Origin: Salinirubellus salinus
GTDB taxonomy: Archaea; Halobacteriota; Halobacteria; Halobacteriales; Haloarculaceae
Direction of reading: 5' to 3'
Assembly (NCBI RefSeq): GCF_025231485.1
Contig: NZ_CP104003.1
Span: forward strand, 2,046,001 to 2,110,000
Length of the DNA stretch: 64,000 nucleotides
Both the position numbers and the translations under genes were made by a program. Under the pieces are notes generated by a model. It was not told the origin of the DNA. It saw only the letters and a list, made by a program, of their open reading frames with translations, and searched no databases. Shown here one piece after another: positions 1 to 64,000 of the stretch. Within the stretch, counting starts at the first letter, position 1, and every line of letters starts with the position of its first letter.

Positions 1-1511
1 GTCGAGAGGGGCTGGTGGGCGCGTTGCTCGGCCGGCGTCGGTGCCAACGCCCGCCGGGCGGGCTCGGGGAGCGTCGCGCCGCTACAGAGCGTGAACAGCG
101 AGAGGGTGGTCGGGTCGGTGACGATGCAGGCCGACCGATTCTGCGTCCACGGGAGCTTCGTCATGAAGCGGTCGTGGTCCGGCGCGGCATGTTCTCGATT
201 ACGGAGTGCACTCCACGCCCGCTCCGAGTCGACGTCCTTGCCTTCGAGGTGGTAGTGCTCGCCGCCGGCGTGCTCGAACGCACTCCGCAGGGCACTGGTG
301 AGCGCGTCGAGTGACCCATCGCCGATCGAGACGCTCTCAGACGCGACAGCTTCCTCCCTGTCGGCGTCGTCGTCGAGATGAGTGGTGGGTCGCACTTCGC
401 CTTCGGCGGCCGTGGCGGCCCCGTCAGTGGCCGCTGGTGGGACGACCTGCGACGTGTGCTGGTCGAAGTCTGGTTTGCAGACGACCGCTCTGGCCGTGAC
501 GGCGAAGGCGTGGGTCGCGTCTTTCGTCTCGAGGTCGGCCAGCCGCGACTCGGTGAACCGTGAGTAGTTGCGCTCATCCGCGTCGAGGTGCCGTGTCGTA
601 CCGGTGTCGTACTCACGCCGGTACACGCTGTCGCTGTATCCTGCATCTTTGTGCTGGCGACGCTCGTACGAGCGCTTTGCCTCGCGCATCGCCTTGCGCT
701 CGGATGGAGTCCCGAAGATAAACGCGGCGAGCTTCCCACCCCACGTCTCGACGCCCTCTTTCAGGTCGTACTCGCGGAGTTCGACCGCCCACGTGTAGTC
801 CTCGAACGGCTCGACGAGTGCCTGGTAGACGGCCGGATACGGTGACTCAGCTAACAGCGACGCGACGTCGGCGAGCGGCGGTGCCGTCGAGTCCCGGTGC
901 TCCGGGTTCTCGAACGCATCGTAAGGCGTGAGCCGCGTCTGCCAGTCCTGACGACGCTCGCCACGACCCTGCCACTGAATCGCTCGGACCGGGGTCGGGT
1001 CGGCAGCCCCGGCCGTGTCCTCGGGCTGGTCGCTACCCCCTCCGTTTCCGGTGGAGCGACATGACAATCCTTCTGTAGCTGAGCGTTCGGTCCGGGTGAT
1101 TTCGTAGCCTGCGGGAAACAGTTGGCCGGCGAGTCGCTCGATCGTGTCGAGTTGGCTCACCGGCTCGCACCCGAGGTAGTACTCGAGCGTCGGTTCCGGG
1201 CCACCCGGTGCGACGAGGAGCACCTCGAGGCGGACGGGCGTGGTCTCATCGAGGCCCAGCGCACCACGCAGCGTGGTCGTCTCGAACAGCGCGTCCCGGA
1301 TGCCCGAGGCGCCGGAGTTCGTCACCTCGACTGCCCGGTGAAGCCGCTCGAGTTGACCGACGAGCGTCTTCGGCTCGAGTGGGGTATCGGTCGGGCGGAC
1401 GTGGAGATACGGCCTGGTGTCGCTCGATGTCGCGTCGTGGGCGTTCGACGCGTTCTCGCCGTCGAGGCGGGCGTCAGCTTGACTCGAGCCCCCCGACTCG
1501 TGGTCAATCAC
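1..1511 (-). CDS. N-terminal part of a HerA/VirB4-like mobile-element ATPase (runs off left edge)
   Basis: The reading frame is open on the minus strand from a GTG at 1511 (reads VIDHESGG) to the window edge, about 503 codons without a stop. An in-frame TAA at about 1576 limits the start, and no ATG lies between. The protein is acidic with normal haloarchaeal codon bias. Residues 25-140 (RPYLHVRPTDTPLEP, LERLHRAVE, LEYYLGCE, LERLAGQLFPAGYEI) resemble the N-terminal domain I associate with large HerA/VirB4-type ATP-binding proteins on haloarchaeal plasmids and integrative elements. The Walker motifs would lie beyond the edge, so the ATPase call is inference. Alternative overlapping frames are Arg/Ser-rich shadows. 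The neighbouring ssDNA-binding gene fits a plasmid or ICE replication/transfer context. Confidence 0.6.
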   Translation of the reverse strand, partial: MIDHESGGSSQADARLDGENASNAHDATSSDTRPYLHVRPTDTPLEPKTLVGQLERLHRAVEVTNSGASGIRDALFETTTLRGALGLDETTPVRLEVLLVAPGGPEPTLEYYLGCEPVSQLDTIERLAGQLFPAGYEITRTERSATEGLSCRSTGNGGGSDQPEDTAGAADPTPVRAIQWQGRGERRQDWQTRLTPYDAFENPEHRDSTAPPLADVASLLAESPYPAVYQALVEPFEDYTWAVELREYDLKEGVETWGGKLAAFIFGTPSERKAMREAKRSYERRQHKDAGYSDSVYRREYDTGTTRHLDADERNYSRFTESRLADLETKDATHAFAVTARAVVCKPDFDQHTSQVVPPAATDGAATAAEGEVRPTTHLDDDADREEAVASESVSIGDGSLDALTSALRSAFEHAGGEHYHLEGKDVDSERAWSALRNREHAAPDHDRFMTKLPWTQNRSACIVTDPTTLSLFTLCSGATLPEPARRALAPTPAEQRAHQPLS

Positions 1512-2190
1512 CGGCTTCCCGCGCTGATTGCGCGATAGATTCGGCGTGGCCGACGGCGACTCTCGATATGCGGATTATCGTGGGGGATTCCCATCACCCG
1601 CCGCTTCGCTACTTCTCCGCATATATGCATCTGCTGTCACAGTGGAACATATAGTGGAACGAGAACGAAATCTCCACGCGAGATGACGTGTCACGGGACG
1701 AGGCGAGGGTGAGAACGGCTCGAAAGCCCCCGGGCGCTGGGCTCCCGCGGCTCGCTGCGCGCCTCGCAGGCTCGGTGCTTGCGTCGCCGGGGTTCGCCCA
1801 GCCCCCGGCCCCTTTCAGTCCCACCCGGTTGCTTGTGTAGGGGAGCGTCGTCTCGTGGACGGCTGGTGTATGCTCGACGTGCGCCCTGCTCGCCAGCCCG
1901 GTCGCCTGCGGGGAGTTCGTGCCTCCCCGGCACGCCAGCATTATGCGCGGTTTCGGTCGGCTCGCCGACCGCCGCTCGCCGACGCGAGAACCGGCATAAA
2001 GCTGGCCACTCCTCGCGGGCTGGGCTGGCGCGCACGGCTGTTTGTGGCCGTCTCGGATGCCGCGCCACTTCGCGCCCAGGGGCGCTCAGTGAAGGCGCGA
2101 AGCGGCGCGGCGGCTGGTCGGTTCGGTGTCGAAACCCCGTTGCAGCGGGGTTGTCGGCGTCGTGGAGACGCCTTCGGACTAGGAAGTCCA
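1512..2190. other. 679-bp intergenic region of the element, GC-rich, with hairpins
   Basis: No gene is recognised. The stretch contains a short repeat AGTGGAAC (1642 and 1656 area), a C-rich block ending in a CCCCTTTCAGTCCCACCC tract (about 1798-1828), and two tandem hairpins immediately before the OB-fold gene. The coding frame of the downstream gene stays open back to 1855 but the extension is Arg/Pro-rich and unlike the gene itself, so I treat it as untranslated. Confidence 0.5.
2133..2172 (+). promoter_or_regulatory. Two tandem hairpins upstream of the OB-fold gene
   Basis: AACCCCG (2133-2139), loop TTGCAG, CGGGGTT (2146-2152); then GGCGTC (2156-2161), loop GTGGA, GACGCC (2167-2172). Both stems are perfect and end 18 bases before the ATG at 2191. 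They could form in the 5' leader RNA (attenuation or translation control) or be DNA sites for replication or mobilisation proteins. No function is shown by sequence alone. Confidence 0.45.
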
Positions 2191-3036
2191 ATGAGTAGTA
2201 GATACACAATCGGTGAAGAAGTTTCGGGCAGTGAACAGCAGACTGAACGGTTCGAGGTCGCAGAGGAGCCGGAGCTCAGAGCGACGGTCGAGATGGAGGT
2301 CCAGGCCAAGGTGGACACCAACCACCCGGATGCGCGACGGGCTGGGATGACGCTGGAAGCAGAGGAGCGGATGGCGGGGCGTGAGATGGAGATCGAACGG
2401 ACGAGTCGGCGGGTCGAGCTCTCGTTGGAGAACGACAGAGAGGCTCGGACGCGGCGGGTCGCGGCGCGAGGGAGTCGCCAGCGGCGGTGTGCGTTCGACG
2501 AGCGGGCGGCGAGCGTGGAACCCGAGTGTGAGCCTGGGCTGGACGACCCGAGAGCGCGGCTATCGAAGCAAGAGCTGGCGGGGGTGAATCAAGAAGCAGA
2601 CCGGTTGGCGAGAGGACTGGGAGGTTGGAAGCGGCCGGCGTACGCCAAGCGGTTGGCCGAGCACGTCGTCGAGGGGGCGAGTCTCCTGACGGCGAGCCTC
2701 CGGGTGGTCGAGCAGGTGAAGACGGGTCCGGGACTGGTGGTGCCCATCGCGAAGATCGGCGAGGTGCCGAGTCGGGAGGTGAGCGTGTCTGGGCGAGTGA
2801 AAGCGTTGTGGACACCGAGCAGCCCTACAATTGCCCAAGTCGGACTCCTAGAGGACGAGACGGGGACGACGAAGCTGACGGTCTGGAAGCGTTCGGATTC
2901 GCCATGGCTGGCCGAGGGCGAGCGTATCCGTGTGTACAAGGCGGCCAAGAGCTGGTACGGCGGCCGGGTCCATATCGCGGCGACCGGGTGGACCGAGATG
3001 GCGTTCCCCGACCGGGAGGCGTGGTGGGCTGAATAG
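2191..3036 (+). CDS. OB-fold single-stranded-DNA-binding (RPA-like) protein
   Basis: 281 aa from ATG 2191 (MSSRYTIGEEVSGSEQ). An acidic N-terminus is followed by a charged, probably helical segment (residues 50-95, EMEIERTSRRVELSLEN), then a C-terminal OB-fold at about 195-275 (SREVSVSGRVKALW, AQVGLLEDETGTTKLTVWKR, RIRVYKAAKSWYGGRVHIA), the strand pattern of archaeal RPA/SSB domains. Proteins of this architecture sit on haloarchaeal plasmids and integrated elements and are taken to bind ssDNA during replication or transfer; that role is inferred from family. The upstream in-frame extension to 1855 is rejected as untranslated. A terminator-like hairpin with a T6 run follows the stop directly, so the gene is probably monocistronic. 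Confidence 0.75.
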   Translation: MSSRYTIGEEVSGSEQQTERFEVAEEPELRATVEMEVQAKVDTNHPDARRAGMTLEAEERMAGREMEIERTSRRVELSLENDREARTRRVAARGSRQRRCAFDERAASVEPECEPGLDDPRARLSKQELAGVNQEADRLARGLGGWKRPAYAKRLAEHVVEGASLLTASLRVVEQVKTGPGLVVPIAKIGEVPSREVSVSGRVKALWTPSSPTIAQVGLLEDETGTTKLTVWKRSDSPWLAEGERIRVYKAAKSWYGGRVHIAATGWTEMAFPDREAWWAE

Positions 3037-3056
3037 GGCCTGACGCCCGATTTTTT
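3036..3056 (+). terminator. Hairpin plus T-run after the OB-fold gene
   Basis: GGGC, loop CTGAC, GCCC, then GA and TTTTTT at 3051-3056, starting at the last base of the stop codon. Confidence 0.6.
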
Positions 3057-3106
3057 GCTGGTGTGGGCGTCGGGCTGTCGACGCTCTCGGGTGGCTGGTG
3101 TGTGGT

Positions 3107-3184
3107 CCCTCCCCAGCCGACGGGCCCGCCGCTTCGCTCCGGCCCCGCCCCTCGCGCGTTCTCGGCAAGCCGATTCATCGCGCG
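3107..3184 (+). repeat. 78-bp direct repeat, copy 1
   Basis: Begins CCCTCCCCAGCCGACGGGCC and ends GATTCATCGCGCG. Nearly identical to 5045-5123 apart from one G/A change and a short divergent patch near the 3' end. It lies between the OB-fold gene and the convergent winged-helix gene. It is GC-rich with no obvious ORF; it may be a dispersed haloarchaeal non-coding repeat. Confidence 0.8.
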
Positions 3185-3203
3185 CCTTGTTCCGTGGGTT
3201 GAC

Positions 3204-3614
3204 TTAGGCGCTCGAACTGTCGTACATCTCTGCGAATGCCTGCTCGCCGCGGATCAACTCGTCGACGCCGTCAGTGAGGGTCACCTCACCGAAGACAGTC
3301 GCCCGATAATACGTGTACAGGCCGTCCTGTCCACGCTCCGTCCGCTGGCGCTTCTCGACGAGACCGACGTCGACGAGCTTGTTCAGGTGGTAGTGAAGCG
3401 TACTGTCGTCGATTTCGAGTACCTCCTCGAGCTCCTTCGGACTCATCTCACCGCCGTGGACGAGTCGGTAGAGGATCTCGTAACGGGTGCGCTGACCGAC
3501 AGCAGCATGCATCGCGAGATACTCGTCGAGACTGAGAACGCTCTCCTCGGGCAGCAGGTCCTCTGGGTCGTCCGGGAAGTCGCCGTTCACCCTCGGCGGT
3601 TGATCCGTCGCCAT
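3204..3614 (-). CDS. ArsR-like winged-helix transcriptional regulator
   Basis: 136 aa, ATG at 3614. After an acidic N-terminal 30 residues there is a winged HTH: HAAVGQRTRYEILYRLVHG (helix 1-2), EMSPKELEEVLEIDDSTLHYHLNKLVDVGLVEKR (recognition helix and wing start), then GLYTYYRAT (wing). This is the ArsR/HTH_20 pattern common in haloarchaea. No Cys cluster for metal sensing is present. It is transcribed divergently from the DUF7509-like gene at 3713 across a 98-bp gap, so it may control that promoter; this is inference. Confidence 0.85.
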   Translation of the reverse strand: MATDQPPRVNGDFPDDPEDLLPEESVLSLDEYLAMHAAVGQRTRYEILYRLVHGGEMSPKELEEVLEIDDSTLHYHLNKLVDVGLVEKRQRTERGQDGLYTYYRATVFGEVTLTDGVDELIRGEQAFAEMYDSSSA

Positions 3615-3680
3615 CGTACGTCACGCTACGAGCCAGCTACGCTTAGTCATTGTCAAGCCAATAATCCCCAAAAACACGGC

Positions 3681-3690
3681 TTTTTATACA
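3681..3690 (+). promoter_or_regulatory. TATA box of the DUF7509-like gene
   Basis: TTTTTATACA ends 22 bases before ATG 3713, the usual distance for a leaderless or near-leaderless haloarchaeal transcript. Confidence 0.55.
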
Positions 3691-3712
3691 CTACTGCTGA
3701 ATACCCACGTCC

Positions 3713-4333
3713 ATGACTGTCGAGGTCACGCGAGAGCTGATCGTCGAGCGGCTCGGGAGTGTCACGTACGACCGCTTTCTGTTCTACCTGATGGGCCCCT
3801 ACAAGTCATTCAACCTCAACTACGTCCTCAGCGAGGAGGAACGGCGTGAGTTCGAGGTGGAGGATCTACCTGGACCCCTCCGCCGACTCTTCCAGAACAA
3901 GGAGGATATCGATGCTGCGCAAGCGCTCTTGCGACGCGTCCAAGGAGAACTCCGAGCCAACCCGGGGATGAACGCATTTCTCGCGCTCGACGTCGACATC
4001 GACACGGACGACGTAGACGCAGTGACACAGAGCATCGAGTACGCACGGTGTAGCAACGCGACGGCGTTCGTCCTCCCGTTTCTCGGCCACAACTTCGGCG
4101 TCGGCGAAGAGGCTGGTAGCATTCTGGAGAACCTCGCGGACACGCACGGTGAACGGCTGGTCTTCATCCACGAGGACGACGTGACGAGTGCGATGATTCG
4201 GTCGGCGTCGATTCGGTGGGACCTTCGCGTCGAGACCTACGATACCGAGGACGAACTCGTGGCCAAACTACGCCGATTCGCCGGCGGGATCATGCACCGC
4301 GAACGGCGTGGGGGACTCAGTCGCTTGGAGTAA
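3713..4333 (+). CDS. Haloarchaeal DUF7509-type protein with TIR-like/Rossmann features
   Basis: 206 aa, ATG at 3713. Residues 15-35 read GSVTYDRFLFYLMGPYKSFN, a strand followed by a GPY motif as in nucleotide-binding TIR-like/flavodoxin-like folds. Residues 105-145 (DDVDAVTQSIEYARCSNATAFVLPFLGHNFGVGEEAGSILE) give a helix, a hydrophobic strand and a G-V-G-E-E-x-G loop with an acidic residue where TIR-like and SLATT/STALD-type domains keep theirs. I believe this is the family annotated DUF7509 in haloarchaea, but cannot search. The gene is followed by a winged-helix gene whose operator overlaps its stop codon. The function is unknown; a nucleotide-sensing or NAD-consuming role is a hypothesis only. 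Confidence 0.6.
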   Translation: MTVEVTRELIVERLGSVTYDRFLFYLMGPYKSFNLNYVLSEEERREFEVEDLPGPLRRLFQNKEDIDAAQALLRRVQGELRANPGMNAFLALDVDIDTDDVDAVTQSIEYARCSNATAFVLPFLGHNFGVGEEAGSILENLADTHGERLVFIHEDDVTSAMIRSASIRWDLRVETYDTEDELVAKLRRFAGGIMHRERRGGLSRLE

Positions 4334-4338
4334 ACTAC
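4328..4338 (+). promoter_or_regulatory. Single half-site GAGTAAACTAC
   Basis: Same sequence as the arms of the palindrome at 4367-4392. It overlaps the stop codon (TAA 4331-4333) of the DUF7509-like gene. Confidence 0.5.
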
Positions 4339-4366
4339 CGAGCTAATCAAAGGTGCCTTACTCCAG

Positions 4367-4392
4367 AGTAGTTTACTCCAAAGTAAACTACT
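4367..4392. promoter_or_regulatory. Perfect 26-bp palindrome, probable operator of the winged-helix gene
   Basis: AGTAGTTTACT (4367-4377), spacer CCAA, AGTAAACTACT (4382-4392): 11-bp arms with no mismatch, 27 bases before ATG 4419. A third half-site lies at 4328-4338. Such a site next to a winged-helix gene suggests autoregulation. Confidence 0.7.
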
Positions 4393-4418
4393 TGCTGGCA
4401 GGGTGTCTACCGTCTCGT

Positions 4419-4832
4419 ATGAGTACCGATTTTGGGGCTGCGGGGGAGATCGAGTCCCGCGAACTCGTCCACTTCGTCACCCAGCAGACACGCTTCACAC
4501 TCGTCAACAACATCCTCCAGCACCCCGACCAGCTCCCCTCGATGTACGAACTCGAGGCGCTCAACCCCAGCGTGAGCGACGCGACCGTCTACAAGCACAT
4601 CCAGAAGCTCATCGATGCCGGCATCGTCAGAGAGGTCGCCCTTGAGGACGACCAGCGCAGGCAGGGCTACCCCTGGAAGTTCTACGGTCTCACCGATGAC
4701 GGCCGCGAGTTCCTCGAGGAACACAACCTGCTTGCAGCCGAGGAAACCCTCCAGCAGATCTACGAGACCATTTCTGATAAGCCCGAGAAGATGGTCAAGT
4801 ACGAGAACGCACCCCGCCCCACCGACAGCTAA
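4419..4832 (+). CDS. PadR-like winged-helix regulator
   Basis: 137 aa from ATG 4419 (MSTDFGAAGEIESREL); an upstream in-frame start at 4353 would put the palindromic operator inside the gene and is less likely. HTH: HFVTQQTRFTLVNNILQHP, LPSMYELEALNPSVSDATVYKHIQKLIDAGIV (recognition helix), wing RRQGYPWKFYGLTDDGREFL, then a short C-terminal helix (AAEETLQQIYETI) that may dimerise. The pattern is typical of haloarchaeal winged-helix repressors carried by plasmids and proviruses. A perfect 26-bp inverted repeat and extra half-site immediately upstream are the probable binding sites, overlapping the end of the DUF7509-like gene. Confidence 0.8.
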   Translation: MSTDFGAAGEIESRELVHFVTQQTRFTLVNNILQHPDQLPSMYELEALNPSVSDATVYKHIQKLIDAGIVREVALEDDQRRQGYPWKFYGLTDDGREFLEEHNLLAAEETLQQIYETISDKPEKMVKYENAPRPTDS

Positions 4833-5280
4833 GCTACGCACCCTCCGTATGGGCCGATTTCCAGCTCGATAGTGGACTTGCGAACGCCGATACGGCCCCT
4901 ATGTGTAACCTTGTGACTCTCTGCGTTCGCCATACCAGCAGTGGGAGGAGCTCAGCCCGCTTCGTCCAGATATCCGGAAGTAGACTTTCCGCTCACCAAG
5001 CTGTACTCCGGTTTGTGATGGGGGAGCAGTTTGAAGATTTGCTTCCCTCCCCAGCCGACGGGCCCGCCGCTTCGCTCCGACCCCGCCCCTCGCGCGTTCT
5101 CGGCGGATCCGATTCATCGCGCGTCGGGCTCCGTGAACTCGATTAAGAGGGACGTGGAATGCCGACCACGTCACGGATTTGTGTCGAACTGGTTTGACGG
5201 GTACGTGCTTCATGGGATTTGCTATGCGAACATGTTATACCTCATGAGATTGTAGAAGACAGTTGTAATTGAGGACTCCT
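4833..5280. other. 448-bp intergenic region containing repeat copy 2 and an antitoxin promoter
   Basis: The only structures seen are the second copy of the 78-79 bp direct repeat (5045-5123) and a TATA-like TGTTATAC at 5233-5240 in front of the antitoxin gene. No ORF here looks real. Confidence 0.5.
5045..5123 (+). repeat. 79-bp direct repeat, copy 2
   Basis: Matches 3107-3184 over its whole length, with one substitution (TCCGGCC versus TCCGACC) and a small divergent patch (GGCGGATCCG versus GGCAAGCCG). Same orientation, 1.94 kb downstream of copy 1; the copies enclose the two winged-helix genes and the DUF7509-like gene. Confidence 0.8.
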
Positions 5281-5592
5281 ATGAGCAGGAACAACACCAA
5301 GCACGTCCAAACCGAACTGAAAGAGGACGAATACGAACGATTCCTCGAGTTCGCCAGGGAACATGGGCTGTCGCTCAAGGAAGCTAGCCACGAGGCGCTT
5401 ATCGAGTGGGTCGAACGACAGCAGCGAGCAGACCCAAACGACCGAGCGTTCACCGTTCTGGACGAGCTCGATGCGGACGCTCTTCCGGAGTCAGCAGAGA
5501 CGGATGCTCGCGAGGAAGACGATCTCACCGGGGAGTGGCACGGTAGCGAAGAGTCGTTCACGCTCGCTGATGATCCGCCCGGGCAATCCTGA
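5281..5592 (+). CDS. Probable antitoxin of a PIN-domain toxin-antitoxin pair
   Basis: 103 aa from ATG 5281; a GAGG Shine-Dalgarno-like motif 7 bases upstream favours this over a TTG at 5269. The N-terminal 50 residues (KHVQTELKEDEYERFLEFAREHGLSLKEASHEALIEWVERQQ) have the spacing of a ribbon-helix-helix/VapB-like DNA-binding domain; the C-terminal half is very acidic (DELDADALPES, AREEDDLTGEW) as expected for a toxin-wrapping tail. It ends 6 bases before the PIN gene, so the pair is one transcript. The antitoxin call rests mostly on this context. Confidence 0.7.
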   Translation: MSRNNTKHVQTELKEDEYERFLEFAREHGLSLKEASHEALIEWVERQQRADPNDRAFTVLDELDADALPESAETDAREEDDLTGEWHGSEESFTLADDPPGQS

Positions 5593-5598
5593 GCTCGC

Positions 5599-6090
5599 AT
5601 GGTAGAGTCAGTTGAGACCCCTATCGGAACAGTCACCCCCGAGCATTTCCGTCCGGGCCACGTTCGGCATCAGGTCGTTGTCGGCCCGAAGTTCCTGTAC
5701 GCGCTGTTCAACCCCCGCGATCAAATGCATGCCGTTTCACGAGCGTTTCTGACATTCCTTCGCGACGGTGACCTCCCCTATCGTCGACTCATCGTCAACG
5801 AACATATCGTCGACGAGGCGGCCACACGGCTGAAAAAGCAGGCTTCGATGCGGAATGCAACGTCGTTTCTGACGACGCTCGACGAGAGTGCGCTCTATCA
5901 GCTTGAATCCGTCCCCGAGACCGTCTTCACTGATGCAAAAGCGACGTTCATCGAGTGGGCCGATCTAGATGCGTCGTTCACCGATTTCATCGTCGCCACA
6001 CATATGGACGCGTTGGAAGTCAATCACATTCTCACGTACGACCGGCACTACGATGCGTTCGATGTGGCGACGCTTCCATATCGAAATTAA
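5599..6090 (+). CDS. PIN-domain (VapC-like) ribonuclease toxin with altered first acidic residue
   Basis: 163 aa, ATG 5599. The PIN fold is seen from residue 26: VVVGPKFLYALFNPRD, HAVSRAFLTFL, IVNEHIVDEAATRLKK (second acidic site), then DASFTDFIVATHMDALEVNHILTYDRHYDAF (third and fourth acidic sites and the L-T-Y-D-x-H motif). PIN nucleases normally start their core with a strand ending in Asp (vvDtnvl); here that position is Gly, although the other acidic residues are intact. The toxin may be weakened or use a different acidic residue. A 35-residue N-terminal extension precedes the domain. Coupled to the upstream antitoxin. Confidence 0.75.
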   Translation: MVESVETPIGTVTPEHFRPGHVRHQVVVGPKFLYALFNPRDQMHAVSRAFLTFLRDGDLPYRRLIVNEHIVDEAATRLKKQASMRNATSFLTTLDESALYQLESVPETVFTDAKATFIEWADLDASFTDFIVATHMDALEVNHILTYDRHYDAFDVATLPYRN

Positions 6091-6144
6091 AACCCACCAC
6101 TCTCTGGTATCTCAGCCTCGGGAGGTGTACAGCGGGTATGTCAC

Positions 6145-6525
6145 GGTGACCTCCTCCTCGCCGTAAACGGCGAGGCTTCCCACGTCCGCACCGCAACGCT
6201 GGGTTGGGAGATTTACTGGTTGACGACTCGTCGGCATGACGAGTCGATGGCGGGGCCACACCGCCGTTACTCCTATCCCCGGCAGGGGGACTCGGAGTTA
6301 TCTTGACCGAGACACCACAGCGGTTCGAGAGGGTGTCTCGAACGTACTGGTTCTCGGAGTCCCGATATTGTGCATTTAGGTGGCGGTGAAACCGCCTCGG
6401 TGTACCTCATTCTGCCGTTCGATGTTACTTAACTATCCGTTTTAGCGTCAGAGCATGGGTCGTCGAAGAATTGTCGGATTCACGCCCGCCGTAAACGGCG
6501 GGATTCTCTCCTCGAAGAAAGATAG
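6145..6525 (+). mobile_element. 381-bp non-autonomous element (MITE), copy A
   Basis: The reverse complement of 53023-53403 matches over all 381 bases with about seven differences counted by eye. Each end carries a hairpin built on CCGTAAACGG (CTCGCCG-TAAA-CGGCGAG near 6154-6172; CCCGCCG-TAAA-CGGCGGG near 6486-6503), the shape of IS200/IS605 and IS1341-type (TnpB) ends in haloarchaea. There is no transposase ORF inside, so it must be mobilised in trans. Family assignment is from end structure, not a database match. It lies between the PIN toxin gene and the peptide-importer promoter. Confidence 0.75.
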
Positions 6526-6528
6526 ACG

Positions 6529-6545
6529 GTATGAACGTTTCATAC
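6529..6545. promoter_or_regulatory. Inverted repeat upstream of the peptide-importer operon
   Basis: GTATGAA, CGT, TTCATAC: a perfect 7-bp inverted repeat directly beside the mobile element and about 40 bases before a TATA-like TTTTAATA (about 6588). A possible operator. Confidence 0.35.
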
Positions 6546-6715
6546 AGAGGCGCAGGAGGTTTGGAGAGGTGTTCATTGCTCACAACCAATTTTAATAGAA
6601 ACGGTAGATACGTTGCGAACACCTGACAGTGATTCACAAACGAAATCCGTTCACACGGCGCTGGGCCAGAACGGAGCTCACTCTGAGTGAGAACTGTCAC
6701 CCATAACCACAAACA

Positions 6716-8416
6716 ATGAGTAACGACATCTCAGAGCAGATCAGCTTGGATCGTCGCCGCTTCCTCCGTGCGACTGGTGGGAGCACCGCACTGGCCATGC
6801 TCGCTGGGTGCGCCAGCGACTCGGGCAACAATGACCAACAGAGCCCCGATAGTACCGACACCACCGATGGGGGCGGTGGTGGCGGTGGTGGCTCGACGGA
6901 CAACGAACTCACGATGATCTGGCCCGGCGGTGTCAACAACATCAATCCGCTCGGGTGGCTCACCATCCCGGACTACGACGCAGCCCGGATGATGTACGAG
7001 CCACTGACGAGCGTCGACACCGAAGGGCAGGCCATCGGGCACGTCGCGTCCGACTGGGAGACGACCGACAACGGTGCCAGTTACACGTGGTCGATCCAAG
7101 AGGACATCACGTGGCACGACGGCGAACCCCTCACCGCCGAGGACGTCGCGTTCACGTTCAAGGCGATCAAGCAGTACGAGTGGCCGTACCTCGGATCCCT
7201 CTCGAGTGTCATCGGCGACCCGAGTGAGATCACCGTCGAGGACGAGTACACGGTCACGACCCCACTGACCCAGCCGTATGCGCCGCTCCCGCTGGTCCTG
7301 GCCGACCTCGGACTGGTCATCCCGAAGCACATCTGGTCCGAGTTCGACAGCCCCGCGGACAAATCGAACACCGAGAACCCCATCGGCAGTGGCCCGTTCG
7401 TCTTCGAGACGCGCGAGCAGGACCAGTACATCAACTTCTCCGTCGACGAGGACTACTGGGGCGAGGTGCCCGACTTCGACACGGTTAGCGTCCAGATCAT
7501 CTCCTCGACGGACTCGCAGGTCCTGAACATGAAGCAGGGTAGCGGCGACATGCTGCGTCTCCAGCCCGGTCAGTACGTCGAAGAGATCGAGAGCGCAGAC
7601 AACCTCGACGTGGTCAAAGGAGGCTCGACGTACGTCACGTACATCGGCGTCAACACTAACCGCGACCCGCTCTCGGACAAGGCACTGCGCAAGGCGATGG
7701 CCTACGCGGTCGACCGCGAGACTGTCGCGAGCCTGGTGAACGCCGGCTACGCGACGCCTGGGTACTCCCCCATCCCCCCGGGGCTGGAGTATTACCACAA
7801 CGCCGAGAGCAACAGCTACGCCTTCGACGCCGAGGAGGCACGGAGCATCCTCGACGAGAACGGCTACGAGCAACAGGGTGACGGCCGGGTCACGCCGAAC
7901 GGCGAGCCGCTCGAACTCGTGCTCTCGATCCAGAACACGGGGAACTGGCCCCGCATCGCCGAGGTGCTCTCCCGGCAGCTCGGTGAGGTCGGGATCAGCG
8001 TCGAGGTCAACTCGATGGAGTCCAACGCCCACACCCAGAAAGTCTCTGTCGAGCAGGACTACGACCTGACGCTCAACACGTGGCGTGTCTGGTTCGACCC
8101 CGACCCGTTCCTCTCTCCGGTCTTCGAGGAGGAGGGGACCCTGAACACCAGTCAGTACCACAACGAGGAGTTCGACGAGCTCATGCAGCAACAGCGTCGG
8201 GCGACCGACCCCGCAAACCGGCAGGAGTACCTCTACGACGCGCAGGACATCCTGACCGAGGAGCTTCCGTGGGTCGTGCTATACTACCCGCAACTGCTCC
8301 ACGGGATGCGTTCCAGTGCGTGGGAGAGCTTCAACCCCATCCCACGGTACGGCATGCAGAGTCCCTACGGAATCGAACCCGGAAGCGGTCCGATAGTCCA
8401 GCTCGACCCCAAGTAG
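6716..8416 (+). CDS. ABC importer substrate-binding lipoprotein (dipeptide/oligopeptide, SBP family 5)
   Basis: 566 aa, ATG 6716. A Tat signal (LDRRRFLRATGG) with lipobox LAGC (Cys about 32) is followed by an acidic Gly/Ser linker, as in haloarchaeal Tat lipoproteins. Family 5 features: NPLGWLTIPDYDAARMMYEPL, then DITWHDGEPLTAEDVAFTFKAIK, GSGPFVFE, and KALRKAMAYAVDRE. The protein captures substrate outside the membrane for the following permeases. The substrate cannot be read from sequence; the facing HyuAB/creatininase/CocE operon suggests a cyclic amide or peptide-like compound. First gene of a five-gene operon. Confidence 0.93.
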   Translation: MSNDISEQISLDRRRFLRATGGSTALAMLAGCASDSGNNDQQSPDSTDTTDGGGGGGGGSTDNELTMIWPGGVNNINPLGWLTIPDYDAARMMYEPLTSVDTEGQAIGHVASDWETTDNGASYTWSIQEDITWHDGEPLTAEDVAFTFKAIKQYEWPYLGSLSSVIGDPSEITVEDEYTVTTPLTQPYAPLPLVLADLGLVIPKHIWSEFDSPADKSNTENPIGSGPFVFETREQDQYINFSVDEDYWGEVPDFDTVSVQIISSTDSQVLNMKQGSGDMLRLQPGQYVEEIESADNLDVVKGGSTYVTYIGVNTNRDPLSDKALRKAMAYAVDRETVASLVNAGYATPGYSPIPPGLEYYHNAESNSYAFDAEEARSILDENGYEQQGDGRVTPNGEPLELVLSIQNTGNWPRIAEVLSRQLGEVGISVEVNSMESNAHTQKVSVEQDYDLTLNTWRVWFDPDPFLSPVFEEEGTLNTSQYHNEEFDELMQQQRRATDPANRQEYLYDAQDILTEELPWVVLYYPQLLHGMRSSAWESFNPIPRYGMQSPYGIEPGSGPIVQLDPK

Positions 8417-8449
8417 CGTCAAACTCACCACCCCCACTCACTCTAACGA

Positions 8450-9436
8450 ATGGCCGACAAATCATCGAAGAAAGCGTACATCGCCACGCGGGTACGGAAC
8501 TACCTCGCGGCGTTCGCCGCCATCCTCGTGGTGAACTTCGCCATCCCGCGGGTGATGCCCGGTGACCCGACGACGCGGTTCGTCGGACCCGGCTTCACGG
8601 AGGAAGCCCGACAGGCGCTCCTCAGGGAGTTCGGACTGACCAAGCCGCTCGGCGAGCAGTTCGTCCTCTACCTGACGAACACGCTCACAGGCGATTTCGG
8701 CGTCTCGTTCGCCCGGTACCCGACGCCGGTCATGGAACTCATCATCCAGCGACTCCCGCGCACGCTGTATCTCATGGGTGCGAGCGTGACGATTAGCGTC
8801 GTCATCGGGATCCCACTGGGCGCCGTCGCAGCGTGGAAGTTCGGCGAGCGTGAAGATCTAGCGATCACTCAGTCGTCGCTGTTCTTCCGCTCCATCCCGA
8901 CGTTCTGGCTCGCCATCCTCCTCGCGTTCCTCTTCGGGTACGTCATCCCAATCTTCCCGATTTCGGGGGCGACGAGCAGTGCGACCCACGCGTCGTTCCT
9001 CGATTACTTCCTCGACCTGTCGTACCACACGTTCCTGCCAGTCGTCACAATGTCTGCGTACTTCCTGGCTGGCTACACGTTCTTGATGCGCGGGAGCCTG
9101 CTCGACATCCTGCCCGAGAACTACATCAAAATCGCCGAGAGCAAGGGGCTCTCCGAACGCCAGGTTCTGTTCGGCCACGCGGTCTCACCGGCTTTCCCAC
9201 CCGTCCTGACTCAGCTGGGCTTCCAAATCGGCCGCCTCGCTGGGGGGGCGGTGCTGGTGGAGACGGTGTTCAGCTACCCGGGTATGGGACAGTTGATGTT
9301 CGAGTCGGTACTAGCCCGCGACTACCCCGTCATCCAGGCGACGTTCTTCTTCCTCGCCATCATGGTGCTCGGGTCGATGTTCCTGGCGGAGATCCTATAC
9401 ACCGTCATCGACCCCCGGATCGGAGGCGGCGAATGA
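8450..9436 (+). CDS. ABC importer permease, DppB/OppB type
   Basis: 328 aa, ATG 8450, 33 bases after the binding-protein gene. N-terminal TM helix (YLAAFAAILVVNFAIPRVMPGDP) has the conserved R-x-M-P-G-D-P of DppB proteins; five further TM segments follow. The EAA loop appears as YIKIAESKGLSERQVLFGHAVSPAFPPVLT, and the GAVLVETVFSYPGMGQLMFESVLARDYPVIQ motif is diagnostic. It forms the membrane channel with the next gene product. Confidence 0.94.
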   Translation: MADKSSKKAYIATRVRNYLAAFAAILVVNFAIPRVMPGDPTTRFVGPGFTEEARQALLREFGLTKPLGEQFVLYLTNTLTGDFGVSFARYPTPVMELIIQRLPRTLYLMGASVTISVVIGIPLGAVAAWKFGEREDLAITQSSLFFRSIPTFWLAILLAFLFGYVIPIFPISGATSSATHASFLDYFLDLSYHTFLPVVTMSAYFLAGYTFLMRGSLLDILPENYIKIAESKGLSERQVLFGHAVSPAFPPVLTQLGFQIGRLAGGAVLVETVFSYPGMGQLMFESVLARDYPVIQATFFFLAIMVLGSMFLAEILYTVIDPRIGGGE

Positions 9437-9482
9437 CCCACCCACAGACGAGATATCCACGAATGAAAACAGAGGTACACCG

Positions 9483-10391
9483 ATGAGTACGGCAGAGGAG
9501 ACTAGTCAGGGGACCCAGAACCGCCGAGTCGAGCGGTTCCGTAGCTTCCTCGGTGATTTCCTCACGAATCGAAAGGGCCTCGCGGGAACCCTCCTGCTGG
9601 GGACGATCGTCTTCATCAGCGTTGCCGCGCCGCTCATCGCACCGTACGACCCCGAGGCCTACGGAGTCGGAGGCGCACTCGCACCTCCCTCGGCTGCACA
9701 CCTGTTCGGGACCGACGACCTGGGACGCGACGTCCTCTCTCGGTTCCTCTACGGTGGGCGTATCTCGCTCCTAGTCGGGGTGACCAGCGGCGTCGTCGCC
9801 ACGCTGGCGGCGACGCTCATCGGCGTGCCCGCAGGGTACTACCGTGGACGTATCGGCCGGTGGATTACGACGGCGATCGACATGAGCCTCGTCTTCCCAC
9901 CGTTCGTGCTGGTCGTGGTCTTCGCAGCGTACGCGGGCAGCAGCGTGTGGAACATCATCCTCATCCTCTCGCTACTCTCCTGGCCGATTCCGGCCCGGAC
10001 GATCAAGGCGAAGACACTCAGCGTCCGCGAGAACGACTTCGTCGAGTCCACGCGAGCGCTCGGCGCCTCCGACACCCGCATCATGCGCCAGGAGGTGCTC
10101 CCCAACATCCTGCCGGTCGTCTTCGCGAACGGCATCCTCCAGATGGTCTACACCATCCTGATGGAGGCTGCGGTCGGCTTCCTCGGCCTAGGTGACACCG
10201 CACGTATCTCGTGGGGAACGATGCTCTATTTCGCCCAGAAACAGGCCGCGCTGAGCAGTGGCGCCTGGTGGTGGATGATACTTCCGGGTCTCGGCATCGC
10301 ACTCGCCGCGTTCAGCTTCATCCTCGTCGGAAGCGCACTCGACGAGGTACTCAATCCTCGCCTCCAGCGGCGGACGTGGGGTGACGACTGA
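9483..10391 (+). CDS. ABC importer permease, DppC/OppC type
   Basis: 302 aa, ATG 9483. The N-terminus has the DppC-typical cytoplasmic segment and first TM (GTLLLGTIVFISVAAPLIAPYDP), then HLFGTDDLGRDVLSRFLYGGRISLLVG, a hallmark of this family. The EAA loop is VRENDFVESTRALGASDTRIMRQEVLPNILPVV. Partner of the preceding permease; 46 bases separate the two genes. Confidence 0.94.
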   Translation: MSTAEETSQGTQNRRVERFRSFLGDFLTNRKGLAGTLLLGTIVFISVAAPLIAPYDPEAYGVGGALAPPSAAHLFGTDDLGRDVLSRFLYGGRISLLVGVTSGVVATLAATLIGVPAGYYRGRIGRWITTAIDMSLVFPPFVLVVVFAAYAGSSVWNIILILSLLSWPIPARTIKAKTLSVRENDFVESTRALGASDTRIMRQEVLPNILPVVFANGILQMVYTILMEAAVGFLGLGDTARISWGTMLYFAQKQAALSSGAWWWMILPGLGIALAAFSFILVGSALDEVLNPRLQRRTWGDD

Positions 10392-10445
10392 TGCGTTCGA
10401 CCTCGACTGACTCGCCGCGCGAGCAACCCGGTCTCGACAGCAACC

Positions 10446-11465
10446 ATGTCCACGAGTAAACAGACCCAAGACCGTCGTAGCAGCACCGACGAGACGCTGT
10501 TGTCCGTCCACGACCTCCGCACCTACTATCAGGAAGGTGAGGGCGACGTCCCAGTCCGGGCGGTCGATGGCGTCGACTTCGAGATCGCCCGCGGAGAGAC
10601 GTACGGACTGGTCGGCGAATCGGGCTGTGGGAAATCCACCCTCGGCCTGAGCCTCATCCGCGCACTCCCCCCGCAGGGAGACATCGTCGACGGCGAGATC
10701 CGGTTCGACGGGCGGGAGATCGGCCAGCTACCCAAGTCCGAGGTCAAGGACGTCCAGTGGGCCGACATCTCGATGATCTACCAGGGGGCGCAGAACGCGT
10801 TCAACCCGGTCAAGACCGTCGGGAAGCAGATCGAAGAGCCACTCCGTATCCACGACACGGTCCCAGAAGGCGAGCGCGAAGCCCGCGTCGCAGAGTTACT
10901 CGAGATGGTCAATCTCCAGCCCGACGTCGCTGAGCAGTACCCACACGAGCTCTCGGGAGGGATGAAACAGCGTGCGGCGATCGCGATGGCCATCGCGTGT
11001 GAGCCGGACCTCCTCATCGCAGACGAGCCGACGACGGCACTCGACGTCATCGTCCAGGCGGAGGTGCTGAACATGCTCCAGCGCCTCCAGGACGAACTCG
11101 AGTTCGGGATGCTGGTCATCTCGCACAACCTCGCGGCCATCATGAAGCTCTCGGACCGAATCGGGGTCATGTACGGCGGGAAACTCGTCGAGACCGCCCC
11201 GTCCGAGACACTCTACGAGGCGCCACGCCATCCGTACACCGCGCGATTGCTCCAGAGCCTCATCGACCCACGGCGACCGCCAGATCAGGTCGAGACTATC
11301 GAGGGGACACCGCCGGACCTGCGTGATCCACCGAGCGGCTGTCGGTTCGCCGAGCGGTGTGAACTGGCGACCAGCGAGTGTACGGCGACCGAGCCGCCGT
11401 TAGAACCGGTGGGCAAAGAGCACGAGACCGCCTGCTTCCACCACGATAAGGTGTCCGAGCTATGA
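10446..11465 (+). CDS. ABC importer ATPase, DppD/OppD type
   Basis: 339 aa, ATG 10446. Walker [11 protein letters not shown]-loop [10 protein letters not shown], signature [14 protein letters not shown], Walker [14 protein letters not shown]-loop VISHN. The C-terminal oligopeptide extension carries the Cys-containing motif [14 protein letters not shown] (about residues 298-311) that can bind an iron-sulfur cluster in this family. Its stop overlaps the next gene's ATG (ATGA), so the two ATPases are co-translated. Confidence 0.94.
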
Positions 11466-12514
11466 GTTCCGAGTCCACGAGCATCTCGACCGAGCCCACG
11501 GCAGATCCGATTCTCGAGGTACGGAATCTCGAGAAGCATTATGTCAAGAGCACCGGTTGGCTCGAATCACTCTTCGCCGACGAGCAGCGTGTGCGTGCCG
11601 TCGACGGAGTGAACCTCTCGATCGATCGCGGTGAGATATTCTCCGTCGTCGGTGAGTCCGGTTGTGGCAAGACCACTCTCGGCAAGACGCTGCTTCGGGT
11701 TATCGAGCCCACTGGAGGTGAGATTCTGTTCGACGGGACCGACCTCTCATCGCTCTCGTCGACGGAGATGCAGCAGATGCGAGAGCACCTCCAGATCGTC
11801 TATCAGGACCCGTTCGAGGCACTCAATCCCAAGCGAACGGTCCGCGGACTGCTCCGCCAGCCGATGGAGATTCACGACATCACCTCGGCAAAAGAGCAGC
11901 GCAAGCGCATCCACCGAGCGCTCGAAGACGTGAACCTCCTCCCGGCAGAGGACTTCCTCGATCGCTACCCAGAGGAGTTGAGCGGTGGGCAACTCCAGCG
12001 AGTCCTGTTCGCCCGTGCGCTCGTGCTCAACCCGGAGTTCATCGTCGCCGACGAGCCCTCGAGTATGCTCGACGCCAGCGTCCGTGCTCGTGTCCTCGAC
12101 CTCATCGACGAACTCCGCAACGAGCGAAACATCTCGTTCTTCATCATCACCCACGACATCGGCGCCGCACGATATCTGAGCGACCGAATCGGGGTGATGT
12201 ACCTCGGCCGTATCGTCGAGATGGGTGCCGCCGATGGCATCATCGACGACCCGAAACATCCGTACTCGAAGGCGCTCATCGAGAGCATCCCCTCACCCGA
12301 TCCGACGGAGCCACTCGAGAGTTCGGGAATCGGCTCCGAGGTTCCAGAACCAGTGGACCTCCCCAGTGGGTGTCGGTTCCATCCACGCTGCCCCGCGGCG
12401 ACAGAGCAGTGCCGGCAGGCCGACCCCGAGTGGCGAGACGTTCCCTCAGAGGACGACGACATCAGGATGACCGAGTGTCACGAGGTCGAGCCGAAGCGGA
12501 CGCCGACCGACTGA
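11462..12514 (+). CDS. ABC importer ATPase, DppF/OppF type
   Basis: 350 aa, ATG 11462, overlapping the DppD-type gene by 4 bases. Walker [11 protein letters not shown]-loop [11 protein letters not shown], signature [15 protein letters not shown], Walker [13 protein letters not shown] (Ser-Ser-Met in place of the more usual Thr-Ser-Ala), H-loop IITHD. C-terminal [14 protein letters not shown] matches the Cys motif of the family. Last gene of the importer operon; converges with the CocE-like gene 100 bases away. Confidence 0.94.
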
Positions 12515-12615
12515 CGCCCACCAGCGCGAGGGGTTCGAGAGCCGGTGGAGCCGGCGGCTGCTGATTTTCCCGCGAGAGGACGACAGCCTCAAGGACAGGA
12601 CTGCGAAGAGCTACC

Positions 12616-14574
12616 CTACTTCGACTGGCGTTTCTGTTCGCTGTAGAGCGTCTCACCGTCACGTTCGACGCGGTACTGCATCGTCGCGAACGACCGGCTG
12701 ACCGAGTTTGAGACGCGAGACCGGACGGTCTCGGTCGGGTACCGGAGGGTCGTCACCGTCTCGCGGTCGATCGTCTCCGTGGAGAGACTCGACCGCCCGA
12801 CAGCGGTCTCGATGGCCATCTCGTACTCGAACTCGGCGCCTGCGAGGGATTTCGTATAGGACTGTTCGAGTGTGACCGTCGCCGTGTCGCCGGTGTGGTC
12901 GGTCGTCGTCTCCCAGTTCGGGGGGTCCGGCTCGGGATAGACGCCCTGAGGGGACTCGAACGCACACTCATCTTCGAACTCGGGACTCCCGTCGTGGCGT
13001 CGGCCGGGGAGATGGAGTGTGGCGGGCATCTCCGGGGTGGATTCGAGGACGAAGCCGGCGCTGCCGTCGGGTGGTGAGACGTACGGGAAGAACGCACCAC
13101 TGATGGCAACTCGGAGCTGGTGGCCCGGTTCGAAGACGTGCGACGTCGGTCGCAGCGAGACGGAGACGGCCTGCGGTTCGCCCGGCGTCAACGGGGTAGC
13201 GGACGCACCCGTTGTGCCCGCGGGGTCGATCTCTCCCGCCTCGAGTCCCGCTCGTGTGACACCGTGCGTGACCAGGGTCCCGGTCCCGTCGGGTGCGACG
13301 TCGACGACACGAACGGCGACGAGTTGGGCTGGGCCGTCGGGAACGACCGTGAGCGAGGCCGACCCCGTCCCAGTCAGTTCGAGTGCGTCCTCCAGGGTCT
13401 CGGTCTCGTACGTGAGCGACCGGACGTCGTCGCGTGTGGTGTCGAGGTCGGTGGCACCGGGGATCTCGAATCCGATCGAGTCCGTCCCGACGCTGTAATC
13501 GACGTCCCACCGGTCTGCGACCGGCGTCGGGTCGTCCGCGTCGGCCTGGAACCCCTCGTCGTCCAGCGTGAGTGTGATGTTCTCGGCTGCGTCCTCGACG
13601 GTCGGCCACGCCGCTCGGGTGCGCCACGTCCCTGCCGAGGGATCCTCCGACGTCGGCTGTTCGGTCCAGTACCGGACAGCTGGGGCCGAGTCGCGGCTCG
13701 GGCCACCCTCCGTGAGGTGGTCGTCGAACCACGCTTCGACCTCGCTCAGGAAGTCGATGCGCGCCGCGTCACCCTGCTCGGGCACGGCGTGTCGCCAGGG
13801 GCCCAGCACGACTTCGGTCGGCGCATCGATTCGCTCGGCGTACGAGACGGTGCCGCCGCCGAAGGCATCCCGATAGCCGCCGACGGCGAGCGTTGGCACG
13901 TCGATCTGTTCGACGGGGACGTCCTTGCGTGCCCAGTAGTCGTCTTTCTCCTCGTGGTCGAGATACTGGAACAGGAACGGCGTTCGATCGCGGAGCCCCG
14001 ACAGTCGATCGTCCCACCGCTCGCCCCAGTCCGGAGACGACCGGTCGACGGGCGGTTGCAGTGGCAGATACTCGAAGTTGGGTGCCCACTGTCCACAGGT
14101 CCGCAGGTACGCCAGGACACCGCCGTCGAAGTAGGCGTCGTAGGCACGGACTGGTGCGTGAACCGGGACGATCGCTTCCAGCCCGTCGGGGGTCTGAGCC
14201 GCGACCTCAAGTGCTGTCGTCCCGGGGTAGGACTTCCCGATCATCCCCACGTTCCCGTTGGACCACGCCTGCTCGGCTAACCACTCGACGACGGCCGCAC
14301 CGTGGCGCCCCTCGTCGGCAGTGAACGGCTCGTCGACCAGGCCGTCAGATGCGCCGGTCCCGACGGCGTCGGCGACGACGAACTCGAAGCCGGCGTCGAC
14401 CAAGTACTCCACCATCGGGTCGGCCCGCGTCGCCGAGAGGTCGTCCTTGTGATACGGCGTATAGACGAAGACGACGGGTCGAGGGCCCCGTTCGGTCGGT
14501 TCGTGTCTCGTTGCGCGGACGGTCACTCCATCGACCGGAATCTCCAGCTCGTGGACGTACTCGTCGTGACTCAT
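12616..14574 (-). CDS. CocE/NonD-family serine hydrolase (X-Pro dipeptidyl-peptidase S15 type)
   Basis: 652 aa, ATG 14574. The alpha/beta hydrolase domain starts near residue 10 (VTVRATRHEPTERGPRPVVFVYTPYHK) and has the nucleophile elbow MIGKSYPGTTALE (Ser about 117), an Asp in VGGYRDAFGGG, and the His in GPWRHAVPEQG. The C-terminal jelly-roll typical of S15/CocE enzymes follows (DGPAQLVAVRVVDVAPDGTGTLVTHG, HQLRVAISGAFFPYVSPP). Family members cleave ester or amide bonds of acyl compounds or Xaa-Pro peptides. No signal peptide, so cytoplasmic. Its ATG overlaps the stop of the creatininase-family gene; last gene of a four-gene operon. Confidence 0.9.
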   Translation of the reverse strand: MSHDEYVHELEIPVDGVTVRATRHEPTERGPRPVVFVYTPYHKDDLSATRADPMVEYLVDAGFEFVVADAVGTGASDGLVDEPFTADEGRHGAAVVEWLAEQAWSNGNVGMIGKSYPGTTALEVAAQTPDGLEAIVPVHAPVRAYDAYFDGGVLAYLRTCGQWAPNFEYLPLQPPVDRSSPDWGERWDDRLSGLRDRTPFLFQYLDHEEKDDYWARKDVPVEQIDVPTLAVGGYRDAFGGGTVSYAERIDAPTEVVLGPWRHAVPEQGDAARIDFLSEVEAWFDDHLTEGGPSRDSAPAVRYWTEQPTSEDPSAGTWRTRAAWPTVEDAAENITLTLDDEGFQADADDPTPVADRWDVDYSVGTDSIGFEIPGATDLDTTRDDVRSLTYETETLEDALELTGTGSASLTVVPDGPAQLVAVRVVDVAPDGTGTLVTHGVTRAGLEAGEIDPAGTTGASATPLTPGEPQAVSVSLRPTSHVFEPGHQLRVAISGAFFPYVSPPDGSAGFVLESTPEMPATLHLPGRRHDGSPEFEDECAFESPQGVYPEPDPPNWETTTDHTGDTATVTLEQSYTKSLAGAEFEYEMAIETAVGRSSLSTETIDRETVTTLRYPTETVRSRVSNSVSRSFATMQYRVERDGETLYSEQKRQSK

Positions 14575-15371
14575 TGGCCCGCCTCCAGGGAAGCAGCCTC
14601 TACCGCCTCGATGAACTCCGCTGCATCGGCGACTAACTCCGCCCAGAGCTCCTCGCCTTTCTCCGCGGAGGCGAGCGTGGGGTCACCGACGTGGCCGAGG
14701 TCGCCGTCCTCCGGAGAATGCGCCGTGCTAGGGGTCAGTACCCGGTCGTCGTTACCGACGAGATTGAGCGTCCGATACGCGCCGGTCGTGGGACTCTCCT
14801 TGACGAACTCATCTTCGGCGACGAGTTCGGGATACCGGGCGAGCATGAACGAGGTCTCGAACTCGCCGCCGTGCATCCCGTCTTCCGGGTCGCCATCGCG
14901 AAGCCGCTGATGTACGGAGACACCGAGACGGAGTGGGTCGATAGCCGCAAACGTGACGCCCGGATGCTGCTGTTTGCGCTGTTGCATCGCCGTCTCGATG
15001 GCCGGGAGATTCGCGATGCGGTGGCCGTTAACCGTGATGACGTTCTCGAACCCGTGGCCAGCCAGACTCGCGTACACGTCTGATAGTACCGAAACGACCG
15101 TCTCCGTCGATAGCGAGACCGTCCCTGGGAAGCCGAGGTGATGGTCCGCATCGCCGTATGGAATGAGCGGCGCCACGAGGACGTCTGCTGCCACGGCTAT
15201 CTCCTCGGCTAAATCACGCGCCTGAAACGCGTCTACGGCGAGCGGCAGGTGCGGGCCGTGCTGTTCGGTCGACCCGATCGGAACGATGACGGTCGGTGTT
15301 TCGCATTCTTCGAGATACTGTTCGACCTCTGGCCAGCGAAGTTCTTCGAGTCTGTGTGTTGCTCGGCTCAC
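14571..15371 (-). CDS. Creatininase-family amidohydrolase
   Basis: 266 aa, ATG 15371. Metal-binding motifs of the family are visible: VIVPIGSTEQHGPHLPLAVDA (Glu, His and Asp ligands), the IPYGDADHH loop, VNGH, and MHGGEFETSFML (His/Glu ligands). Members open cyclic amides such as creatinine or act on related C-N bonds. The usual NGHGGN motif reads NGHRIAN, so the second Gly-Gly is lost and specificity may differ. Translationally coupled to HyuB upstream and CocE downstream by ATGA overlaps. Confidence 0.9.
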   Translation of the reverse strand: MSRATHRLEELRWPEVEQYLEECETPTVIVPIGSTEQHGPHLPLAVDAFQARDLAEEIAVAADVLVAPLIPYGDADHHLGFPGTVSLSTETVVSVLSDVYASLAGHGFENVITVNGHRIANLPAIETAMQQRKQQHPGVTFAAIDPLRLGVSVHQRLRDGDPEDGMHGGEFETSFMLARYPELVAEDEFVKESPTTGAYRTLNLVGNDDRVLTPSTAHSPEDGDLGHVGDPTLASAEKGEELWAELVADAAEFIEAVEAASLEAGQ

Positions 15372-17041
15372 GTCGAGTCCTCCATATCGTCTGCGGTGGT
15401 GCGCTCGCTGTCGGTGTCGCGAGCGTCACGGTCGCTCGTGACTTTTCCATCTAATCGGTCCGACTCCTTTGCGCTGGTCGCTCGGTCGGCAGGATCACCA
15501 TACCCCCCGCCTCCCGGCGTCCGGATCGTGATCGTGGTGCCGGCCTCGATATTGCGCGTGGCCTTTGCGGGGAGTGGCTCACCGTCAGCGAGGTTCGCCC
15601 CACGCGCGCCCGGTTCGCCCCCAGCAACGCCCTGCGGGCTATGTCGCCGTCGCTCCGTCAACACCGAGACGACGGCATCAGTCTCAACGGTCAGCGAACG
15701 CGTCAGGCCGAGTCCTCCTCGATACTCTCCGTCCCCACCGCTGTCGGTGCGGAACGCGTACTGTTCGACGGTGAACGGGTACTCTGCCTCCAGCGCCTCG
15801 ATCGGCGTGTTCAGTGTGTTCGTCATCCCGACCTGGACGCCATCCATCCCATCCTTGTTCGGCCGGGCACCGAAGCCACCAGCGATGGTCTCGTAATACG
15901 TGAACCCCTCACCCTCTCTGGTCCCGATGATGAGGTTGTTCATCGTCCCTTGCGAGTGTGCCGGGACTCGCTTCGGAACTGCCTCGGCGAATGCCGCGAA
16001 CACGACGTCTGTGATCCGCTGGCTCGTCTCGACGTTGCCACCGACGACCGCGGCTGGCGGTGACGGGTTGATGATGGTTTCTGCCGGTGCAGTGACCTCG
16101 ATATTGGCGTAACACCCGTGGTTCGGTGGGATCTCCGGGTCGGTGATACTCCGAACCACGAAGTACACGGCACTCTTCGCGACCGCGAGTGGGGCGTTCA
16201 TATTCCCTCGACACTGGGCAGCGGTCCCCTCGAAGTCGACCTCGACTCGATGCCCATCGACCGTGATCGTCGCTTCGATAAGGAGGTCTTCGTCGGTAAC
16301 GCCGTCTCCTTCGAGGACGTCGCTCGCCGAGTAGGTGCCATCCGGGAAAGCCTCGAGCTCGCCAGTCATCCGTGTTCGAGAGTAGTCGATGACGGCATCG
16401 AACGCTCTCTCGACGCGGTGGGTGCCGTGCTCGTCGAGCAACTCTCCAAGCCGCTCCTCTGCCCGGTCGTGGGCGGCGAGCTGGGCTCTGAGGTCAGCCC
16501 GTCGCTCTGTCCGATTCCGGACGTTCGCGAGGATGACGTCCATCAGCTCCTCGTCAAGGGTGCCTTCGGAGCGGAGTTTGACCCCCGGTAGACGAAGCCC
16601 CTCCTGGTAGATTTCGGAGGCGCCGGCTGGCATACTCCCCGGAGTCATTCCACCGACGTCGGCGTGGTGGGCCCGAGTTACGGCATAGCCAACGACGCTC
16701 CCCTCTGGTGCCAGCGTCGAGACGATTGTGATGTCCGGGAGATGCGTTCCCCCTTTGAACGGGTCGTTCAGAATGAACGCGTCTCCCGGTGCTGGGTCGT
16801 TCGTTTTCACCATCTCGACCGCGTCTGGCATCGCACCCAGGTGAACCGGGATGTGCTCGGCCTGAGCGACCATCCGGCCCTGCGCGTCGAACAGCGCCGT
16901 CGAGCAGTCTTGGCGCTCCTTGATGTTTGGAGAGTACGCACTCTGAATGAGTACCTCACCCATCTCCTCGGCGACGCTCTCCAGTTGATTTCTGAAGACC
17001 TCGAGCGTCACCGAGTCGATATCCCCCGTCGGTGTGGTCAT
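15368..17041 (-). CDS. hyuB: Hydantoinase B / 5-oxoprolinase large-subunit-type protein (HyuB)
   Basis: 557 aa from ATG 17041 (MTTPTGDIDSVTLEVFRNQL), chosen because it overlaps the HyuA stop (ATGA); an upstream in-frame start at 17095 lies inside hyuA. Family landmarks: NQLESVAEEMGEVLIQSAYSPNIKERQD, GDAFILNDPFKGGTHLPDI, CRGNMNAPLAVAKSAVYFV, GFGARPNKDGMDGVQVGMTNTLN, EYRGGLGLTRS. With HyuA it forms an ATP-dependent enzyme that opens hydantoin-, oxoproline- or related cyclic amides. The last 40 residues after GGGGYGDPADR form a charged tail. Confidence 0.93.
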   Translation of the reverse strand: MTTPTGDIDSVTLEVFRNQLESVAEEMGEVLIQSAYSPNIKERQDCSTALFDAQGRMVAQAEHIPVHLGAMPDAVEMVKTNDPAPGDAFILNDPFKGGTHLPDITIVSTLAPEGSVVGYAVTRAHHADVGGMTPGSMPAGASEIYQEGLRLPGVKLRSEGTLDEELMDVILANVRNRTERRADLRAQLAAHDRAEERLGELLDEHGTHRVERAFDAVIDYSRTRMTGELEAFPDGTYSASDVLEGDGVTDEDLLIEATITVDGHRVEVDFEGTAAQCRGNMNAPLAVAKSAVYFVVRSITDPEIPPNHGCYANIEVTAPAETIINPSPPAAVVGGNVETSQRITDVVFAAFAEAVPKRVPAHSQGTMNNLIIGTREGEGFTYYETIAGGFGARPNKDGMDGVQVGMTNTLNTPIEALEAEYPFTVEQYAFRTDSGGDGEYRGGLGLTRSLTVETDAVVSVLTERRRHSPQGVAGGEPGARGANLADGEPLPAKATRNIEAGTTITIRTPGGGGYGDPADRATSAKESDRLDGKVTSDRDARDTDSERTTADDMEDST

Positions 17042-19035
17042 GGCTCCACCTCCGTGAGGACGAGCGATCCGTTGTCCTGGACGGTTCCCTCCCATGACGG
17101 TGGAATGACCGTCGTGCTCTCGTCCTGTTCGAGAACAGCCGGGCCGCTGACCGTCCGTCCGGGTGTCATAGGTCGCTGATAGATAGGCGTGGCATACTCT
17201 GTGCCATCGAAAATCGCGGTGTGCTCACCGAGTTTTTCCAGTGTCTCCGCGGCGACGGAACTCGACTGGATGCTCCGCGGGACGGTCGCTGCCGCACGGA
17301 GGTTCACCACCTCGATGCCCTCGTCGGCGGTGTAGCCGTACACACGCTCGTGTTTCCGTTCGAACGCTGCTCGAAGCTCCTCCGTGTCGACGCAGTCCTC
17401 TGCCTCGACTTCAAGCTCGAAGCTCTGGCCAGTGTACCGGAGGTCCGCAGACCGCCGAACGGTCACCGCCTCTTGGGCCGTCTCGACAGGCAGGTCTGAG
17501 ACGAGTCCCTCGTAGATGGACTCGAGTTCGTCGCTGGTCGTCTCGCCGAGTGCAGTCTGATGGGTCCGGACGGCGTCGTACGTTTCATCAGCAGCTAGCA
17601 GACCGTAGGCCGAGAGGACTCCCCCCACGTGCGGGACGACAACGGTGCCGATGTTCAGGCGCTCGGCGAGCGCAACGGCGTGCATCGGCCCAGCCCCACC
17701 GAAGGCGACGAGCCCGAACTCACGAGGGTCGTGGCCTCGTTCGACGGTCACTGACCGAATTGCCCGCGTCATATTCGCGTTCGCAACGCGGAATACACCC
17801 CGAGCGGCTTCGAGCGCAGAGCCGAGGTCGGCCTCGTCCGCGAGCCGGTTCAGCGCATCGACGGCTGCGTCGTAGTCGAGGCCCAACTCGCCACCGAGCT
17901 GCGTTTCCCGATTGATGTACCCCAAGACTAGATTCGCGTCGGTGACCGTTGCTTCGTGTCCCCCACGCCCATAACAGGCTGGCCCGGGCTCGGAGCCAGC
18001 AGACTGTGGCCCAACGCGAAGGGCTCCGCCAGCGTCCACCCAGGCGATACTCCCACCGCCAGCCCCCACCGTGGTCACGTCGACCATCGGTACTCGAATC
18101 GGGTAGCCGCCGATTTCGCTGTCCGTCGTTCGCTCGACCTCGCCGTCGCGAATCAGGCTCACGTCGCTCGACGTGCCACCCATATCGAAGGTGACGAATC
18201 CTTCGAACGATGTGCTGTCTTCGGCTGCTGCCTGACTCGCACCGACGACACCGGCTGCCGGGCCGGACAGAACGGTCTGGACCGCGTGCGACCGAATCTC
18301 ACCGGCATCCGCGATCCCGCCGTTCGACTGCATGATGCGGGGTTGCGGGAGGCCGAGGTCTGCCGCCCGGTCCGCTAGTCGGCTGATGTAGGAGTCTATC
18401 GCGGGTGTCACGTACGCATCAACCGCCGCCGTCGAGGTCCGTTCGTATTCCCGGAACTCGTTGAGGACCTCGTGCGAGGCGGACACGGAGACGTCGAGTT
18501 CCTCGCGGAGCCGCTGTGCAACTCGCGACTCGTTCGTCTCGTCGACGTACGCGTGCAGGAACGAGATTGCGACACTCTCGATATCCCGTGTCTGAAGGCG
18601 ATCGATTAGTTCCGCTATCGCATCAGCGTCAGGCTCGATCTGCTTGCCCTCGGTCGTCGTTCGCTCGTCGAGCTCGAATCGATCACGCCGCCTGACGAGC
18701 GTCGGTGGTTTCTCCGCTTTGAGATCGTACAGGTCCGGTCGAGTCTGCCGACCGATCTCGAGAACGTCGCGAAACCCATCGGTAGTTACGAGCGCGGTCC
18801 GGGCGCCATCACTCTCGAGGAGCGCGTTCGTAGAGACCGTCATGGCATGTGAGAACTCGCTGATCTGGTCGGGAGAGATTCCAGCCTCGGCACTCGCCTG
18901 GCGGATGCCGCGAATGACGCCATCGCTCTGGTCGGCCGTGGAGGGGACTTTCGTCGTCGTCAGCTCGCCATCGGCGATGAGCACGACGTCAGTAAAGGTA
19001 CCTCCAACGTCGACTCCGACTTCCGCATTCACCAT
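17038..19035 (-). CDS. hyuA: Hydantoinase A / 5-oxoprolinase-type ATPase subunit (HyuA)
   Basis: 665 aa, ATG 19035. ASKHA-type ATPase domain: VGVDVGGTFTDVVLI at the N-terminus (phosphate-1), FVTFDMGGTSSDVSLIRDGE (phosphate-2), AGGGSIAWVDAGGALRVGPQSAG, and FGGAGPMHAVALAE near residue 435. The C-terminal domain ends GPAVLEQDESTTVIPPSWEG, standard for HyuA. First gene of hyuA-hyuB-creatininase-CocE, all overlapping by ATGA, so fixed stoichiometry is likely. The RHH gene 167 bases upstream on the same strand is a candidate regulator. Confidence 0.93.
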   Translation of the reverse strand: MVNAEVGVDVGGTFTDVVLIADGELTTTKVPSTADQSDGVIRGIRQASAEAGISPDQISEFSHAMTVSTNALLESDGARTALVTTDGFRDVLEIGRQTRPDLYDLKAEKPPTLVRRRDRFELDERTTTEGKQIEPDADAIAELIDRLQTRDIESVAISFLHAYVDETNESRVAQRLREELDVSVSASHEVLNEFREYERTSTAAVDAYVTPAIDSYISRLADRAADLGLPQPRIMQSNGGIADAGEIRSHAVQTVLSGPAAGVVGASQAAAEDSTSFEGFVTFDMGGTSSDVSLIRDGEVERTTDSEIGGYPIRVPMVDVTTVGAGGGSIAWVDAGGALRVGPQSAGSEPGPACYGRGGHEATVTDANLVLGYINRETQLGGELGLDYDAAVDALNRLADEADLGSALEAARGVFRVANANMTRAIRSVTVERGHDPREFGLVAFGGAGPMHAVALAERLNIGTVVVPHVGGVLSAYGLLAADETYDAVRTHQTALGETTSDELESIYEGLVSDLPVETAQEAVTVRRSADLRYTGQSFELEVEAEDCVDTEELRAAFERKHERVYGYTADEGIEVVNLRAAATVPRSIQSSSVAAETLEKLGEHTAIFDGTEYATPIYQRPMTPGRTVSGPAVLEQDESTTVIPPSWEGTVQDNGSLVLTEVEP

Positions 19036-19202
19036 CGGTGTCGTGGCCGCTGCACCGGCTCGCTTCTAAGGCCGCTTCTCGGCGCGCACTCGAGTCTGCT
19101 TGACCGCGCTAGGCCAGCAATCATTGGTAAGATATGGCATGCGGTAACGGTCTAAAATGGTTGTTAAGAGGACCCCACACTGTGTATGCAACCGTGTGAA
19201 CA

Positions 19203-19745
19203 TCAGACCTCGGAGATGAGGACTTTTGAGACACCTTCTGAAACCTCGACCTCGAAATCGAGTTTCTCGGTGCTGCGCTTGATGAAGCGCGTCATGAACC
19301 ACTTCACCTTCTCGGTCGGAAAGACGACGTGGTAGGTATTCGCCTCGGCCCGACGCGTCGACAGGAAGCCACAGAACGATAGCCAATCGAGGATGTCTTC
19401 GAGGCTGTGAAACCGCGTCCGGTACTCCTCTGCGTGGAACTCCGCGACGCGGTCGATCACCTCTTGGAACTCGGGGCTCGGTTCACCGTTTTCGAGCTCC
19501 ACGTGGTCGAGCAAGCCGTGAAGGAAGTCGATGTCGAGTAACACGTGCTCTCCCCCCGAGAGCATGCGGTAGTACTGCTCGAGATCGACATCGCTCTCCG
19601 AGTTCGCTACCTGAAAGTTCGCAGCGTAGAATATAATCGCTCGGCGGACAGTCTCACTCTGCCCATTTCCCGTCCGATTGACCAAGTCATCGAGCGCCTC
19701 TCTCGACTGCTCGTCGAGAGAAACAGTGAGTCTGTCGCCAACCAT
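19203..19745 (-). CDS. Ribbon-helix-helix transcriptional regulator
   Basis: 180 aa from ATG 19745 (MVGDRLTVSLDEQSREALDDLVNRTG); an in-frame start 26 codons upstream gives a tail unlike the family. Residues 3-45 are a classic RHH/CopG domain (DRLTVSLDEQSREALDDLV, GQSETVRRAIIFYAANFQ). The C-terminal 130 residues form a haloarchaeal sensor-like domain (LLDIDFLHGLLDHVE, FHSLEDILDWLSFCGFLSTRRAEANTYHVVFPTEKVKWFMTRFI). It lies upstream of hyuA on the same strand and may control that operon; that link is inference from position. Confidence 0.85.
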   Translation of the reverse strand: MVGDRLTVSLDEQSREALDDLVNRTGNGQSETVRRAIIFYAANFQVANSESDVDLEQYYRMLSGGEHVLLDIDFLHGLLDHVELENGEPSPEFQEVIDRVAEFHAEEYRTRFHSLEDILDWLSFCGFLSTRRAEANTYHVVFPTEKVKWFMTRFIKRSTEKLDFEVEVSEGVSKVLISEV

Positions 19746-19961
19746 GTCCCCCCTTTCGAAGTCATTTGGCAAATACGCGCTGATAATACGAACATCTGAC
19801 AGAGAGACACTATACATCACCATTCAGTCGTCACCACGACCCGTGAGTTGACGACGAGGGCACCCACGAACGTGCTGAAGCTGACGCATCCCCTGACGTG
19901 GGTCCGCAGTATTCCTATCGAACAATTAAACAGTCGGCCCTCACGATAAGTAGGCATCAGT

Positions 19962-21002
19962 ATGGAGGTCGACGAGCGGGGAGACAGGGTCTGGGTGACG
20001 CGACTCTCGCGGGTGTTCGTCGACCGAAGCCCCCTCGGAGCCGTCCCGACGATACTGCTTACCGTTGGGCTGGTCCCGTTCGTGCTGACGGCGCTCTTCT
20101 TGGGGCTGACTGGGCTCGACGTTCGGCCCGTATTCCTGGGAAGTCAGTTGCTCGCCGCGACCCTGACAGCCGTCGGATCGGTCCTGGTTTGGAGGTACGA
20201 TACCGTCGTCTTCCCGACCTTCATCGAGCGCGCCACGGAGGTCACGCCGTACGACGACAACCGTGAACTCCGGTCGATCGCCACGCGATACCGCGATTTC
20301 TTCACCGACGTGCGAGCCACCACGGCTGTCTGGACCGGACTGGTACTGCTAGCGGTCGTCGTCAACGACGGCTACTTTGCCTCACTCGGCGTCACCGGCT
20401 ACACCGACCCGGCTTACCTCGCCTATCTGCTCTTCGCCGCGTGGACGGCCGCGATCACCGCGGTCGGCATCCGGATGGCGTTCACGACGAACCTCTGCAT
20501 TCGCGAGATTGGCGAGCTGGATTTCAGCATCGACCCGTTGCATCCGGACGGGCTGGGTGGGCTGAGCAACATCGGCTACTTTGCCATCCGGACGACGACC
20601 CTGTTCTCGATCGGTGCGCTGGGCTTGCCTCTCGCGTTCGACGTCGTCCGGGTCGGCGGCGGCAGCGGCATCGTCTACCTCCTTGTGGCGAGCTACATCG
20701 CGATGATCGTCGGCTCGTTCGTCTTTCCGACCGTCTACATCAACCGCCGGGCCAACGAGATCAAGTCCGAGCTGCTGAACGAGAAGCGAGAACACATCCA
20801 CGAGCTTCGGGCTCAACTTCTGGCTGGTGACGACCCCGAGGAGATCGAGACGCTCCAGATGAAGCTCGACGAACTCCGAACACAGTACGAAACCTACGAC
20901 CGCGTGAGCCTGTATCCGATGTCGCTGTCGATCGCCTCACGCCTCGTTTCCTCGGTGCTCTTACCGCTGTTTTTCGTGGTGGTCGAGACGTACGTTATCT
21001 GA
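19962..21002 (+). CDS. Haloarchaeal integral membrane protein, function unknown
   Basis: 346 aa, ATG 19962. About six hydrophobic segments: 27-49 (AVPTILLTVGLVPFVLTALF), 57-75, 120-135, 150-170 (AYLAYLLFAAWTAAITAVGI), 210-255, and a C-terminal one (VSSVLLPLFFVVVETYVI). Between the last two is a charged, coiled-coil-like stretch (NRRANEIKSELLNEKREHIHELRAQLL, EETLQMKLDELRTQY) of about 60 residues facing the cytoplasm. I do not recognise a family. A TATA-like AATTAAAC lies about 35 bases upstream. Divergent from the RHH gene. Confidence 0.75.
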   Translation: MEVDERGDRVWVTRLSRVFVDRSPLGAVPTILLTVGLVPFVLTALFLGLTGLDVRPVFLGSQLLAATLTAVGSVLVWRYDTVVFPTFIERATEVTPYDDNRELRSIATRYRDFFTDVRATTAVWTGLVLLAVVVNDGYFASLGVTGYTDPAYLAYLLFAAWTAAITAVGIRMAFTTNLCIREIGELDFSIDPLHPDGLGGLSNIGYFAIRTTTLFSIGALGLPLAFDVVRVGGGSGIVYLLVASYIAMIVGSFVFPTVYINRRANEIKSELLNEKREHIHELRAQLLAGDDPEEIETLQMKLDELRTQYETYDRVSLYPMSLSIASRLVSSVLLPLFFVVVETYVI

Positions 21003-21296
21003 GCCGACTCGCCGGACTCGAGTGGAGCGAACTTTCCCAGAAAGGCGGTTCAACCGGACTGTAGCTCGAAGTCACGCCCTTGGACGGGCGGCCAGAATCG
21101 TGTATCTGCTTGCACGCTGAGCAGTGTCTTGGCATGCAACCCCCACAAAGAGACACTCCAGCTCCAGTCCTGGGTAACACCTAGCAGTGACTGCTCATTC
21201 CAAGTGAGTGAACACTTATGACCGACACGACCGAATCTCCACACTCTTCCGGCTCGTGATAGTTCATACCACGCACTCGGGAGAGGAGCACACAGC

Positions 21297-22664
21297 ATGA
21301 CAGACGCAACCTTCGCGAGCGAGGAGTGGTGGCACAGCTATCAAGAGACGGTCAACGCCGACCCGGAGATGACGCTCAACGGGCGGGACGCGTTCGACGA
21401 GAACTTCCTCGTCGGCATCGGCGAGGAGCACTTCCTCATCGACATGCACGACGGGCAGGTGCAGGAGGTCCGCACGCCCGGACTGGACGACTCGTGGGGG
21501 TTCGGCGTCGTCGGCCCGCGCGAGGCCTGGGAGGAGTTCGTCAGCGAGATTCCAGCCGCACACCACAACGAGGTGTTCGCCTCGTTCTACCGGACGGCCG
21601 TCAAGGGTGAGGAGGGGTATTTCGACCTCATCGGCGACCACAAGCTCATCTTCCAGAACTTCCGGCCGTTCCAGCGGGCGCTCGACCTGATGCGGACGAC
21701 CGAGAACGGCGGTGAGCCAAGTACCGAGGGGACGACGCGCCCGAACGAACCCCGAAACGAAGCCATCACCGGGCACTACGTCACGGTCGAACTGGACGGG
21801 GTCGACCACCGGATCTACTACGAGACCAACGGGCCCGAGGACGGTATCCCGCTGCTCTGTCAGCACACCGCGGGGTGTAACCACCAGCAGTGGCGCCACG
21901 TCCTCGGTGACGAGGAGATCACCGAGCACTTCCGCGTCATCGCGTACGACCTGCCGCGTCACGGCAAGTCCGTCCCGCCGACGAGCCAGTCGTGGTGGAC
22001 CGAGCAGTACGACCTCACGGCCGAACGCTTCACCGACACCATCGTCTCCATCGCCGACGCGCTGGACCTCGAAGATCCTGTCTTCATGGGGTCCAGCATG
22101 GGCGGGACCATCACGATGGAACTGGCCGACTGGTATCCCGACCGGTTCCGCGCACTCATCGGGCTGGAGGCCGGGCTGTTCACGCCCGGATTCTACATCG
22201 GCTGGCTCGCCCACCCGCACGTGAACGCCAACGATGTCAACTCCCATGCGACGTGGGGGTTGATGGCGCCACACGGCCCCGAGTGGGCGCGTCGCGAGAC
22301 ACTTTACAACTACGAACAGGGCGCCAATGGCGTGCTGAAGGGTGACCTCTACTACTACTCCGTCGAGCACGACTACCGGGAGAACGCGGATGACATCGAC
22401 GCGACGAAGACGCGGATGTATCTGATGAACGGGGAGTACGATTACCTGACCAACCCCGACGACGCCCGCGAGGCCGCGGAGGCAATCGGTGAGGGGGCAA
22501 CCGCCCACGAGATGAAGGCGACCGGCCACTTCCCGATGGCCGAGCGCCCGGAGCTGTTCAGGGCGTATCTGAAGCCCGTGCTCGACGACATCCGTGGGGT
22601 CCGCGACGAGCCGGTTCCGGAGGTGCTCACGCCCGAGGACGTCGGCGTGGAGGCGAACCAGTAA
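21297..22664 (+). CDS. Alpha/beta hydrolase with an N-terminal SCP2-like domain
   Basis: 455 aa, ATG 21297, preceded by a strong GGAGAGGAG ribosome-binding site. Residues 1-145 (FDENFLVGIGEEHFLIDMHDGQVQEV, GFGVVGPREAWEEFVSEIP, LIGDHKLIFQNFRPFQRALDLM) resemble SCP2/sterol-carrier-like folds. Residues 160-430 are an alpha/beta hydrolase: LLCQHTAGCNHQQWRH (oxyanion loop), VIAYDLPRHGKS, nucleophile FMGSSMGGTITME (Ser about 265), MNGEYDYLTN (Asp), TGHFPMAERPELF (His). The fusion suggests a hydrolase for a hydrophobic or acyl substrate. Standalone gene with no clear partner. Confidence 0.88.
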   Translation: MTDATFASEEWWHSYQETVNADPEMTLNGRDAFDENFLVGIGEEHFLIDMHDGQVQEVRTPGLDDSWGFGVVGPREAWEEFVSEIPAAHHNEVFASFYRTAVKGEEGYFDLIGDHKLIFQNFRPFQRALDLMRTTENGGEPSTEGTTRPNEPRNEAITGHYVTVELDGVDHRIYYETNGPEDGIPLLCQHTAGCNHQQWRHVLGDEEITEHFRVIAYDLPRHGKSVPPTSQSWWTEQYDLTAERFTDTIVSIADALDLEDPVFMGSSMGGTITMELADWYPDRFRALIGLEAGLFTPGFYIGWLAHPHVNANDVNSHATWGLMAPHGPEWARRETLYNYEQGANGVLKGDLYYYSVEHDYRENADDIDATKTRMYLMNGEYDYLTNPDDAREAAEAIGEGATAHEMKATGHFPMAERPELFRAYLKPVLDDIRGVRDEPVPEVLTPEDVGVEANQ

Positions 22665-22906
22665 CGCCGCCCGTCCCCGTTCCGGACACTTCGACGGGCC
22701 CCTCAGATCAGCCTCCGAGTCCCCGTACGAGTGGGTCTCGGTGACGGCTCACCGCCAGTCCGACGCAGACGGGCTTTGCAGCATCTCGGTCGAGAGACGC
22801 CTGGGTAGCGTGGGTGCCAACGACACGTGGGACGCACGATACGGAGCAAAGGTGGCCAAACACTCAAGAACGGAGTTCTCCAAGAGAGCATGTGGCCACT
22901 ATCGAG
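22665..22906. other. Non-coding stretch before IS remnants
   Basis: No gene or clear signal seen; together with 22907-23078 it forms a 414-base gap between the hydrolase and the PemK-like toxin gene. Confidence 0.4.
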
Positions 22907-22955
22907 GTGACATCCTCCCCGCCGTGAACGGCGGGGCTTCCCGTACCGCGTTGGG
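22907..22955 (+). mobile_element. Solo end of the same hairpin-ended IS/MITE family
   Basis: GTGACATCCTCCCCGCCG with hairpin CCCCGCCG-TGAA-CGGCGGGG (22917-22936), then GCTTCCC and an ACCGCGTTGGGA-like tail. This parallels the left end of the 381-bp element (GGTGACCTCCTCCTCGCCGTAAACGGCGAGGCTTCCC... at 6145). The rest of the element is absent. Confidence 0.6.
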
Positions 22956-22968
22956 ATAGCTTGCGTTG

Positions 22969-23046
22969 TTCACACACTACTACAACCATCTCAGACCGCA
23001 TCAAGCGCTCGACGGACGAACGCCAGTCGAGGAGGTGCTAAACTAG
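22969..23046 (+). pseudogene. C-terminal fragment of an IS6-like (DDE) transposase
   Basis: One frame reads FTHYYNHLRPHQALDGRTP then VEEVLN and stop TAG (23044-23046). The Y-N-H-x-R-P-H-Q-A-L motif is the C-terminal end of DDE transposases, and this variant is closest to haloarchaeal IS6-family enzymes as I know them. Nothing upstream continues the frame, so it is a remnant fused to a foreign IS end. Confidence 0.75.
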
Positions 23047-23078
23047 ACAGTGCCCCTGAATGAAATATGGTGTATATG

Positions 23079-23429
23079 TTACTGAAGCTCCTCAACGAGT
23101 GCAGCAACCGTCTCGTCAACGAGACCTCCGGCAAGACACCCCTGCCAGAAGTCGATATCCTCGTGGTCAATGGATTGGACGCCCCACGGGACGATCCGAC
23201 CCTCGTCCGGTGTCCCGCCACGAAGCCAGCTCTCCTCAGGAATGGCGATGAGGCCATCCATCCAAGACTTCGACGTTAGTGTTACTGCGATATACTGCTC
23301 GCCGTAGAACGGACGGCCTTCGTGGTTCGAGAGGATAAGCCAGGTACGAGCGTCTTCTTCGCCTTTGAACGGGTCATCGCCGTAGACGACATCGCCACGC
23401 TCAAAGATCGGTGTCCCTTCGTCGGTCAC
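23079..23429 (-). CDS. PemK/MazF-like endoribonuclease toxin
   Basis: 116 aa, ATG 23429 overlapping the partner's stop (ATGA). MazF fold motifs: IFERGDVVYGDDPFKGEEDARTWLILSN (G-D-V-x-x...R-x-x-l-i-l-s), GEQYIAVTLTS, SWLRGGTPDEGRIVPWGVQSI and the final helix LVDETVAALVEELQ. MazF/PemK toxins cut mRNA. It is coupled to a winged-helix gene rather than an AbrB/RHH antitoxin. Confidence 0.85.
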   Translation of the reverse strand: MTDEGTPIFERGDVVYGDDPFKGEEDARTWLILSNHEGRPFYGEQYIAVTLTSKSWMDGLIAIPEESWLRGGTPDEGRIVPWGVQSIDHEDIDFWQGCLAGGLVDETVAALVEELQ

Positions 23430-23797
23430 TGTTCATCCTCGACGCTCGGGTGGGGCTTCTGCGGTGCGTGCTCGCGCCACGCCTCCTTATCCTCTGTACC
23501 GAGTTGGTCGTTGAACAGTGCGGTCGCCCGTTCGTAGCCGCTGTATCCTTCGAGGCGTTCGGCGTCGTCGGTTATCGCCCAGTACGTCGCCTTGTGTTCG
23601 ACCAGACCGCGATCCTTCAATCGTGAGAGTGCAGTGCTCACCGCCCCCTCGTCAACGCCGATCTGAGAGGCAATTTCGCGCGCCTTGAACGCCCGATCTT
23701 CGTTAGCATCGAGAAACCCGAGAACCTGGTCAGGGACGGAGAGGTCAGCGAGTTCTTCCTCGCTCGTGTTCTCGAAGGTGTCTCGGTCGATGGACAT
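23426..23797 (-). CDS. Winged-helix protein, probable antitoxin/regulator for the PemK-like toxin
   Basis: 123 aa from ATG 23797 (MSIDRDTFENTSEEELADLS); an in-frame start 7 codons upstream is possible. HTH: VPDQVLGFLDANEDRAFKAREIASQIGVDEGAVSTALSRLKDRGLVEHKATYWAI, a MarR-like winged helix, then a charged C-terminal region (YERATALFNDQLGTEDKEAW) that could bind the toxin. Overlap with the toxin ATG supports a two-gene toxin-antitoxin operon. The DNA-binding family is certain; the antitoxin role is inferred. Confidence 0.8.
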   Translation of the reverse strand: MSIDRDTFENTSEEELADLSVPDQVLGFLDANEDRAFKAREIASQIGVDEGAVSTALSRLKDRGLVEHKATYWAITDDAERLEGYSGYERATALFNDQLGTEDKEAWREHAPQKPHPSVEDEQ

Positions 23798-24015
23798 CGT
23801 TGAATGGAGGTACGTCATCCGCTGTAAAGAGTGTTAGGAGTGAAACTTACGTAAATACTGAAGGAGACGGCTCGTCCAAGGCAGCGAGGCGGTCCGAGAA
23901 CTGTATGCATTGAGGTAGCCAGTCTCAACTATTTGAAGTCTAGATTTCAGAAATCGTGATTTCCACGACGAGACGTTCTACCTCGACCGCGATCGCTGTC
24001 CCCCGCGCCACCCAC

Positions 24016-25056
24016 TCAGGCGTCCGCCCGGGGAAGGCGAAGCGCCACGCGACTCCCCGGCGCGTCCTCCGCGATGTGGAACTCGCCGCCGTAGGCGTCT
24101 GCGATCCACTGGGCCACCCAGAGGTCGATGGTGCGCGAGTGGTTGAGCTGGGTGATGTCCGCGTCGCCTTCGAGGAGTTCACGCTCCTCGTCGGTAATCC
24201 GGCCGCCGGGGCTCGTGACGCTCACCTCCACCCCGTCGTTGACCGCCTCGGCCGCCAGTGTCACCTCGGGGTCGGCGTCGTTGTCGACGAGTGCGTCGGC
24301 CACGAGATAGCCGACCGCACGGTCCAGTCGGTCACCGGCGAGGACCCTGGTCCCGGTCGGACAGGCGCAGTCGACGGTCACGTCCGCCCGGTCCCGATAC
24401 TCGTCTGCCACCGCCTCGAGGGCCGGCTCGACCGAGGTGGGTGCTGCATCCGCCGCGTCGAACTCCATCGCCCAGTACACCTCGCCGACCTTCTCGTTGA
24501 GCGCCGTCAGCGACTCGGCGCTGGCTTCGACACGCTCGGCACCAGCGCGGGCCGCAGCGAGGTCGTCGCTGCGCTGGATGCGGTCGGCGTGGCCGAGCAG
24601 CACCTGTGCCTCGGTCCGGAGGTTGTGCCGGAGCACCTGACTCAGGACGTCGAGCCGCTGGGTCCGGTCGGCCAGCTCCTCGGCCCGGATCTGCCGCACG
24701 TCGTTGTACCCGATGAGGACGTGGGCGAACGCGCTGACGAGGATGATGTCCGCCGCGGCGAACAGCGGCAGCGCCCCGGGAACGTACAGCTCGACGAGTC
24801 CGAGGATGAGCGCGAGGACCGCGATGCCGAGGAAGTGCCAGCCGCCGATGCGAACCACCCCCCGAGTCGGGATGGAGCTCCGATAGAGGAGCCCGCTCAC
24901 CACGACGAGGACGACCCCGAGGACCACGCCGAGTAAGGCGAGAACGGTACCGAATATCGACCCGTCACCCGTGAGGAGGAATCGAAGCGGGAGCCACCCA
25001 CCAGTGAGCCCGGCCAACGCGATAGAACCTGCCGCGACGACCCGTGCTACGTCCAT
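24016..25056 (-). CDS. Membrane sensor histidine kinase, haloarchaeal type
   Basis: 346 aa, ATG 25056. Four hydrophobic segments in the first 120 residues (VVAAGSIALAGLTGGW, GTVLALLGVVLGVVLVVVSGLLY, WHFLGIAVLALILGLVELYV, FAAADIILVSAFAHVLIGY). The phospho-acceptor region is LDVLSQVLRHNLRTEAQVLLGH (His about 147). A degenerate HATPase follows: DRLDRAVGYLVADALVDN (N-box), VSVTSPGGRITDEERELL (G1) and LWVAQWIADAYGG (G2). The G1 box lacks a clear D-x-G-x-G, so kinase activity may be weak. No response regulator lies nearby. Confidence 0.82.
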   Translation of the reverse strand: MDVARVVAAGSIALAGLTGGWLPLRFLLTGDGSIFGTVLALLGVVLGVVLVVVSGLLYRSSIPTRGVVRIGGWHFLGIAVLALILGLVELYVPGALPLFAAADIILVSAFAHVLIGYNDVRQIRAEELADRTQRLDVLSQVLRHNLRTEAQVLLGHADRIQRSDDLAAARAGAERVEASAESLTALNEKVGEVYWAMEFDAADAAPTSVEPALEAVADEYRDRADVTVDCACPTGTRVLAGDRLDRAVGYLVADALVDNDADPEVTLAAEAVNDGVEVSVTSPGGRITDEERELLEGDADITQLNHSRTIDLWVAQWIADAYGGEFHIAEDAPGSRVALRLPRADA

Positions 25057-25327
25057 CTGTGACAGTTCGGTGCTCGGGACGTTTCAACCCGTCTATATGG
25101 GGTAGCAACGCCGGTTTCGGGCTGCTGGACTCGCCCGGACGGTGGGGCGGGCACCCCGTCGCTGGGTGCTGGCACCGTCCAGTTGCCTACGGCCCTCGAA
25201 GGCAGAATATGTCTGTGGACGGTAATACGAATTTAAGCTACGGCCTCGCTTCCGAGACGCATCGATTGACTGATGTGTCTCTCCGAGCGGCACATCCCGT
25301 CCAGGCGGACGCTCGGGACCCAGACTC
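25057..25327. promoter_or_regulatory. Promoter region of the three-gene giant-protein operon
   Basis: 271 bases between the divergent histidine kinase gene and the fibre-like gene. A TATA-like AATTTAAGC at about 25230-25238 lies 90 bases before ATG 25328, which would give an unusually long leader for a haloarchaeon. Nothing else was recognised. Confidence 0.35.
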
Positions 25328-28300
25328 ATGTTTCAGGACCCAGAGACCTTCGCTGGCGCGGGAATCGGCATCGCGACGGGCACCCAACCCATTGGGGCGG
25401 CCCCGGCGCTCGACCCCGGTATCCACCTGCGGTGGGCGAGCGCGCCCCACCGCGGCGTCCCCCGCTACGGAACGTACCTCTTCCGCCGGCGCAGTAGCGA
25501 GGGGCGCACCAAGCCGGTCGGTATCGACACCGAGACGGGCCAGCAGTACGTCGCCGGGACCGAGTCCGACTTCGGCTCGCTCGCGGGCGCGGGCTCGACC
25601 ACGACCGGCACGGGGCCGTTCGGCTGGATCGAGGTCACGTTCACCGACCGGAGCTACATCACGGCCGTCGACGTCCTGTTCACGGGCGGCCAGAGCGGTG
25701 AGACGACCCTCACGACGTTCACCGACGAGCGCGCCGTCGACACCGCGACAGTCGGGCCGGGCCCCGTCGGTCGGCAGACGGTCAAGCTCACCGGGCAGTA
25801 CGTCACCAGCTTCCGTGTCGAGGGTGACTTCGGCCTCCTCCTCGACGTGCGCCTCCACTCGACGGCCGAGAGCCTCTCGACCGGGTGGGACTTCCTCTCC
25901 GGGGCCGACCCGCTCTCGCTCCCGCTGGCACACGACGACTACCCCTGCGTGAGCGCGCCGGCGACGCTCGACGAGGCGCGGTCGCTCGCCCGTGACCGCA
26001 TCGCCTACGGCTCGCCCGACCGCTACGCCGCCGCCAGCACGGCCACGCCCGCCACCGGGACGGCCGCCGTGGCCAACGGGTCGCCACTCGTCGCCGGGGC
26101 GGGGACGAACTGGTCGGCCAACCGCGCCGGGGAAGTGTTCCACGTCGACGGCGACGACGACGCCTACACCGTCCTGTCTGTCCTCGCGAGCGACCGTCTG
26201 CTCCTGTCTCGGCCCTACGCCGGGGCGACCGACGCGAGTGCCGCCTACTCGCTCGCACCCGACCGCTTCGGCACCATCCACGACGCGCTCGCGACGCTCG
26301 TCGCCGGCGGACCCACCGCAGGTGGGCCCTCGGCACGGGCGACCCCGACCGCCGTCGAGACGACGGGCACGGTCACGCGAACCGCGAGCGAGACGGGCGT
26401 CACCGGCATCGGGACCGCGTGGGACGACTCGCTCGAAGGGCTCGGCCTTCAGGTCGCACTCCACACCGGCGACATGGGTGATTTCACTCCTGGCGAGACC
26501 ACCGTCAGGGATGTATTGGGGGGGTACAGCGACCGGCTAGAGGGTGGCATCCTCGTCATCGACGGCCAGCAGACCCGGTACGAGATCGCCGAGGTAGTCA
26601 GTCCGACCGAACTCACACTCGACCGGCCCTACGACGGGCCGTCCTCAACGAGTCAGACCTACACCGTCTACGAGCGAGCGGTGGCTCGCATCGACCGCGT
26701 GGTGAGCCCGACCGAACTCGAACTCGACCAGCCACACGCCGGCCCGACCCACACGAGTGGCCGCGCGTACCGCATCGTCGGGTCGATGGCCGCACTCGGG
26801 GCGAGCGGTGACGAGACGCTGACGCTCGCCGCACAGTACCCGCTCGAGACGCTCTCCGTCGCGAGCATCGACCCTGCCGTCGCCCAGCTCCTCGGGAGCG
26901 CCTGGGTCGACGACACGGTCGAGGCGAACGTCGCGTACGACTACCTGCTCGTCACCGACCACACGGGCTACGTCGACCTGCTGGCTAACGTCTGGAACGT
27001 CGACGCGGGCGACCCGGTCGACTTCCGCGAGTTCGTCGGCGATGTCGTCGTCGCGGCCGAGTACGACCTCGTCGACGCCTACCTCCTCTCGAACTTGGAG
27101 CAGGGCGACACCGACCCGCCCGCACCGGCCGCCCCGACAGACGTCAGAGCGTACGACCTGCCGCCGTCGACTGCGACCGGGACCGACCATGACCGCTACG
27201 CTGCGGGCCTCGGCTGGGACACGGGCCACGTCGACGGCCACCTCCCCATCGACGCCCCGGCCGCGTACTACTGCTGGCGGACCGCACTCGGCGATAGCCC
27301 CGGCTCACTGGCACCGGCGACGTCGGCTTACACGCCGCTCAGTGACGACCCAGTCACGGACTTCCTCGCGGATGCCGAGCCGGTCCTCGTCGCGAACGGT
27401 GACGACGGCCCGAGCGTTCCCGGCTGGCCGACGGCCCCGGTTCACGCCGTCGACGGCCGGCGCCCGCCGGGCTGGTACAGCTATCGCGTCACCGGCGTCG
27501 ACCTGTTCGGCCGGCACACCGACTACAGCGAGCCCACGACGTGGCACGACCCCGAGACCGACCAGCCGGCGACTCACGCTACCCACCCCGACGCCCCGGG
27601 TTTCGCGGTCGAACTCCGGGCCCGACTCCCCCCGCCGCGGCCGGCCGGCGTCACGGCGACCGTGCTCGACCCGCAGGACCCCGACGACGCGGACGACGCT
27701 GCGGCCGTCGCCTGGTGGGACCAGCACGGCCGGCAGGTCGCCCTCCGCATCGGCTGGGCCTGGCCGGCCGCCTTCGACGCACAGGCACCCGATACGGACG
27801 CCTTCGAGTGTCTGGTCGAACTCGGCTCGCTCAACAGCCACCCCGGAACCGTCACCGCGGTGAACGAGGGCCCCGAGACGACGCGCGTCACCACCACGCT
27901 CTCGCACACCGTTGACCCGACCGACGCATCCAGCCCGTCGCTCTCGCCCGGTGCCTTCGCCGGCGCCTCGCTCTCGGTCGCGGGCGCGACGTTCACCGTC
28001 GTCGACAGCGGCGGCGGGAGCGGCCTCTGGGTCGAGGTCCGAACCCGCGAGGGCCCCGACGGCCCGGTCGTCCCACAGACGGGGGCGGAGTGTGCGCTGG
28101 CCGTCCCAGCCGTGTACGATACGGGGACCGCCACGGTCGTCGACGGGGACGCCGTCGTGACCGGGCGCGACACCGGCTGGCGTGACGCACTCGTCGGCCA
28201 ACCGTTCCGGCTGGCGACGACCGGCGAGACATACGAGGTGACGCGTGTCGACTCGCCCACCCGACTCCACCTCGACCGCCCCTACGAGACCCCGCCGAAC

Positions 28301-30019
28301 CGCCCGGACCGCGAAGCCGCGGCGTACGCCGTCGACCACCCCGTGAGCACGGACTACAGCGAGCACGACGCCTGGACGTTCCAGGTCGACGATGTCCCCA
28401 TCGACGCCGACGTGACCGACCGCCGGACGCCGGCCGGCGACCGCTTCTACGAGACGACCGTCCCCGCCCCGGGCGCCGATGGCGGTGGGTTCGACCCCGG
28501 TGTCGGCTCCGGCGAGTCGCCCGTCGTCTACGCCAACGTGGGTGTCAACGCCCGCATCGACACCGACGACGGCTCCCTCCGCGGTGACGTCGGCGGCCCC
28601 GCCCCGGTCGCCAGAGCGCACCGCGACCCGCCGGCCACGCCCGAAGTCCCACCGCTCGACTCCAGTGTCGACTGGGCCACCCACCCCGACTACGACGGCC
28701 TCGCCCACTACACCGTCCGCTGGGTCCGCCCGCCGGACGGCGTCGAGGCACACGTCTACCGCACGCTCGACCGGACGCTCTTCCGCGTGGACTGGGACCG
28801 CCGGAGCGCGACCGACGCGTTCGTCCTCGACGCCACTGCGACCGAGTACTTCCCGCCGTCACGACGCGGTGACGACGCCGCCGAACGGGCACGACGCGAG
28901 GCCATCACCACCACGCTCACGACCGACCTCGACGTCGACACGTGGGCCGCTGCCGAGACGGTCTACCTCGGGCTGGAGCCTGACGAACTCCAGACGCTGG
29001 CGGCGCTGCCGGGCAACGAGTCGGCGTTCACGCAGCTGACGACCGACCCGCTCGCGCCAGCCGACGCGCCGAACGTCCGCGGGCCGGACTACGAGGCCGG
29101 CGACCCCGGCCCGGGAACCCAGCCCGGCGTCGACGGCGTTCCGGACGAGATGCCACCCGGCGACGACCTCTGTGCGTACGTCGACAGCTTCGACGGCCGC
29201 TCGCGTAACCACTATCTCTACCGAGTCGGTGCCGTCGACGACGCCCACAACCGCGCCGGGGCGCTCACCTACCCGACCCCGCCGACGCGGGCGCTGGATG
29301 CCGTCCCGCCGGAGACGCCCGTTGTCACGGGTCTCGTCGCCGGGCATCCGGACGACGCCGAGGCGGACGACCGCCGACTCACCCTCCGCTGGAACGCCGT
29401 CCGGAGTCCCGATCTCGCGCGCTACCGCGTCTACCGGACGACCGACCCGGACGCGGTCCGCGACGTCCGGCTGATGGACGAGGCCGCGACGCTCTCCGTT
29501 CCGGTCGCGACCGATGGCGACCCACTCGTGACCGGCCGGAGCGACGGCTCGACCGTCTTCTGGACCGACGGCGACCGCGACGCCGGCGTCGACCACCACT
29601 ACCGCGTCGTCGCCGAGGACGAGACGGGGAACGCCTCGCGTGCCTCAGATGCGGTCGCTGGCCGCACCTTCGACACCACCCCGCCGACGCCGCCCACGGT
29701 GACGGCCGAGTGGGTCCGCGTCGGCCCGAACGGGACCGTCCAGCCCTACGCCGACCCGTTCCCGCCGGACGAACGGTGGCGACCGGCTGTTCGCGTGACG
29801 TGGGCCGACGGTGCCTCGTCCCGCGTACTCCTCGAGTCGGGGCCGGCGACCGGTCCAGACGGCTTCGCACCGGCATCGGGCTGGCTCGTCGATACGACCG
29901 AGTATCTCCACGATCCCGGCGAGTCAGCGCCCTACCGCATCCGGGTGCGTGTCCTCGACGACCGCGGTCGGCAGGCGACCGGTGACCCCGTGACGGTCCC
30001 GGCACCCGGAGGTGCGTGA
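25328..30019 (+). CDS. 1563-aa giant protein with phage-fibre-like beta repeats and FN3-like domains
   Basis: ATG 25328; no signal peptide or TM segment. The N-terminal part (ALDPGIHLRWASAPHRGVPRYGTYLFRRR) is followed by a beta-rich region. Three copies of a repeat resembling phage tail-fibre domains are visible: about 242-311 (TGTAAVANGSPLVAGAGTNW...LLLSRPYAGATDASAAY), 346-485 (a split or double copy, ...SPTELTLDRPY and ...SPTELELDQPH) and 933-1004 (TGTATVVDGDAVVTGRDTGW...SPTRLHLDRPY). FN3-like pieces lie at about 596-750 (PPGWYSYRVTGVDLFGRHTDYSEPT) and 1325-1455 (RLTLRWNAVRSPDLARYRVYR, YRVVAEDETGNASRAS). No catalytic motif was seen. Its stop overlaps the next start (TGATG). A structural, fibre- or scaffold-like role is inference. 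Confidence 0.8.
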   Translation: MFQDPETFAGAGIGIATGTQPIGAAPALDPGIHLRWASAPHRGVPRYGTYLFRRRSSEGRTKPVGIDTETGQQYVAGTESDFGSLAGAGSTTTGTGPFGWIEVTFTDRSYITAVDVLFTGGQSGETTLTTFTDERAVDTATVGPGPVGRQTVKLTGQYVTSFRVEGDFGLLLDVRLHSTAESLSTGWDFLSGADPLSLPLAHDDYPCVSAPATLDEARSLARDRIAYGSPDRYAAASTATPATGTAAVANGSPLVAGAGTNWSANRAGEVFHVDGDDDAYTVLSVLASDRLLLSRPYAGATDASAAYSLAPDRFGTIHDALATLVAGGPTAGGPSARATPTAVETTGTVTRTASETGVTGIGTAWDDSLEGLGLQVALHTGDMGDFTPGETTVRDVLGGYSDRLEGGILVIDGQQTRYEIAEVVSPTELTLDRPYDGPSSTSQTYTVYERAVARIDRVVSPTELELDQPHAGPTHTSGRAYRIVGSMAALGASGDETLTLAAQYPLETLSVASIDPAVAQLLGSAWVDDTVEANVAYDYLLVTDHTGYVDLLANVWNVDAGDPVDFREFVGDVVVAAEYDLVDAYLLSNLEQGDTDPPAPAAPTDVRAYDLPPSTATGTDHDRYAAGLGWDTGHVDGHLPIDAPAAYYCWRTALGDSPGSLAPATSAYTPLSDDPVTDFLADAEPVLVANGDDGPSVPGWPTAPVHAVDGRRPPGWYSYRVTGVDLFGRHTDYSEPTTWHDPETDQPATHATHPDAPGFAVELRARLPPPRPAGVTATVLDPQDPDDADDAAAVAWWDQHGRQVALRIGWAWPAAFDAQAPDTDAFECLVELGSLNSHPGTVTAVNEGPETTRVTTTLSHTVDPTDASSPSLSPGAFAGASLSVAGATFTVVDSGGGSGLWVEVRTREGPDGPVVPQTGAECALAVPAVYDTGTATVVDGDAVVTGRDTGWRDALVGQPFRLATTGETYEVTRVDSPTRLHLDRPYETPPNRPDREAAAYAVDHPVSTDYSEHDAWTFQVDDVPIDADVTDRRTPAGDRFYETTVPAPGADGGGFDPGVGSGESPVVYANVGVNARIDTDDGSLRGDVGGPAPVARAHRDPPATPEVPPLDSSVDWATHPDYDGLAHYTVRWVRPPDGVEAHVYRTLDRTLFRVDWDRRSATDAFVLDATATEYFPPSRRGDDAAERARREAITTTLTTDLDVDTWAAAETVYLGLEPDELQTLAALPGNESAFTQLTTDPLAPADAPNVRGPDYEAGDPGPGTQPGVDGVPDEMPPGDDLCAYVDSFDGRSRNHYLYRVGAVDDAHNRAGALTYPTPPTRALDAVPPETPVVTGLVAGHPDDAEADDRRLTLRWNAVRSPDLARYRVYRTTDPDAVRDVRLMDEAATLSVPVATDGDPLVTGRSDGSTVFWTDGDRDAGVDHHYRVVAEDETGNASRASDAVAGRTFDTTPPTPPTVTAEWVRVGPNGTVQPYADPFPPDERWRPAVRVTWADGASSRVLLESGPATGPDGFAPASGWLVDTTEYLHDPGESAPYRIRVRVLDDRGRQATGDPVTVPAPGGA

Positions 30020-31602
30020 TGGCCGACGTGGACGCGCTGGTCGAGAAGTGGTTCATCGACACCAACGGCACCCGGAACCTGCTGGACCTCGCTGCGAGCG
30101 AGGCGAAGAACCACTGGCTTCCCCCGCAGACCCGACACGAGGGAGCGAGCCTCACCGACCACACCACCGGGAACGACGTCACGGCGCTGCTCGACGGGGA
30201 GAACATCCTCCCGAAGTGGGCGGAGGGAGTCGTCCACCTCACGAACAACCACGGAGACGCCCAGCTGCTGCACTCCGGCTGGATCGCGAGGGACATCAAC
30301 GTGAAAGCCGGGAAGTCGGTCTCGCACTATCTCGGGCAGCTGACGGCCAAGACCGACGAGGTGTACATCGCGCTCAGCGACCACTGGACGAACGCGACGG
30401 ACAACCGCAAGTTCGCCAACTCCGTCGGCATCGACACGGCCGCGGTCGACTCACGCTACCCCGACGTTGGGTCCAACCACGCGAAGTACACCGTGTTCAA
30501 GGACGGCACAGACGACTACGCGCTGGTCGGGTCGGCCGACCTCTGGGGACCCGCTCGGGCCGTCCAGGCGCACGACCAGCTCGGCGGCCAGCACGAACTC
30601 AGCGTGACGCTCCGCGGGCCGGCTGTCGCGGACGTCCAGCAGTCGTTCGTCAACCGCTGGAATGACGAGACGCGCGACGACGTCAAGGGCTCGCTCTGGC
30701 ACCCCGTCTCGAAGAGCACCGTCGGCAGTATCATCGGCCCGTACGCCGTCTGGACGGAGAAGACGCCACCGGAGTTGAGCGCCAACGCCGTGCAGACGAC
30801 CACGACCGGGACCCACGCCGTCCAGGTGCTCCAGACGTTCGGCATCGACCACGACGACGAGACCTACTCGTGGGCGAACGGCTCCGGCGGCGAGTTCACC
30901 GTCTGGGCCGCCCGACTCCGCGCGCTCTCGAAGGCGACCGACTACATCTACGTCGAGGACCAGTACTTCGTCCCCTTCGGCGTCCCGGGGACGAAGACCT
31001 ACCAGCTCGCGATGAAAGCGGACCACAAGTGGGCGCCGTTCACTCATCTCAAGGAACGACTGGCGGCCGGCGTCGACGTCTTCGTCGTGACGAATCCCGA
31101 ACTCGACGGGCGGTTCGCGAACACGGCAGCGTTCGCCCGGACGGACGCGCTCGTCGAACTGAAGACAGCGAGCGAGCAGTCCGGGGCCGGCGACCTCGTC
31201 GTCGCCTCACTCGAGGTGGGCGGCGACGTGGTCAACACCCACGCGAAACTCGTCGTCGTCGACGACGAGTACGTCGCGCTCGGCTCGGCCAACTTCAACC
31301 GCCGGTCGGCGACCAACGACGGCGAACTCGCCCTGGGTATCGTCGACGGTGACGAGACGCTCGTCCCGACTATCCGCAGCGAGACGTGGGGTGAGCACCT
31401 CGGGGTCTCCCCGTCGTCGCTGGGCGACCTCGCCGCCGCGAAGGCGACCTACAAGGACCGCGTGACGAACGAGACTGGCCGACTCCGCGCCCTCGACATC
31501 CCAGACGAAGCGACGGACGAGCCGTGGAACCAGAAGTTCGGCCTCAGCCAGTGGGACCACTACGCCGGCCCGGCCGACCGCACCCCGGAGGCAGACCAAT
31601 GA
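30019..31602 (+). CDS. Phospholipase-D-superfamily protein with two HKD motifs
   Basis: 527 aa; ATG 30019 overlaps the upstream stop (TGATG), and a GTG one codon earlier is possible. First HKD region: SNHAKYTVFKDGTDDYALVGSADLWGP (His154, Lys156; Asp162, one residue later than the canonical H-x-K-x4-D). Second: VNTHAKLVVVDDEYVALGSANFNRRS (His408, Lys410, Asp415, canonical spacing). DYIYVEDQYFVPFG between them matches the IxxxxQYF motif of eukaryotic-type PLDs. Enzymes of this fold cleave phosphodiesters in phospholipids or DNA. No secretion signal; the operon suggests delivery or action together with the flanking giant proteins. Stop overlaps the next ATG (ATGA). Confidence 0.88.
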   Translation: MADVDALVEKWFIDTNGTRNLLDLAASEAKNHWLPPQTRHEGASLTDHTTGNDVTALLDGENILPKWAEGVVHLTNNHGDAQLLHSGWIARDINVKAGKSVSHYLGQLTAKTDEVYIALSDHWTNATDNRKFANSVGIDTAAVDSRYPDVGSNHAKYTVFKDGTDDYALVGSADLWGPARAVQAHDQLGGQHELSVTLRGPAVADVQQSFVNRWNDETRDDVKGSLWHPVSKSTVGSIIGPYAVWTEKTPPELSANAVQTTTTGTHAVQVLQTFGIDHDDETYSWANGSGGEFTVWAARLRALSKATDYIYVEDQYFVPFGVPGTKTYQLAMKADHKWAPFTHLKERLAAGVDVFVVTNPELDGRFANTAAFARTDALVELKTASEQSGAGDLVVASLEVGGDVVNTHAKLVVVDDEYVALGSANFNRRSATNDGELALGIVDGDETLVPTIRSETWGEHLGVSPSSLGDLAAAKATYKDRVTNETGRLRALDIPDEATDEPWNQKFGLSQWDHYAGPADRTPEADQ

Positions 31603-34600
31603 CACGATACGCGAGCGACATCCCAGCCACGCAACTGTTCTCGGCCGACGACCTGCCGCTGTCGAAGGTCCTCCCGACCGAGGGAATCGACGACCTGCTC
31701 GACCGACTGTACTTCCGCAGCGTCGAAGAGGCGTACGACCCCGCCACCGAGACGACGACGCTCCAGTACGGTGCCGTCGTCGACCCGGAGGCGGCGTTCG
31801 AACTCCCCGGCCTCGGCGGGATGCAGGTCGTCGTCGGTGGCGATACAGCCATGCTGGCCGCCGAGTTCGTCGGCGGTCCAGATACGGGGGCACTGACCCT
31901 CTCGGGTGGCATCGCGCTTCGCTTCCCCCGCGAGTGGCTCCGGCCCGTCGTCGAGACCGAGGACGGCTGGGTCGACGACCCGTCCCGCGAGCACGTCGAA
32001 CTCGGATTCGGCGGCGGCGTCACCGTCGACCACGAGTTCGATGTCACCTTCGAGGGGAGCAATCGCTTCACCGTCGAGCCGGCCATGATCGGCGACACCG
32101 GCCTCGTCGTCGAGGGAAGCGTCGCGGTCGACCTCTCGGAGACGACCGCGCACCCCTCGAGCGCGGCGATGGGCCTCGACCCCTCGTGGCGTGGCGTCGT
32201 CTTCGATGACCTCACGCTCCACCTGCCCGAGGCGCTCGACGTGCCGGGCGCTCCGGCCGAACTCTCGCTCGAGGAGTTCCACGTCGGCGGAGGCGGCGTC
32301 TCGGGGACCGTCTCGGGTGACTGGGACGCCGGCGACGCCACCGGGTCGCTGTTCGGGATGGAGTTCGAGTTACGGACGGTCGACATCGAGTTCCGCGAGT
32401 CCGCACTCGTCGGTGCCGGTGCGCGGGGGACGCTCACGCTCCCGTTCTTCGACGGCCCGGTCGACCTCGAACTCGGCATCGCGGGCGACGGTACCGTGAC
32501 GGCCGCACTGGACGACCCGGACGGCCTTGTCTCCGTCGACCACGACGCCTACGCGCTCGAGATCGACGGCCTGCGCTTCTCGACGGCCGGAACTCCCGCC
32601 GTGGCGCTCAGCGGGACCGTCACGCCGAAACTCGTCCCCGACGCGCCGGGTGTCCGTATCGAGGAACTCAGCGTCGACGCCGACGGGAACGTCCGTGTCG
32701 AGGGCGGCTGGCTCGACCTGCCCGACCAGTACAGCATCGACTTCTACGGCACGACGTTCGAGATCACCGCCTTCGGCCTCGGTCGTAACGACGACGGCAG
32801 CAAGTGGGTCGGCCTCGACGGGAGCGTCACGTTCGTCGACGAGCTCTCGGCGGGGGCGTCGGTCGACGGCCTGCGCGTCACCTGGTTCGACGACGGTCCT
32901 CGTGCAGGCGACGCCCCACAGCTCTCGTTCGAGGGCATCGGTGTCGAACTCGAGATACCCGACGCCGTCCGGTTCAAGGGGGCGGTCTCCTACACCGAGC
33001 GCACGCTCGACGACGGCTCGACCGACCACCGCTTCGAGGGCGACATCGGCCTCGACCTGCTCGCACTCGACGTCTCGGTCGACGGCAAGCTCGTCGTCGG
33101 CCAGCGCGAGGAGGCCGGCGAGACGTTCACCTACCTCGCGGTCTACCTCGGGGTCGACCTCCCCACCGGGATTCCGCTGTTCTCGACGGGCCTCTCGCTG
33201 TACGGGTTCGCGGGGCTGTACGCACAGAACATGTCGCCCGCGCTCGAGGACGACGAGGCGTGGTTCACGCGCGACCCGGACCAGGAGAGCTGGTACCACC
33301 GCGACCCCGAAGGGGCGACGGGCTTCGGTGGCGACCCGCCGAAGTGGCCCGCACGGAAGGGCGACCTCGCGTTCGGTGCGGGCGTCACCCTCGGGACCGC
33401 CGCGGACGACGGCTTCTCGTTCTCGGGTAACCTCCTGCTCGTGGTCGCCTTCCCCGGCCCCGTGGTCGTCCTGAACGGCGAGGCGACGATGCTGGCCAAG
33501 CGGAGCGATCTCGACAGCGGCGAGCCGAACTTCTCGGCGCTCGCCGTCCTCGACGGCCGCGCCGGGACGTTCACCTTCGGGCTGGACGCGCAATACCGCT
33601 TCGGCGACGGTGGCGAACTCGTCGACATCGGCGCGAGCGTCGAGGCGTTCTACAGCCTGAACGACCCGACCGCATGGTACGTCTACATCGGCCGGAAGGA
33701 GCCACGCGAGAAACGCGTCCGCGCGACCATCTTCTCGCTGTTCGAGGCGAACGGCTACGTCATGCTGGACTCGCGGCAACTCGCCGTCGGCGCCTGGTAC
33801 GGCTTCGACGAGTCCTACTCGTTCGGCCCGCTCGGCGTCGACCTGGAAGCGTGGCTCTCGGGCGACGCCGTCCTGAGCTTCGACCCCGCACACTTCTCGG
33901 GCGTCGTCGCCGCGAGAGGTGCCGTCCGGTTGCGAGCGTTCGGCTTCACCGCCGGCATCAGCCTCGACGCGACCATCGCCGCCGAGGTGTTCGACCCGTT
34001 CCACCTCCTCGGCAAGGTCAGAGTCGCGCTCGAACTGCCGGGGTTCCTCCCGGACCCGAGCGCGACCGTCACGCTGGAGTGGGGGCCACGACCCGAGCCG
34101 CCCGAACTGTCCGACCCGCTCGCAGGCGTCGCTATCGACCACGACCTCGGGACGGCGACCTGGCCACTCGCGCTCGACGACGACACCCCGCCAGCGGACG
34201 AGGACCTCCCGGTCGTCCCGCTGGACGGCCGGCCGCAGCTCACGTTCGCCGCCGCCGTCCACGACGACGGCTACGACGCGCTCGCCACCCCGGACGGGAC
34301 GCCCGACCCGGTCGGCGAGAACGCCCACCCGGTCCGGCCGGCGTACGTCCGCATCGGTGACCCGGCCGCGAACGAGGGCCCGGTCGAGGTCAGATACGGG
34401 CTCGCGGCCGTCCGCGTCGAGCGCCGGACCGCCAGCGGGTGGGAGTCGATGCCGGACGTGTTCGGCTCGTGGGCACCCGTCCCGACCCTGCCGGAGGGCG
34501 ACCGCACCGAGGGGGCCGACCCGCCGATGGCGAACACCAAGCTGTCGCTGTTCACCCCCAACCCGTTCGCGTACGTCCGGCACACGAGCGGGGCGTGGGG

Positions 34601-37600
34601 CGACGCGATGGTCGAGCGCGCCGGCGACTACCCCTGTCTGGCCAAGCGCGACTGCTGGACGTTCGAGGGTACCTCGCTCGCGGACTTCGACGTCCGGGCG
34701 ACTACGCTGCAGGGCATCCCGGTCACGACTGTCGACCGGGCCGACAGCGAGCCGTGGCCGACGTTCCACCACGCCGCGACGGTCCCGTCCGACCCGCCGG
34801 ACGTCGAGGACGTCTTCGCGGACGGCGCCCGGCGAGCGCTCACTCTCGGGTTCGTCGCCCCGGCCGACACGGCCGGTGACGACCTGGGGCAGTACCTCGT
34901 CGTCGACCTCCCCGAGCCACGCAAGTCCGTCGCTATCGAGGTACTGGCGGACAAGTACTGCGACGCCATCGGCCTGTTCGGCACCGACAGCGAGGGCGAG
35001 TCGGTGACGACGTTCGTCGAGCGACCCGAAGGGACCCAGCGACTCACCGTGACCAGCCGTGAGGGGACGCTCGACCGGGTCGTCCTCGTGGCGTACTACG
35101 CCGGCGACACGACGGCCACGTCGAGCGTCGGCGACCTCGCGGTCTTCTCGGTGTGTGCCTCGACTGCCGCGCTCTCTGACGTCGGCGCACTCGAGGTCGC
35201 TCGCGAGCGGACCATCCGCGAGCAGGTGGCCCGCCTCGGCGACGAGGCGGCCGTCTTCGACTCGCACACGACCTACCGCATCGCGGTCGAGACGACGCTC
35301 CAGGCCCGCGGCCTCGGCGAGTTCGACTGGTTCACCGAGGAACGGACCAGCACCGCCTACGCCTACTTCCGAACCGACGGCCCGCCCACACTCGCCTCGC
35401 TCTCGGTCCCCGAGGGGGCCGACCCCGAGCAGTTCGAGAGCGGTCTCGAGGACCTGCGACGCTACGTCCGCGGGACCGTCCCCGAGACGCTCCCGGCCCG
35501 TGGCGAGCGCCCCAGCCTCCCGCGGCCGGTCTACCGCGCCTACGACGTGGGCGTCCGCTTCAACCGGACTCACGTCGACCGGCTCTACCGGAGCGTGGGC
35601 CGCGACCTCGCGCTCGTCCTGTTCGACCGCAACAACCGGCCCGCACGGACCGCCGACGGCCGACTGCACGTCGTGGCGAACCGGTGGGGCGAGCAGGCCG
35701 ACCTCCTGCTCGACGTGGCCGAGCGCCAGTGGCTGCGCGCGGTCGACCGTGGTGAGTGTGCCGGCATCGACCGCGCCGTCGTCACCCGTGACGACCTCCT
35801 CGACGCCGTGGTCGGCCTCGGCGTCCTCGACGCCGACGAGGTCTACGAGGCACGACTGCTCCCACGCCTCCTGCGCGACCCGTTCGGCGACCGGGCGTAC
35901 TACGACGGCGAGCCGCCGTGGACGGCGGTCACGCGCGGTGGCGCGAGCGCCGACTGGACCGTCGACGGCCACCCAGACCTCGCCGGCGCCCGCGCCGAAC
36001 CGGCCGGTGACGGCTTCAGACTCCAGATACGCGACCCGAACGCGGCCGACGGTGCGCCCCCGTCGTACGTCGACGCCGACCTCTCGGCCCTGACGGCAGG
36101 CGCCGACGTGATCCGGTTCGCCGCGGCGGCCGGCTCGAAGACGGTCCGTATCACGGCCGTCGACCCCGCGAGCGCGACCGTCGAGGTGGACGGCAGCCCC
36201 TCGTTCACCACGTCGCGGTGGCTCGTGCCCGGACGTGGCGAGGTCACGCAGGCGGCGGCCACCCCCACGGGCGACGACGCGTTCACCTGCTGGGTCCGCG
36301 ACCCGGTGCCGGGGACGCCGGCCCCGGAGACGTGGACGGACTACCGGGCGGCAATGACGGTGACGCTCGACGCTCCGGACGCAGCCGCCGGGCTGGCCGT
36401 CCGGTACGACGCCGACGGTGGCCACCTGCGCTACGTCGTCGACGCGGGCGCGGACGAGCGCCGCCTCGTCAGCGACGACGGCTCCACGGCGACCGTCCTC
36501 GAGACCGTGCCCGGCCCGGTCGACCGTGGCCAGCCCTACGCGCTCGCCATCGAGGCCGTCGATGAGGAACTCCGGGTCTACGAGGACGACACCCTCGTGG
36601 CCACGGCCACGGCTGACGACGCGCTCGCGGGTGGCGTCGCGCTGGTCGCCCACGGCCCGGCCACGTTCGGCGAACTCCGCGTCGACGACGTCTCGACGGA
36701 CGCGCCGGTCGCCTACCGCTTCGCGTTCACCACCTCACGGTTCGCCAACGTCGCCCACCACCTCGGGAGCTACGCGGACGAGACCTGGCGCGCGACGAGT
36801 GCCGACCCCATCGACGCGACGGAGGGGGTCGCGCTCGGTGACGCGGACACACCACCCACTGCCGACGAGGGGCGTGCGTACGCCGCCGCGGTCGACGCGC
36901 TCGACCGGCCCGCTAGCGACCCACCCACCCGTGTCGAGGCGACGGTCGTCGGCGAGAGCGACACGCCACACGCGCTCCTCCTCGAGAGCCCCGAACCGCT
37001 CGACTGGACGCGGACCACGCTCTCGCTCTCGCACACGACTCGGGGCTCGGCGGCCGACGTGGTCCCCGACGGCGCGAAGGTGACTGACGTGACCTACGGT
37101 GCCGACGAGACGGTCGGGCTCCTCCTCGACCGCGAGACCGACCTCTCGGGCCACCGCGTCGAGTTCCGCCACGACGGTGACGGGCACGTCCCCCCACTCG
37201 TCGGGGCGCTGTTCGTCGACGACGCGGCCGACGAGCAGTTCGTCGCCTACGGGCGCCCGGACGGCGTGCGTCGGACCGCAGACGGCGCGTTCGTCGTCGA
37301 CCCGGACGAGGCCCCCGAGACGCTGTTCATCGACGAGCGCTTCCCGGCCGAGGCGGTCTGGTCGGTCGCGTTCGACGCGCCCGGAGACGCCGAGGTCGGC
37401 CTCGCGTTCCGCGAGGGGAGCGACAGCGGCTATCGATTCACCGTCGGCCCGGACGGTCGGGCGCTCGTTCACTACGACGTCGGTGGCTTCGACACGCTCT
37501 GGGCGGACGACACCGTCGTCGCATCGAGCGGGCCGGTCGCGCTCCGTGTGGAGGCAGTCGATGGCCGCCTCACAGTCTACCAGGACGAGATTCCCGTCTG

Positions 37601-38678
37601 TGCGGTCGACGACCCCGGCGGGAGCGACGGCCGGTTCGGACCGGTCGTCAACGGCGACTCCCCCGTGACGGTGACGCACGTGGCGGTACACGAGACGGCC
37701 GCACGCGCCGGCCTCTTCGCCGAGTCGTTCGACGACCCGGCGCTCGATGGCTGGACGGTCGTGGACGAGCCGCCGGAGACGACCCGGACCTCCGACTGGC
37801 GCGTCGAGGACGGGACGCTGGCCCAGCACAGCAACATCTACGGCTTCCACGGCGAGCCCTACGGCGAGCCGGGGACGTTCCTCGTCACCGACGAGCCGTT
37901 CACGGACGGTCGCGTCACCGTCCGGCTCCGGTCGGACGACGACGACGCCATCGGCGTGATGGTCCGCGTTCGCGACGAGGAGAACTACTACCGGTTCTCG
38001 ATGGACAGCGAACGGTCCTACCGGCGGTTCGACCGGCAGACCGACGGCATCACGGTCCCGCTCTGGGCGGACGAGGTGTCGTTCGAGGCCGGCCACGAGT
38101 ACCTCCTCACGCTCGACTGCGAGGGCGACCGGTTCACGGGCTACCTCGACGGCGTCGAACTGTTCAGTGTCCGCGACAGCGCCCACGCCGCCGGCGCGCT
38201 CGCCCTCTACTGCCGGGCGAACGTCGGCGCGAAGTTCCACGACGCCCACGTCACCGCGGCGGCCGACCAGTGGGTCACCTACCACCGCTTCGAGGACGAG
38301 TCACCCAGACCGGCCGGCACCCAGCTCCGGCTGCACGCCGGCCCGACGCCGGACCGGACCGGTGCCGGTATCGTCCCGGTCCGGGTCGGCGAGGAGCCAC
38401 GACTCCCCACGACCGGCGCCGCACTCCGCCTCGTGGGCCCGGACGGCGTGCGACACGAGCGGTGGGTCGCGCCCGCGAGTGCGTTCGGCCCGGTCACCGA
38501 CGTCACGCTCCTCCGGGCGCTCGACGGGACGGGTGTCTGCTGTCTCGTCGACGGCCCGCTCGAGAACGGGACGTACCGGCTCGACGTCGAGTACGCCAGG
38601 GACGGGGAGGTCAGGCTGACGCAGGCCGGAGACAGCACGCCCGAGCGGGCACGGCTGGACCTCACCGTCACCGACTGA
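31599..38678 (+). CDS. 2359-aa giant beta-rich protein: DUF6603-like core plus three lectin/LamG-like domains
   Basis: ATG 31599 overlaps the PLD stop; an upstream in-frame start lies inside the PLD gene and is rejected. No signal peptide. Residues about 60-830 are long amphipathic strands with Gly turns (GLSLYGFAGLYAQNMSPALEDD, GDPPKWPARKGDLAFGAGVTLGTA, FSFSGNLLLVVAFPGPVVVLNG, FGLDAQYRFGDGGELVDIGASVEAFY), the look of DUF6603 giants in bacteria; I cannot confirm by search. Three ConA/LamG-like domains follow at about 1554-1700, 1907-2033 and 2039-2220 (FDDPALDGWTVVDE, GVMVRVRDEENYYRFSMDSE, LTLDCEGDRFTGYLDGVELF). The C-terminus is a short beta domain. A surface-binding or shell-like function is inferred. 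Confidence 0.8.
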   Translation: MTRYASDIPATQLFSADDLPLSKVLPTEGIDDLLDRLYFRSVEEAYDPATETTTLQYGAVVDPEAAFELPGLGGMQVVVGGDTAMLAAEFVGGPDTGALTLSGGIALRFPREWLRPVVETEDGWVDDPSREHVELGFGGGVTVDHEFDVTFEGSNRFTVEPAMIGDTGLVVEGSVAVDLSETTAHPSSAAMGLDPSWRGVVFDDLTLHLPEALDVPGAPAELSLEEFHVGGGGVSGTVSGDWDAGDATGSLFGMEFELRTVDIEFRESALVGAGARGTLTLPFFDGPVDLELGIAGDGTVTAALDDPDGLVSVDHDAYALEIDGLRFSTAGTPAVALSGTVTPKLVPDAPGVRIEELSVDADGNVRVEGGWLDLPDQYSIDFYGTTFEITAFGLGRNDDGSKWVGLDGSVTFVDELSAGASVDGLRVTWFDDGPRAGDAPQLSFEGIGVELEIPDAVRFKGAVSYTERTLDDGSTDHRFEGDIGLDLLALDVSVDGKLVVGQREEAGETFTYLAVYLGVDLPTGIPLFSTGLSLYGFAGLYAQNMSPALEDDEAWFTRDPDQESWYHRDPEGATGFGGDPPKWPARKGDLAFGAGVTLGTAADDGFSFSGNLLLVVAFPGPVVVLNGEATMLAKRSDLDSGEPNFSALAVLDGRAGTFTFGLDAQYRFGDGGELVDIGASVEAFYSLNDPTAWYVYIGRKEPREKRVRATIFSLFEANGYVMLDSRQLAVGAWYGFDESYSFGPLGVDLEAWLSGDAVLSFDPAHFSGVVAARGAVRLRAFGFTAGISLDATIAAEVFDPFHLLGKVRVALELPGFLPDPSATVTLEWGPRPEPPELSDPLAGVAIDHDLGTATWPLALDDDTPPADEDLPVVPLDGRPQLTFAAAVHDDGYDALATPDGTPDPVGENAHPVRPAYVRIGDPAANEGPVEVRYGLAAVRVERRTASGWESMPDVFGSWAPVPTLPEGDRTEGADPPMANTKLSLFTPNPFAYVRHTSGAWGDAMVERAGDYPCLAKRDCWTFEGTSLADFDVRATTLQGIPVTTVDRADSEPWPTFHHAATVPSDPPDVEDVFADGARRALTLGFVAPADTAGDDLGQYLVVDLPEPRKSVAIEVLADKYCDAIGLFGTDSEGESVTTFVERPEGTQRLTVTSREGTLDRVVLVAYYAGDTTATSSVGDLAVFSVCASTAALSDVGALEVARERTIREQVARLGDEAAVFDSHTTYRIAVETTLQARGLGEFDWFTEERTSTAYAYFRTDGPPTLASLSVPEGADPEQFESGLEDLRRYVRGTVPETLPARGERPSLPRPVYRAYDVGVRFNRTHVDRLYRSVGRDLALVLFDRNNRPARTADGRLHVVANRWGEQADLLLDVAERQWLRAVDRGECAGIDRAVVTRDDLLDAVVGLGVLDADEVYEARLLPRLLRDPFGDRAYYDGEPPWTAVTRGGASADWTVDGHPDLAGARAEPAGDGFRLQIRDPNAADGAPPSYVDADLSALTAGADVIRFAAAAGSKTVRITAVDPASATVEVDGSPSFTTSRWLVPGRGEVTQAAATPTGDDAFTCWVRDPVPGTPAPETWTDYRAAMTVTLDAPDAAAGLAVRYDADGGHLRYVVDAGADERRLVSDDGSTATVLETVPGPVDRGQPYALAIEAVDEELRVYEDDTLVATATADDALAGGVALVAHGPATFGELRVDDVSTDAPVAYRFAFTTSRFANVAHHLGSYADETWRATSADPIDATEGVALGDADTPPTADEGRAYAAAVDALDRPASDPPTRVEATVVGESDTPHALLLESPEPLDWTRTTLSLSHTTRGSAADVVPDGAKVTDVTYGADETVGLLLDRETDLSGHRVEFRHDGDGHVPPLVGALFVDDAADEQFVAYGRPDGVRRTADGAFVVDPDEAPETLFIDERFPAEAVWSVAFDAPGDAEVGLAFREGSDSGYRFTVGPDGRALVHYDVGGFDTLWADDTVVASSGPVALRVEAVDGRLTVYQDEIPVCAVDDPGGSDGRFGPVVNGDSPVTVTHVAVHETAARAGLFAESFDDPALDGWTVVDEPPETTRTSDWRVEDGTLAQHSNIYGFHGEPYGEPGTFLVTDEPFTDGRVTVRLRSDDDDAIGVMVRVRDEENYYRFSMDSERSYRRFDRQTDGITVPLWADEVSFEAGHEYLLTLDCEGDRFTGYLDGVELFSVRDSAHAAGALALYCRANVGAKFHDAHVTAAADQWVTYHRFEDESPRPAGTQLRLHAGPTPDRTGAGIVPVRVGEEPRLPTTGAALRLVGPDGVRHERWVAPASAFGPVTDVTLLRALDGTGVCCLVDGPLENGTYRLDVEYARDGEVRLTQAGDSTPERARLDLTVTD

Positions 38679-38739
38679 GCCTCAGGAGTCACTACGGCCT
38701 CGCACCGGCCCCGACCCGACCACAAACTACTTGGCGGTA

Positions 38740-38760
38740 GTTACTCACAGTCTGAGTAAC
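38740..38760. promoter_or_regulatory. Inverted repeat immediately before the sulfoquinovose synthase gene
   Basis: GTTACTC (38740-38746), 7-base spacer, GAGTAAC (38754-38760), ending 2 bases before ATG 38763. Perfect arms. A possible repressor site or 5'-UTR hairpin masking the start. Confidence 0.45.
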
Positions 38761-38762
38761 CG

Positions 38763-39944
38763 ATGAGCATCATCGTCACTGGCGGCGACGGCTACCTCGG
38801 GTGGCCGACCGCCCTGCGCATCGCGGACCGAACGGACGAGCGCGTCGTTCTCGTGGACAACTTCGCCCGCCGCGAGTGGGTCGAGGAGGTCGGTGCGACA
38901 AGCGCCACGCCCATCTCGTGGCCCGAGGAGCGCCTCGCGGCCGCCGCGGAGGTCCACGGGCTCCGCAACCTCTCGTTCGTCGAGGCGGACCTGACCGACC
39001 GCGCCGCGGTCGACCAGTTGCTGCAGGTCCACGAGCCCTCCGCCGTGGTCCACACCGCCGCGCAGCCGAGCGCACCCTACTCGAACCTGAACGGCGAGCG
39101 CGCGAACTACACCCAGCACAATAACATGCAGGCGACGCGCAATCTGGCGTTCGGCCTCGCGGAGAACGACATGGCCGACACGCACCTCATCGAGACCACG
39201 ACGACAGGGGTCTACGGGGCACCGGAGTTCCCCATCCCCGAGGGCGGCGCGACGATGGAGAACCAGGGCGAGCGCGACGACGTGCCGTTCCCCGCGATGG
39301 CCGGTTCGTGGTATCATCAAACCAAGTGTCATGATGCCGCCAATTTACGACTCGCGCACAAGCAGTTCGACATCCCCATCTCGGACGTGCGGACCGCCAT
39401 CGTCTACGGCACCGAGACGGAGGAGACCCGCCCAGACGACCGGCTGAAGACGCGGTTCGACTTCGACTACTACTTCGGCGTCGTCGCCCACCGCTTCGCC
39501 GCGCAGGCGGTCGCTGGCTACCCGCTCACGGTCTACGGCAAGGGCGAGCAGCGAAAGCCGTTCATCTCGCTCGAGGACGCCGTCGAGGGCCTCGCCCGCC
39601 TCGCCGTCGGCGACCCCGACGACCGGCCGAGCGACCACGTCGTCTACAACCAGGTCACCCGCCCCATCGCCATCGTCGAGATGGCCGAGACCATCCAGGA
39701 GGTCGGCGAGGAGCTGGGCCTCGACGTCGACGTCACGCACGTCGAGAACCCCCGTGACGAGGACGAGACCCACCAGATGGAGATCGAGAACGAGCGCTAC
39801 ATGGACCTCGTGGGCGGGCAGTCCCAGACGTTCGCCGAAGGGGTGCGTGACATCCTCGAGACGCTCACGCGGTACGAGGAGACGATCACGAGCCACGAGG
39901 ACCGCTTCCTGCCGGACGTGCTGAAAGAGGACGCCGAGGAGTAA
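38763..39944 (+). CDS. UDP-sulfoquinovose synthase (SQD1/Agl3-like)
   Basis: 393 aa, ATG 38763. Extended SDR with NAD motif GGDGYLGWPTAL, the SQD1-specific QPSAPYS (substrate), TTTTGVYG (catalytic Thr region) and WYHQTKCHD (Tyr184/Lys188). The segment HNNMQATRNLAFGLAENDMADTHLIE and VYGKGEQRKPFISLEDAVEGL match the same family. The enzyme joins sulfite to UDP-glucose to make UDP-sulfoquinovose, the donor for sulfolipids in plants and for Sulfolobus N-glycans (Agl3). In haloarchaea it probably feeds sulfated glycan or glycolipid synthesis, consistent with epimerases and a glycan island downstream. Codons at 39313-39352 are AT-ending, unlike the rest. Confidence 0.9.
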   Translation: MSIIVTGGDGYLGWPTALRIADRTDERVVLVDNFARREWVEEVGATSATPISWPEERLAAAAEVHGLRNLSFVEADLTDRAAVDQLLQVHEPSAVVHTAAQPSAPYSNLNGERANYTQHNNMQATRNLAFGLAENDMADTHLIETTTTGVYGAPEFPIPEGGATMENQGERDDVPFPAMAGSWYHQTKCHDAANLRLAHKQFDIPISDVRTAIVYGTETEETRPDDRLKTRFDFDYYFGVVAHRFAAQAVAGYPLTVYGKGEQRKPFISLEDAVEGLARLAVGDPDDRPSDHVVYNQVTRPIAIVEMAETIQEVGEELGLDVDVTHVENPRDEDETHQMEIENERYMDLVGGQSQTFAEGVRDILETLTRYEETITSHEDRFLPDVLKEDAEE

Positions 39945-39956
39945 GCCAGCGGTCGG

Positions 39957-41336
39957 TCAGTCGAAGGCCGCCGCCACGTCCTCTACGTCGTAGAGGAGCA
40001 GGTCGTCTCGCTCGTCCGCCAGCGCAGCAAGATCGTCGGTGAATCCGGCTTTCGAGAAGAGCGCGTAGGTCACCGCCCGGTCGTCCCCGCGCCATCCGAC
40101 CTCAGGTTCGGTGGCCTCGAGCGAGCGCAACAGACCCGGACCGACGGGGTCGTTCGTCCACTTGCACTCACCGAGCAGGAGCGTCTCCGTCCCCTCGTTC
40201 AGGCCCACCACGTCGACCTCGTCCTCACCGTACCACCACCGGCCGACGCGCGAACACTCGACGGGGAAGCTGTCGGTCGAGACGGCCTCCCGGCAGACGG
40301 CCTCGAAGGTCCAGATCGTGTGCGTCGGGAGCCCCTCTCGGACCACGTCGAGGACGGCGTCGGTCGCGCCGCGCTCGAGCTGGGCCCGATTCGGCGAGAC
40401 GAACCGGAACCAGAACCGGAGGAAGTCGTCGGCGATACGATAGACTCTGCGCCCCTCGGGGTCGGTGACCGGTGTCTCCTTCTCGAGCAGAGCGAGTCGT
40501 GAGAGATTCTGTAGGTAGCGCGAGAGACTGCTCGCCGGGCGGTCGATCTCGTTGGCGATCTCGGTCACGCGGGTCGAACCAGCCGAGACCGCCTCCAGGA
40601 TGGCCATGTACGTCGCCGGCTCGTGGAGTTCCTGCCGCAGGAGGAACTCCGGCTCCTCGTAGAGGAACGACCCCTTGGTGAGTACGCGGCGCTCGGCGTT
40701 CGCGAGCAGTGACGCCGACGGATCAAGCTGTTCGAGATACGCGGGCATCCCCCCGAACACCGCGTACGTCCGTATCTGGTCGCGTGTATCGTATCCCGGG
40801 ACGAACTGCCGGGCCGCACCGAAACCGAACGGTTCCAGCCGCCACTGGCCCGTCCGCCGGCCGTAGAGCGGGCTCTCGTAACTGAGTGTCCCCTCCTCCA
40901 TCATCGAGATGGACGACCCGAACAGGACCAGCGAGACGTCGGTCCCGGCGAGCGTCTCGTCGAACACGCCCTGGAACACCGACGGCACGGTCTCGTCGGC
41001 CGAGACCAGGTAGGAGAACTCGTCGATGGCGACGACGAACGGGCCATCGACTCGGTTCGCGAGGTAGCGAAACGCGTCTTCGAACCCGTCGACGGCCGGT
41101 TCGACGTCGTCGAGGGCGTCGGCACACGCCGCCGCGAAGCGCTGCGCGTTCGCCTCTGTCCCGCGCTCGTCGCAGAGGAAGTAGAGGCTCGGCTGGTCGA
41201 GCGTCGAGAGTGCTCGAGTGACGAGCGCCGTCTTGCCGACGCGACGCCGACCGTAGAGGACGAGGAGTTGGCGCTCCCCGCTGGTGAGGCGGTCGGCGAG
41301 CCAGTCAACTTCAGCCTCGCGGTCGACGAAGTTCAT
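39957..41336 (-). CDS. Archaeal AAA ATPase with winged helix and DUF234 nuclease-like domain (paralogue 1)
   Basis: 459 aa from ATG 41336 (MNFVDREAEVDWLADRL); upstream in-frame extension is rejected because the start lies at a palindrome-rich promoter. Walker A LYGRRRVGKTAL, Walker B FVVAIDEFSYLV, sensor LFGSSISMM. A winged helix follows (EAVSAGSTRVTEIANEIDRPASSLSRYLQNLSRLALLEKE), then RIADDFLRFWFRFVSPN and the DUF234 PD-(D/E)XK-like core WWYGEDEVDVVGLNEGTETLLLGECKWTN (Asp, Glu, Lys all present). This is the mobile archaeal ATPase family; function is unproven. It is a paralogue of the gene at 41918. Confidence 0.9.
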   Translation of the reverse strand: MNFVDREAEVDWLADRLTSGERQLLVLYGRRRVGKTALVTRALSTLDQPSLYFLCDERGTEANAQRFAAACADALDDVEPAVDGFEDAFRYLANRVDGPFVVAIDEFSYLVSADETVPSVFQGVFDETLAGTDVSLVLFGSSISMMEEGTLSYESPLYGRRTGQWRLEPFGFGAARQFVPGYDTRDQIRTYAVFGGMPAYLEQLDPSASLLANAERRVLTKGSFLYEEPEFLLRQELHEPATYMAILEAVSAGSTRVTEIANEIDRPASSLSRYLQNLSRLALLEKETPVTDPEGRRVYRIADDFLRFWFRFVSPNRAQLERGATDAVLDVVREGLPTHTIWTFEAVCREAVSTDSFPVECSRVGRWWYGEDEVDVVGLNEGTETLLLGECKWTNDPVGPGLLRSLEATEPEVGWRGDDRAVTYALFSKAGFTDDLAALADERDDLLLYDVEDVAAAFD

Positions 41337-41367
41337 TATGCACGCGATAATATTATCTTCTGCATAA
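41336..41367. promoter_or_regulatory. AT-rich nested palindromes before ATPase paralogue 1
   Basis: TTATGCA (41336-41342) and TGCATAA (41361-41367) flank the perfect palindrome GATAATATTATC (41346-41357), immediately upstream of (and touching) the start codon. The GATAAT/ATTATC hexamers recur before paralogue 2. Confidence 0.6.
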
Positions 41368-41445
41368 TAACTGTTCGCCGAGGAGGCCCGTGAAGCAGTG
41401 GCAGTGGTGAGGAAAGCCCATATCGAGCCGGGCGAACGACCACGG

Positions 41446-41841
41446 ATGGGACTGTTCGACCGCCTCCGAATCGAGGACGGCCTCGACATCACTCTCCCGG
41501 GCTTCGAGGGCGACCCCACCGCCGTGACGTGGCAGACGAAGTCGCTGTACCCCCCGGCGATGGAGAACTACAAAATCACGATGGGGGGACAGCTCTACTA
41601 CGAGCGGACGCGTACCGAGGAGGTACCCGAAGCGGAGCGCCCGCTGTACGACGAGGAAATCGGCGGGTTCGAGAGCGCTCTGCAGCGTCTCGCTGGAAGT
41701 CTGCGAACCGTCCATCTGGGCTGGACGGATACGGAGTACCACGGGACCATCGAGTTCCACCGGTCCATCGACGACGGGTGGTACGCCTACGAGGCGACGT
41801 TCACGGACGGCAACCTCGAACTCGTCCAGCGGGTACACTGA
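41446..41841 (+). CDS. Small haloarchaeal protein between the two ATPase paralogues
   Basis: 131 aa from ATG 41446 (MGLFDRLRIEDGLDITLPGF); an in-frame start at 41398 is less likely. No known domain recognised. Composition is acidic with a strand-rich middle (YKITMGGQLYYERTRTEEVPEAERPLYD, TVHLGWTDTEYHGTIEFHRSID) and C-terminal strands (WYAYEATFTDGNLELVQRV). No TM or signal. It starts 110 bases from paralogue 1 (divergent) and ends 77 bases before paralogue 2, so it may share their regulation. Confidence 0.7.
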   Translation: MGLFDRLRIEDGLDITLPGFEGDPTAVTWQTKSLYPPAMENYKITMGGQLYYERTRTEEVPEAERPLYDEEIGGFESALQRLAGSLRTVHLGWTDTEYHGTIEFHRSIDDGWYAYEATFTDGNLELVQRVH

Positions 41842-41889
41842 TAGGAGAAGTACACTAGATTCACCTTCCCAGTCGGCGGAACGGTTAAC

Positions 41890-41919
41890 CATTATCGCGA
41901 TAATGATTATCCAGATAAT
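41890..41919. promoter_or_regulatory. Two adjacent GATAAT/ATTATC palindromes before ATPase paralogue 2
   Basis: CATTATCGCGATAATG (41890-41905) is a perfect 16-bp palindrome. ATTATC-CA-GATAAT (41906-41919) follows directly and overlaps the first bases of ATG 41918. Half-sites match those of paralogue 1. Confidence 0.65.
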
Positions 41920-43324
41920 GGCCTTCTACGACCGGGAGGAGGAACTCGCCGCACTCGAACGGGCGTTCGACGAGCCCGGACACGACGTGGTCGTACTGTA
42001 CGGACGGCGCCGTGTCGGGAAGACCGAGTTGCTCAAGCGGTTCCTCGCCGACCGCGACGGTGTCTACTACCTCGCAGCCCAAGAGGCAGAGCAACGACAA
42101 CGAGAGAAGTTCGTCGAGCGGATTGCGACGCACTTCGGCGACCGGTTGCCGGCGCTAACGGGCTGGGACGACGCGTTCGACTATCTGGGTGAGCGCCTGG
42201 TCGAGACTGGCGATCCCACGGTCGTCGCGATCGACGAGTTCCCCTATCTGGTTGAGGAGAACGACTCGGTCCCGTCGTACCTCCAGGGGTTCGTCGACGA
42301 GCAGTTGGCGAAGACGGACTCGATGCTCGTCCTGTGTGGCTCAAGTATCAGCGTGATGGAGTCGGAGGTTCTCGGCCACGACAGCCCACTCTATGGACGC
42401 CGGACGGCACAGTTCGACCTCCAGCCGTTCGGCTTCAGCGAGGCCCTCGAAGCCATCGACTACCCGTTCGAAGCCGCGCTCACTTCGTTCTCGGTCACGG
42501 GGGGGACACCGCTCTACCTGACGCTCTTCGATTACGACCAGTCGCTGGAGACGAACGTCCGTGAGCAGGTCCTCACGCCGACGGCGGTGCTCTACAACGA
42601 GCCAGAGTTCTTGCTCCGTTCGGAACTCCGCAATCCGGCCAGATACATGAGCATCCTCGAAGCGATCGCTTCGGGGCGAACGACACCGAACGACATCGCG
42701 GGGGCGACTGGTGTCGAGACGGGTCCGCTCTCGAAGTACCTGCAGACGTTGCGACAGCTGCGACTGGTCGAGCGGGTCGTTCCGGTGACGGCACTGGGCC
42801 AGTCTTCGAAGCGTTCGCGATACCGGGTCGCCGACGAGTTCCTCCGGTTCTGGTTCCGGTTCGTCGGTCCGAACCGCTCGAGCATCGAGGCCGCACCGGA
42901 TGCAGTCTACGGGCAGACGATAGCGCCGAACCTGGCAGACCACGCTGCCGAGACGTTCGAGCGAGTCTGTCAGGAGGCCGTCTGGGCGGCGGTTCGGGAC
43001 GGGACACTCGGTCCGTACGGGGCCGTCGGGACGTGGTGGTACGGGGAGGAGGAGATCGACGTCGTCGGTCTCTCGCCGGAAGACGACCGTATCCTCTTCG
43101 GGGAGTGCAAGTGGACGAACGAACCGGTCGGGCCAGCACTGGTCGAGTCGCTGCGAGCGAAGGCCTCGGCCGTCCGCTGGGGGCCTCCCGATCGGACCGA
43201 ACAGTTCGCGTTGTTCTCTCGGTCCGGCTTCACCGACGGGGCCGAGGCAGCCATCGACGAGTCGTGGGAGCTGTTCGAGCTCGAGCGTCTCGATGGCCTC
43301 CTCCGAACCGAATCGAGCGACTAA
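41918..43324 (+). CDS. Archaeal AAA ATPase with winged helix and DUF234 nuclease-like domain (paralogue 2)
   Basis: 468 aa from ATG 41918 (MAFYDREEELAALERAF). Walker A LYGRRRVGKTEL, Walker B TVVAIDEFPYLV, sensor LCGSSISVM, winged helix (EAIASGRTTPNDIAGATGVETGPLSKYLQTLRQLRLVERV), YRVADEFLRFWFRFVGPNR, nuclease-like WWYGEEEIDVVGLSPEDDRILFGECKWTN. The order and motifs match paralogue 1 residue by residue in the core. The winged helix makes autoregulation through the GATAAT palindromes plausible. Sits 1 kb from paralogue 1 on the opposite strand. Confidence 0.9.
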   Translation: MAFYDREEELAALERAFDEPGHDVVVLYGRRRVGKTELLKRFLADRDGVYYLAAQEAEQRQREKFVERIATHFGDRLPALTGWDDAFDYLGERLVETGDPTVVAIDEFPYLVEENDSVPSYLQGFVDEQLAKTDSMLVLCGSSISVMESEVLGHDSPLYGRRTAQFDLQPFGFSEALEAIDYPFEAALTSFSVTGGTPLYLTLFDYDQSLETNVREQVLTPTAVLYNEPEFLLRSELRNPARYMSILEAIASGRTTPNDIAGATGVETGPLSKYLQTLRQLRLVERVVPVTALGQSSKRSRYRVADEFLRFWFRFVGPNRSSIEAAPDAVYGQTIAPNLADHAAETFERVCQEAVWAAVRDGTLGPYGAVGTWWYGEEEIDVVGLSPEDDRILFGECKWTNEPVGPALVESLRAKASAVRWGPPDRTEQFALFSRSGFTDGAEAAIDESWELFELERLDGLLRTESSD

Positions 43325-43369
43325 GCGTCGCCCCGAAACCACTTACCGGCCACCCGTCCACTCGCGTGT

Positions 43370-44338
43370 ATGACCGACACGGACGTCCTCGTCACGGGCG
43401 GGTGTGGCTACATCGGGAGCGTCCTGATACCCGAACTCCTCGCGGACGAGCGCGTGGACACCGTCCGCGTCCTCGACTCGCTCGACTCTGGCTCCCCACG
43501 CTCGCTGATGGGGACGCTCGGCGAGGACGGCATCCGCTTCCGGCGTGGCGACGTGCGCGAGTACGGCGACGTCGAGAGCGCCATCCGCGGCGTGGACACC
43601 GTCGTCCACCTCGCGGCCATCACGGGCGCCTCGACCACCCACGACCGCCGCGAGGAGACCTTCGGCGTCAACTACGACGGGACCGAGAACGTCCTCAAGG
43701 CGGCCGGAAAACTCGACGTCGACCGCGTGGTGTTCGCCTCCTCGTGTAACGTCTACGGCCGGGCCACCTCCACGGACATCGACGAGACGGTCGACCCCGA
43801 CCCCATCAATCCCTACGCCGAATCCAAACTGGCGTCGGAGGACCTCGTCCGGGAGTACTGCGCGAGCCACGACATGACCGGCACCTCGCTGCGGATGTCG
43901 ACCGTCTACGGCGACGCCCCCGGAGTCCGCTTCAACCTCGTGGTGAACTACTTCGTCTTCCGGGCGCTCACCGACCGCGCGCTGACCGTCTACGGCGACG
44001 GGTCGAACTGGCGCCCGTTCGTCCACGTCCGTGACGCCGCGCGAGCGTACCGGGAGGCTGCGCTCTCACCGGATGACTGGACGGCCGACGCGTACAACGT
44101 CGGGAGCGAGGCGGGCAACTTCCAGATCGCCGATATCGCCGAACTGGTCCGCGACGAGGTGGGGCCGGTGGACGTCACGTATCTGGAGGACGAGCATCCG
44201 GGGCCGTCGTATCACGTGAACTTCGACCGCCTGGACGAGACGGGCTACGAGACGGAGTGGACCGTCGCCGAGGGGGTCCGTGATCTGGCGGCGCGGTTCC
44301 GCGGGGAGGGGGGCGTGACGGAGACGCCGACGTTCTGA
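43370..44338 (+). CDS. NAD-dependent nucleotide-sugar epimerase/dehydratase (extended SDR), copy 1
   Basis: 322 aa, ATG 43370. NAD motif VTGGCGYIGS, VVHLAAITGAS, FASSCNVYG and catalytic YAESK (Tyr about 145, Lys about 149), then VYGDGSNWRPFVHVRDAARAY and YNVGSE. Typical UDP-sugar epimerase or dehydratase, exact substrate unknown. Spans a full 320-residue SDR domain. A terminator-like hairpin follows. Confidence 0.88.
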   Translation: MTDTDVLVTGGCGYIGSVLIPELLADERVDTVRVLDSLDSGSPRSLMGTLGEDGIRFRRGDVREYGDVESAIRGVDTVVHLAAITGASTTHDRREETFGVNYDGTENVLKAAGKLDVDRVVFASSCNVYGRATSTDIDETVDPDPINPYAESKLASEDLVREYCASHDMTGTSLRMSTVYGDAPGVRFNLVVNYFVFRALTDRALTVYGDGSNWRPFVHVRDAARAYREAALSPDDWTADAYNVGSEAGNFQIADIAELVRDEVGPVDVTYLEDEHPGPSYHVNFDRLDETGYETEWTVAEGVRDLAARFRGEGGVTETPTF

Positions 44339-44340
44339 CA

Positions 44341-44376
44341 CTCGTTCTCATGACGCGGGAACGAGCCACCGTTTTT
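44341..44376 (+). terminator. Hairpin with T-run after the epimerase gene
   Basis: CTCGTTC (44341-44347), 11-base loop, GAACGAG (44359-44365), then CCACCG and TTTTT (44372-44376). Confidence 0.5.
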
Positions 44377-44403
44377 GTAGCCCTCTGAGCGACAGAGACA
44401 GGT

Positions 44404-44910
44404 ATGCCCACCTCACCGATAACCGAGACGGAACGGCGCGTGGAGTGCTGGGTCCGCTCCCTGGCACGGGTCCCCGACGGGCCGCAGGGGCGGGTCGTCC
44501 GTCGACTGGAGTGGCTGGCGACCGACGGCCGACTCGACACGCTCGAGGTGGAGACGTGGCCCGCGACCGTGCCGACCGACCGCGAGCGACTGCTCGGAAG
44601 CCACGAGCGGACCGTCCACGAGCGCCTCGAGACGTTCGAGGACTGGGCCGACCGGCGAGACCGCGACCTCGGGCCGGGCTTCGAGGAGCGCGGGGTCGGA
44701 CACACCGCACTCGACGCGCCGGTCGAGCAGGTGCGGACGCTCCCGGCCGTCGCGCTGGCAGAGTACCGCGAGGGCGAACTGGTGCGGGTGACGCCCAGCA
44801 GCGACGAGAGGGGGGTCGACAGCGTGGACGCACACCTCCAAGACCTGCTGAGTCGGCCCCCGAAGCACTCGGCCGAGGTGGAGCGCGCCGGGACCGTGAG
44901 CGGGGACTGA
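44404..44910 (+). CDS. Haloarchaeal protein of unknown function with HTH-like segments
   Basis: 168 aa, ATG 44404. Sequence is charged and helical: ETERRVECWVRSLARVPDGPQGRVVRRLEWLATDGRLDTLEVETWPATVPT, then RERLLGSHERTVHERLETFEDWADR and VEQVRTLPAVALAEYREGELVRVTPS. It looks like the small haloarchaeal HTH-domain proteins of unknown role that are usually found alone. No clear recognition helix can be assigned. Confidence 0.65.
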   Translation: MPTSPITETERRVECWVRSLARVPDGPQGRVVRRLEWLATDGRLDTLEVETWPATVPTDRERLLGSHERTVHERLETFEDWADRRDRDLGPGFEERGVGHTALDAPVEQVRTLPAVALAEYREGELVRVTPSSDERGVDSVDAHLQDLLSRPPKHSAEVERAGTVSGD

Positions 44911-45076
44911 CGAGACCGACGAGACGATTCTGACCGACGACTGTAGAACTCGTATCGGTTCGCCACGGCACACTCGTCCCGCCGCGCCACGCTCGAGTGG
45001 CGAGGCCAGCCGTGGCGGCGCTTCGACTCCCGACCCCCACTCGTGTTCTCGGCGGGAGGGAACGACGGGACCGTTA

Positions 45077-45092
45077 TATGTGAATACACATA
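45077..45092. promoter_or_regulatory. Inverted repeat overlapping the TATA region of the CPBP gene
   Basis: TATGTG, AATA, CACATA, a perfect 6-bp inverted repeat overlapping the TATA-like GTTATATG (45073-45080), 12 bases before ATG 45105. The position suits repression by steric block. Confidence 0.5.
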
Positions 45093-45104
45093 CACTATCT
45101 CGGC

Positions 45105-45797
45105 ATGTCCTCGACCGCTAGTGAGGTACAGCACGACTCGCGTTCGGGTGTGTCGGTCGCTGTCGTCGTCGGGCTGTTCCTCTCGTTGTTCGGTGGGCCA
45201 CTCCTCGGACAGATCGACCTGCCGGGATGGATCGAGTCCTCGACTGCCAGTTCGATGCTGGCCAACTCGCTCGGTAGCTGGCTACTGGTCGGCGTACTTC
45301 TCGGTCTCGTCGTCTACTGGGAGGGGCGGGGGGTGGCGTCGATCGGTCTCCGGCTGCCGACCCGAACGGAGGTGGCCGTCGGGCTCGGTGCTGGACTCGG
45401 CGCGGTCGTCCTCGGGCTGCTCGTCACTGGCGTCGCCGTCGTCACGCTGAACCTCGACCAGCCGGAGACGCTGTCGGCGATCAGCCGGCTCTCCCTCCCG
45501 ATACAGCTCGCCATCGTGGGGACGGCCGTCGTCGTCGAGGAAATCCTGTGGCGCGGGTATCCGATCGAACGACTGACCGAGTTGACGGGGCACCTCTGGG
45601 TCGGCGCAGCCATCAGCGGCGTCGTCTTTCTCGCCGTTCACTACCCGGCGTGGGGGCTCGTGGGGGCGATTCCACAGGCGGTCTTCACCGTCGTCCTCGT
45701 CGGCGTGTACGTCTGGAGTCGCAACGTGGTGGCCAGCATGCTCACACACGGTGTCATCAACGTCGTGATGGTCCTCGTCCTGCCCGCGTTCCTCTGA
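45105..45797 (+). CDS. CPBP-family intramembrane metalloprotease
   Basis: 230 aa, ATG 45105. Eight or so TM segments; the Abi/CPBP motifs are all visible: VVVEEILWRGYPIERL (E-E-x3-R, residues about 143-148), FLAVHYPAW (His of motif 2) and ASMLTHGVINVVMV (His of motif 3). Family members are zinc-dependent proteases inside the membrane; in archaea the substrates are unknown. Monocistronic, with its own TATA and overlapping inverted repeat. Confidence 0.88.
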   Translation: MSSTASEVQHDSRSGVSVAVVVGLFLSLFGGPLLGQIDLPGWIESSTASSMLANSLGSWLLVGVLLGLVVYWEGRGVASIGLRLPTRTEVAVGLGAGLGAVVLGLLVTGVAVVTLNLDQPETLSAISRLSLPIQLAIVGTAVVVEEILWRGYPIERLTELTGHLWVGAAISGVVFLAVHYPAWGLVGAIPQAVFTVVLVGVYVWSRNVVASMLTHGVINVVMVLVLPAFL

Positions 45798-45864
45798 CTC
45801 GGCGGGCGACGCGGTCCGGTCGTAGGTGGTCGCGGGTCGGTCGTCGCCACGCCGAGGCAGGCGC

Positions 45865-46293
45865 TCACTCCGGCTTGCCGGAGGGCCACCGCCGCTGGTA
45901 CCGGATCCGCCGTTCGACGAGGAACCAGACCACGACGAGCGATGCGCCCAGCGCGTTCGCCAGCGCGTCCGCGAGGCTGAAGTAGCGGTTCGGGATGGGC
46001 GCTTGGACGAACTCCATCAGGAGGCCGTAGCCCACGGCGACGGTGAAGACGATGGCCGCCCGTCGGTAGGGCGCATCGCGCCAGTGGGCGGTGGCGTAGG
46101 CGAGCGCGAGTGCGAGCCCCGCGTACGCGGCGAAGTGGAGGTACTTGTCGAAGAAGTCGCCGAATCCCGGAGGCGGTGGAGGCGCATCGCCGGTAACTGA
46201 GCCGACGGTGACAGCGGTGAAGACGAGCGCCGCCGCGGCATAGCGGGCCCACCGAGGGAGCAGAGGGAGGTGCAGGCGCCGGGAAGCCGACAT
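45865..46293 (-). CDS. VanZ-like small membrane protein
   Basis: 142 aa from ATG 46293 (MSASRRLHLPLLPRW). Four TM helices: YAAAALVFTAVTVGSVTG, KYLHFAAYAGLALALAYA, AAIVFTVAVGYGLLMEFVQ, LADALANALGASLVVVWFLV. The DKYLHFAAYAGLAL and LMEFVQAPIPNRYFSLADALANALGA motifs are those of the VanZ-like family (K-x-x-H-f...E-x-x-Q...D-x-x-N). Function in haloarchaea unknown. Upstream in-frame extension to 46623 overlaps the divergent epimerase and is rejected. Confidence 0.85.
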   Translation of the reverse strand: MSASRRLHLPLLPRWARYAAAALVFTAVTVGSVTGDAPPPPPGFGDFFDKYLHFAAYAGLALALAYATAHWRDAPYRRAAIVFTVAVGYGLLMEFVQAPIPNRYFSLADALANALGASLVVVWFLVERRIRYQRRWPSGKPE

Positions 46294-46412
46294 TCGAGTA
46301 TGAATGTTCGAGAGAGGCACAAATCGGCTTCGGTCGACTCGTGACTCGTGGCGTGAGGTGACCTGCTCGTCTCGAACACCAGAGTGATAACGAACCAAAC
46401 GGAGTGGATGAT

Positions 46413-47384
46413 ATGAGTAACTCGGAATCCGAGTCACCGCAGGTCGCGGTGACGGGGGCGGCGGGCTACATCGGCAGCCGGGTGGTCCACCAGCTCCAGC
46501 GCGACCACCCCGACTGGGAACTCGTCGCGCTGGACAACTTCTACCTCGGCGACGTCCGGCAGAACGGCGACGTGACGGTCCAGCACGTCGACATCCGGAA
46601 TCGTGACCGGCTGGAGGAAGCACTCGTGGGGAGCGACGTGGTGTTGCACCTGGCGGCGGTCTCGGGCGTGGACGACTGCGATACGAAGCCGGACCTCGCC
46701 TACGAGGTGAACGTCGTCGGGACGAACAACGTCGCGTGGTTCTGCGAGAAGACGGAGACGCCGCTGGCGTTCCCGTTCTCGATGGCCGTCATCGGCGACC
46801 CCGACTCGTTCCCCATCACCGTCGAGATGGCCCGGGACCCGCTGAACTGGTACGGCGAGACGAAGGTGCTCGGCGAGCAGGCGATTCGGACGATGGCCGA
46901 GGGGTCGTTCCCGGCTCACCTGTTCATGATCTCGAACCTCTACGGCGCCCACGAAATCGACGGCCGGGAGGTGTCGAAGAACACCGTCATTAACTTCTTC
47001 GTCAACCGGGCGCTCGCGGGCGAGCCGCTCACGGTGTACGAACCGGGGAGCCAGTCGCGGAACTTCGTCCACGTCAAGGACGTCGCGAACGCGTTCTGTC
47101 TGAGCGTCGAGGCACTGCTGGAGGAGACCGAGCCGGGCGCACGCGAGTTCGAGATCGCGAGCGAGGAGGACCCGAGCGTGATGGCCGTCGCAGAGCTGGT
47201 CCAGCGCGTGGCCCGCGAGGAGCGAGGACTGGACGTCGACGTCTCGCTGGTGGCGAACCCCCGGAGCGCCGAGACGCTGGTCGACGAGTTCGGCGTCGAG
47301 ACGAGTCGTATCGAGGCGGCGCTGGGGTGGGAGCCGGCCGAAACCGTCGAGGCGAGCGTCCGAGACCTGTTGCGCGCGGACTGA
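46413..47384 (+). CDS. NAD-dependent nucleotide-sugar epimerase/dehydratase (extended SDR), copy 2
   Basis: 323 aa from ATG 46413 (MSNSESESPQVAVTGAAGYIGSRVV); GTG 46404 is an alternative. NAD motif TGAAGYIGS, VVLHLAAVSGVDD, PFSMAVIG, and a catalytic Y-x3-K at WYGETK. VYEPGSQSRNFVHVKDVANAF follows. The Ser-Met-Ala at the position of the usual S-S/T-x-x-V-Y-G (FSMAVIGDPDS) is unusual, so the catalytic Ser/Thr should be checked. Probably another UDP-sugar-modifying enzyme for surface glycans. Confidence 0.85.
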   Translation: MSNSESESPQVAVTGAAGYIGSRVVHQLQRDHPDWELVALDNFYLGDVRQNGDVTVQHVDIRNRDRLEEALVGSDVVLHLAAVSGVDDCDTKPDLAYEVNVVGTNNVAWFCEKTETPLAFPFSMAVIGDPDSFPITVEMARDPLNWYGETKVLGEQAIRTMAEGSFPAHLFMISNLYGAHEIDGREVSKNTVINFFVNRALAGEPLTVYEPGSQSRNFVHVKDVANAFCLSVEALLEETEPGAREFEIASEEDPSVMAVAELVQRVAREERGLDVDVSLVANPRSAETLVDEFGVETSRIEAALGWEPAETVEASVRDLLRAD

Positions 47385-47512
47385 GCGTCCCGTCACTGCG
47401 TTCTGTGCCGGCTCCTGTCCGTCGACGCTCGTGAGCGAAGCCCGACGGCCGCAGTGTCCTCCGATTCACGTCACGACCCCGTGAGCGACGCCCATCGCGC
47501 TCCGGCAGGCGT

Positions 47513-47572
47513 TGTTAACAGCCGAGTCGAAGAAAGCCAAAGTTATTATTCTAGCACCCAATATTGTTAACC
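47513..47572. promoter_or_regulatory. Two GTTAAC sites upstream of the metal importer
   Basis: TGTTAACA (47513-47520) and TGTTAACC (47565-47572) flank an AT-rich AGTTATTATT promoter element, the second ending 4 bases before ATG 47577. Possible sites for a metal-responsive repressor. Confidence 0.35.
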
Positions 47573-47576
47573 AGAG

Positions 47577-48764
47577 ATGGAACTCACTCGACGGCGGCTC
47601 GTCACGTCGGCTGGAGCGGCAGGCGCTGGACTGCTCGCTGGCTGTCTCGGCAGTGGAGACGCGCCCGGGGCTGACTCGGAGGCGGGGGCCGACGGCCTGA
47701 CTGCCCAGTCGTCGTTCTTCGTCTTCGGCGACATCACCGCGCAAGTCGCGGGCGGCGCAGCGACGGCTGACCTCCTCGTCCCGGTCGGCCAGCACGGCCA
47801 CGGCTGGGAGCCGGGGCCAAGAGTCCGCGAGGCCATCGGCGACGCGGACCTGCTGGTCCACGGGATGACCGGGTTCCAGCCGTGGCTCGACACCATCCGG
47901 ACGGACCTCGAGGCCGACGGCTCGGAGGTCGTGACCGTCGACGTGAGCAGCGAGGTGGACCTGCTGGCGCCGGGCGAGGAGCACGACCACGATGGCGAAC
48001 ATGACGAGGAAGAACACCACGACGAGGAACACACCGAAGAACACCACGACGAGGAACACACCGAAGAACACCACGACGAGGAACACACCGAAGAACACCA
48101 CGACGAGGAACACACCGAAGAACACCACGACGACGAGCATACCGAGGAAGAACACCACGACGAGGAACACACCGAAGAGCACCACGACGAGGATGAGCAC
48201 GACGAGGAGGACGGCCACGACCACGGGTCGGGGATGGACCCGCACTTCTGGATGGACCCGCTGCGAGTGAAGACCGGGGTCGACACCGTCGAAGCGGCGC
48301 TGGCAGACCTCGACAGCGAGAACGCGGCCACCTACGAGGAGAACGCCGCGGCGTTCCGCGACCGATTGGACGGGCTCCACGAGCGCATCGAGGCGACGGT
48401 CGCCGACGCCACCACGGAGACCATCCTCGTCGCCGGCCACGACTCGTTCCAGTACTTCGGCGAGCGCTACGGCGTCGAGGTCGAGGCGCTCACGAACGTC
48501 TCGCCGGACGACCGGCCCACGCCACGCGACATCGAGCGCGCTCAGGCGGTCATCGAGGACCACGGGCTGCGCTACATTTGTGCCGACCCGCTCGAGTCAC
48601 AGCGGGCCGCCGAGCAACTCGTCGCGGAGACCGAAGCCGAGGCGGTGTTGCCGCTGACCGCGATGCCCGGGCTGACCGACGAGTGGGAGTCGGAGGGGTG
48701 GGGGTACGTCGAGGTGATGGAGAACGTAAACCTTCCTACCCTCGAGCGCGCACTCGGCGTATAG
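47577..48764 (+). CDS. znuA: Zn/Mn ABC importer substrate-binding lipoprotein with His-rich tandem repeat
   Basis: 395 aa, ATG 47577. Tat-like signal (LTRRRLVTSAGAAGAGLLAGC, lipobox Cys about 22). Family A-1 (ZnuA/PsaA) features: FFVFGDITAQVAGGAATADLLVPVGQHGHGWEP (metal His), MDPHFWMDPLRV, VAGHDSFQYFGERYGVEV, ICADPLESQ. Between residues about 140 and 220 is a His/Glu/Asp insert, nine-residue units EEHHDEEHT repeated about seven times, which could buffer zinc outside the membrane. The metal could also be manganese. First gene of a three-gene operon. Confidence 0.93.
   Translation: MELTRRRLVTSAGAAGAGLLAGCLGSGDAPGADSEAGADGLTAQSSFFVFGDITAQVAGGAATADLLVPVGQHGHGWEPGPRVREAIGDADLLVHGMTGFQPWLDTIRTDLEADGSEVVTVDVSSEVDLLAPGEEHDHDGEHDEEEHHDEEHTEEHHDEEHTEEHHDEEHTEEHHDEEHTEEHHDDEHTEEEHHDEEHTEEHHDEDEHDEEDGHDHGSGMDPHFWMDPLRVKTGVDTVEAALADLDSENAATYEENAAAFRDRLDGLHERIEATVADATTETILVAGHDSFQYFGERYGVEVEALTNVSPDDRPTPRDIERAQAVIEDHGLRYICADPLESQRAAEQLVAETEAEAVLPLTAMPGLTDEWESEGWGYVEVMENVNLPTLERALGV
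48009..48195 (+). repeat. 27-bp tandem repeat inside the zinc-binding protein gene
   Basis: Unit GAAGAACACCACGACGAGGAACACACC occurs four times identically and about three times with changes, encoding EEHHDEEHT. The near-identical copies imply recent slippage, so copy number may vary between strains. Confidence 0.9.
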
Positions 48765-48765
48765 T

Positions 48766-49506
48766 ATGCCGGCCGCCATCAGTGTCGAGGACGTCACGTT
48801 CGCCTACGGTGAGCGGCCGGTCGTCGAGGGCGTCTCGCTCGAGGTGAGTGAGGGTGAGTTCCTCGGGCTCGTCGGGCCGAACGGCTCGGGAAAGACGACG
48901 CTGCTCGAGTTGATGATCGGCCTGCAGCGACCCGACGAGGGGTCGGTCACGCTGTTCGGCCAGCCTGCGCACGCCTCTGACGAGCGCGAGCGCGTCGGCT
49001 TCGTCCCGCAGGACGTGGCCGAGACGAAAGGCGAGATGCCGGTGACCGTCGCGGAGGTCGTCCGCATGGGTCGGTATCCCCACCGACTCGTCGGCCGGTT
49101 CTCGGCGGCCGACCGCGAAGCCATCGCGGCGGCGATGGAGCGCGTCGGCATCTCTGACCTCGCGGACCGTCGGGTGGGGCGGCTCTCTGGCGGCCAGCGC
49201 CAGCGCGTCTTCATCGCCCGCGCGCTCGCCGCCGAGGCCGACCTGCTCGCGCTCGACGAACCCACGGTGGGCGTCGACGCCGAGTCACGCGAGGCGTTCT
49301 ACGACCTGCTGCACGACCTGAACGACGAGGGCATGACCGTCATCCTCATCGAACACGACATCGGCATCGTCACGACCCACGCCTCGGAGGTGGCCTGTCT
49401 CAACCGCGAGCTGTTCTTCCACGGCGACCCCGAGACGTTCGTCGAGACCGACGCGCTGTCGGCCGCCTACGGCGGCGCCCAGTCGATCATGCACCACGAG
49501 CACTGA
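48766..49506 (+). CDS. znuC: Zn/Mn ABC importer ATPase
   Basis: 246 aa, ATG 48766, one base after the znuA-like stop. Walker A GPNGSGKTT, Q-loop FVPQD, signature LSGGQRQRVFIARAL, Walker B LLALDEPTVGVD, H-loop LIEHD. AETKGEMPVTVAEVVRMGRYP fits the metal-importer subfamily. Partner permease starts 2 bases after its stop. Confidence 0.93.
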   Translation: MPAAISVEDVTFAYGERPVVEGVSLEVSEGEFLGLVGPNGSGKTTLLELMIGLQRPDEGSVTLFGQPAHASDERERVGFVPQDVAETKGEMPVTVAEVVRMGRYPHRLVGRFSAADREAIAAAMERVGISDLADRRVGRLSGGQRQRVFIARALAAEADLLALDEPTVGVDAESREAFYDLLHDLNDEGMTVILIEHDIGIVTTHASEVACLNRELFFHGDPETFVETDALSAAYGGAQSIMHHEH

Positions 49507-49508
49507 CC

Positions 49509-50531
49509 ATGTCGGCACTCGCACTCCCCGTCGTTGCAGGCTTCGTACTCCAGCTGGCCGGCGCGCTCGACCGGGCCGTGAGCGTCGTCCTCGACGACCT
49601 CTGGGGGACCGCGATGGACGTGCTGGCGGCGCTCACCGGCGTCGAGATGCTCGGCTCGCCGTTCATGCAGCGGGCGTACCTCGCGGCCGTCTGTATCGCG
49701 CTCATCGGCCCGCTGGTGGGGAGTTTCCTCGTCCACCGCGAGATGGCGATGATCGGTGACACGCTCGCGCACTCGGCGTTCGCGGGCGTCGCCGCCGGCC
49801 TGTTCGTCAACAGCGTGTTCGCCACGACGGTCCCCCCGCTACTGACGGCGCTCGTCGTCGCGGCCGTCGCCGCGCTGCTCGTCCAGACGCTCGTCGACTA
49901 CGCCGGCGCCTATCGGGACACCTCGCTCGCCATCGTGCTGACGGGTTCGTTCGCCGTGGGAAGCGTCCTGATTACGGCGACCGACGGCGGCATCGCCGTC
50001 GGTATCAGCGCCTACCTGTTCGGCTCGCTCGCGACCGTCTCGCGGGCGAACGCCGCCCTCCTGCTCGTCCTGAGCGTCATCGTCACGCTCGGAGTCGCCG
50101 TCGCGTACCGGCCGCTGCTCTACGTCACCTTCGACGAGGTGGGCGCGCGGGCGGCCGGGTTGCGCGTCACGCGCTACAACCAGTTGCTCGCGGTGCTCAC
50201 CGCGGTGGTCGTCGTCGGCGCGATGCAGATCATGGGCGTCATCCTCGTCGCCGCGATGCTCGTCATCCCGGTGGCCGCGAGCACGCCCGTCCGTGGGTTC
50301 AAGCGCTCCATCACGGCGGCCGTCGCGGCCGGGCTGTTCACCACCGTCGCCGGCGTGACGCTGTCGTACTGGTACGACGTGGCCGCCGGCGGGACCATCG
50401 TCCTCGTCGCCATCGCCGTCTACGCGGCCGTGCAAGCGGGTGTTCGAGGGCGGCGTCGGTTGGCGAAACGGCAGCGGGCCGTGGCGAGTGGTGAGGTAGC
50501 AGCGGCGGACGGTGGCGACGGCGGGGACTGA
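49509..50531 (+). CDS. znuB: Zn/Mn ABC importer permease
   Basis: 340 aa, ATG 49509. ABC-3 family permease with eight or nine TM helices: RAYLAAVCIALIGPLVGSFLVHREMAMIGDTLAHSAFAGVAAGL (the diagnostic G-D-t-l-a-H), ALVVAAVAALLVQTLVDYAG, VLTGSFAVGSVLI, YLFGSLATVS, AVVVVGAMQIMGVILVAAMLVIPVAAS. Third gene of the importer operon. Confidence 0.93.
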   Translation: MSALALPVVAGFVLQLAGALDRAVSVVLDDLWGTAMDVLAALTGVEMLGSPFMQRAYLAAVCIALIGPLVGSFLVHREMAMIGDTLAHSAFAGVAAGLFVNSVFATTVPPLLTALVVAAVAALLVQTLVDYAGAYRDTSLAIVLTGSFAVGSVLITATDGGIAVGISAYLFGSLATVSRANAALLLVLSVIVTLGVAVAYRPLLYVTFDEVGARAAGLRVTRYNQLLAVLTAVVVVGAMQIMGVILVAAMLVIPVAASTPVRGFKRSITAAVAAGLFTTVAGVTLSYWYDVAAGGTIVLVAIAVYAAVQAGVRGRRRLAKRQRAVASGEVAAADGGDGGD

Positions 50532-50591
50532 ACCGTCGCTAGTGCCATTCGATGCCGGTGTCGTTATCGTCGCGAGCCGCAACGAGGGGGT

Positions 50592-50804
50592 ATGGCGTTC
50601 ACCGACCTGCTGCCGGACCGGCCACTGACACGCGAGGAGTTCGAGGCGCTCGAACGGAACGAGAACATCGATTCGCTGGAGACCGACGACAGCGAGGGGA
50701 CCGTCAGCGCGCTCACGGTCGTGATTGGGGATTCCGAGGCGAACTACCACTTCGCGCCCGGGATGGGGTGGCACACCCACGCCCACGGACATCATCACCA
50801 CTGA
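50592..50804 (+). CDS. 70-aa acidic peptide with a His-rich tail, possible metal-binding protein
   Basis: ATG 50592. The body is a small acidic fold (LPDRPLTREEFEALERNENIDSLETDDSEGTVSALTVVIGDSEANYHF) and the C-terminus is GMGWHTHAHGHHHH, eight tandem-spaced histidines. It lies 61 bases after the zinc importer on the same strand and could store or deliver zinc. I know no family for it. Codon use is like the neighbours and a hairpin follows the stop, so it is likely to be real. Confidence 0.75.
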   Translation: MAFTDLLPDRPLTREEFEALERNENIDSLETDDSEGTVSALTVVIGDSEANYHFAPGMGWHTHAHGHHHH

Positions 50805-50818
50805 GCCCGGAAAAACGG
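50804..50818 (+). terminator. Hairpin after the His-rich small gene
   Basis: GCCCG-GAAAAA-CGGG stem right after the TGA stop of the 70-aa gene. No long T-run follows, so the terminator call is weak. Confidence 0.35.
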
Positions 50819-50874
50819 GGACCCGTACGCTGAATGGAAGGGGTTTTGCCTCAGGCGTCCGGGACCGAACGTAG

Positions 50875-52302
50875 ATGCAGTTATTAGACGATGACGGCCG
50901 GTTGTTCGGTATCGTCAACGTCGTTGATGCGCTGGCTGTTCTGCTGTTCGTCTCGTTACTGGTAGCTGGCGTCGCGGTGGTCGGCGGATTCGGTAGCGAG
51001 AGTGAACCTGCGACTCGCTACGCCACGGTCGAACTGGGCGAGCAACCGGTGTATGTCGCGCAGCAACTCTCGGTCGGTGACCGCTCGTCGGCAGGACCGC
51101 AGGCAGGCAACGTTACCGTGACCGACCTGTCAGTCAGTGGCGCAAGCGAGCCGGGAACAGCCACCGTTTACGCACGTGTCGAGATCGAGGGCGCACTCGC
51201 CGAGCGGGAAGACGGCCCGGGGCAGCGGTTCACGTACGCTGACCGACCGCTCCCGGTTGGGTCGACGCTCGCAATCACGGGAGCCGAGTACGAGACCAAC
51301 GGGACCGTCGTCTCGCTGGACGCGGGCGGCGAGACACTGAACACCAGTACGACACCAGTCCGGGTGGAGACGACCGTGCCGGCCGACGTGGCAATGGCGG
51401 TAAAGGAGGGTGATGCCTACCGCATCGATGGGCAGGCTCTCGCAACGATTACGGACGTCCGGGTCGCCCCGACGGCCGACCCGAGTCGGTACCGCCTCTC
51501 GCTCGCTCTCGATATCGAGACTGCTCGCGTCGAGGGAAGTGACCAATTTGCCGGGCGAACCGTCTCTATCGGCACTACCGTCCCGTTCCGGACCGCCTCC
51601 TACAACCTGACCGGTTCAATTGTCGCGGTCGGTGATACAGGACTCACCACTGAGACTACAGCGGTCCGAATAGAGACCACAGTCCAGAACAGCGTCGCCG
51701 CATCGGTGAGTGTCGGAGACACCTACCGCGTCAACGGCGGATCTGTCGGCCGCGTCGTCGACGTTCGGGCCTATCCGACGCCGGATGACTCGCGCCGATT
51801 CCTCTCACTCGGTCTCGAACTCGAGACAGTGGTCCGGAACGGCGAGCGACGTTTCGGGGGACAAACGCTGTCTCTCGGTCAGTCCATTCCCTTCCGGACC
51901 ACCTCCTACGATGTGACGGGCACGGTGGTCGGTCTGGGGTCGAGCGTACCTCCCGGTGAAGCGACCACCACGACTGTCACTGTTGACCTCGAGTCGGTGG
52001 ATCCAGCGGTCGCCGCCGAACTTGACGCCGGGACCGCTGAGCGACTTGGTAACCGAACGCTCGCGACGGTCACCGAGGTCGAGCGTGCGAATGCAACGGT
52101 CGTCCTCGAGAGCGAGTCGGGGGAGATTTTCGCCCGCAATCACCCGGTGCTGGAGGACGTCACACTCACCCTCGATCTCACGACCCGCCGAACCGATAAT
52201 GGGTTGCGCTTCCACGCCCGGCCACTCACGGTAGGTCGGACCGTCACGTTCGACTTGGGGACAGTCCGGGTAACCGGGAACGTGACCAGCATCGAGCGAT
52301 GA
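50875..52302 (+). CDS. DUF4330-family membrane-anchored protein
   Basis: 475 aa, ATG 50875. Begins LLDDDGRLFGIVNVVDALAVLLFVSLLVAGVAVVGGF, the DUF4330 hallmark: short cytoplasmic N-terminus with one TM helix. The extracellular part holds four similar beta units of about 110 residues (pattern V-x-x-x-V-x-D-A-Y-R-I/V-x-G...T-V/I-P-F-R-T-x-S-Y-x-V/L-T-G-x-V), e.g. SIGTTVPFRTASYNLTGSIV and SLGQSIPFRTTSYDVTGTVV. The family occurs beside surface-polysaccharide genes in other organisms; role unknown. Its stop overlaps the next gene by ATGA. Confidence 0.8.
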   Translation: MQLLDDDGRLFGIVNVVDALAVLLFVSLLVAGVAVVGGFGSESEPATRYATVELGEQPVYVAQQLSVGDRSSAGPQAGNVTVTDLSVSGASEPGTATVYARVEIEGALAEREDGPGQRFTYADRPLPVGSTLAITGAEYETNGTVVSLDAGGETLNTSTTPVRVETTVPADVAMAVKEGDAYRIDGQALATITDVRVAPTADPSRYRLSLALDIETARVEGSDQFAGRTVSIGTTVPFRTASYNLTGSIVAVGDTGLTTETTAVRIETTVQNSVAASVSVGDTYRVNGGSVGRVVDVRAYPTPDDSRRFLSLGLELETVVRNGERRFGGQTLSLGQSIPFRTTSYDVTGTVVGLGSSVPPGEATTTTVTVDLESVDPAVAAELDAGTAERLGNRTLATVTEVERANATVVLESESGEIFARNHPVLEDVTLTLDLTTRRTDNGLRFHARPLTVGRTVTFDLGTVRVTGNVTSIER

Positions 52303-52829
52303 GCGAAGACGGCCGTCGTCGAGTTCTCGCCAAATCGTGGGTCGCCAACCTACTGGGACTCACCGAGCTGTCCGAAAGCGAAGTGACTGACCGCTCGAAG
52401 GCCATCCGGGCTTTTCGGCGTGTCTCAAAGGCGCCTTCGCGAGCCAGCGAGGGGTCGATCACTGCCCGACTCCTCAGGCGCTTCCAGACGTTCGTCCAGG
52501 CATCGTTTGGCTACCGGTGGCTAACCGCCGAACCGGACCCGGATGTGGTCGTCATCGACCTCCGAAAGACCTGGACGGTCGGGCCGATTATCGCTATCCT
52601 CGACCGATTCATATCGTGGTTCAGGCCGCGCTGGCAGGCATCTCTGCTTGGGCGGACCGCTGAGAGCCTTATCGCCGCGCTCCGACCTGCAGCTGCTGAG
52701 TCCGCGGTCGTCGCCGGGATGCGTGCAGTCCTCGTCCCGCCAGCACCACCCGAACGTGAGCGTCCCCTGTCTCCGGACGTGACGGAGCGTGACCGGAATC
52801 AGCCGTCACCCGACGACCCTGAGTCCTGA
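52299..52829 (+). CDS. Uncharacterised partner of the DUF4330 gene
   Basis: 176 aa; ATG 52299 overlaps the DUF4330 stop. Basic N-terminal part (RRRVLAKSWVANLLGLTELSE, FRRVSKAPSRASEGSITARLLRRFQTFV), then VVVIDLRKTWTVGPIIAILDRFISWFRPRWQASLL, an amphipathic stretch that may sit in or on the membrane, and an acidic Pro-rich tail. No recognised domain. Coupling to DUF4330 suggests both act on the same surface process. Confidence 0.7.
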   Translation: MSEDGRRRVLAKSWVANLLGLTELSESEVTDRSKAIRAFRRVSKAPSRASEGSITARLLRRFQTFVQASFGYRWLTAEPDPDVVVIDLRKTWTVGPIIAILDRFISWFRPRWQASLLGRTAESLIAALRPAAAESAVVAGMRAVLVPPAPPERERPLSPDVTERDRNQPSPDDPES

Positions 52830-53022
52830 GTCTGGTTCGTGAGCGGAGGGTCCCATCCGTGCCGCCTCTCAGCGTACCAGAAGAGTCGACCAGCTTCTTG
52901 ACCACGTCTCACTCGGGCTTACCGCCGAAGAGTTGGCGGATTCGATCGAGGTCGATCACATCAACAGCGACTTGCCGAAGCTACGCCTGCCGAGTACGAC
53001 AAGATGGCTGCGACCGGACAGG
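52830..53022 (+). pseudogene. Degenerate fragment, possibly a DUF433-type antitoxin
   Basis: An open frame reads RVDQLLDHVSLGLTAEELAD then SIEVD (about 52876-52960), which resembles the HTH part of small DUF433 proteins. It has no start of its own and runs into the 381-bp mobile element at 53023. The element may have truncated the gene. Family guess is weak. Confidence 0.3.
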
Positions 53023-53403
53023 CTATCTTTCTTCGAGGGGAGAATCCCGCCGTTTACCGCGGGCGTGAATCCGACAATTCTTCGACGACCCATGCTCTGA
53101 CGCTAAAACGGATATTTAAGTAACATCGAACGGTAGTATGACGTACACCGAGGCGGTTTCACCGCCACCTAAATGCACAATATCGGGACTCCGAGAACCA
53201 GTACGTTCGAGACACCCTCTCGAACCGCTGTGGTGTCTCGGTCAAGATAACTCCGAGTCCCCCTGCCGGGGATAGGAGTAACGGCGGTGTGGCCCCGCCA
53301 TCGACTCGTCATGCCGACGAGTCGTCAACCAGTAAATATCCCAACCCAGCGTTGCGGTGCGGACGTGGGAAGCCTCGCCGTTTACGGCGAGGAGGAGGTC
53401 ACC
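53023..53403 (-). mobile_element. 381-bp non-autonomous element (MITE), copy B, inverted
   Basis: Reverse-complement copy of 6145-6525, the same length and differing at about seven positions. Both end hairpins are preserved (GCCGTTTAC/GTAAACGGC type), with one base change in the inner stem. No transposase ORF. Lies in the gap between the DUF433-like remnant and non-coding DNA. Confidence 0.75.
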
Positions 53404-54290
53404 TGGGTCACTAGCTGATGTGGATCTGTGACCGGCTAAAAGATGAGCTGTACAGGCGGTCTGGAAGCATGTAGTCGAAGGCCTATCGAGGCAGTCGAGC
53501 CCTCCAGATCTTCCAAACTGCGTTTTTATCCGGGAGGTACGGTGTCTAAGCGGTGTTTGGATTGGGCCGAAACGAAGGGTGGAGCGACAGATGGCCAGTG
53601 AGGCGTCGAGACGGAATCACGGTCGAGAAACGCTACATCCCCCGAATTCTGGTTTTCGTTGGATCTGGTTTCAGCGCGAGATGAGCGCCAGTCGACGCGG
53701 CCAAAGGCCAAAACCGCCATACTGCAACCGTGTTTGGATGCTCAGAGGGGTCGAATCCGCCCTTGCAGTCATCGGTCGACGATTCCGGTATCGGGGCCTG
53801 ACGCGCATTTGGGCGCTTCTACTGCTGCTTATCGCCGCATGCCGCGCATCGTTTTGTCCGTCCCAAGCACGATTTACACAGACAACCTCCCGGAGTCGAA
53901 TCGTCGTTCGGAACTGGCCTGATCGCCGCAGAGGGCCTGAAAAGCCCGCGAATCCGGATTAAAATCGAGTTTGGATTTTCGAGCTGGTGCTCTTCGGGTA
54001 TCAGACTGGGGAGGAGACATTAGAGTGGTGAACAGTTTGCGTCTACGAGGCTTTCTCTAGGAGAGCACATCCCCATTCCTCTGAACGCGTCGACATGCAC
54101 GGTGAAGACGAGGCCGAGGTGGACCCAGGCAGGCCTCATCCCCTATCCACGACTGGGAGCCAAGAGAGTCGGTTGTATCGCCGTCTACCCGGGCCACACT
54201 GATGGCTGCTCGATCCGGTTTGTAGCCACTTCAGTAGCCGAGTTGCGCCACCGGACCTCTCATCGGTGGTAGGTAAGCGATACGCGGTCC

Positions 54291-54326
54291 CGATTTTGCT
54301 GAATGGATATTCATTCAGCAAAATCG
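54291..54326. repeat. Perfect 15-bp inverted repeat (hairpin)
   Basis: CGATTTTGCTGAATG (54291-54305), GATATT, CATTCAGCAAAATCG (54312-54326). Every base pairs. It lies in GC-rich non-coding DNA of otherwise mixed composition, so the AT-rich arms stand out. It may be an IS terminal pair, a recombination or replication site, or a transcript hairpin. Confidence 0.6.
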
Positions 54327-54451
54327 AGGGGTAGCATGAGGGGCACCCTTCAGGCCGATGATCCAGGAGGGGTGGGGGAATCAGCCCCCGAAATCTGGGA
54401 GAACAGGACACGTGAGAGGGACGATAGAGGTTGACCGCGCAGCCGTACGCG

Positions 54452-54721
54452 CTATTTGCGATCGCTCTGCTCACCCAGTCCGATAACGGGCAGGGACAGC
54501 GTCATCAAGACCCCTGCGGCGAGTCAGAACCCTCAGCCCATGGCCACTACGAGTATGAGTTGATTTGTGGCAAAGAGGGTCGCCCACAGCGGGGTGCCGA
54601 TGCGAGTGGCCGCACGTGCGACCCTGGCACCATGAGTCCCACTGCCACGCTCGCAAAGGACAACTTCGGCTACGATCGCCGACAATATCCAGTCGCCATC
54701 GGACACGATTGAGAAAATCAC
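54452..54721 (-). pseudogene. Small membrane-protein gene broken by stop codons
   Basis: From GTG 54721 the frame reads VIFSIVSDGDWILSAIVAEV, then TRIGTPLWATLFATNQLIL and VVAMG, then TGA, GF, TGA, and resumes LAAGVLMTLSLPVIGLGEQ before TAG. Hydrophobic segments on both sides of the stops suit one membrane protein in which two TGG codons have become TGA. No family recognised. Confidence 0.4.
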
Positions 54722-54730
54722 TCGCCGGAG

Positions 54731-54743
54731 AGTATTTATACGG
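54731..54743 (+). promoter_or_regulatory. TATA box of the HELTH membrane gene
   Basis: AGTATTTATACGG is about 22-30 bases before ATG 54763, suggesting a leaderless transcript. Confidence 0.55.
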
Positions 54744-54762
54744 CCCTCCGAAAATTTAGGCA

Positions 54763-55155
54763 ATGGGTTCCGGTCCCCTCATCGGCATCATTCTGCTCCC
54801 GCTTCTGATGCTGGTTTTGCACGAGCTCACGCACGTCATCGCGGCACGCCTGGTCTCTCCTGTCTCCGTCGACCTGGTCTCGGTCGTTCCGCTACGGCTT
54901 GATCTCAACTTCGCCGAGACGCCGTCAGTGTGGCACACCCGTTTCATCGCGCTCTCCCCAGCAATCGTCGGCACATTCGTGCTCGTCTGTGCCGTCTGGA
55001 GTGGCCTCTGGGCGGAAGTCCAGCGGGTTGAGCCGTATTTTCTGGACCACCTCCTCATACTCGACTGGATAGTATATGCCCACGTCAGTCCGGCAGACCT
55101 ACGCGCGGGTCTGCGGCCGAAACAAGCGCTTCGATCCCGGGAGGTCGGTCAGTAG
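54763..55155 (+). CDS. Small membrane metalloprotease-like protein (HExxH)
   Basis: 130 aa, ATG 54763. TM1 LIGIILLPLLMLVLHELTHVIAARLV carries HELTH (His about 20-24) inside the helix, a zinc-binding motif as in DUF3267/site-2-protease-like proteins. A second hydrophobic region is FIALSPAIVGTFVLVCAVWSGLWA, ending in HLLILDWIVYAHVSPADLRAG (Asp could be the third ligand). The gene is directly abutted by the surface-protein gene (TAG then ATG), so it may process that protein or a pilin partner. Function inferred. Confidence 0.75.
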   Translation: MGSGPLIGIILLPLLMLVLHELTHVIAARLVSPVSVDLVSVVPLRLDLNFAETPSVWHTRFIALSPAIVGTFVLVCAVWSGLWAEVQRVEPYFLDHLLILDWIVYAHVSPADLRAGLRPKQALRSREVGQ

Positions 55156-57504
55156 ATGGCCCCAGACAGATTCACCTCAGTCACGGACTCACGAGCCGCC
55201 GCCAATGTGATCGGCGCACTCGTGTTGTTCGCCTTCCTCATCATAGCCGTCTCCCTGTATCAGGCACAGGTCGTCCCACAGGATAACCAACAGGTCGAGT
55301 TCAGCCACAATCTCGAGGTTCAAGACGACATGTCGGCAGTTCGGAACGCGATTCTTGATGCGGCGTCGACGGGAGAGGCCCGGTCGATCGGTGTCGATCT
55401 GGGAACTCGCTATCAGCCGCGGACCTTCTTCCGCAATCCACCACCTCCGTCTGGTCGCTTGAGCGCGACGCAATTCGACAGGCCGGTCACGATTGTGAAC
55501 GCACAATCAGTCGGGGACACCGAGACGGGCGATTACTGGAACGGCGATTCGAGGAGTATCGAGACTGGGGTCCTCGAATATGAGCCCAATTATAATCGCT
55601 ATCGGGCCGCTCCGACAACGGTCTATGAGTCCACGCTCGTCTACAATTCGTTTGCAGAAGAGAAGACCCGTATGCTGGCACCCCAGCGGCTGGTCCGGGG
55701 GACCGATATCACGCTTATCGGCCTCACGGGAGAGTTCTCCACATCGAGAAACCGCCCGGTCACGATCAGTCCAGAAGCTGCCAGTCCCGAAACCAGAAGG
55801 GTCACCCTCGAAGCAGCGGGCGGTCCGATCACAATCACCGCACCCACCACGCTCGGAGAGGCGGCTTGGGAGGATGCGCTCAACGATGAAGACCACGTTG
55901 AGTCGGTAACTGTCGCGGACGGGGTGCTCACCGTGACGCTCGATGAATCGGCGACGTATGACCTCCGGATGGCAAAAGTCGGCCTCGAACAGCAAGCCCA
56001 GACTACGCCGCGATACATCACGGACGTGGGGCGGTCGGGAGACCGCTTCACCGTCGAGGTCCGTGATACATACAACAATCCGAAATCAGGCGTCGAAGTG
56101 ACAGTCTCGACAAACGGCGTCCAACAGACCGTCAAGGAGACCGACAGTGACGGCCGAGTCAGCTACGATTTCTCTGGGACGGGGACGCTCAGCTTCAGGA
56201 TTCCGGGCGGAGGCGACGAGCGCGAGGTTGTCTTCGACGTCGACCCCGTAACCAGTCCGAACGGTGACGGCGGGCCTATCGACGTGACGTGGACCGCGCC
56301 GAACGGCGGTGATGACTTCACCTTCGACGCAGGTGCAGACGACGACGGACAGGTGACGCTGACCGCTCAGAGCGACCCTGCCGTTGAAGACCTCGACGTG
56401 GAGTACGTCGTCAATAACTCGAGTGTCGGGACGATCGCTCCACCCGATAGCACGACCAACGACGCAGGGGCGACGCAAACGACGTTCGAAGCGCTAGCGA
56501 ACGGGACGGTCTCGGTGTATGCGCTCGGCGGCGGGGGAGGCGACGTAATCAACATCACCGTCACAAATGTCGGAGAGGGTGACCTGCCGGGCGGCGAACC
56601 TGTGGTCGGGAATCCGGCCCAGGCCTTCGACGATGCCGACGACGACGGTGCCCTGGACGCTAACGAGCGAACGATTGCCACGAGCCAGCTCTACGACTTC
56701 GATAACACGTCGGTGAATCTCGTCATCCCGGAGGCCGTTGGCGAACTGGAGCAGAGGAACGATCCAGTCTCCATCCGAGCACGGAGTATCACGAGCGAGG
56801 TTGATTTCTCCTCAACCAATAAGGCCGTCACACTTGAGGCGACGGCAGGAGAAGTCCTGCTGGACAGTCGTATCGAAGCGAAAAAATCGAGTGTAGATAT
56901 CTCCGGGACGCGTGTCGATGTCTCGGGGGCGAGCATCAACGGCCAGAACGACGGTATTACCCTTACCGCGAATGGCGATGAGCTCATCGCCTCGGGCGCT
57001 CAGCTAAGTGCCTCGAAGTCGACGGTAGACGTCTCCGGAAAACGAGTCGATGTCTCGGGAGCGAATATCGACGCGACCAATCGGGGCATCACCCTCGCTG
57101 CGACCGATGGCGAGCTCGTCGCCTCGGGCGCTCTACTCAGTGCCTCGAAATCGACAGTCGATATCTCCGGGAAACGGGTCGATGTCTCAGGGGCGAATAT
57201 CGACGCGACGAATCAAGGCATCACCCTTTCAGCGACTGTTTCGGGCGGAGGCGAGCTCATCGCCTCGAACGCTCTACTCAGCGCCGATAAAAGCGACATC
57301 GCTCTCGAATCCGTTGGTGACATCTTCGTAGACGGTGCGACCTTGCAGTCGCGGAACGGCCGAATTACCGCAGATCTCGGTGGGGCGTACACTCTACATC
57401 TGAGTGGAACAGTCGTCCAGAATCAGAAGGGCCCTGGAGCGATTCAGTACACGCCAGATGGTGTCACCGAAGATCCCGACCGACCCATCGCGGAACCGCA
57501 GTGA
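55156..57504 (+). CDS. Surface adhesin-like protein with pilin-like N-terminus, Ig-like domain and beta-helix repeats
   Basis: 782 aa, ATG 55156 immediately after the HELTH gene stop. An N-terminal hydrophobic helix (AAANVIGALVLFAFLIIAVSLYQ) after a short polar start resembles the type-IV-pilin-like anchors of haloarchaeal surface proteins (DUF7289-like). Residues 290-350 are Ig/Big-like (VEVRDTYNNPKSGVEVTVSTNG). Residues 540-760 are three near-identical 44-residue units (RVDVSGANIDATNQGITLSA...) plus flanking partial ones, typical of parallel beta-helix adhesins. It probably binds or builds the cell surface. The preceding membrane metalloprotease-like gene is a likely partner. Confidence 0.8.
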   Translation: MAPDRFTSVTDSRAAANVIGALVLFAFLIIAVSLYQAQVVPQDNQQVEFSHNLEVQDDMSAVRNAILDAASTGEARSIGVDLGTRYQPRTFFRNPPPPSGRLSATQFDRPVTIVNAQSVGDTETGDYWNGDSRSIETGVLEYEPNYNRYRAAPTTVYESTLVYNSFAEEKTRMLAPQRLVRGTDITLIGLTGEFSTSRNRPVTISPEAASPETRRVTLEAAGGPITITAPTTLGEAAWEDALNDEDHVESVTVADGVLTVTLDESATYDLRMAKVGLEQQAQTTPRYITDVGRSGDRFTVEVRDTYNNPKSGVEVTVSTNGVQQTVKETDSDGRVSYDFSGTGTLSFRIPGGGDEREVVFDVDPVTSPNGDGGPIDVTWTAPNGGDDFTFDAGADDDGQVTLTAQSDPAVEDLDVEYVVNNSSVGTIAPPDSTTNDAGATQTTFEALANGTVSVYALGGGGGDVINITVTNVGEGDLPGGEPVVGNPAQAFDDADDDGALDANERTIATSQLYDFDNTSVNLVIPEAVGELEQRNDPVSIRARSITSEVDFSSTNKAVTLEATAGEVLLDSRIEAKKSSVDISGTRVDVSGASINGQNDGITLTANGDELIASGAQLSASKSTVDVSGKRVDVSGANIDATNRGITLAATDGELVASGALLSASKSTVDISGKRVDVSGANIDATNQGITLSATVSGGGELIASNALLSADKSDIALESVGDIFVDGATLQSRNGRITADLGGAYTLHLSGTVVQNQKGPGAIQYTPDGVTEDPDRPIAEPQ
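56911..57306 (+). repeat. Three 132-bp tandem repeats in the adhesin-like gene
   Basis: Units start at 56911, 57043 and 57175, each encoding 44 residues (RVDVSGA-SIN/NID...LSASKSTVD-VSGK). The units are strongly similar at DNA level, so the array can expand or contract. Confidence 0.9.
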
Positions 57505-58828
57505 TTCGTGGTCACTGTCCCTGCACTGTTGGTGCCGTTGCACTTGCGACACGGCAGAACACTGTCCTCAGGAGCCGTTCCGTTTGGCTGCAGTGGTGCT
57601 ATGGGCAGTTCACCCCGTGAGTTCAGGATTACCCACGTTCTTCATCGTAGGAATGCACTCGCTGGGGCGATGCCCGTTCGGGTGTGCCGCGGTCAATAAT
57701 CAGTACGACAGGGCGAGTGCGTAGAACGACATCCAGAGCATCGGGCCCCACTTCGCGTGGGGCGGGAGCGTCAGTAGCCTTCACGGGCTAGACTTCGGCA
57801 TGCTCAGGAGCCGAGTTACACGACCGAGCAGTTGTGGAGCAGCAGGAGGCAGCAACGTGGACCCATTTTTACTGAATCATATCGTAGGTCTACGAGCGTG
57901 TTAAAGAGATTATCAAGTGTGTCCTGTTCGTAATCGACTACACTCATTACCTGATGACGTGCATAGCGACGCTGGGTTGAGTGGAGACGATATTCAAACA
58001 CTACCGGCATCCGACCTCTTGATTTGGTTAATTATTCAGACCACCGACTATTTCCTCGACCACGATGTCACGACAATCATCCTCGGCCACAGTAATTCAA
58101 TCAGTTCTACAATCTGGACGGGGGAAGAGCGCGTTGATAAAAATTTCGAGCTTGACCACGCCCAGAGGCGCGATCTCTAGCAAGCCGTCGTGAGCAATGA
58201 GGAATTTTGGTATTCGCAAGATGCAGGAGAGCTGTGGTATCAAAGGGTCGGCGCTTGGAGGAAGAGAGGTCGTAGAAGGCAGTTGCTATACGATGGGCCG
58301 ACTGGCAAAACGTAACCAACCATAGGATGAGGATGCCACCGAACCAGCATGGAAACCGAATCCCGAGAAGGACAGACCGCCGTGGCCAGTCGAACGGTGT
58401 GGGGGGAACGACCCGGAGCTCATAGTTACTAGGCGAATAGGTCGTTCTCCACCAGATATTGACACACGTATTCGTGTGGATCAGATTCATGTTGCGTGAC
58501 GAGTCGCTAGGCAGTGTGCTGGTCGTCAAGCGAGATCTTGAGCTCGTCGGCCGCAGGCGTAACGCGGAGGGGAACGTTGACTGTGAGGCTGCTCTCGTTT
58601 CCCTTGACAGAGCTCGTCTCCCAATAGTGACTGTCGACGGCCAGTTGTTGGTGGAAGCCGACGTCGATACTGTTTCCTCGCAAGCGATACATTCCCTTGC
58701 AGCGGAGGGGTTTCTCCCTTTTAGAATTGTTTCCCGGCCAGAACCACCCCCCTTTATGCGTGTATGGTGGCTCAACGAGTGGTGCAGACATCATCTTCAT
58801 GATGGAGATTTTACTATCATTTCCACAA
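57505..58828. other. 1.3-kb intergenic region, no clear gene
   Basis: Contains a perfect hairpin GCCCCAC-TTCGC-GTGGGGC (57745-57763). Minus-strand fragments that look coding-like but are broken: SVKGNESSLTVNVPLRVTP (58500-58640 area, AbrB-like spacing) and VVDYEQDTLDNLFNTLVDLR (about 57860-57950). These may be decayed transposon or toxin-antitoxin genes. No complete ORF has convincing composition. Confidence 0.45.
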
Positions 58829-60070
58829 TTATAATATACTATCTTTATTTCTATTAACTTGGATTTCTTGTGCAATACGAAGTATGCAATGCCCGAACAT
58901 TAAATACACAGCCCAAGCCGCCGGTTGCAGGGCGAGGACTAAGAGATTCGAATTGAACGAGGTGAGATATTGTATCGATGGTCGGACGATGTGTGCCAGT
59001 CCGACTGATGCTACAGGGAGCCAGACGGCTCCATTAGGTTGATGTAACTCCGTCGATGCCACCACCACGCAAGCCGGTACCAGAATCAATAGAATAAGCT
59101 GGTTTGGTGTCGGCGAGACCAATGGGACTGTTACCAAGCCGAGTGCCACGACGTACCGATCCATCCGCGTGGTCATTATCCGGCGGCTATAACGCGCTAA
59201 GAGCGCGACGCCTGTGATAATGAGAAATTTCGCATGGATTCGGTAGTTGGTCATAAAGTACAGCGGCTTAAAGTCCCCTGGTGTCCAGTTCACTGGGTCG
59301 ACAGTCTTGCCCCAGCCTTTGCCCGCGGCTAGCACCTCGATAAAAGCCTGGTGCTCCGCGACGCCGAAGAGCGCGAGGCTAATCAACCCAAGTCCACTGA
59401 CGGCGAGCAGCGTGTTCCGGAGTCGATTCCAACCCCGAAGGAGAAAGGCACCGAGCGGTGCGTACTGCATCTTGATTATTGCGGCTAGTGACGCCACGAC
59501 ACCTGAAACGGCCTGCCAATCACCGGTACGTTCTCGTTCAAGTAGTCCGACTCCAATACAGACCAGTCCAATCATCAAGGGCGTCATCTGACCGAGATAG
59601 AGGGATCGTGTAAGTGGCGAAAAACCAGTGGAGCATATCACGGCCAAGCCGATCACCCATTTTGGGGCTGTCGGTTCAAGTGTCTCAATCAGGTAGACGA
59701 GACCACCGAGGAACACGCCAAGCGATAGGATGTTGAATACGAACCCGGCGGGGCCTACTGGAAGGAGCGTAAACGGCACGTACAGGACTGCGATGATTGG
59801 AGGATATAGATACCGACTCCCCGTGTTTGCAATGCGTGTAATCTCAGTGTTATAAAGAGGGAGGCCCTCTATTGCGAACTGGCCGATTTGGTAATAAACG
59901 CCAAAATGAAATAGCGTACGATTCCATGTCCGAAAGAATTCAGTATAGAAACCGACAGCTTGCGAGAGCATGAGCGTGGCCACAGCGACTGTGACGGCAA
60001 CCGTTGGTAGTATATGTCTAACAACCGGTTCGGCGACATCAAGGATGAGTGGTCGGTCGGACGGGTCCAT
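58829..60070 (-). CDS. GT87/DUF2029-type membrane mannosyl- or glycosyltransferase
   Basis: 413 aa from ATG 60070 (MDPSDRPLILDVAEPV); a TTG two codons upstream is possible. Nine to eleven TM helices. Family pattern: FGVYYQIGQFAIEGLPLYN, RYLYPPIIAVLYVPFTLLP, then LYLGQMTPLMIGLVCIGVGLLERER, AAIIKMQYAPLGAFLLRGWN. These enzymes use lipid-phosphate sugar donors to add residues outside the membrane. First gene of the lower-GC glycan island; convergent or overlapping neighbours are absent. TATA-like GATTTAAGG about 35 bases upstream on its strand. Confidence 0.85.
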   Translation of the reverse strand: MDPSDRPLILDVAEPVVRHILPTVAVTVAVATLMLSQAVGFYTEFFRTWNRTLFHFGVYYQIGQFAIEGLPLYNTEITRIANTGSRYLYPPIIAVLYVPFTLLPVGPAGFVFNILSLGVFLGGLVYLIETLEPTAPKWVIGLAVICSTGFSPLTRSLYLGQMTPLMIGLVCIGVGLLERERTGDWQAVSGVVASLAAIIKMQYAPLGAFLLRGWNRLRNTLLAVSGLGLISLALFGVAEHQAFIEVLAAGKGWGKTVDPVNWTPGDFKPLYFMTNYRIHAKFLIITGVALLARYSRRIMTTRMDRYVVALGLVTVPLVSPTPNQLILLILVPACVVVASTELHQPNGAVWLPVASVGLAHIVRPSIQYLTSFNSNLLVLALQPAAWAVYLMFGHCILRIAQEIQVNRNKDSIL

Positions 60071-60323
60071 GGGCAATAGCGTATCATTTCACTATCCGCC
60101 CTTAAATCAAGTAGATACATCATTAAACACGCTGTTAGCATCCGTATCAACGGTGTACCGGCAGTGACGTCTATTCGTGACCGGAGTTTTTGGCACCAAT
60201 CCCACTGTAGCCTCGTGGAAACCGAGGTTCACCATCATCTTTATATACATCCAGATGCATATGGTTTCGCCGGTATCCACCCTCCCCCCTAGTTTATGTC
60301 TCAACGTGGATGGGTTACCGAAA

Positions 60324-61823
60324 TCATTCACTAATAATCCGGTTGAAGAATTCACGATCGTCTTTTTCAAGTCCGAGTACGAACACGATACAGAAAAAAA
60401 GTAATCCACCAACTGGAGCACCAATAATAAGCAACACGTATCCATCAAACAGCTGGTGGAGGCCAGACATGAACACTGCTGTAAGTATGCCTGCAGTAGT
60501 GGGTTTCCAATATGCCTTTGAGTACGGTGTCAGTCCTTCTGTGTACCACACTTCAATTACTCGGATTATATTAATGAACGATAAAACACTTGCAGTAGCA
60601 AGAGCTGCACCGATAACCCCAAGTTCTGTAATGAGAATGTAATTGAGAACGATATTTAGTCCACCTAGCAGCCACTGGTTTATCATGGTGAGTTGCTGGT
60701 GGTCCGTCATCATCAGGAAATAACCACTCGGCCCGACAGCACAGTTCGTTATTTGACCGACAGCGAATAGAGTCAAAACGACTGCGCCGCCTGAAAATTC
60801 GGGGCCAAATATTAACAAAAGCTCCGAGCTATATACGGCCGCAACAAGCGCGAGGGGAATCGCTAATGTCAGTGTCCACCGGGTGACGGTCTCATAGACC
60901 GATTGGAGTTCACGTATTTCACCATTGGTATACAGTTGTGACGCGACCGGCGGAAACAGCTGATTGAACGCGTTAAGTGGTAGGGCTAGCAGCCCGGAAA
61001 GAAGGAACGCTACTTGGTAGATACCTACTGTTGACTCTGCAAGAAAAAACCCTACCATTAGGATGTCTACCCGGCTGTACATGACCGAACCGACATCCTT
61101 GAGAGTCAATGGAATCGAGTAAGAAAAGAATTCTTTAGCCCCCTCGTTCCTCTGTCCTCCACTAACGTGAGGTCTGAGCGAGGTGCGCGCGTATAGTAAC
61201 GTTACAGCAACCAGACAAACGAGAATCGAACCAAGTGCAAGGGAAGCGACCACGCCAAGCAGCGAATATCCGAGTAGCAGGGCGATCATGACGACACCGA
61301 TTTGCGTCAATGGATGGAGTATATCTGCGAGCAAAACCTGATATTCAAGCTTTTTTAGGCCCCTAAATATTTCGTTCGTAAGTTTTATTAAAGTGCTGAA
61401 CGGTAGTGCTAATGAGAGAATTCGAAGTACGTCAACAAGCAATGGGTTGTTGAGCGTTGCTCCGGAGATAGCCGGTGCAGCAAGGTAGAGGGCGGCGCCG
61501 ATCAGAACGCTCCCAAGGAGTGCTGTCAGATATGCCAGTCCGACGAGGTAGTTCCTATAGGGCGAGTCATCCGCGTAGGCTGGAAGAAACCTGAGCAACG
61601 ACTTGCCCGCCCCTAATCGTGCGAGCACAACAGCCAGAGAAGTGAGGGTCGTCGCGTAGGCGTAAATACCATAGAGAGACGCCCCCAGTCCGCGGGTCAA
61701 TATAAGATTAAGAACGAATCTAAATCCTTTAGCCAGTATCCGGCCAATAAAGAATAACGACGCTCCGTGAGTGATAACATTCAATGAAGACTGTGTTTCT
61801 TCGTCCGACAACGAATCCGGCAT
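60324..61823 (-). CDS. Wzx/RfbX-type lipid-linked oligosaccharide flippase
   Basis: 499 aa, ATG 61823. Twelve to fourteen TM helices of the MATE/PST superfamily: ASLFFIGRILAKGFRFVLNLILTRGLGASLYGIYAYATT at the N-terminus, PLTLKDVGSVMYSRVDILMVGFFLAESTVGIYQVAF (the conserved R-x-D-i-l-m), LMMTDHQQLTMINQWLLGGLNIVLNYILI. It probably flips lipid-linked glycans across the membrane for S-layer or surface polysaccharide assembly, like AglR in Haloferax by family. In the glycan island with a GT87 enzyme and two alkaline-phosphatase-fold proteins. Confidence 0.87.
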   Translation of the reverse strand: MPDSLSDEETQSSLNVITHGASLFFIGRILAKGFRFVLNLILTRGLGASLYGIYAYATTLTSLAVVLARLGAGKSLLRFLPAYADDSPYRNYLVGLAYLTALLGSVLIGAALYLAAPAISGATLNNPLLVDVLRILSLALPFSTLIKLTNEIFRGLKKLEYQVLLADILHPLTQIGVVMIALLLGYSLLGVVASLALGSILVCLVAVTLLYARTSLRPHVSGGQRNEGAKEFFSYSIPLTLKDVGSVMYSRVDILMVGFFLAESTVGIYQVAFLLSGLLALPLNAFNQLFPPVASQLYTNGEIRELQSVYETVTRWTLTLAIPLALVAAVYSSELLLIFGPEFSGGAVVLTLFAVGQITNCAVGPSGYFLMMTDHQQLTMINQWLLGGLNIVLNYILITELGVIGAALATASVLSFINIIRVIEVWYTEGLTPYSKAYWKPTTAGILTAVFMSGLHQLFDGYVLLIIGAPVGGLLFFCIVFVLGLEKDDREFFNRIISE

Positions 61824-61891
61824 CTGTTCCTGTTTTTTATAGCCAACACTTCACTGCTTTGATGCCACGATTGCGGCGTATAACCTAATAA

Positions 61892-62842
61892 TTACACGTC
61901 AAAGTAGCCAAGATCAGCAAGACGGTCAGTGACATCACCCGACGGGTCGGACAGTTGTTTAATTGGCTTTTCACTGACAATATATTTCCGCTCGGTCCCC
62001 GCTACAATGAGCCAAGGTACTTTAGAGAGGTGCTCATGTCTCATCCCATGGGGGTGGCCGTACACTGGTGCCGCAAGAGGGTGTGGTTTCTCACCCAGCA
62101 GGTTCCCATGGTCCGATGTGATAACTGTCTTTTCATCAAATAACTCAAGTAGTTCCTCAACGTGCGGGAATACGATTTTTAAGTTCTCTGCATAGGCGTC
62201 CCAGACGAGTTCCCGCGAAACATCGCCCGCTTCCAAGCGCTCCCATACCGTGGGGTTGTCGCGGCTTGCCTCGCCTTCTGTTACGTTCCGGTAGGCGAAT
62301 TCGTATCCTGAATGAGCACCAATTTCGCTGGCAAGCTCTCCGACGAAGGGATAGTGGGGTTGCATAAAATGGGATATAATACGCTTATTCGGAAACCGCT
62401 TGTACGCTGACGCAGTCGCTTCCGTCATTGCTTCGGGTAGGACCGTCTGCTTTTGTCTGTCCCAATGGTTCTCCCATACATCTATAATTTGGTGGAACAC
62501 CTCATCTAAGCCAAGGGTCCGATACATCGGGTTCGCAGTCACATATACGGTGTCGTGGTACTGCTTCTCTTCAAAGTTCCGTGAGAGGAACTCCGGCGTG
62601 GCTGAGGCTGGTGAAATTCGGTAATCAAGGTTGCCGTCAAGCGTATTCACTGACTCGAATAGGTCATATCGGCAGGCGTCAAGGATGACAACGTTATCCC
62701 AATCTTCCTCCATCAAATAACTTGGTTCACTCGGCGGCGAGTACGCCCACTGGGAGAGTCCTATATCCAGTTGTCTGCGGGCATATGGAAGCGCTGTGTC
62801 TAACCACCAACGACCACTGAGAAATTTATTGATTTCCCGCAT
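61892..62842 (-). CDS. Sulfatase/alkaline-phosphatase-fold protein
   Basis: 316 aa, ATG 62842. Metal-site motifs: VVILDACRYDLFESV (first Asp), SHFMQPHYPFVGEL (His pair), and TVITSDHGNLLGEKP (Asp-His). No Cys/Ser-x-Pro-x-Arg formylglycine motif is visible after the Asp; ACRYD may provide the nucleophile, as in phosphotransferases of this superfamily that modify glycans. Stop of the preceding gene is 22 bases upstream (62865), so FkbM and this gene are probably one operon. Likely role: transfer or removal of phosphate or sulfate on surface sugars. Confidence 0.83.
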   Translation of the reverse strand: MREINKFLSGRWWLDTALPYARRQLDIGLSQWAYSPPSEPSYLMEEDWDNVVILDACRYDLFESVNTLDGNLDYRISPASATPEFLSRNFEEKQYHDTVYVTANPMYRTLGLDEVFHQIIDVWENHWDRQKQTVLPEAMTEATASAYKRFPNKRIISHFMQPHYPFVGELASEIGAHSGYEFAYRNVTEGEASRDNPTVWERLEAGDVSRELVWDAYAENLKIVFPHVEELLELFDEKTVITSDHGNLLGEKPHPLAAPVYGHPHGMRHEHLSKVPWLIVAGTERKYIVSEKPIKQLSDPSGDVTDRLADLGYFDV

Positions 62843-62864
62843 ATTGTTTAATTATAGCCACTAG

Positions 62865-63710
62865 TTATATCTTTGTCCGTTTTTCTGCTTTTATAAAGTG
62901 TTCGCTGCCTCGTTGGTGAATGGCCTCGATTTCAAATCCGTATGAACGTAGTAGTTTGTATACATCCCCTTCGTTTGCGTCGAAGTTTTGGATCTTCCGT
63001 GGGTGAATCTCACAGAACACCAGCCGGCACGATTCCTGGAGTGTTGATCGTAGCCCATTCAACACCGCGAACTCCGCGCCTTCAACATCAATCTTGATGA
63101 CTGTCGGTTCTGGTAAGTCACACCGGTCAATCAAGCCATCGCCTCGGTTCACCTCTACCTCAACTGTCCGGGCTGTACGTCCAGTCGCGATAGCGTGCTC
63201 TCCCTCTCCGACCTGATCACCGGCAACCGCCAAATCCACTTTCCCCTCTATGTCTGAAAGCGCGACAGGGATAATTTTAGCATCAAGATTATTGTGTTGG
63301 AGGTTCTCCCGGAGTCTGTCCACGCTCTCCTCATGGGGTTCAAACGCGACAATTCGGTCCGCCCCCAGTTCATTCGCCACGAAGCACGTGTACATCCCTA
63401 TGTTCGCACCCACATCGTAAAACACGTCTGCCGGTTCCAAGGATTCCAAAACCTCTGTTATGACGTCACGTTCACTGACGAGATCTCTAAACCTCCGGAA
63501 CTCGGAATAAGAATCCGTCAGGAAGTGAACTGAATTGCCACAAATAGTATGCGTCTCTGTCTTACCTGAGAGAGCGTACACCAGCCGCCAGTACGGATCC
63601 GAGAATAGTTTGTTAAGCCCCGACCACCGAATTACATCCCGCACGTACCCGCTGTAGAACTGTGCACGCAGTCGCCGTAGAGTATCACCCAACTGGTTAC
63701 TCAGAGACAC
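62865..63710 (-). CDS. FkbM-family methyltransferase
   Basis: 281 aa, ATG 63710. SAM-binding core: ADVFYDVGANIGMYTCFVANELGADRIVAFEPHEESVDRLRENLQHNNL, then VALSDIEGKVDLAV, TVIKIDVEGAEFAVLNGLRSTL (the D-V-E-G-A-E motif of FkbM), VFCEIHPRK. These enzymes methylate sugars, often in extracellular polysaccharide or glycan clusters. First gene of an FkbM-sulfatase operon in the glycan island. Confidence 0.88.
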   Translation of the reverse strand: MSLSNQLGDTLRRLRAQFYSGYVRDVIRWSGLNKLFSDPYWRLVYALSGKTETHTICGNSVHFLTDSYSEFRRFRDLVSERDVITEVLESLEPADVFYDVGANIGMYTCFVANELGADRIVAFEPHEESVDRLRENLQHNNLDAKIIPVALSDIEGKVDLAVAGDQVGEGEHAIATGRTARTVEVEVNRGDGLIDRCDLPEPTVIKIDVEGAEFAVLNGLRSTLQESCRLVFCEIHPRKIQNFDANEGDVYKLLRSYGFEIEAIHQRGSEHFIKAEKRTKI

Positions 63711-63845
63711 GCTATCACACCTACGAAATATGCCAGTACGTAAGTATCTATTTATTCAGTATCCTCCGGATAGCGCCACCAATCCGGTGAGTAATCAGGA
63801 ACCAAATAGTGGTTCTATAATCCATCTATCTGATGTTTCTTAACG

Positions 63846-63854
63846 CTTATAATC
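63846..63854 (+). promoter_or_regulatory. TATA box of the right-edge sulfatase-like gene
   Basis: CTTATAATC about 20-28 bases before ATG 63874; suits leaderless transcription. Confidence 0.5.
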
Positions 63855-63873
63855 ATGAGTAGTGTTCAGGCCA

Positions 63874-64000
63874 ATGATGAACCGAAATGTTGTCGTAGTC
63901 TGCTTAGATACTGTTAGAAAAGACTACTTCGACCGACATGCTTCCTCTCTGTCTCTAATGTCTAACGTATCGTTTGAGCAGTGTCGCGCTGCAAGTTCAT
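63874..64000 (+). CDS. N-terminus of a second sulfatase-fold protein (runs off right edge)
   Basis: ATG 63874 (or 63877) starts MMNRNVVVVCLDTVRKDYFD, followed by RHASSLSLMSNVSFEQCRAASS, open to the window end (42 codons). VVVVCLDTVRKDYF is the N-terminal metal-binding strand of sulfatases (normally D-T-x-R-x-D). The upstream TATA box and divergent orientation from FkbM support a real gene of the glycan island. Only the start is seen. Confidence 0.8.
   Translation, partial: MMNRNVVVVCLDTVRKDYFDRHASSLSLMSNVSFEQCRAASS

What the first reader, a model, noticed from the sequence alone, without database searches (positions are those of the whole stretch)
25328..38678. Three-gene giant-protein system: fibre-like protein, phospholipase-D enzyme and DUF6603-like lectin giant
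Three overlapping genes (TGATG and ATGA junctions) encode a 1563-aa protein with phage-fibre-type repeats and FN3-like domains, a two-HKD phospholipase-D-fold enzyme, and a 2359-aa beta-rich protein with three ConA/LamG-like domains. None shows a signal peptide. The gene overlaps imply fixed stoichiometry, as in a complex. The set looks like an adhesive or injection-type assembly with a lipase or nuclease payload, but no baseplate, sheath or AAA+ eCIS gene is within view. I know of no described archaeal system with this layout.
Basis: partly seen in the sequence, partly recalled or inferred. Interest (0 to 1): 0.9.

Follow-up and report, generated by a model that had tools for sequence, protein, structure and literature searches.

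The report
Conserved three-gene phospholipase D giant-protein cassette
A rare set of three adjacent genes, making two giant surface-type proteins and a lipid-cutting enzyme, occurs in the same order in salt-loving archaea and in unrelated bacteria, which points to an undescribed mobile system (perhaps a toxin complex) whose function is still untested.

Summary
ORFs A (25328-30019, 1563 aa), B (30019-31602, 527 aa, PLD) and C (31599-38678, 2359 aa, DUF6603 plus three LamG-like domains) overlap by 1 and 4 bases. I found the same A-B-C order in two other haloarchaea (one is Halogranum rubrum), in Mycetohabitans plasmids, Paenibacillus ginsengarvi, an Anaerolineae MAG and another Chloroflexota genome. 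No fourth gene is shared and no phage or viral relative was found. The middle slot varies: one genome has two PLDs, another an unrelated 643-aa protein with hydrophobic segments. In distant DUF6603 loci an A-like partner stays without a PLD. B is nearest to eukaryotic PLDs and to PldA, a type VI secretion toxin of Pseudomonas, and keeps PldA's active-site residues. No baseplate J was detected in the three haloarchaeal hosts. The best reading (0.45) is a stand-alone, horizontally moving toxin-type complex with A and C as carrier/adhesin and B as an exchangeable lipase warhead. No export route, immunity gene or activity is shown. A 2011 genome paper noted the bacterial copy as 'three large hypothetical proteins'; no paper I could search treats it as a conserved system. 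Structure predictions failed (pLDDT 41 and 30).

The parts
25328..30019 (+). Gene A: 1563-aa FN3-rich giant protein, no Pfam hit; conserved N-terminal GIHLRW...YLFRR region and C-terminal FN3-like domains
   Evidence: orthologues in 7 further genomes
26054..26254 (+). A: phage-fibre-type module 1 (aa 243-309)
   Evidence: PHROG 1980 at 242-312; module HMM
26363..26776 (+). A: further fibre-type module matches (aa 346-382, 385-447, 446-483)
28121..28333 (+). A: fibre-type module (aa 932-1002)
   Evidence: PHROG 1591 at 928-982
29285..30016 (+). A: C-terminal FN3-like region (about aa 1320-1563)
   Evidence: alignments A3/A5; weak PDB profile hits to titin and myomesin
30019..31602 (+). Gene B: 527-aa phospholipase D, eukaryotic/PldA-like type; starts inside A's stop codon (TGATG)
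   Evidence: PF13091, PF00614; profile to PDB; junction
30478..30540 (+). B: first catalytic motif, H154-x-K156 ... D174 (GSADL, equivalent of PldA GGIDL D184)
31240..31326 (+). B: second catalytic motif H408-x-K410-x4-D415 ... S423 ... E436
   Evidence: PF00614 at 408-430
31599..38678 (+). Gene C: 2359-aa DUF6603 giant; overlaps B by ATGA
32853..33578 (+). C: DUF6603 core match (aa 419-660); the surrounding aa 180-830 is strongly beta-amphipathic
   Evidence: PF20248; hydrophobic moment z = 5.3 at 165 degrees, -3.4 at 100 degrees
36219..36647 (+). C: LamG/jelly-roll-like domain 1 (aa 1541-1683)
37260..37643 (+). C: LamG/jelly-roll-like domain 2 (aa 1888-2015)
37797..38210 (+). C: LamG/jelly-roll-like domain 3 (aa 2067-2204)
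   Evidence: PF06439 at 2042-2202

Best explanation
The three genes form a self-contained, horizontally moving cassette that encodes one protein complex working as a toxin. A (FN3-rich, often with phage-fibre modules) and C (a large beta-sheet DUF6603 domain followed by lectin-like domains) are the conserved carrier/adhesin pair that holds and targets the cargo. B is the warhead, a phospholipase D that hydrolyses membrane phospholipids of a competitor or host cell; the middle slot is exchangeable. Translational coupling keeps the three proteins co-produced, and sequestering B by A/C would explain the lack of an immunity gene. Release is probably by lysis or an unknown non-Sec route. Shown: the conserved three-gene order in two domains, B's active-site residues, the variable middle slot, variable lectin-like and fibre modules, no further conserved gene. 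Inferred: complex formation, PLD activity, targeting, release and toxicity.
For: Same A-B-C order and orientation in the window, G001, Halogranum rubrum, Mycetohabitans endofungorum and M. rhizoxinica plasmids, Paenibacillus ginsengarvi, an Anaerolineae MAG and Chloroflexota G837, with tight or overlapping junctions in most. No other conserved flanking gene. Middle slot varies: two tandem PLDs in G837; in G1018 an unrelated 643-aa protein with hydrophobic segments, coupled by ATGA to A and by a one-base overlap to C. A and C remain partnered without a PLD in Azospirillum and G821. B's best solved relatives are plant PLD-alpha1 (1.8e-36), the type VI effector PldA (7v53, 7.7e-33) and human PLD1/2, and B keeps PldA's active-site network H167/K169/D184/H855/K857/S870/E885 (D467 is E193) (PMC9550806). 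Lectin-like domains vary from 1 to 6 copies. Patchy distribution: C at full length in 2 of 97 relatives, B in 2 of 391 class members; copies on plasmids beside transposases and toxin-antitoxin genes. A DUF6603 gene, a PLD close to B and a Tle1-type lipase gene lie within about 12 kb on a Streptomyces plasmid.
Against: No secretion signal, secretion machine, lysis gene or immunity gene is linked. No experiment shows activity or toxicity. The exchange of the middle slot rests on one clear case (G1018). No structure supports a carrier role: both AlphaFold jobs were poor and the Foldseek hits were meaningless. LamG, FN3 and fibre-type modules are also common in surface and matrix proteins that are not toxins.
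Confidence: 0.45

Rival explanations
1. A self-directed envelope system: A and C are giant surface or matrix proteins and B remodels the cell's own phospholipids (or transphosphatidylates them) to anchor or modify the surface.
For: FN3, LamG-like and fibre-type modules are typical of surface proteins; the Paenibacillus copy is flanked by beta-helix surface-type proteins; DUF6603 is strongly beta-amphipathic, which would fit a lipid-facing sheet.
Against: No signal peptide, clear membrane anchor or sorting signal seen in the window copy; very patchy distribution and plasmid location; middle slot replaced by a non-lipase in G1018.
Confidence: 0.22
2. Cargo or fibre accessory of a contractile injection system (eCIS or haloarchaeal T6SS).
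For: Tube-family (gp19) genes occur in three of seven host genomes, including the window's own, Paenibacillus and G837; a predicted eCIS toxin is known from Mycetohabitans rhizoxinica (PMC11297309); A has tail-fibre modules.
Against: G001 and Halogranum (about 99% complete) have neither tube nor baseplate J matches, and the window's host has no baseplate J, only an isolated tube pair about 1 Mb away; no CIS gene is shared among the cassette neighbourhoods. Archaeal baseplate J may be too divergent for the Pfam model, so absence is not absolute.
Confidence: 0.1
3. Substrates of a plasmid type IV secretion system, as suggested for the Mycetohabitans copy in 2011.
For: The pBRH02 cluster was noted as three large hypothetical proteins, one with a PLD domain, on a T4SS-bearing plasmid (PMC3102044).
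Against: No T4SS gene or other neighbour is shared between the Mycetohabitans copies and the copies elsewhere; the authors themselves left open that the T4SS only mobilises the plasmid.
Confidence: 0.05
4. Intracellular defence system in which the PLD acts as a nuclease against phage.
For: Weak PADLOC hits of B to DISARM DrmC (best 1.5e-6), confined to the second half and its HKD motif.
Against: NCBIfam DrmC score 27 against a cut-off of 133; B is far closer to phospholipid-cleaving PLDs; giant beta-rich lectin-like partners are unlike known defence proteins.
Confidence: 0.08
5. No joint system: three genes carried together by chance or hitch-hiking on mobile DNA, with separate roles.
For: Lone DUF6603 genes (second copy in G837) and lone PLD relatives (Streptomyces sp. 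NBC_01001) exist.
Against: Order conserved over two domains and at least four phyla with coupled junctions and no other shared neighbour.
Confidence: 0.05

Closest known systems
Mycetohabitans (Burkholderia) rhizoxinica pBRH02 cluster with RBRH_03371 (PMC3102044)
   Same: Same three-gene order and homologous proteins; the paper calls it a cluster of three large hypothetical proteins, one with a phospholipase D domain
   Different: Seen in one bacterium only; not recognised as conserved or as shared with archaea; suggested as a possible T4SS substrate
PldA / Tle5a, type VI secretion phospholipase D effector of Pseudomonas aeruginosa (PMC9550806)
   Same: B shares the eukaryotic-like PLD core and the active-site residues, with D467 replaced by E193
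   Different: B is half the size, too short for PldA's peripheral helical and C-terminal domains, has no cognate immunity gene or T6SS, and is coupled to two giant partners
DUF6603 family (Pfam PF20248)
   Same: C passes the Pfam cut-off
   Different: C is divergent (35 bits, against 326 for a Streptomyces member) and is fused to three LamG-like domains; the family has no known function
Tc toxin complexes (TcA-TcB-TcC)
   Same: Logic only: large carrier proteins plus an enzymatic part
   Different: No Tc or RHS Pfam domain in any of the three proteins; the enzyme is a separate gene
Haloarchaeal contractile injection / T6SS (Halogeometricum borinquense, PMC11566945)
   Same: Archaeal multi-gene antagonism system with toxin-type parts
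   Different: No contractile-system gene linked to the cassette

Membership tests
DUF6603 (PF20248) | Pfam gathering score of 27 bits | tested here: met
   35.2 bits; orthologues align over aa 1-1000
Phospholipase D superfamily | Two HKD-type active-site motifs | tested here: met
   H154/K156 and H408/K410/D415 invariant in alignment A6; the +7 Asp of motif 1 is absent in all cassette copies, while the GGID Asp (D174) that pairs with it in PldA is invariant
PldA/Tle5 type VI effectors | Closest relationship to eukaryotic-like PLD core | tested here: met
   Profile hits to 6kz8, 7v53 and PLD1/2 far above all other PLDs
PldA/Tle5 type VI effectors | Linked immunity gene and a type VI apparatus | tested here: not met
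   No conserved fourth gene; no baseplate J in the haloarchaeal hosts
eCIS / contractile injection systems | Tube, sheath, baseplate and AAA+ genes in one cluster with the effector | tested here: not met
   none seen near the cassette; sheath and AAA+ not searched separately
Tc toxins | TcA/TcB domains and an RHS cocoon | tested here: not met
   No Tc or RHS Pfam/NCBIfam hit in A, B or C
Polymorphic toxin systems | One large protein with exchangeable C-terminal toxin domain plus immunity gene | tested here: not met
   Exchange is at the level of the middle gene; no immunity gene
DISARM (DrmC) | DrmC score above model cut-off | tested here: not met
   27 against 133 bits
Phage tail fibres | Located in a (pro)phage or has phage relatives over the whole protein | tested here: not met
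   Modules match PHROGs but no phage or viral-contig relative of A or C
Secreted toxin complex | Export from the producer and toxicity to a target | not testable with these tools
   Needs experiment

The most novel reading that the evidence does not exclude
A previously unrecognised class of three-component toxin-delivery particle shared by archaea and bacteria: an A/C shell built from FN3-type and DUF6603 proteins, self-sufficient without any contractile or membrane machine, that carries interchangeable effectors encoded in the middle gene (a eukaryotic-type phospholipase D in most copies) and has moved across domains on mobile DNA.
Probability: 0.3. Interest if true: 0.88.

Novelty: categorically new. 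Interest (0 to 1): 0.64.

Why it matters
Few archaeal systems for killing or manipulating other cells are known. Here is a compact three-gene unit, homologous over two domains of life, that pairs two uncharacterised giant proteins with a phospholipase related to a known antibacterial effector. If it delivers its enzyme, it would be a delivery principle without a contractile machine and with an exchangeable cargo slot. Even if it acts on its own cell, it gives a conserved functional context for DUF6603 and makes its function testable in genetically tractable haloarchaea.

Tried and rejected
A Foldseek search with the C model gave TM-scores of 0.05-0.11 (normalised by query) and was disregarded. 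An eCIS link was tested through tube and baseplate J families and is not required. A possible cassette-specific N-terminal docking tag in B (KWFxxxxG) was considered and dropped: a stand-alone Streptomyces PLD starts in a similar way (DWLLEPGERGN), so the motif looks native to this PLD branch. DISARM/DrmC was rejected. Phage origin was rejected for lack of any phage or IMG/VR relative. A missed signal peptide at another start was rejected (18 codons to the upstream stop; conserved starts). Whether the trees show exchange of B is only suggestive: A groups the three haloarchaea (100/99) while B puts G001 with Paenibacillus and G837 (100/99), but most A rows fail the composition test. The genome scan with DNA patterns used only two short peptides, so absence from it means little. 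No literature was found for DUF6603.

Full report
Observation. The three ORFs are present at the stated coordinates on the + strand: A 25328-30019 (1563 aa), B 30019-31602 (527 aa from the ATG inside TGATG) and C 31599-38678 (2359 aa from the ATG inside ATGA). Pfam finds PLDc_2 and PLDc in B, and DUF6603 plus the LamG-like family PF06439 in C; A has no Pfam or NCBIfam hit. PHROGs puts tail-fibre modules in A (best E 2.8e-21). A module HMM counts five matches in A, and the LamG-like domain occurs three times in C. No N-terminal hydrophobic segment is seen in any of the three, and A's start cannot be moved upstream by more than 18 codons. The chromosome around the cassette is ordinary: hydantoinase and hydrolase genes upstream, an epimerase and two ATPase_2-DUF234 genes downstream. 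The cassette has 71.6% G+C against 62.1% for the rest of the window, but its GC3 of 0.89-0.92 is inside the range of neighbouring genes (up to 0.93), so composition gives no clear sign of recent arrival.

Relatives. The giant C gene is rare: a full-length match in 2 of 97 close genomes, the window's own and G001 of another genus. B at E<1e-30 is found in 2 of 391 members of the class, the window's own and G408. In both relatives the full A-B-C set is present. In plasmids, four Mycetohabitans records carry A, B and C relatives, and the two examined have them adjacent and in order. A scan of 84,980 species genomes, limited by two short peptide patterns, returned Halogranum, Paenibacillus ginsengarvi and an Anaerolineae MAG, each with A-B-C in order. 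Chloroflexota genomes G837 and G1018 add two more loci. Of 348 Bacillota genomes only the known Paenibacillus matched. No relative of A or C was found among 50,697 phage records or in IMG/VR.

Junctions and neighbours. The two junctions overlap or lie within 5 bases in the three haloarchaea, the MAG and G1018 (A/middle, middle/C); gaps are 14-18 bases in Mycetohabitans, 2 and 36 in Paenibacillus, and 29-90 in G837. All-against-all comparison of flanking ORFs found no fourth gene shared by the loci beyond common families such as the archaeal ATPase_2-DUF234 gene. The conserved unit is therefore three genes.

The middle slot. G837 has two tandem PLDs between A and C. G1018 has, in the same coupled position, a 643-aa protein that does not match the PLD profile, has two hydrophobic segments (413-438, 472-490) and a polar C-terminal part, and has no Pfam, NCBIfam, PADLOC, plasmid or convincing PDB relative. 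In Azospirillum and G821 a distant A-like protein stays next to a distant C without a PLD. Trees put the three haloarchaeal A proteins together (100/99), while B of G001 groups with Paenibacillus and G837 (100/99), which suggests exchange of parts; the A rows fail composition tests, so this is suggestive only. The second DUF6603 gene of G837 lacks a neighbouring A on the stretch held.

What B is. A profile of six B proteins matches plant PLD-alpha1 (1.8e-36), PldA of Pseudomonas aeruginosa (7v53, 7.7e-33) and human PLD1/2 far better than other bacterial PLDs or nucleases. PldA is a T6SS-delivered phospholipase with an active-site network H167-K169-D184, H855-K857, S870, E885 and D467 (PMC9550806). 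On the alignments these correspond to H154, K156, D174, H408, K410, S423, E436 and E193 in B; all but the last are identical and invariant in the cassette alignment. B should therefore be catalytically competent; this is inference, not assay.

What A and C are. C aa 180-830 has a strong beta-type amphipathic signal (z 5.3-6.4 in three species) and a depleted helical one (-3.4), so DUF6603 is most likely a large beta-sheet structure. The lectin-like domains vary from one to six copies among C proteins, as would be expected for binding parts. A carries FN3-like domains and, in some lineages only, fibre modules. Structure prediction failed with the shallow alignments allowed, and the Foldseek output is not usable.

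Delivery machinery. Tube-family genes occur in the window's genome (an isolated pair about 1 Mb away), in Paenibacillus and in G837; baseplate J occurs in Paenibacillus, G837 and G1018; G001 and Halogranum have neither. A contractile system is thus not required, with the caveat that archaeal baseplate genes may escape the model. Haloarchaeal contractile systems do kill other haloarchaea (PMC11566945), so an antagonistic role in this group is plausible.

Prior knowledge. No paper in the library mentions DUF6603. The 2011 genome paper of Burkholderia (Mycetohabitans) rhizoxinica states that plasmid pBRH02 carries a cluster of three large hypothetical proteins, one with a phospholipase D domain, and considers it as possible T4SS cargo (PMC3102044). 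That is very probably this cassette (same plasmid); its conservation and its occurrence in archaea were not reported in the papers I could search (subscription journals are mostly not held).

Interpretation. The pattern of a conserved A/C pair, a variable middle gene usually encoding an enzyme related to a toxin, variable binding modules, patchy and plasmid-borne distribution and absence of other genes fits best with a stand-alone toxin-type complex (0.45). The main rival is a self-directed envelope or lipid-remodelling complex (0.22). Complex formation, activity, release and target are untested. Whatever the function, the unit is real, conserved across domains, and not a member of any system tested here.

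Noticed in passing
G000:C1:3092182-3093043 (L035): Two adjacent gp19-type tail-tube genes in the window's genome with no baseplate J match anywhere in that genome; orphan tube pair or a divergent contractile system.
   Followed up: partly
window 58000-64000: G+C falls to 0.48-0.52 against about 0.62 for the rest of the window outside the cassette, a possible acquired region.
   Followed up: no
L043 (Streptomyces sp. NBC_01724 plasmid, 148000-175000): A shorter DUF6603 gene starts a closely spaced run with 1179-aa, 1553-aa and 559-aa proteins of unknown family, and a Tle1-type lipase gene plus a PLD gene close to B lie 6-9 kb away.
   Followed up: partly
L038 (G1121:C57, around 246-250 kb): A DUF6603 gene of a large Chloroflexota genome lacks its first 150 residues, contains a TAG stop and sits directly behind a DDE transposase gene, apparently a broken copy.
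   Followed up: partly
L015 9932-18640: The Paenibacillus C protein carries six LamG-like domains against three in haloarchaea and one in Chloroflexota, a lineage-specific expansion.
   Followed up: yes
L013 430-11440 (Paracoccus aminophilus pAMI4): A 2554-aa DUF6603-type protein followed by a 1114-aa partner without Pfam hits, a possible further layout of the family.
   Followed up: partly
window 39957-41519 and 41903-43324: Two archaeal ATPase_2-DUF234 genes close together on opposite strands next to the cassette; a relative also lies near the Halogranum cassette.
   Followed up: no
window 25232: TTTAAG, a possible archaeal TATA element, lies 96 bases before the start of A.
   Followed up: no
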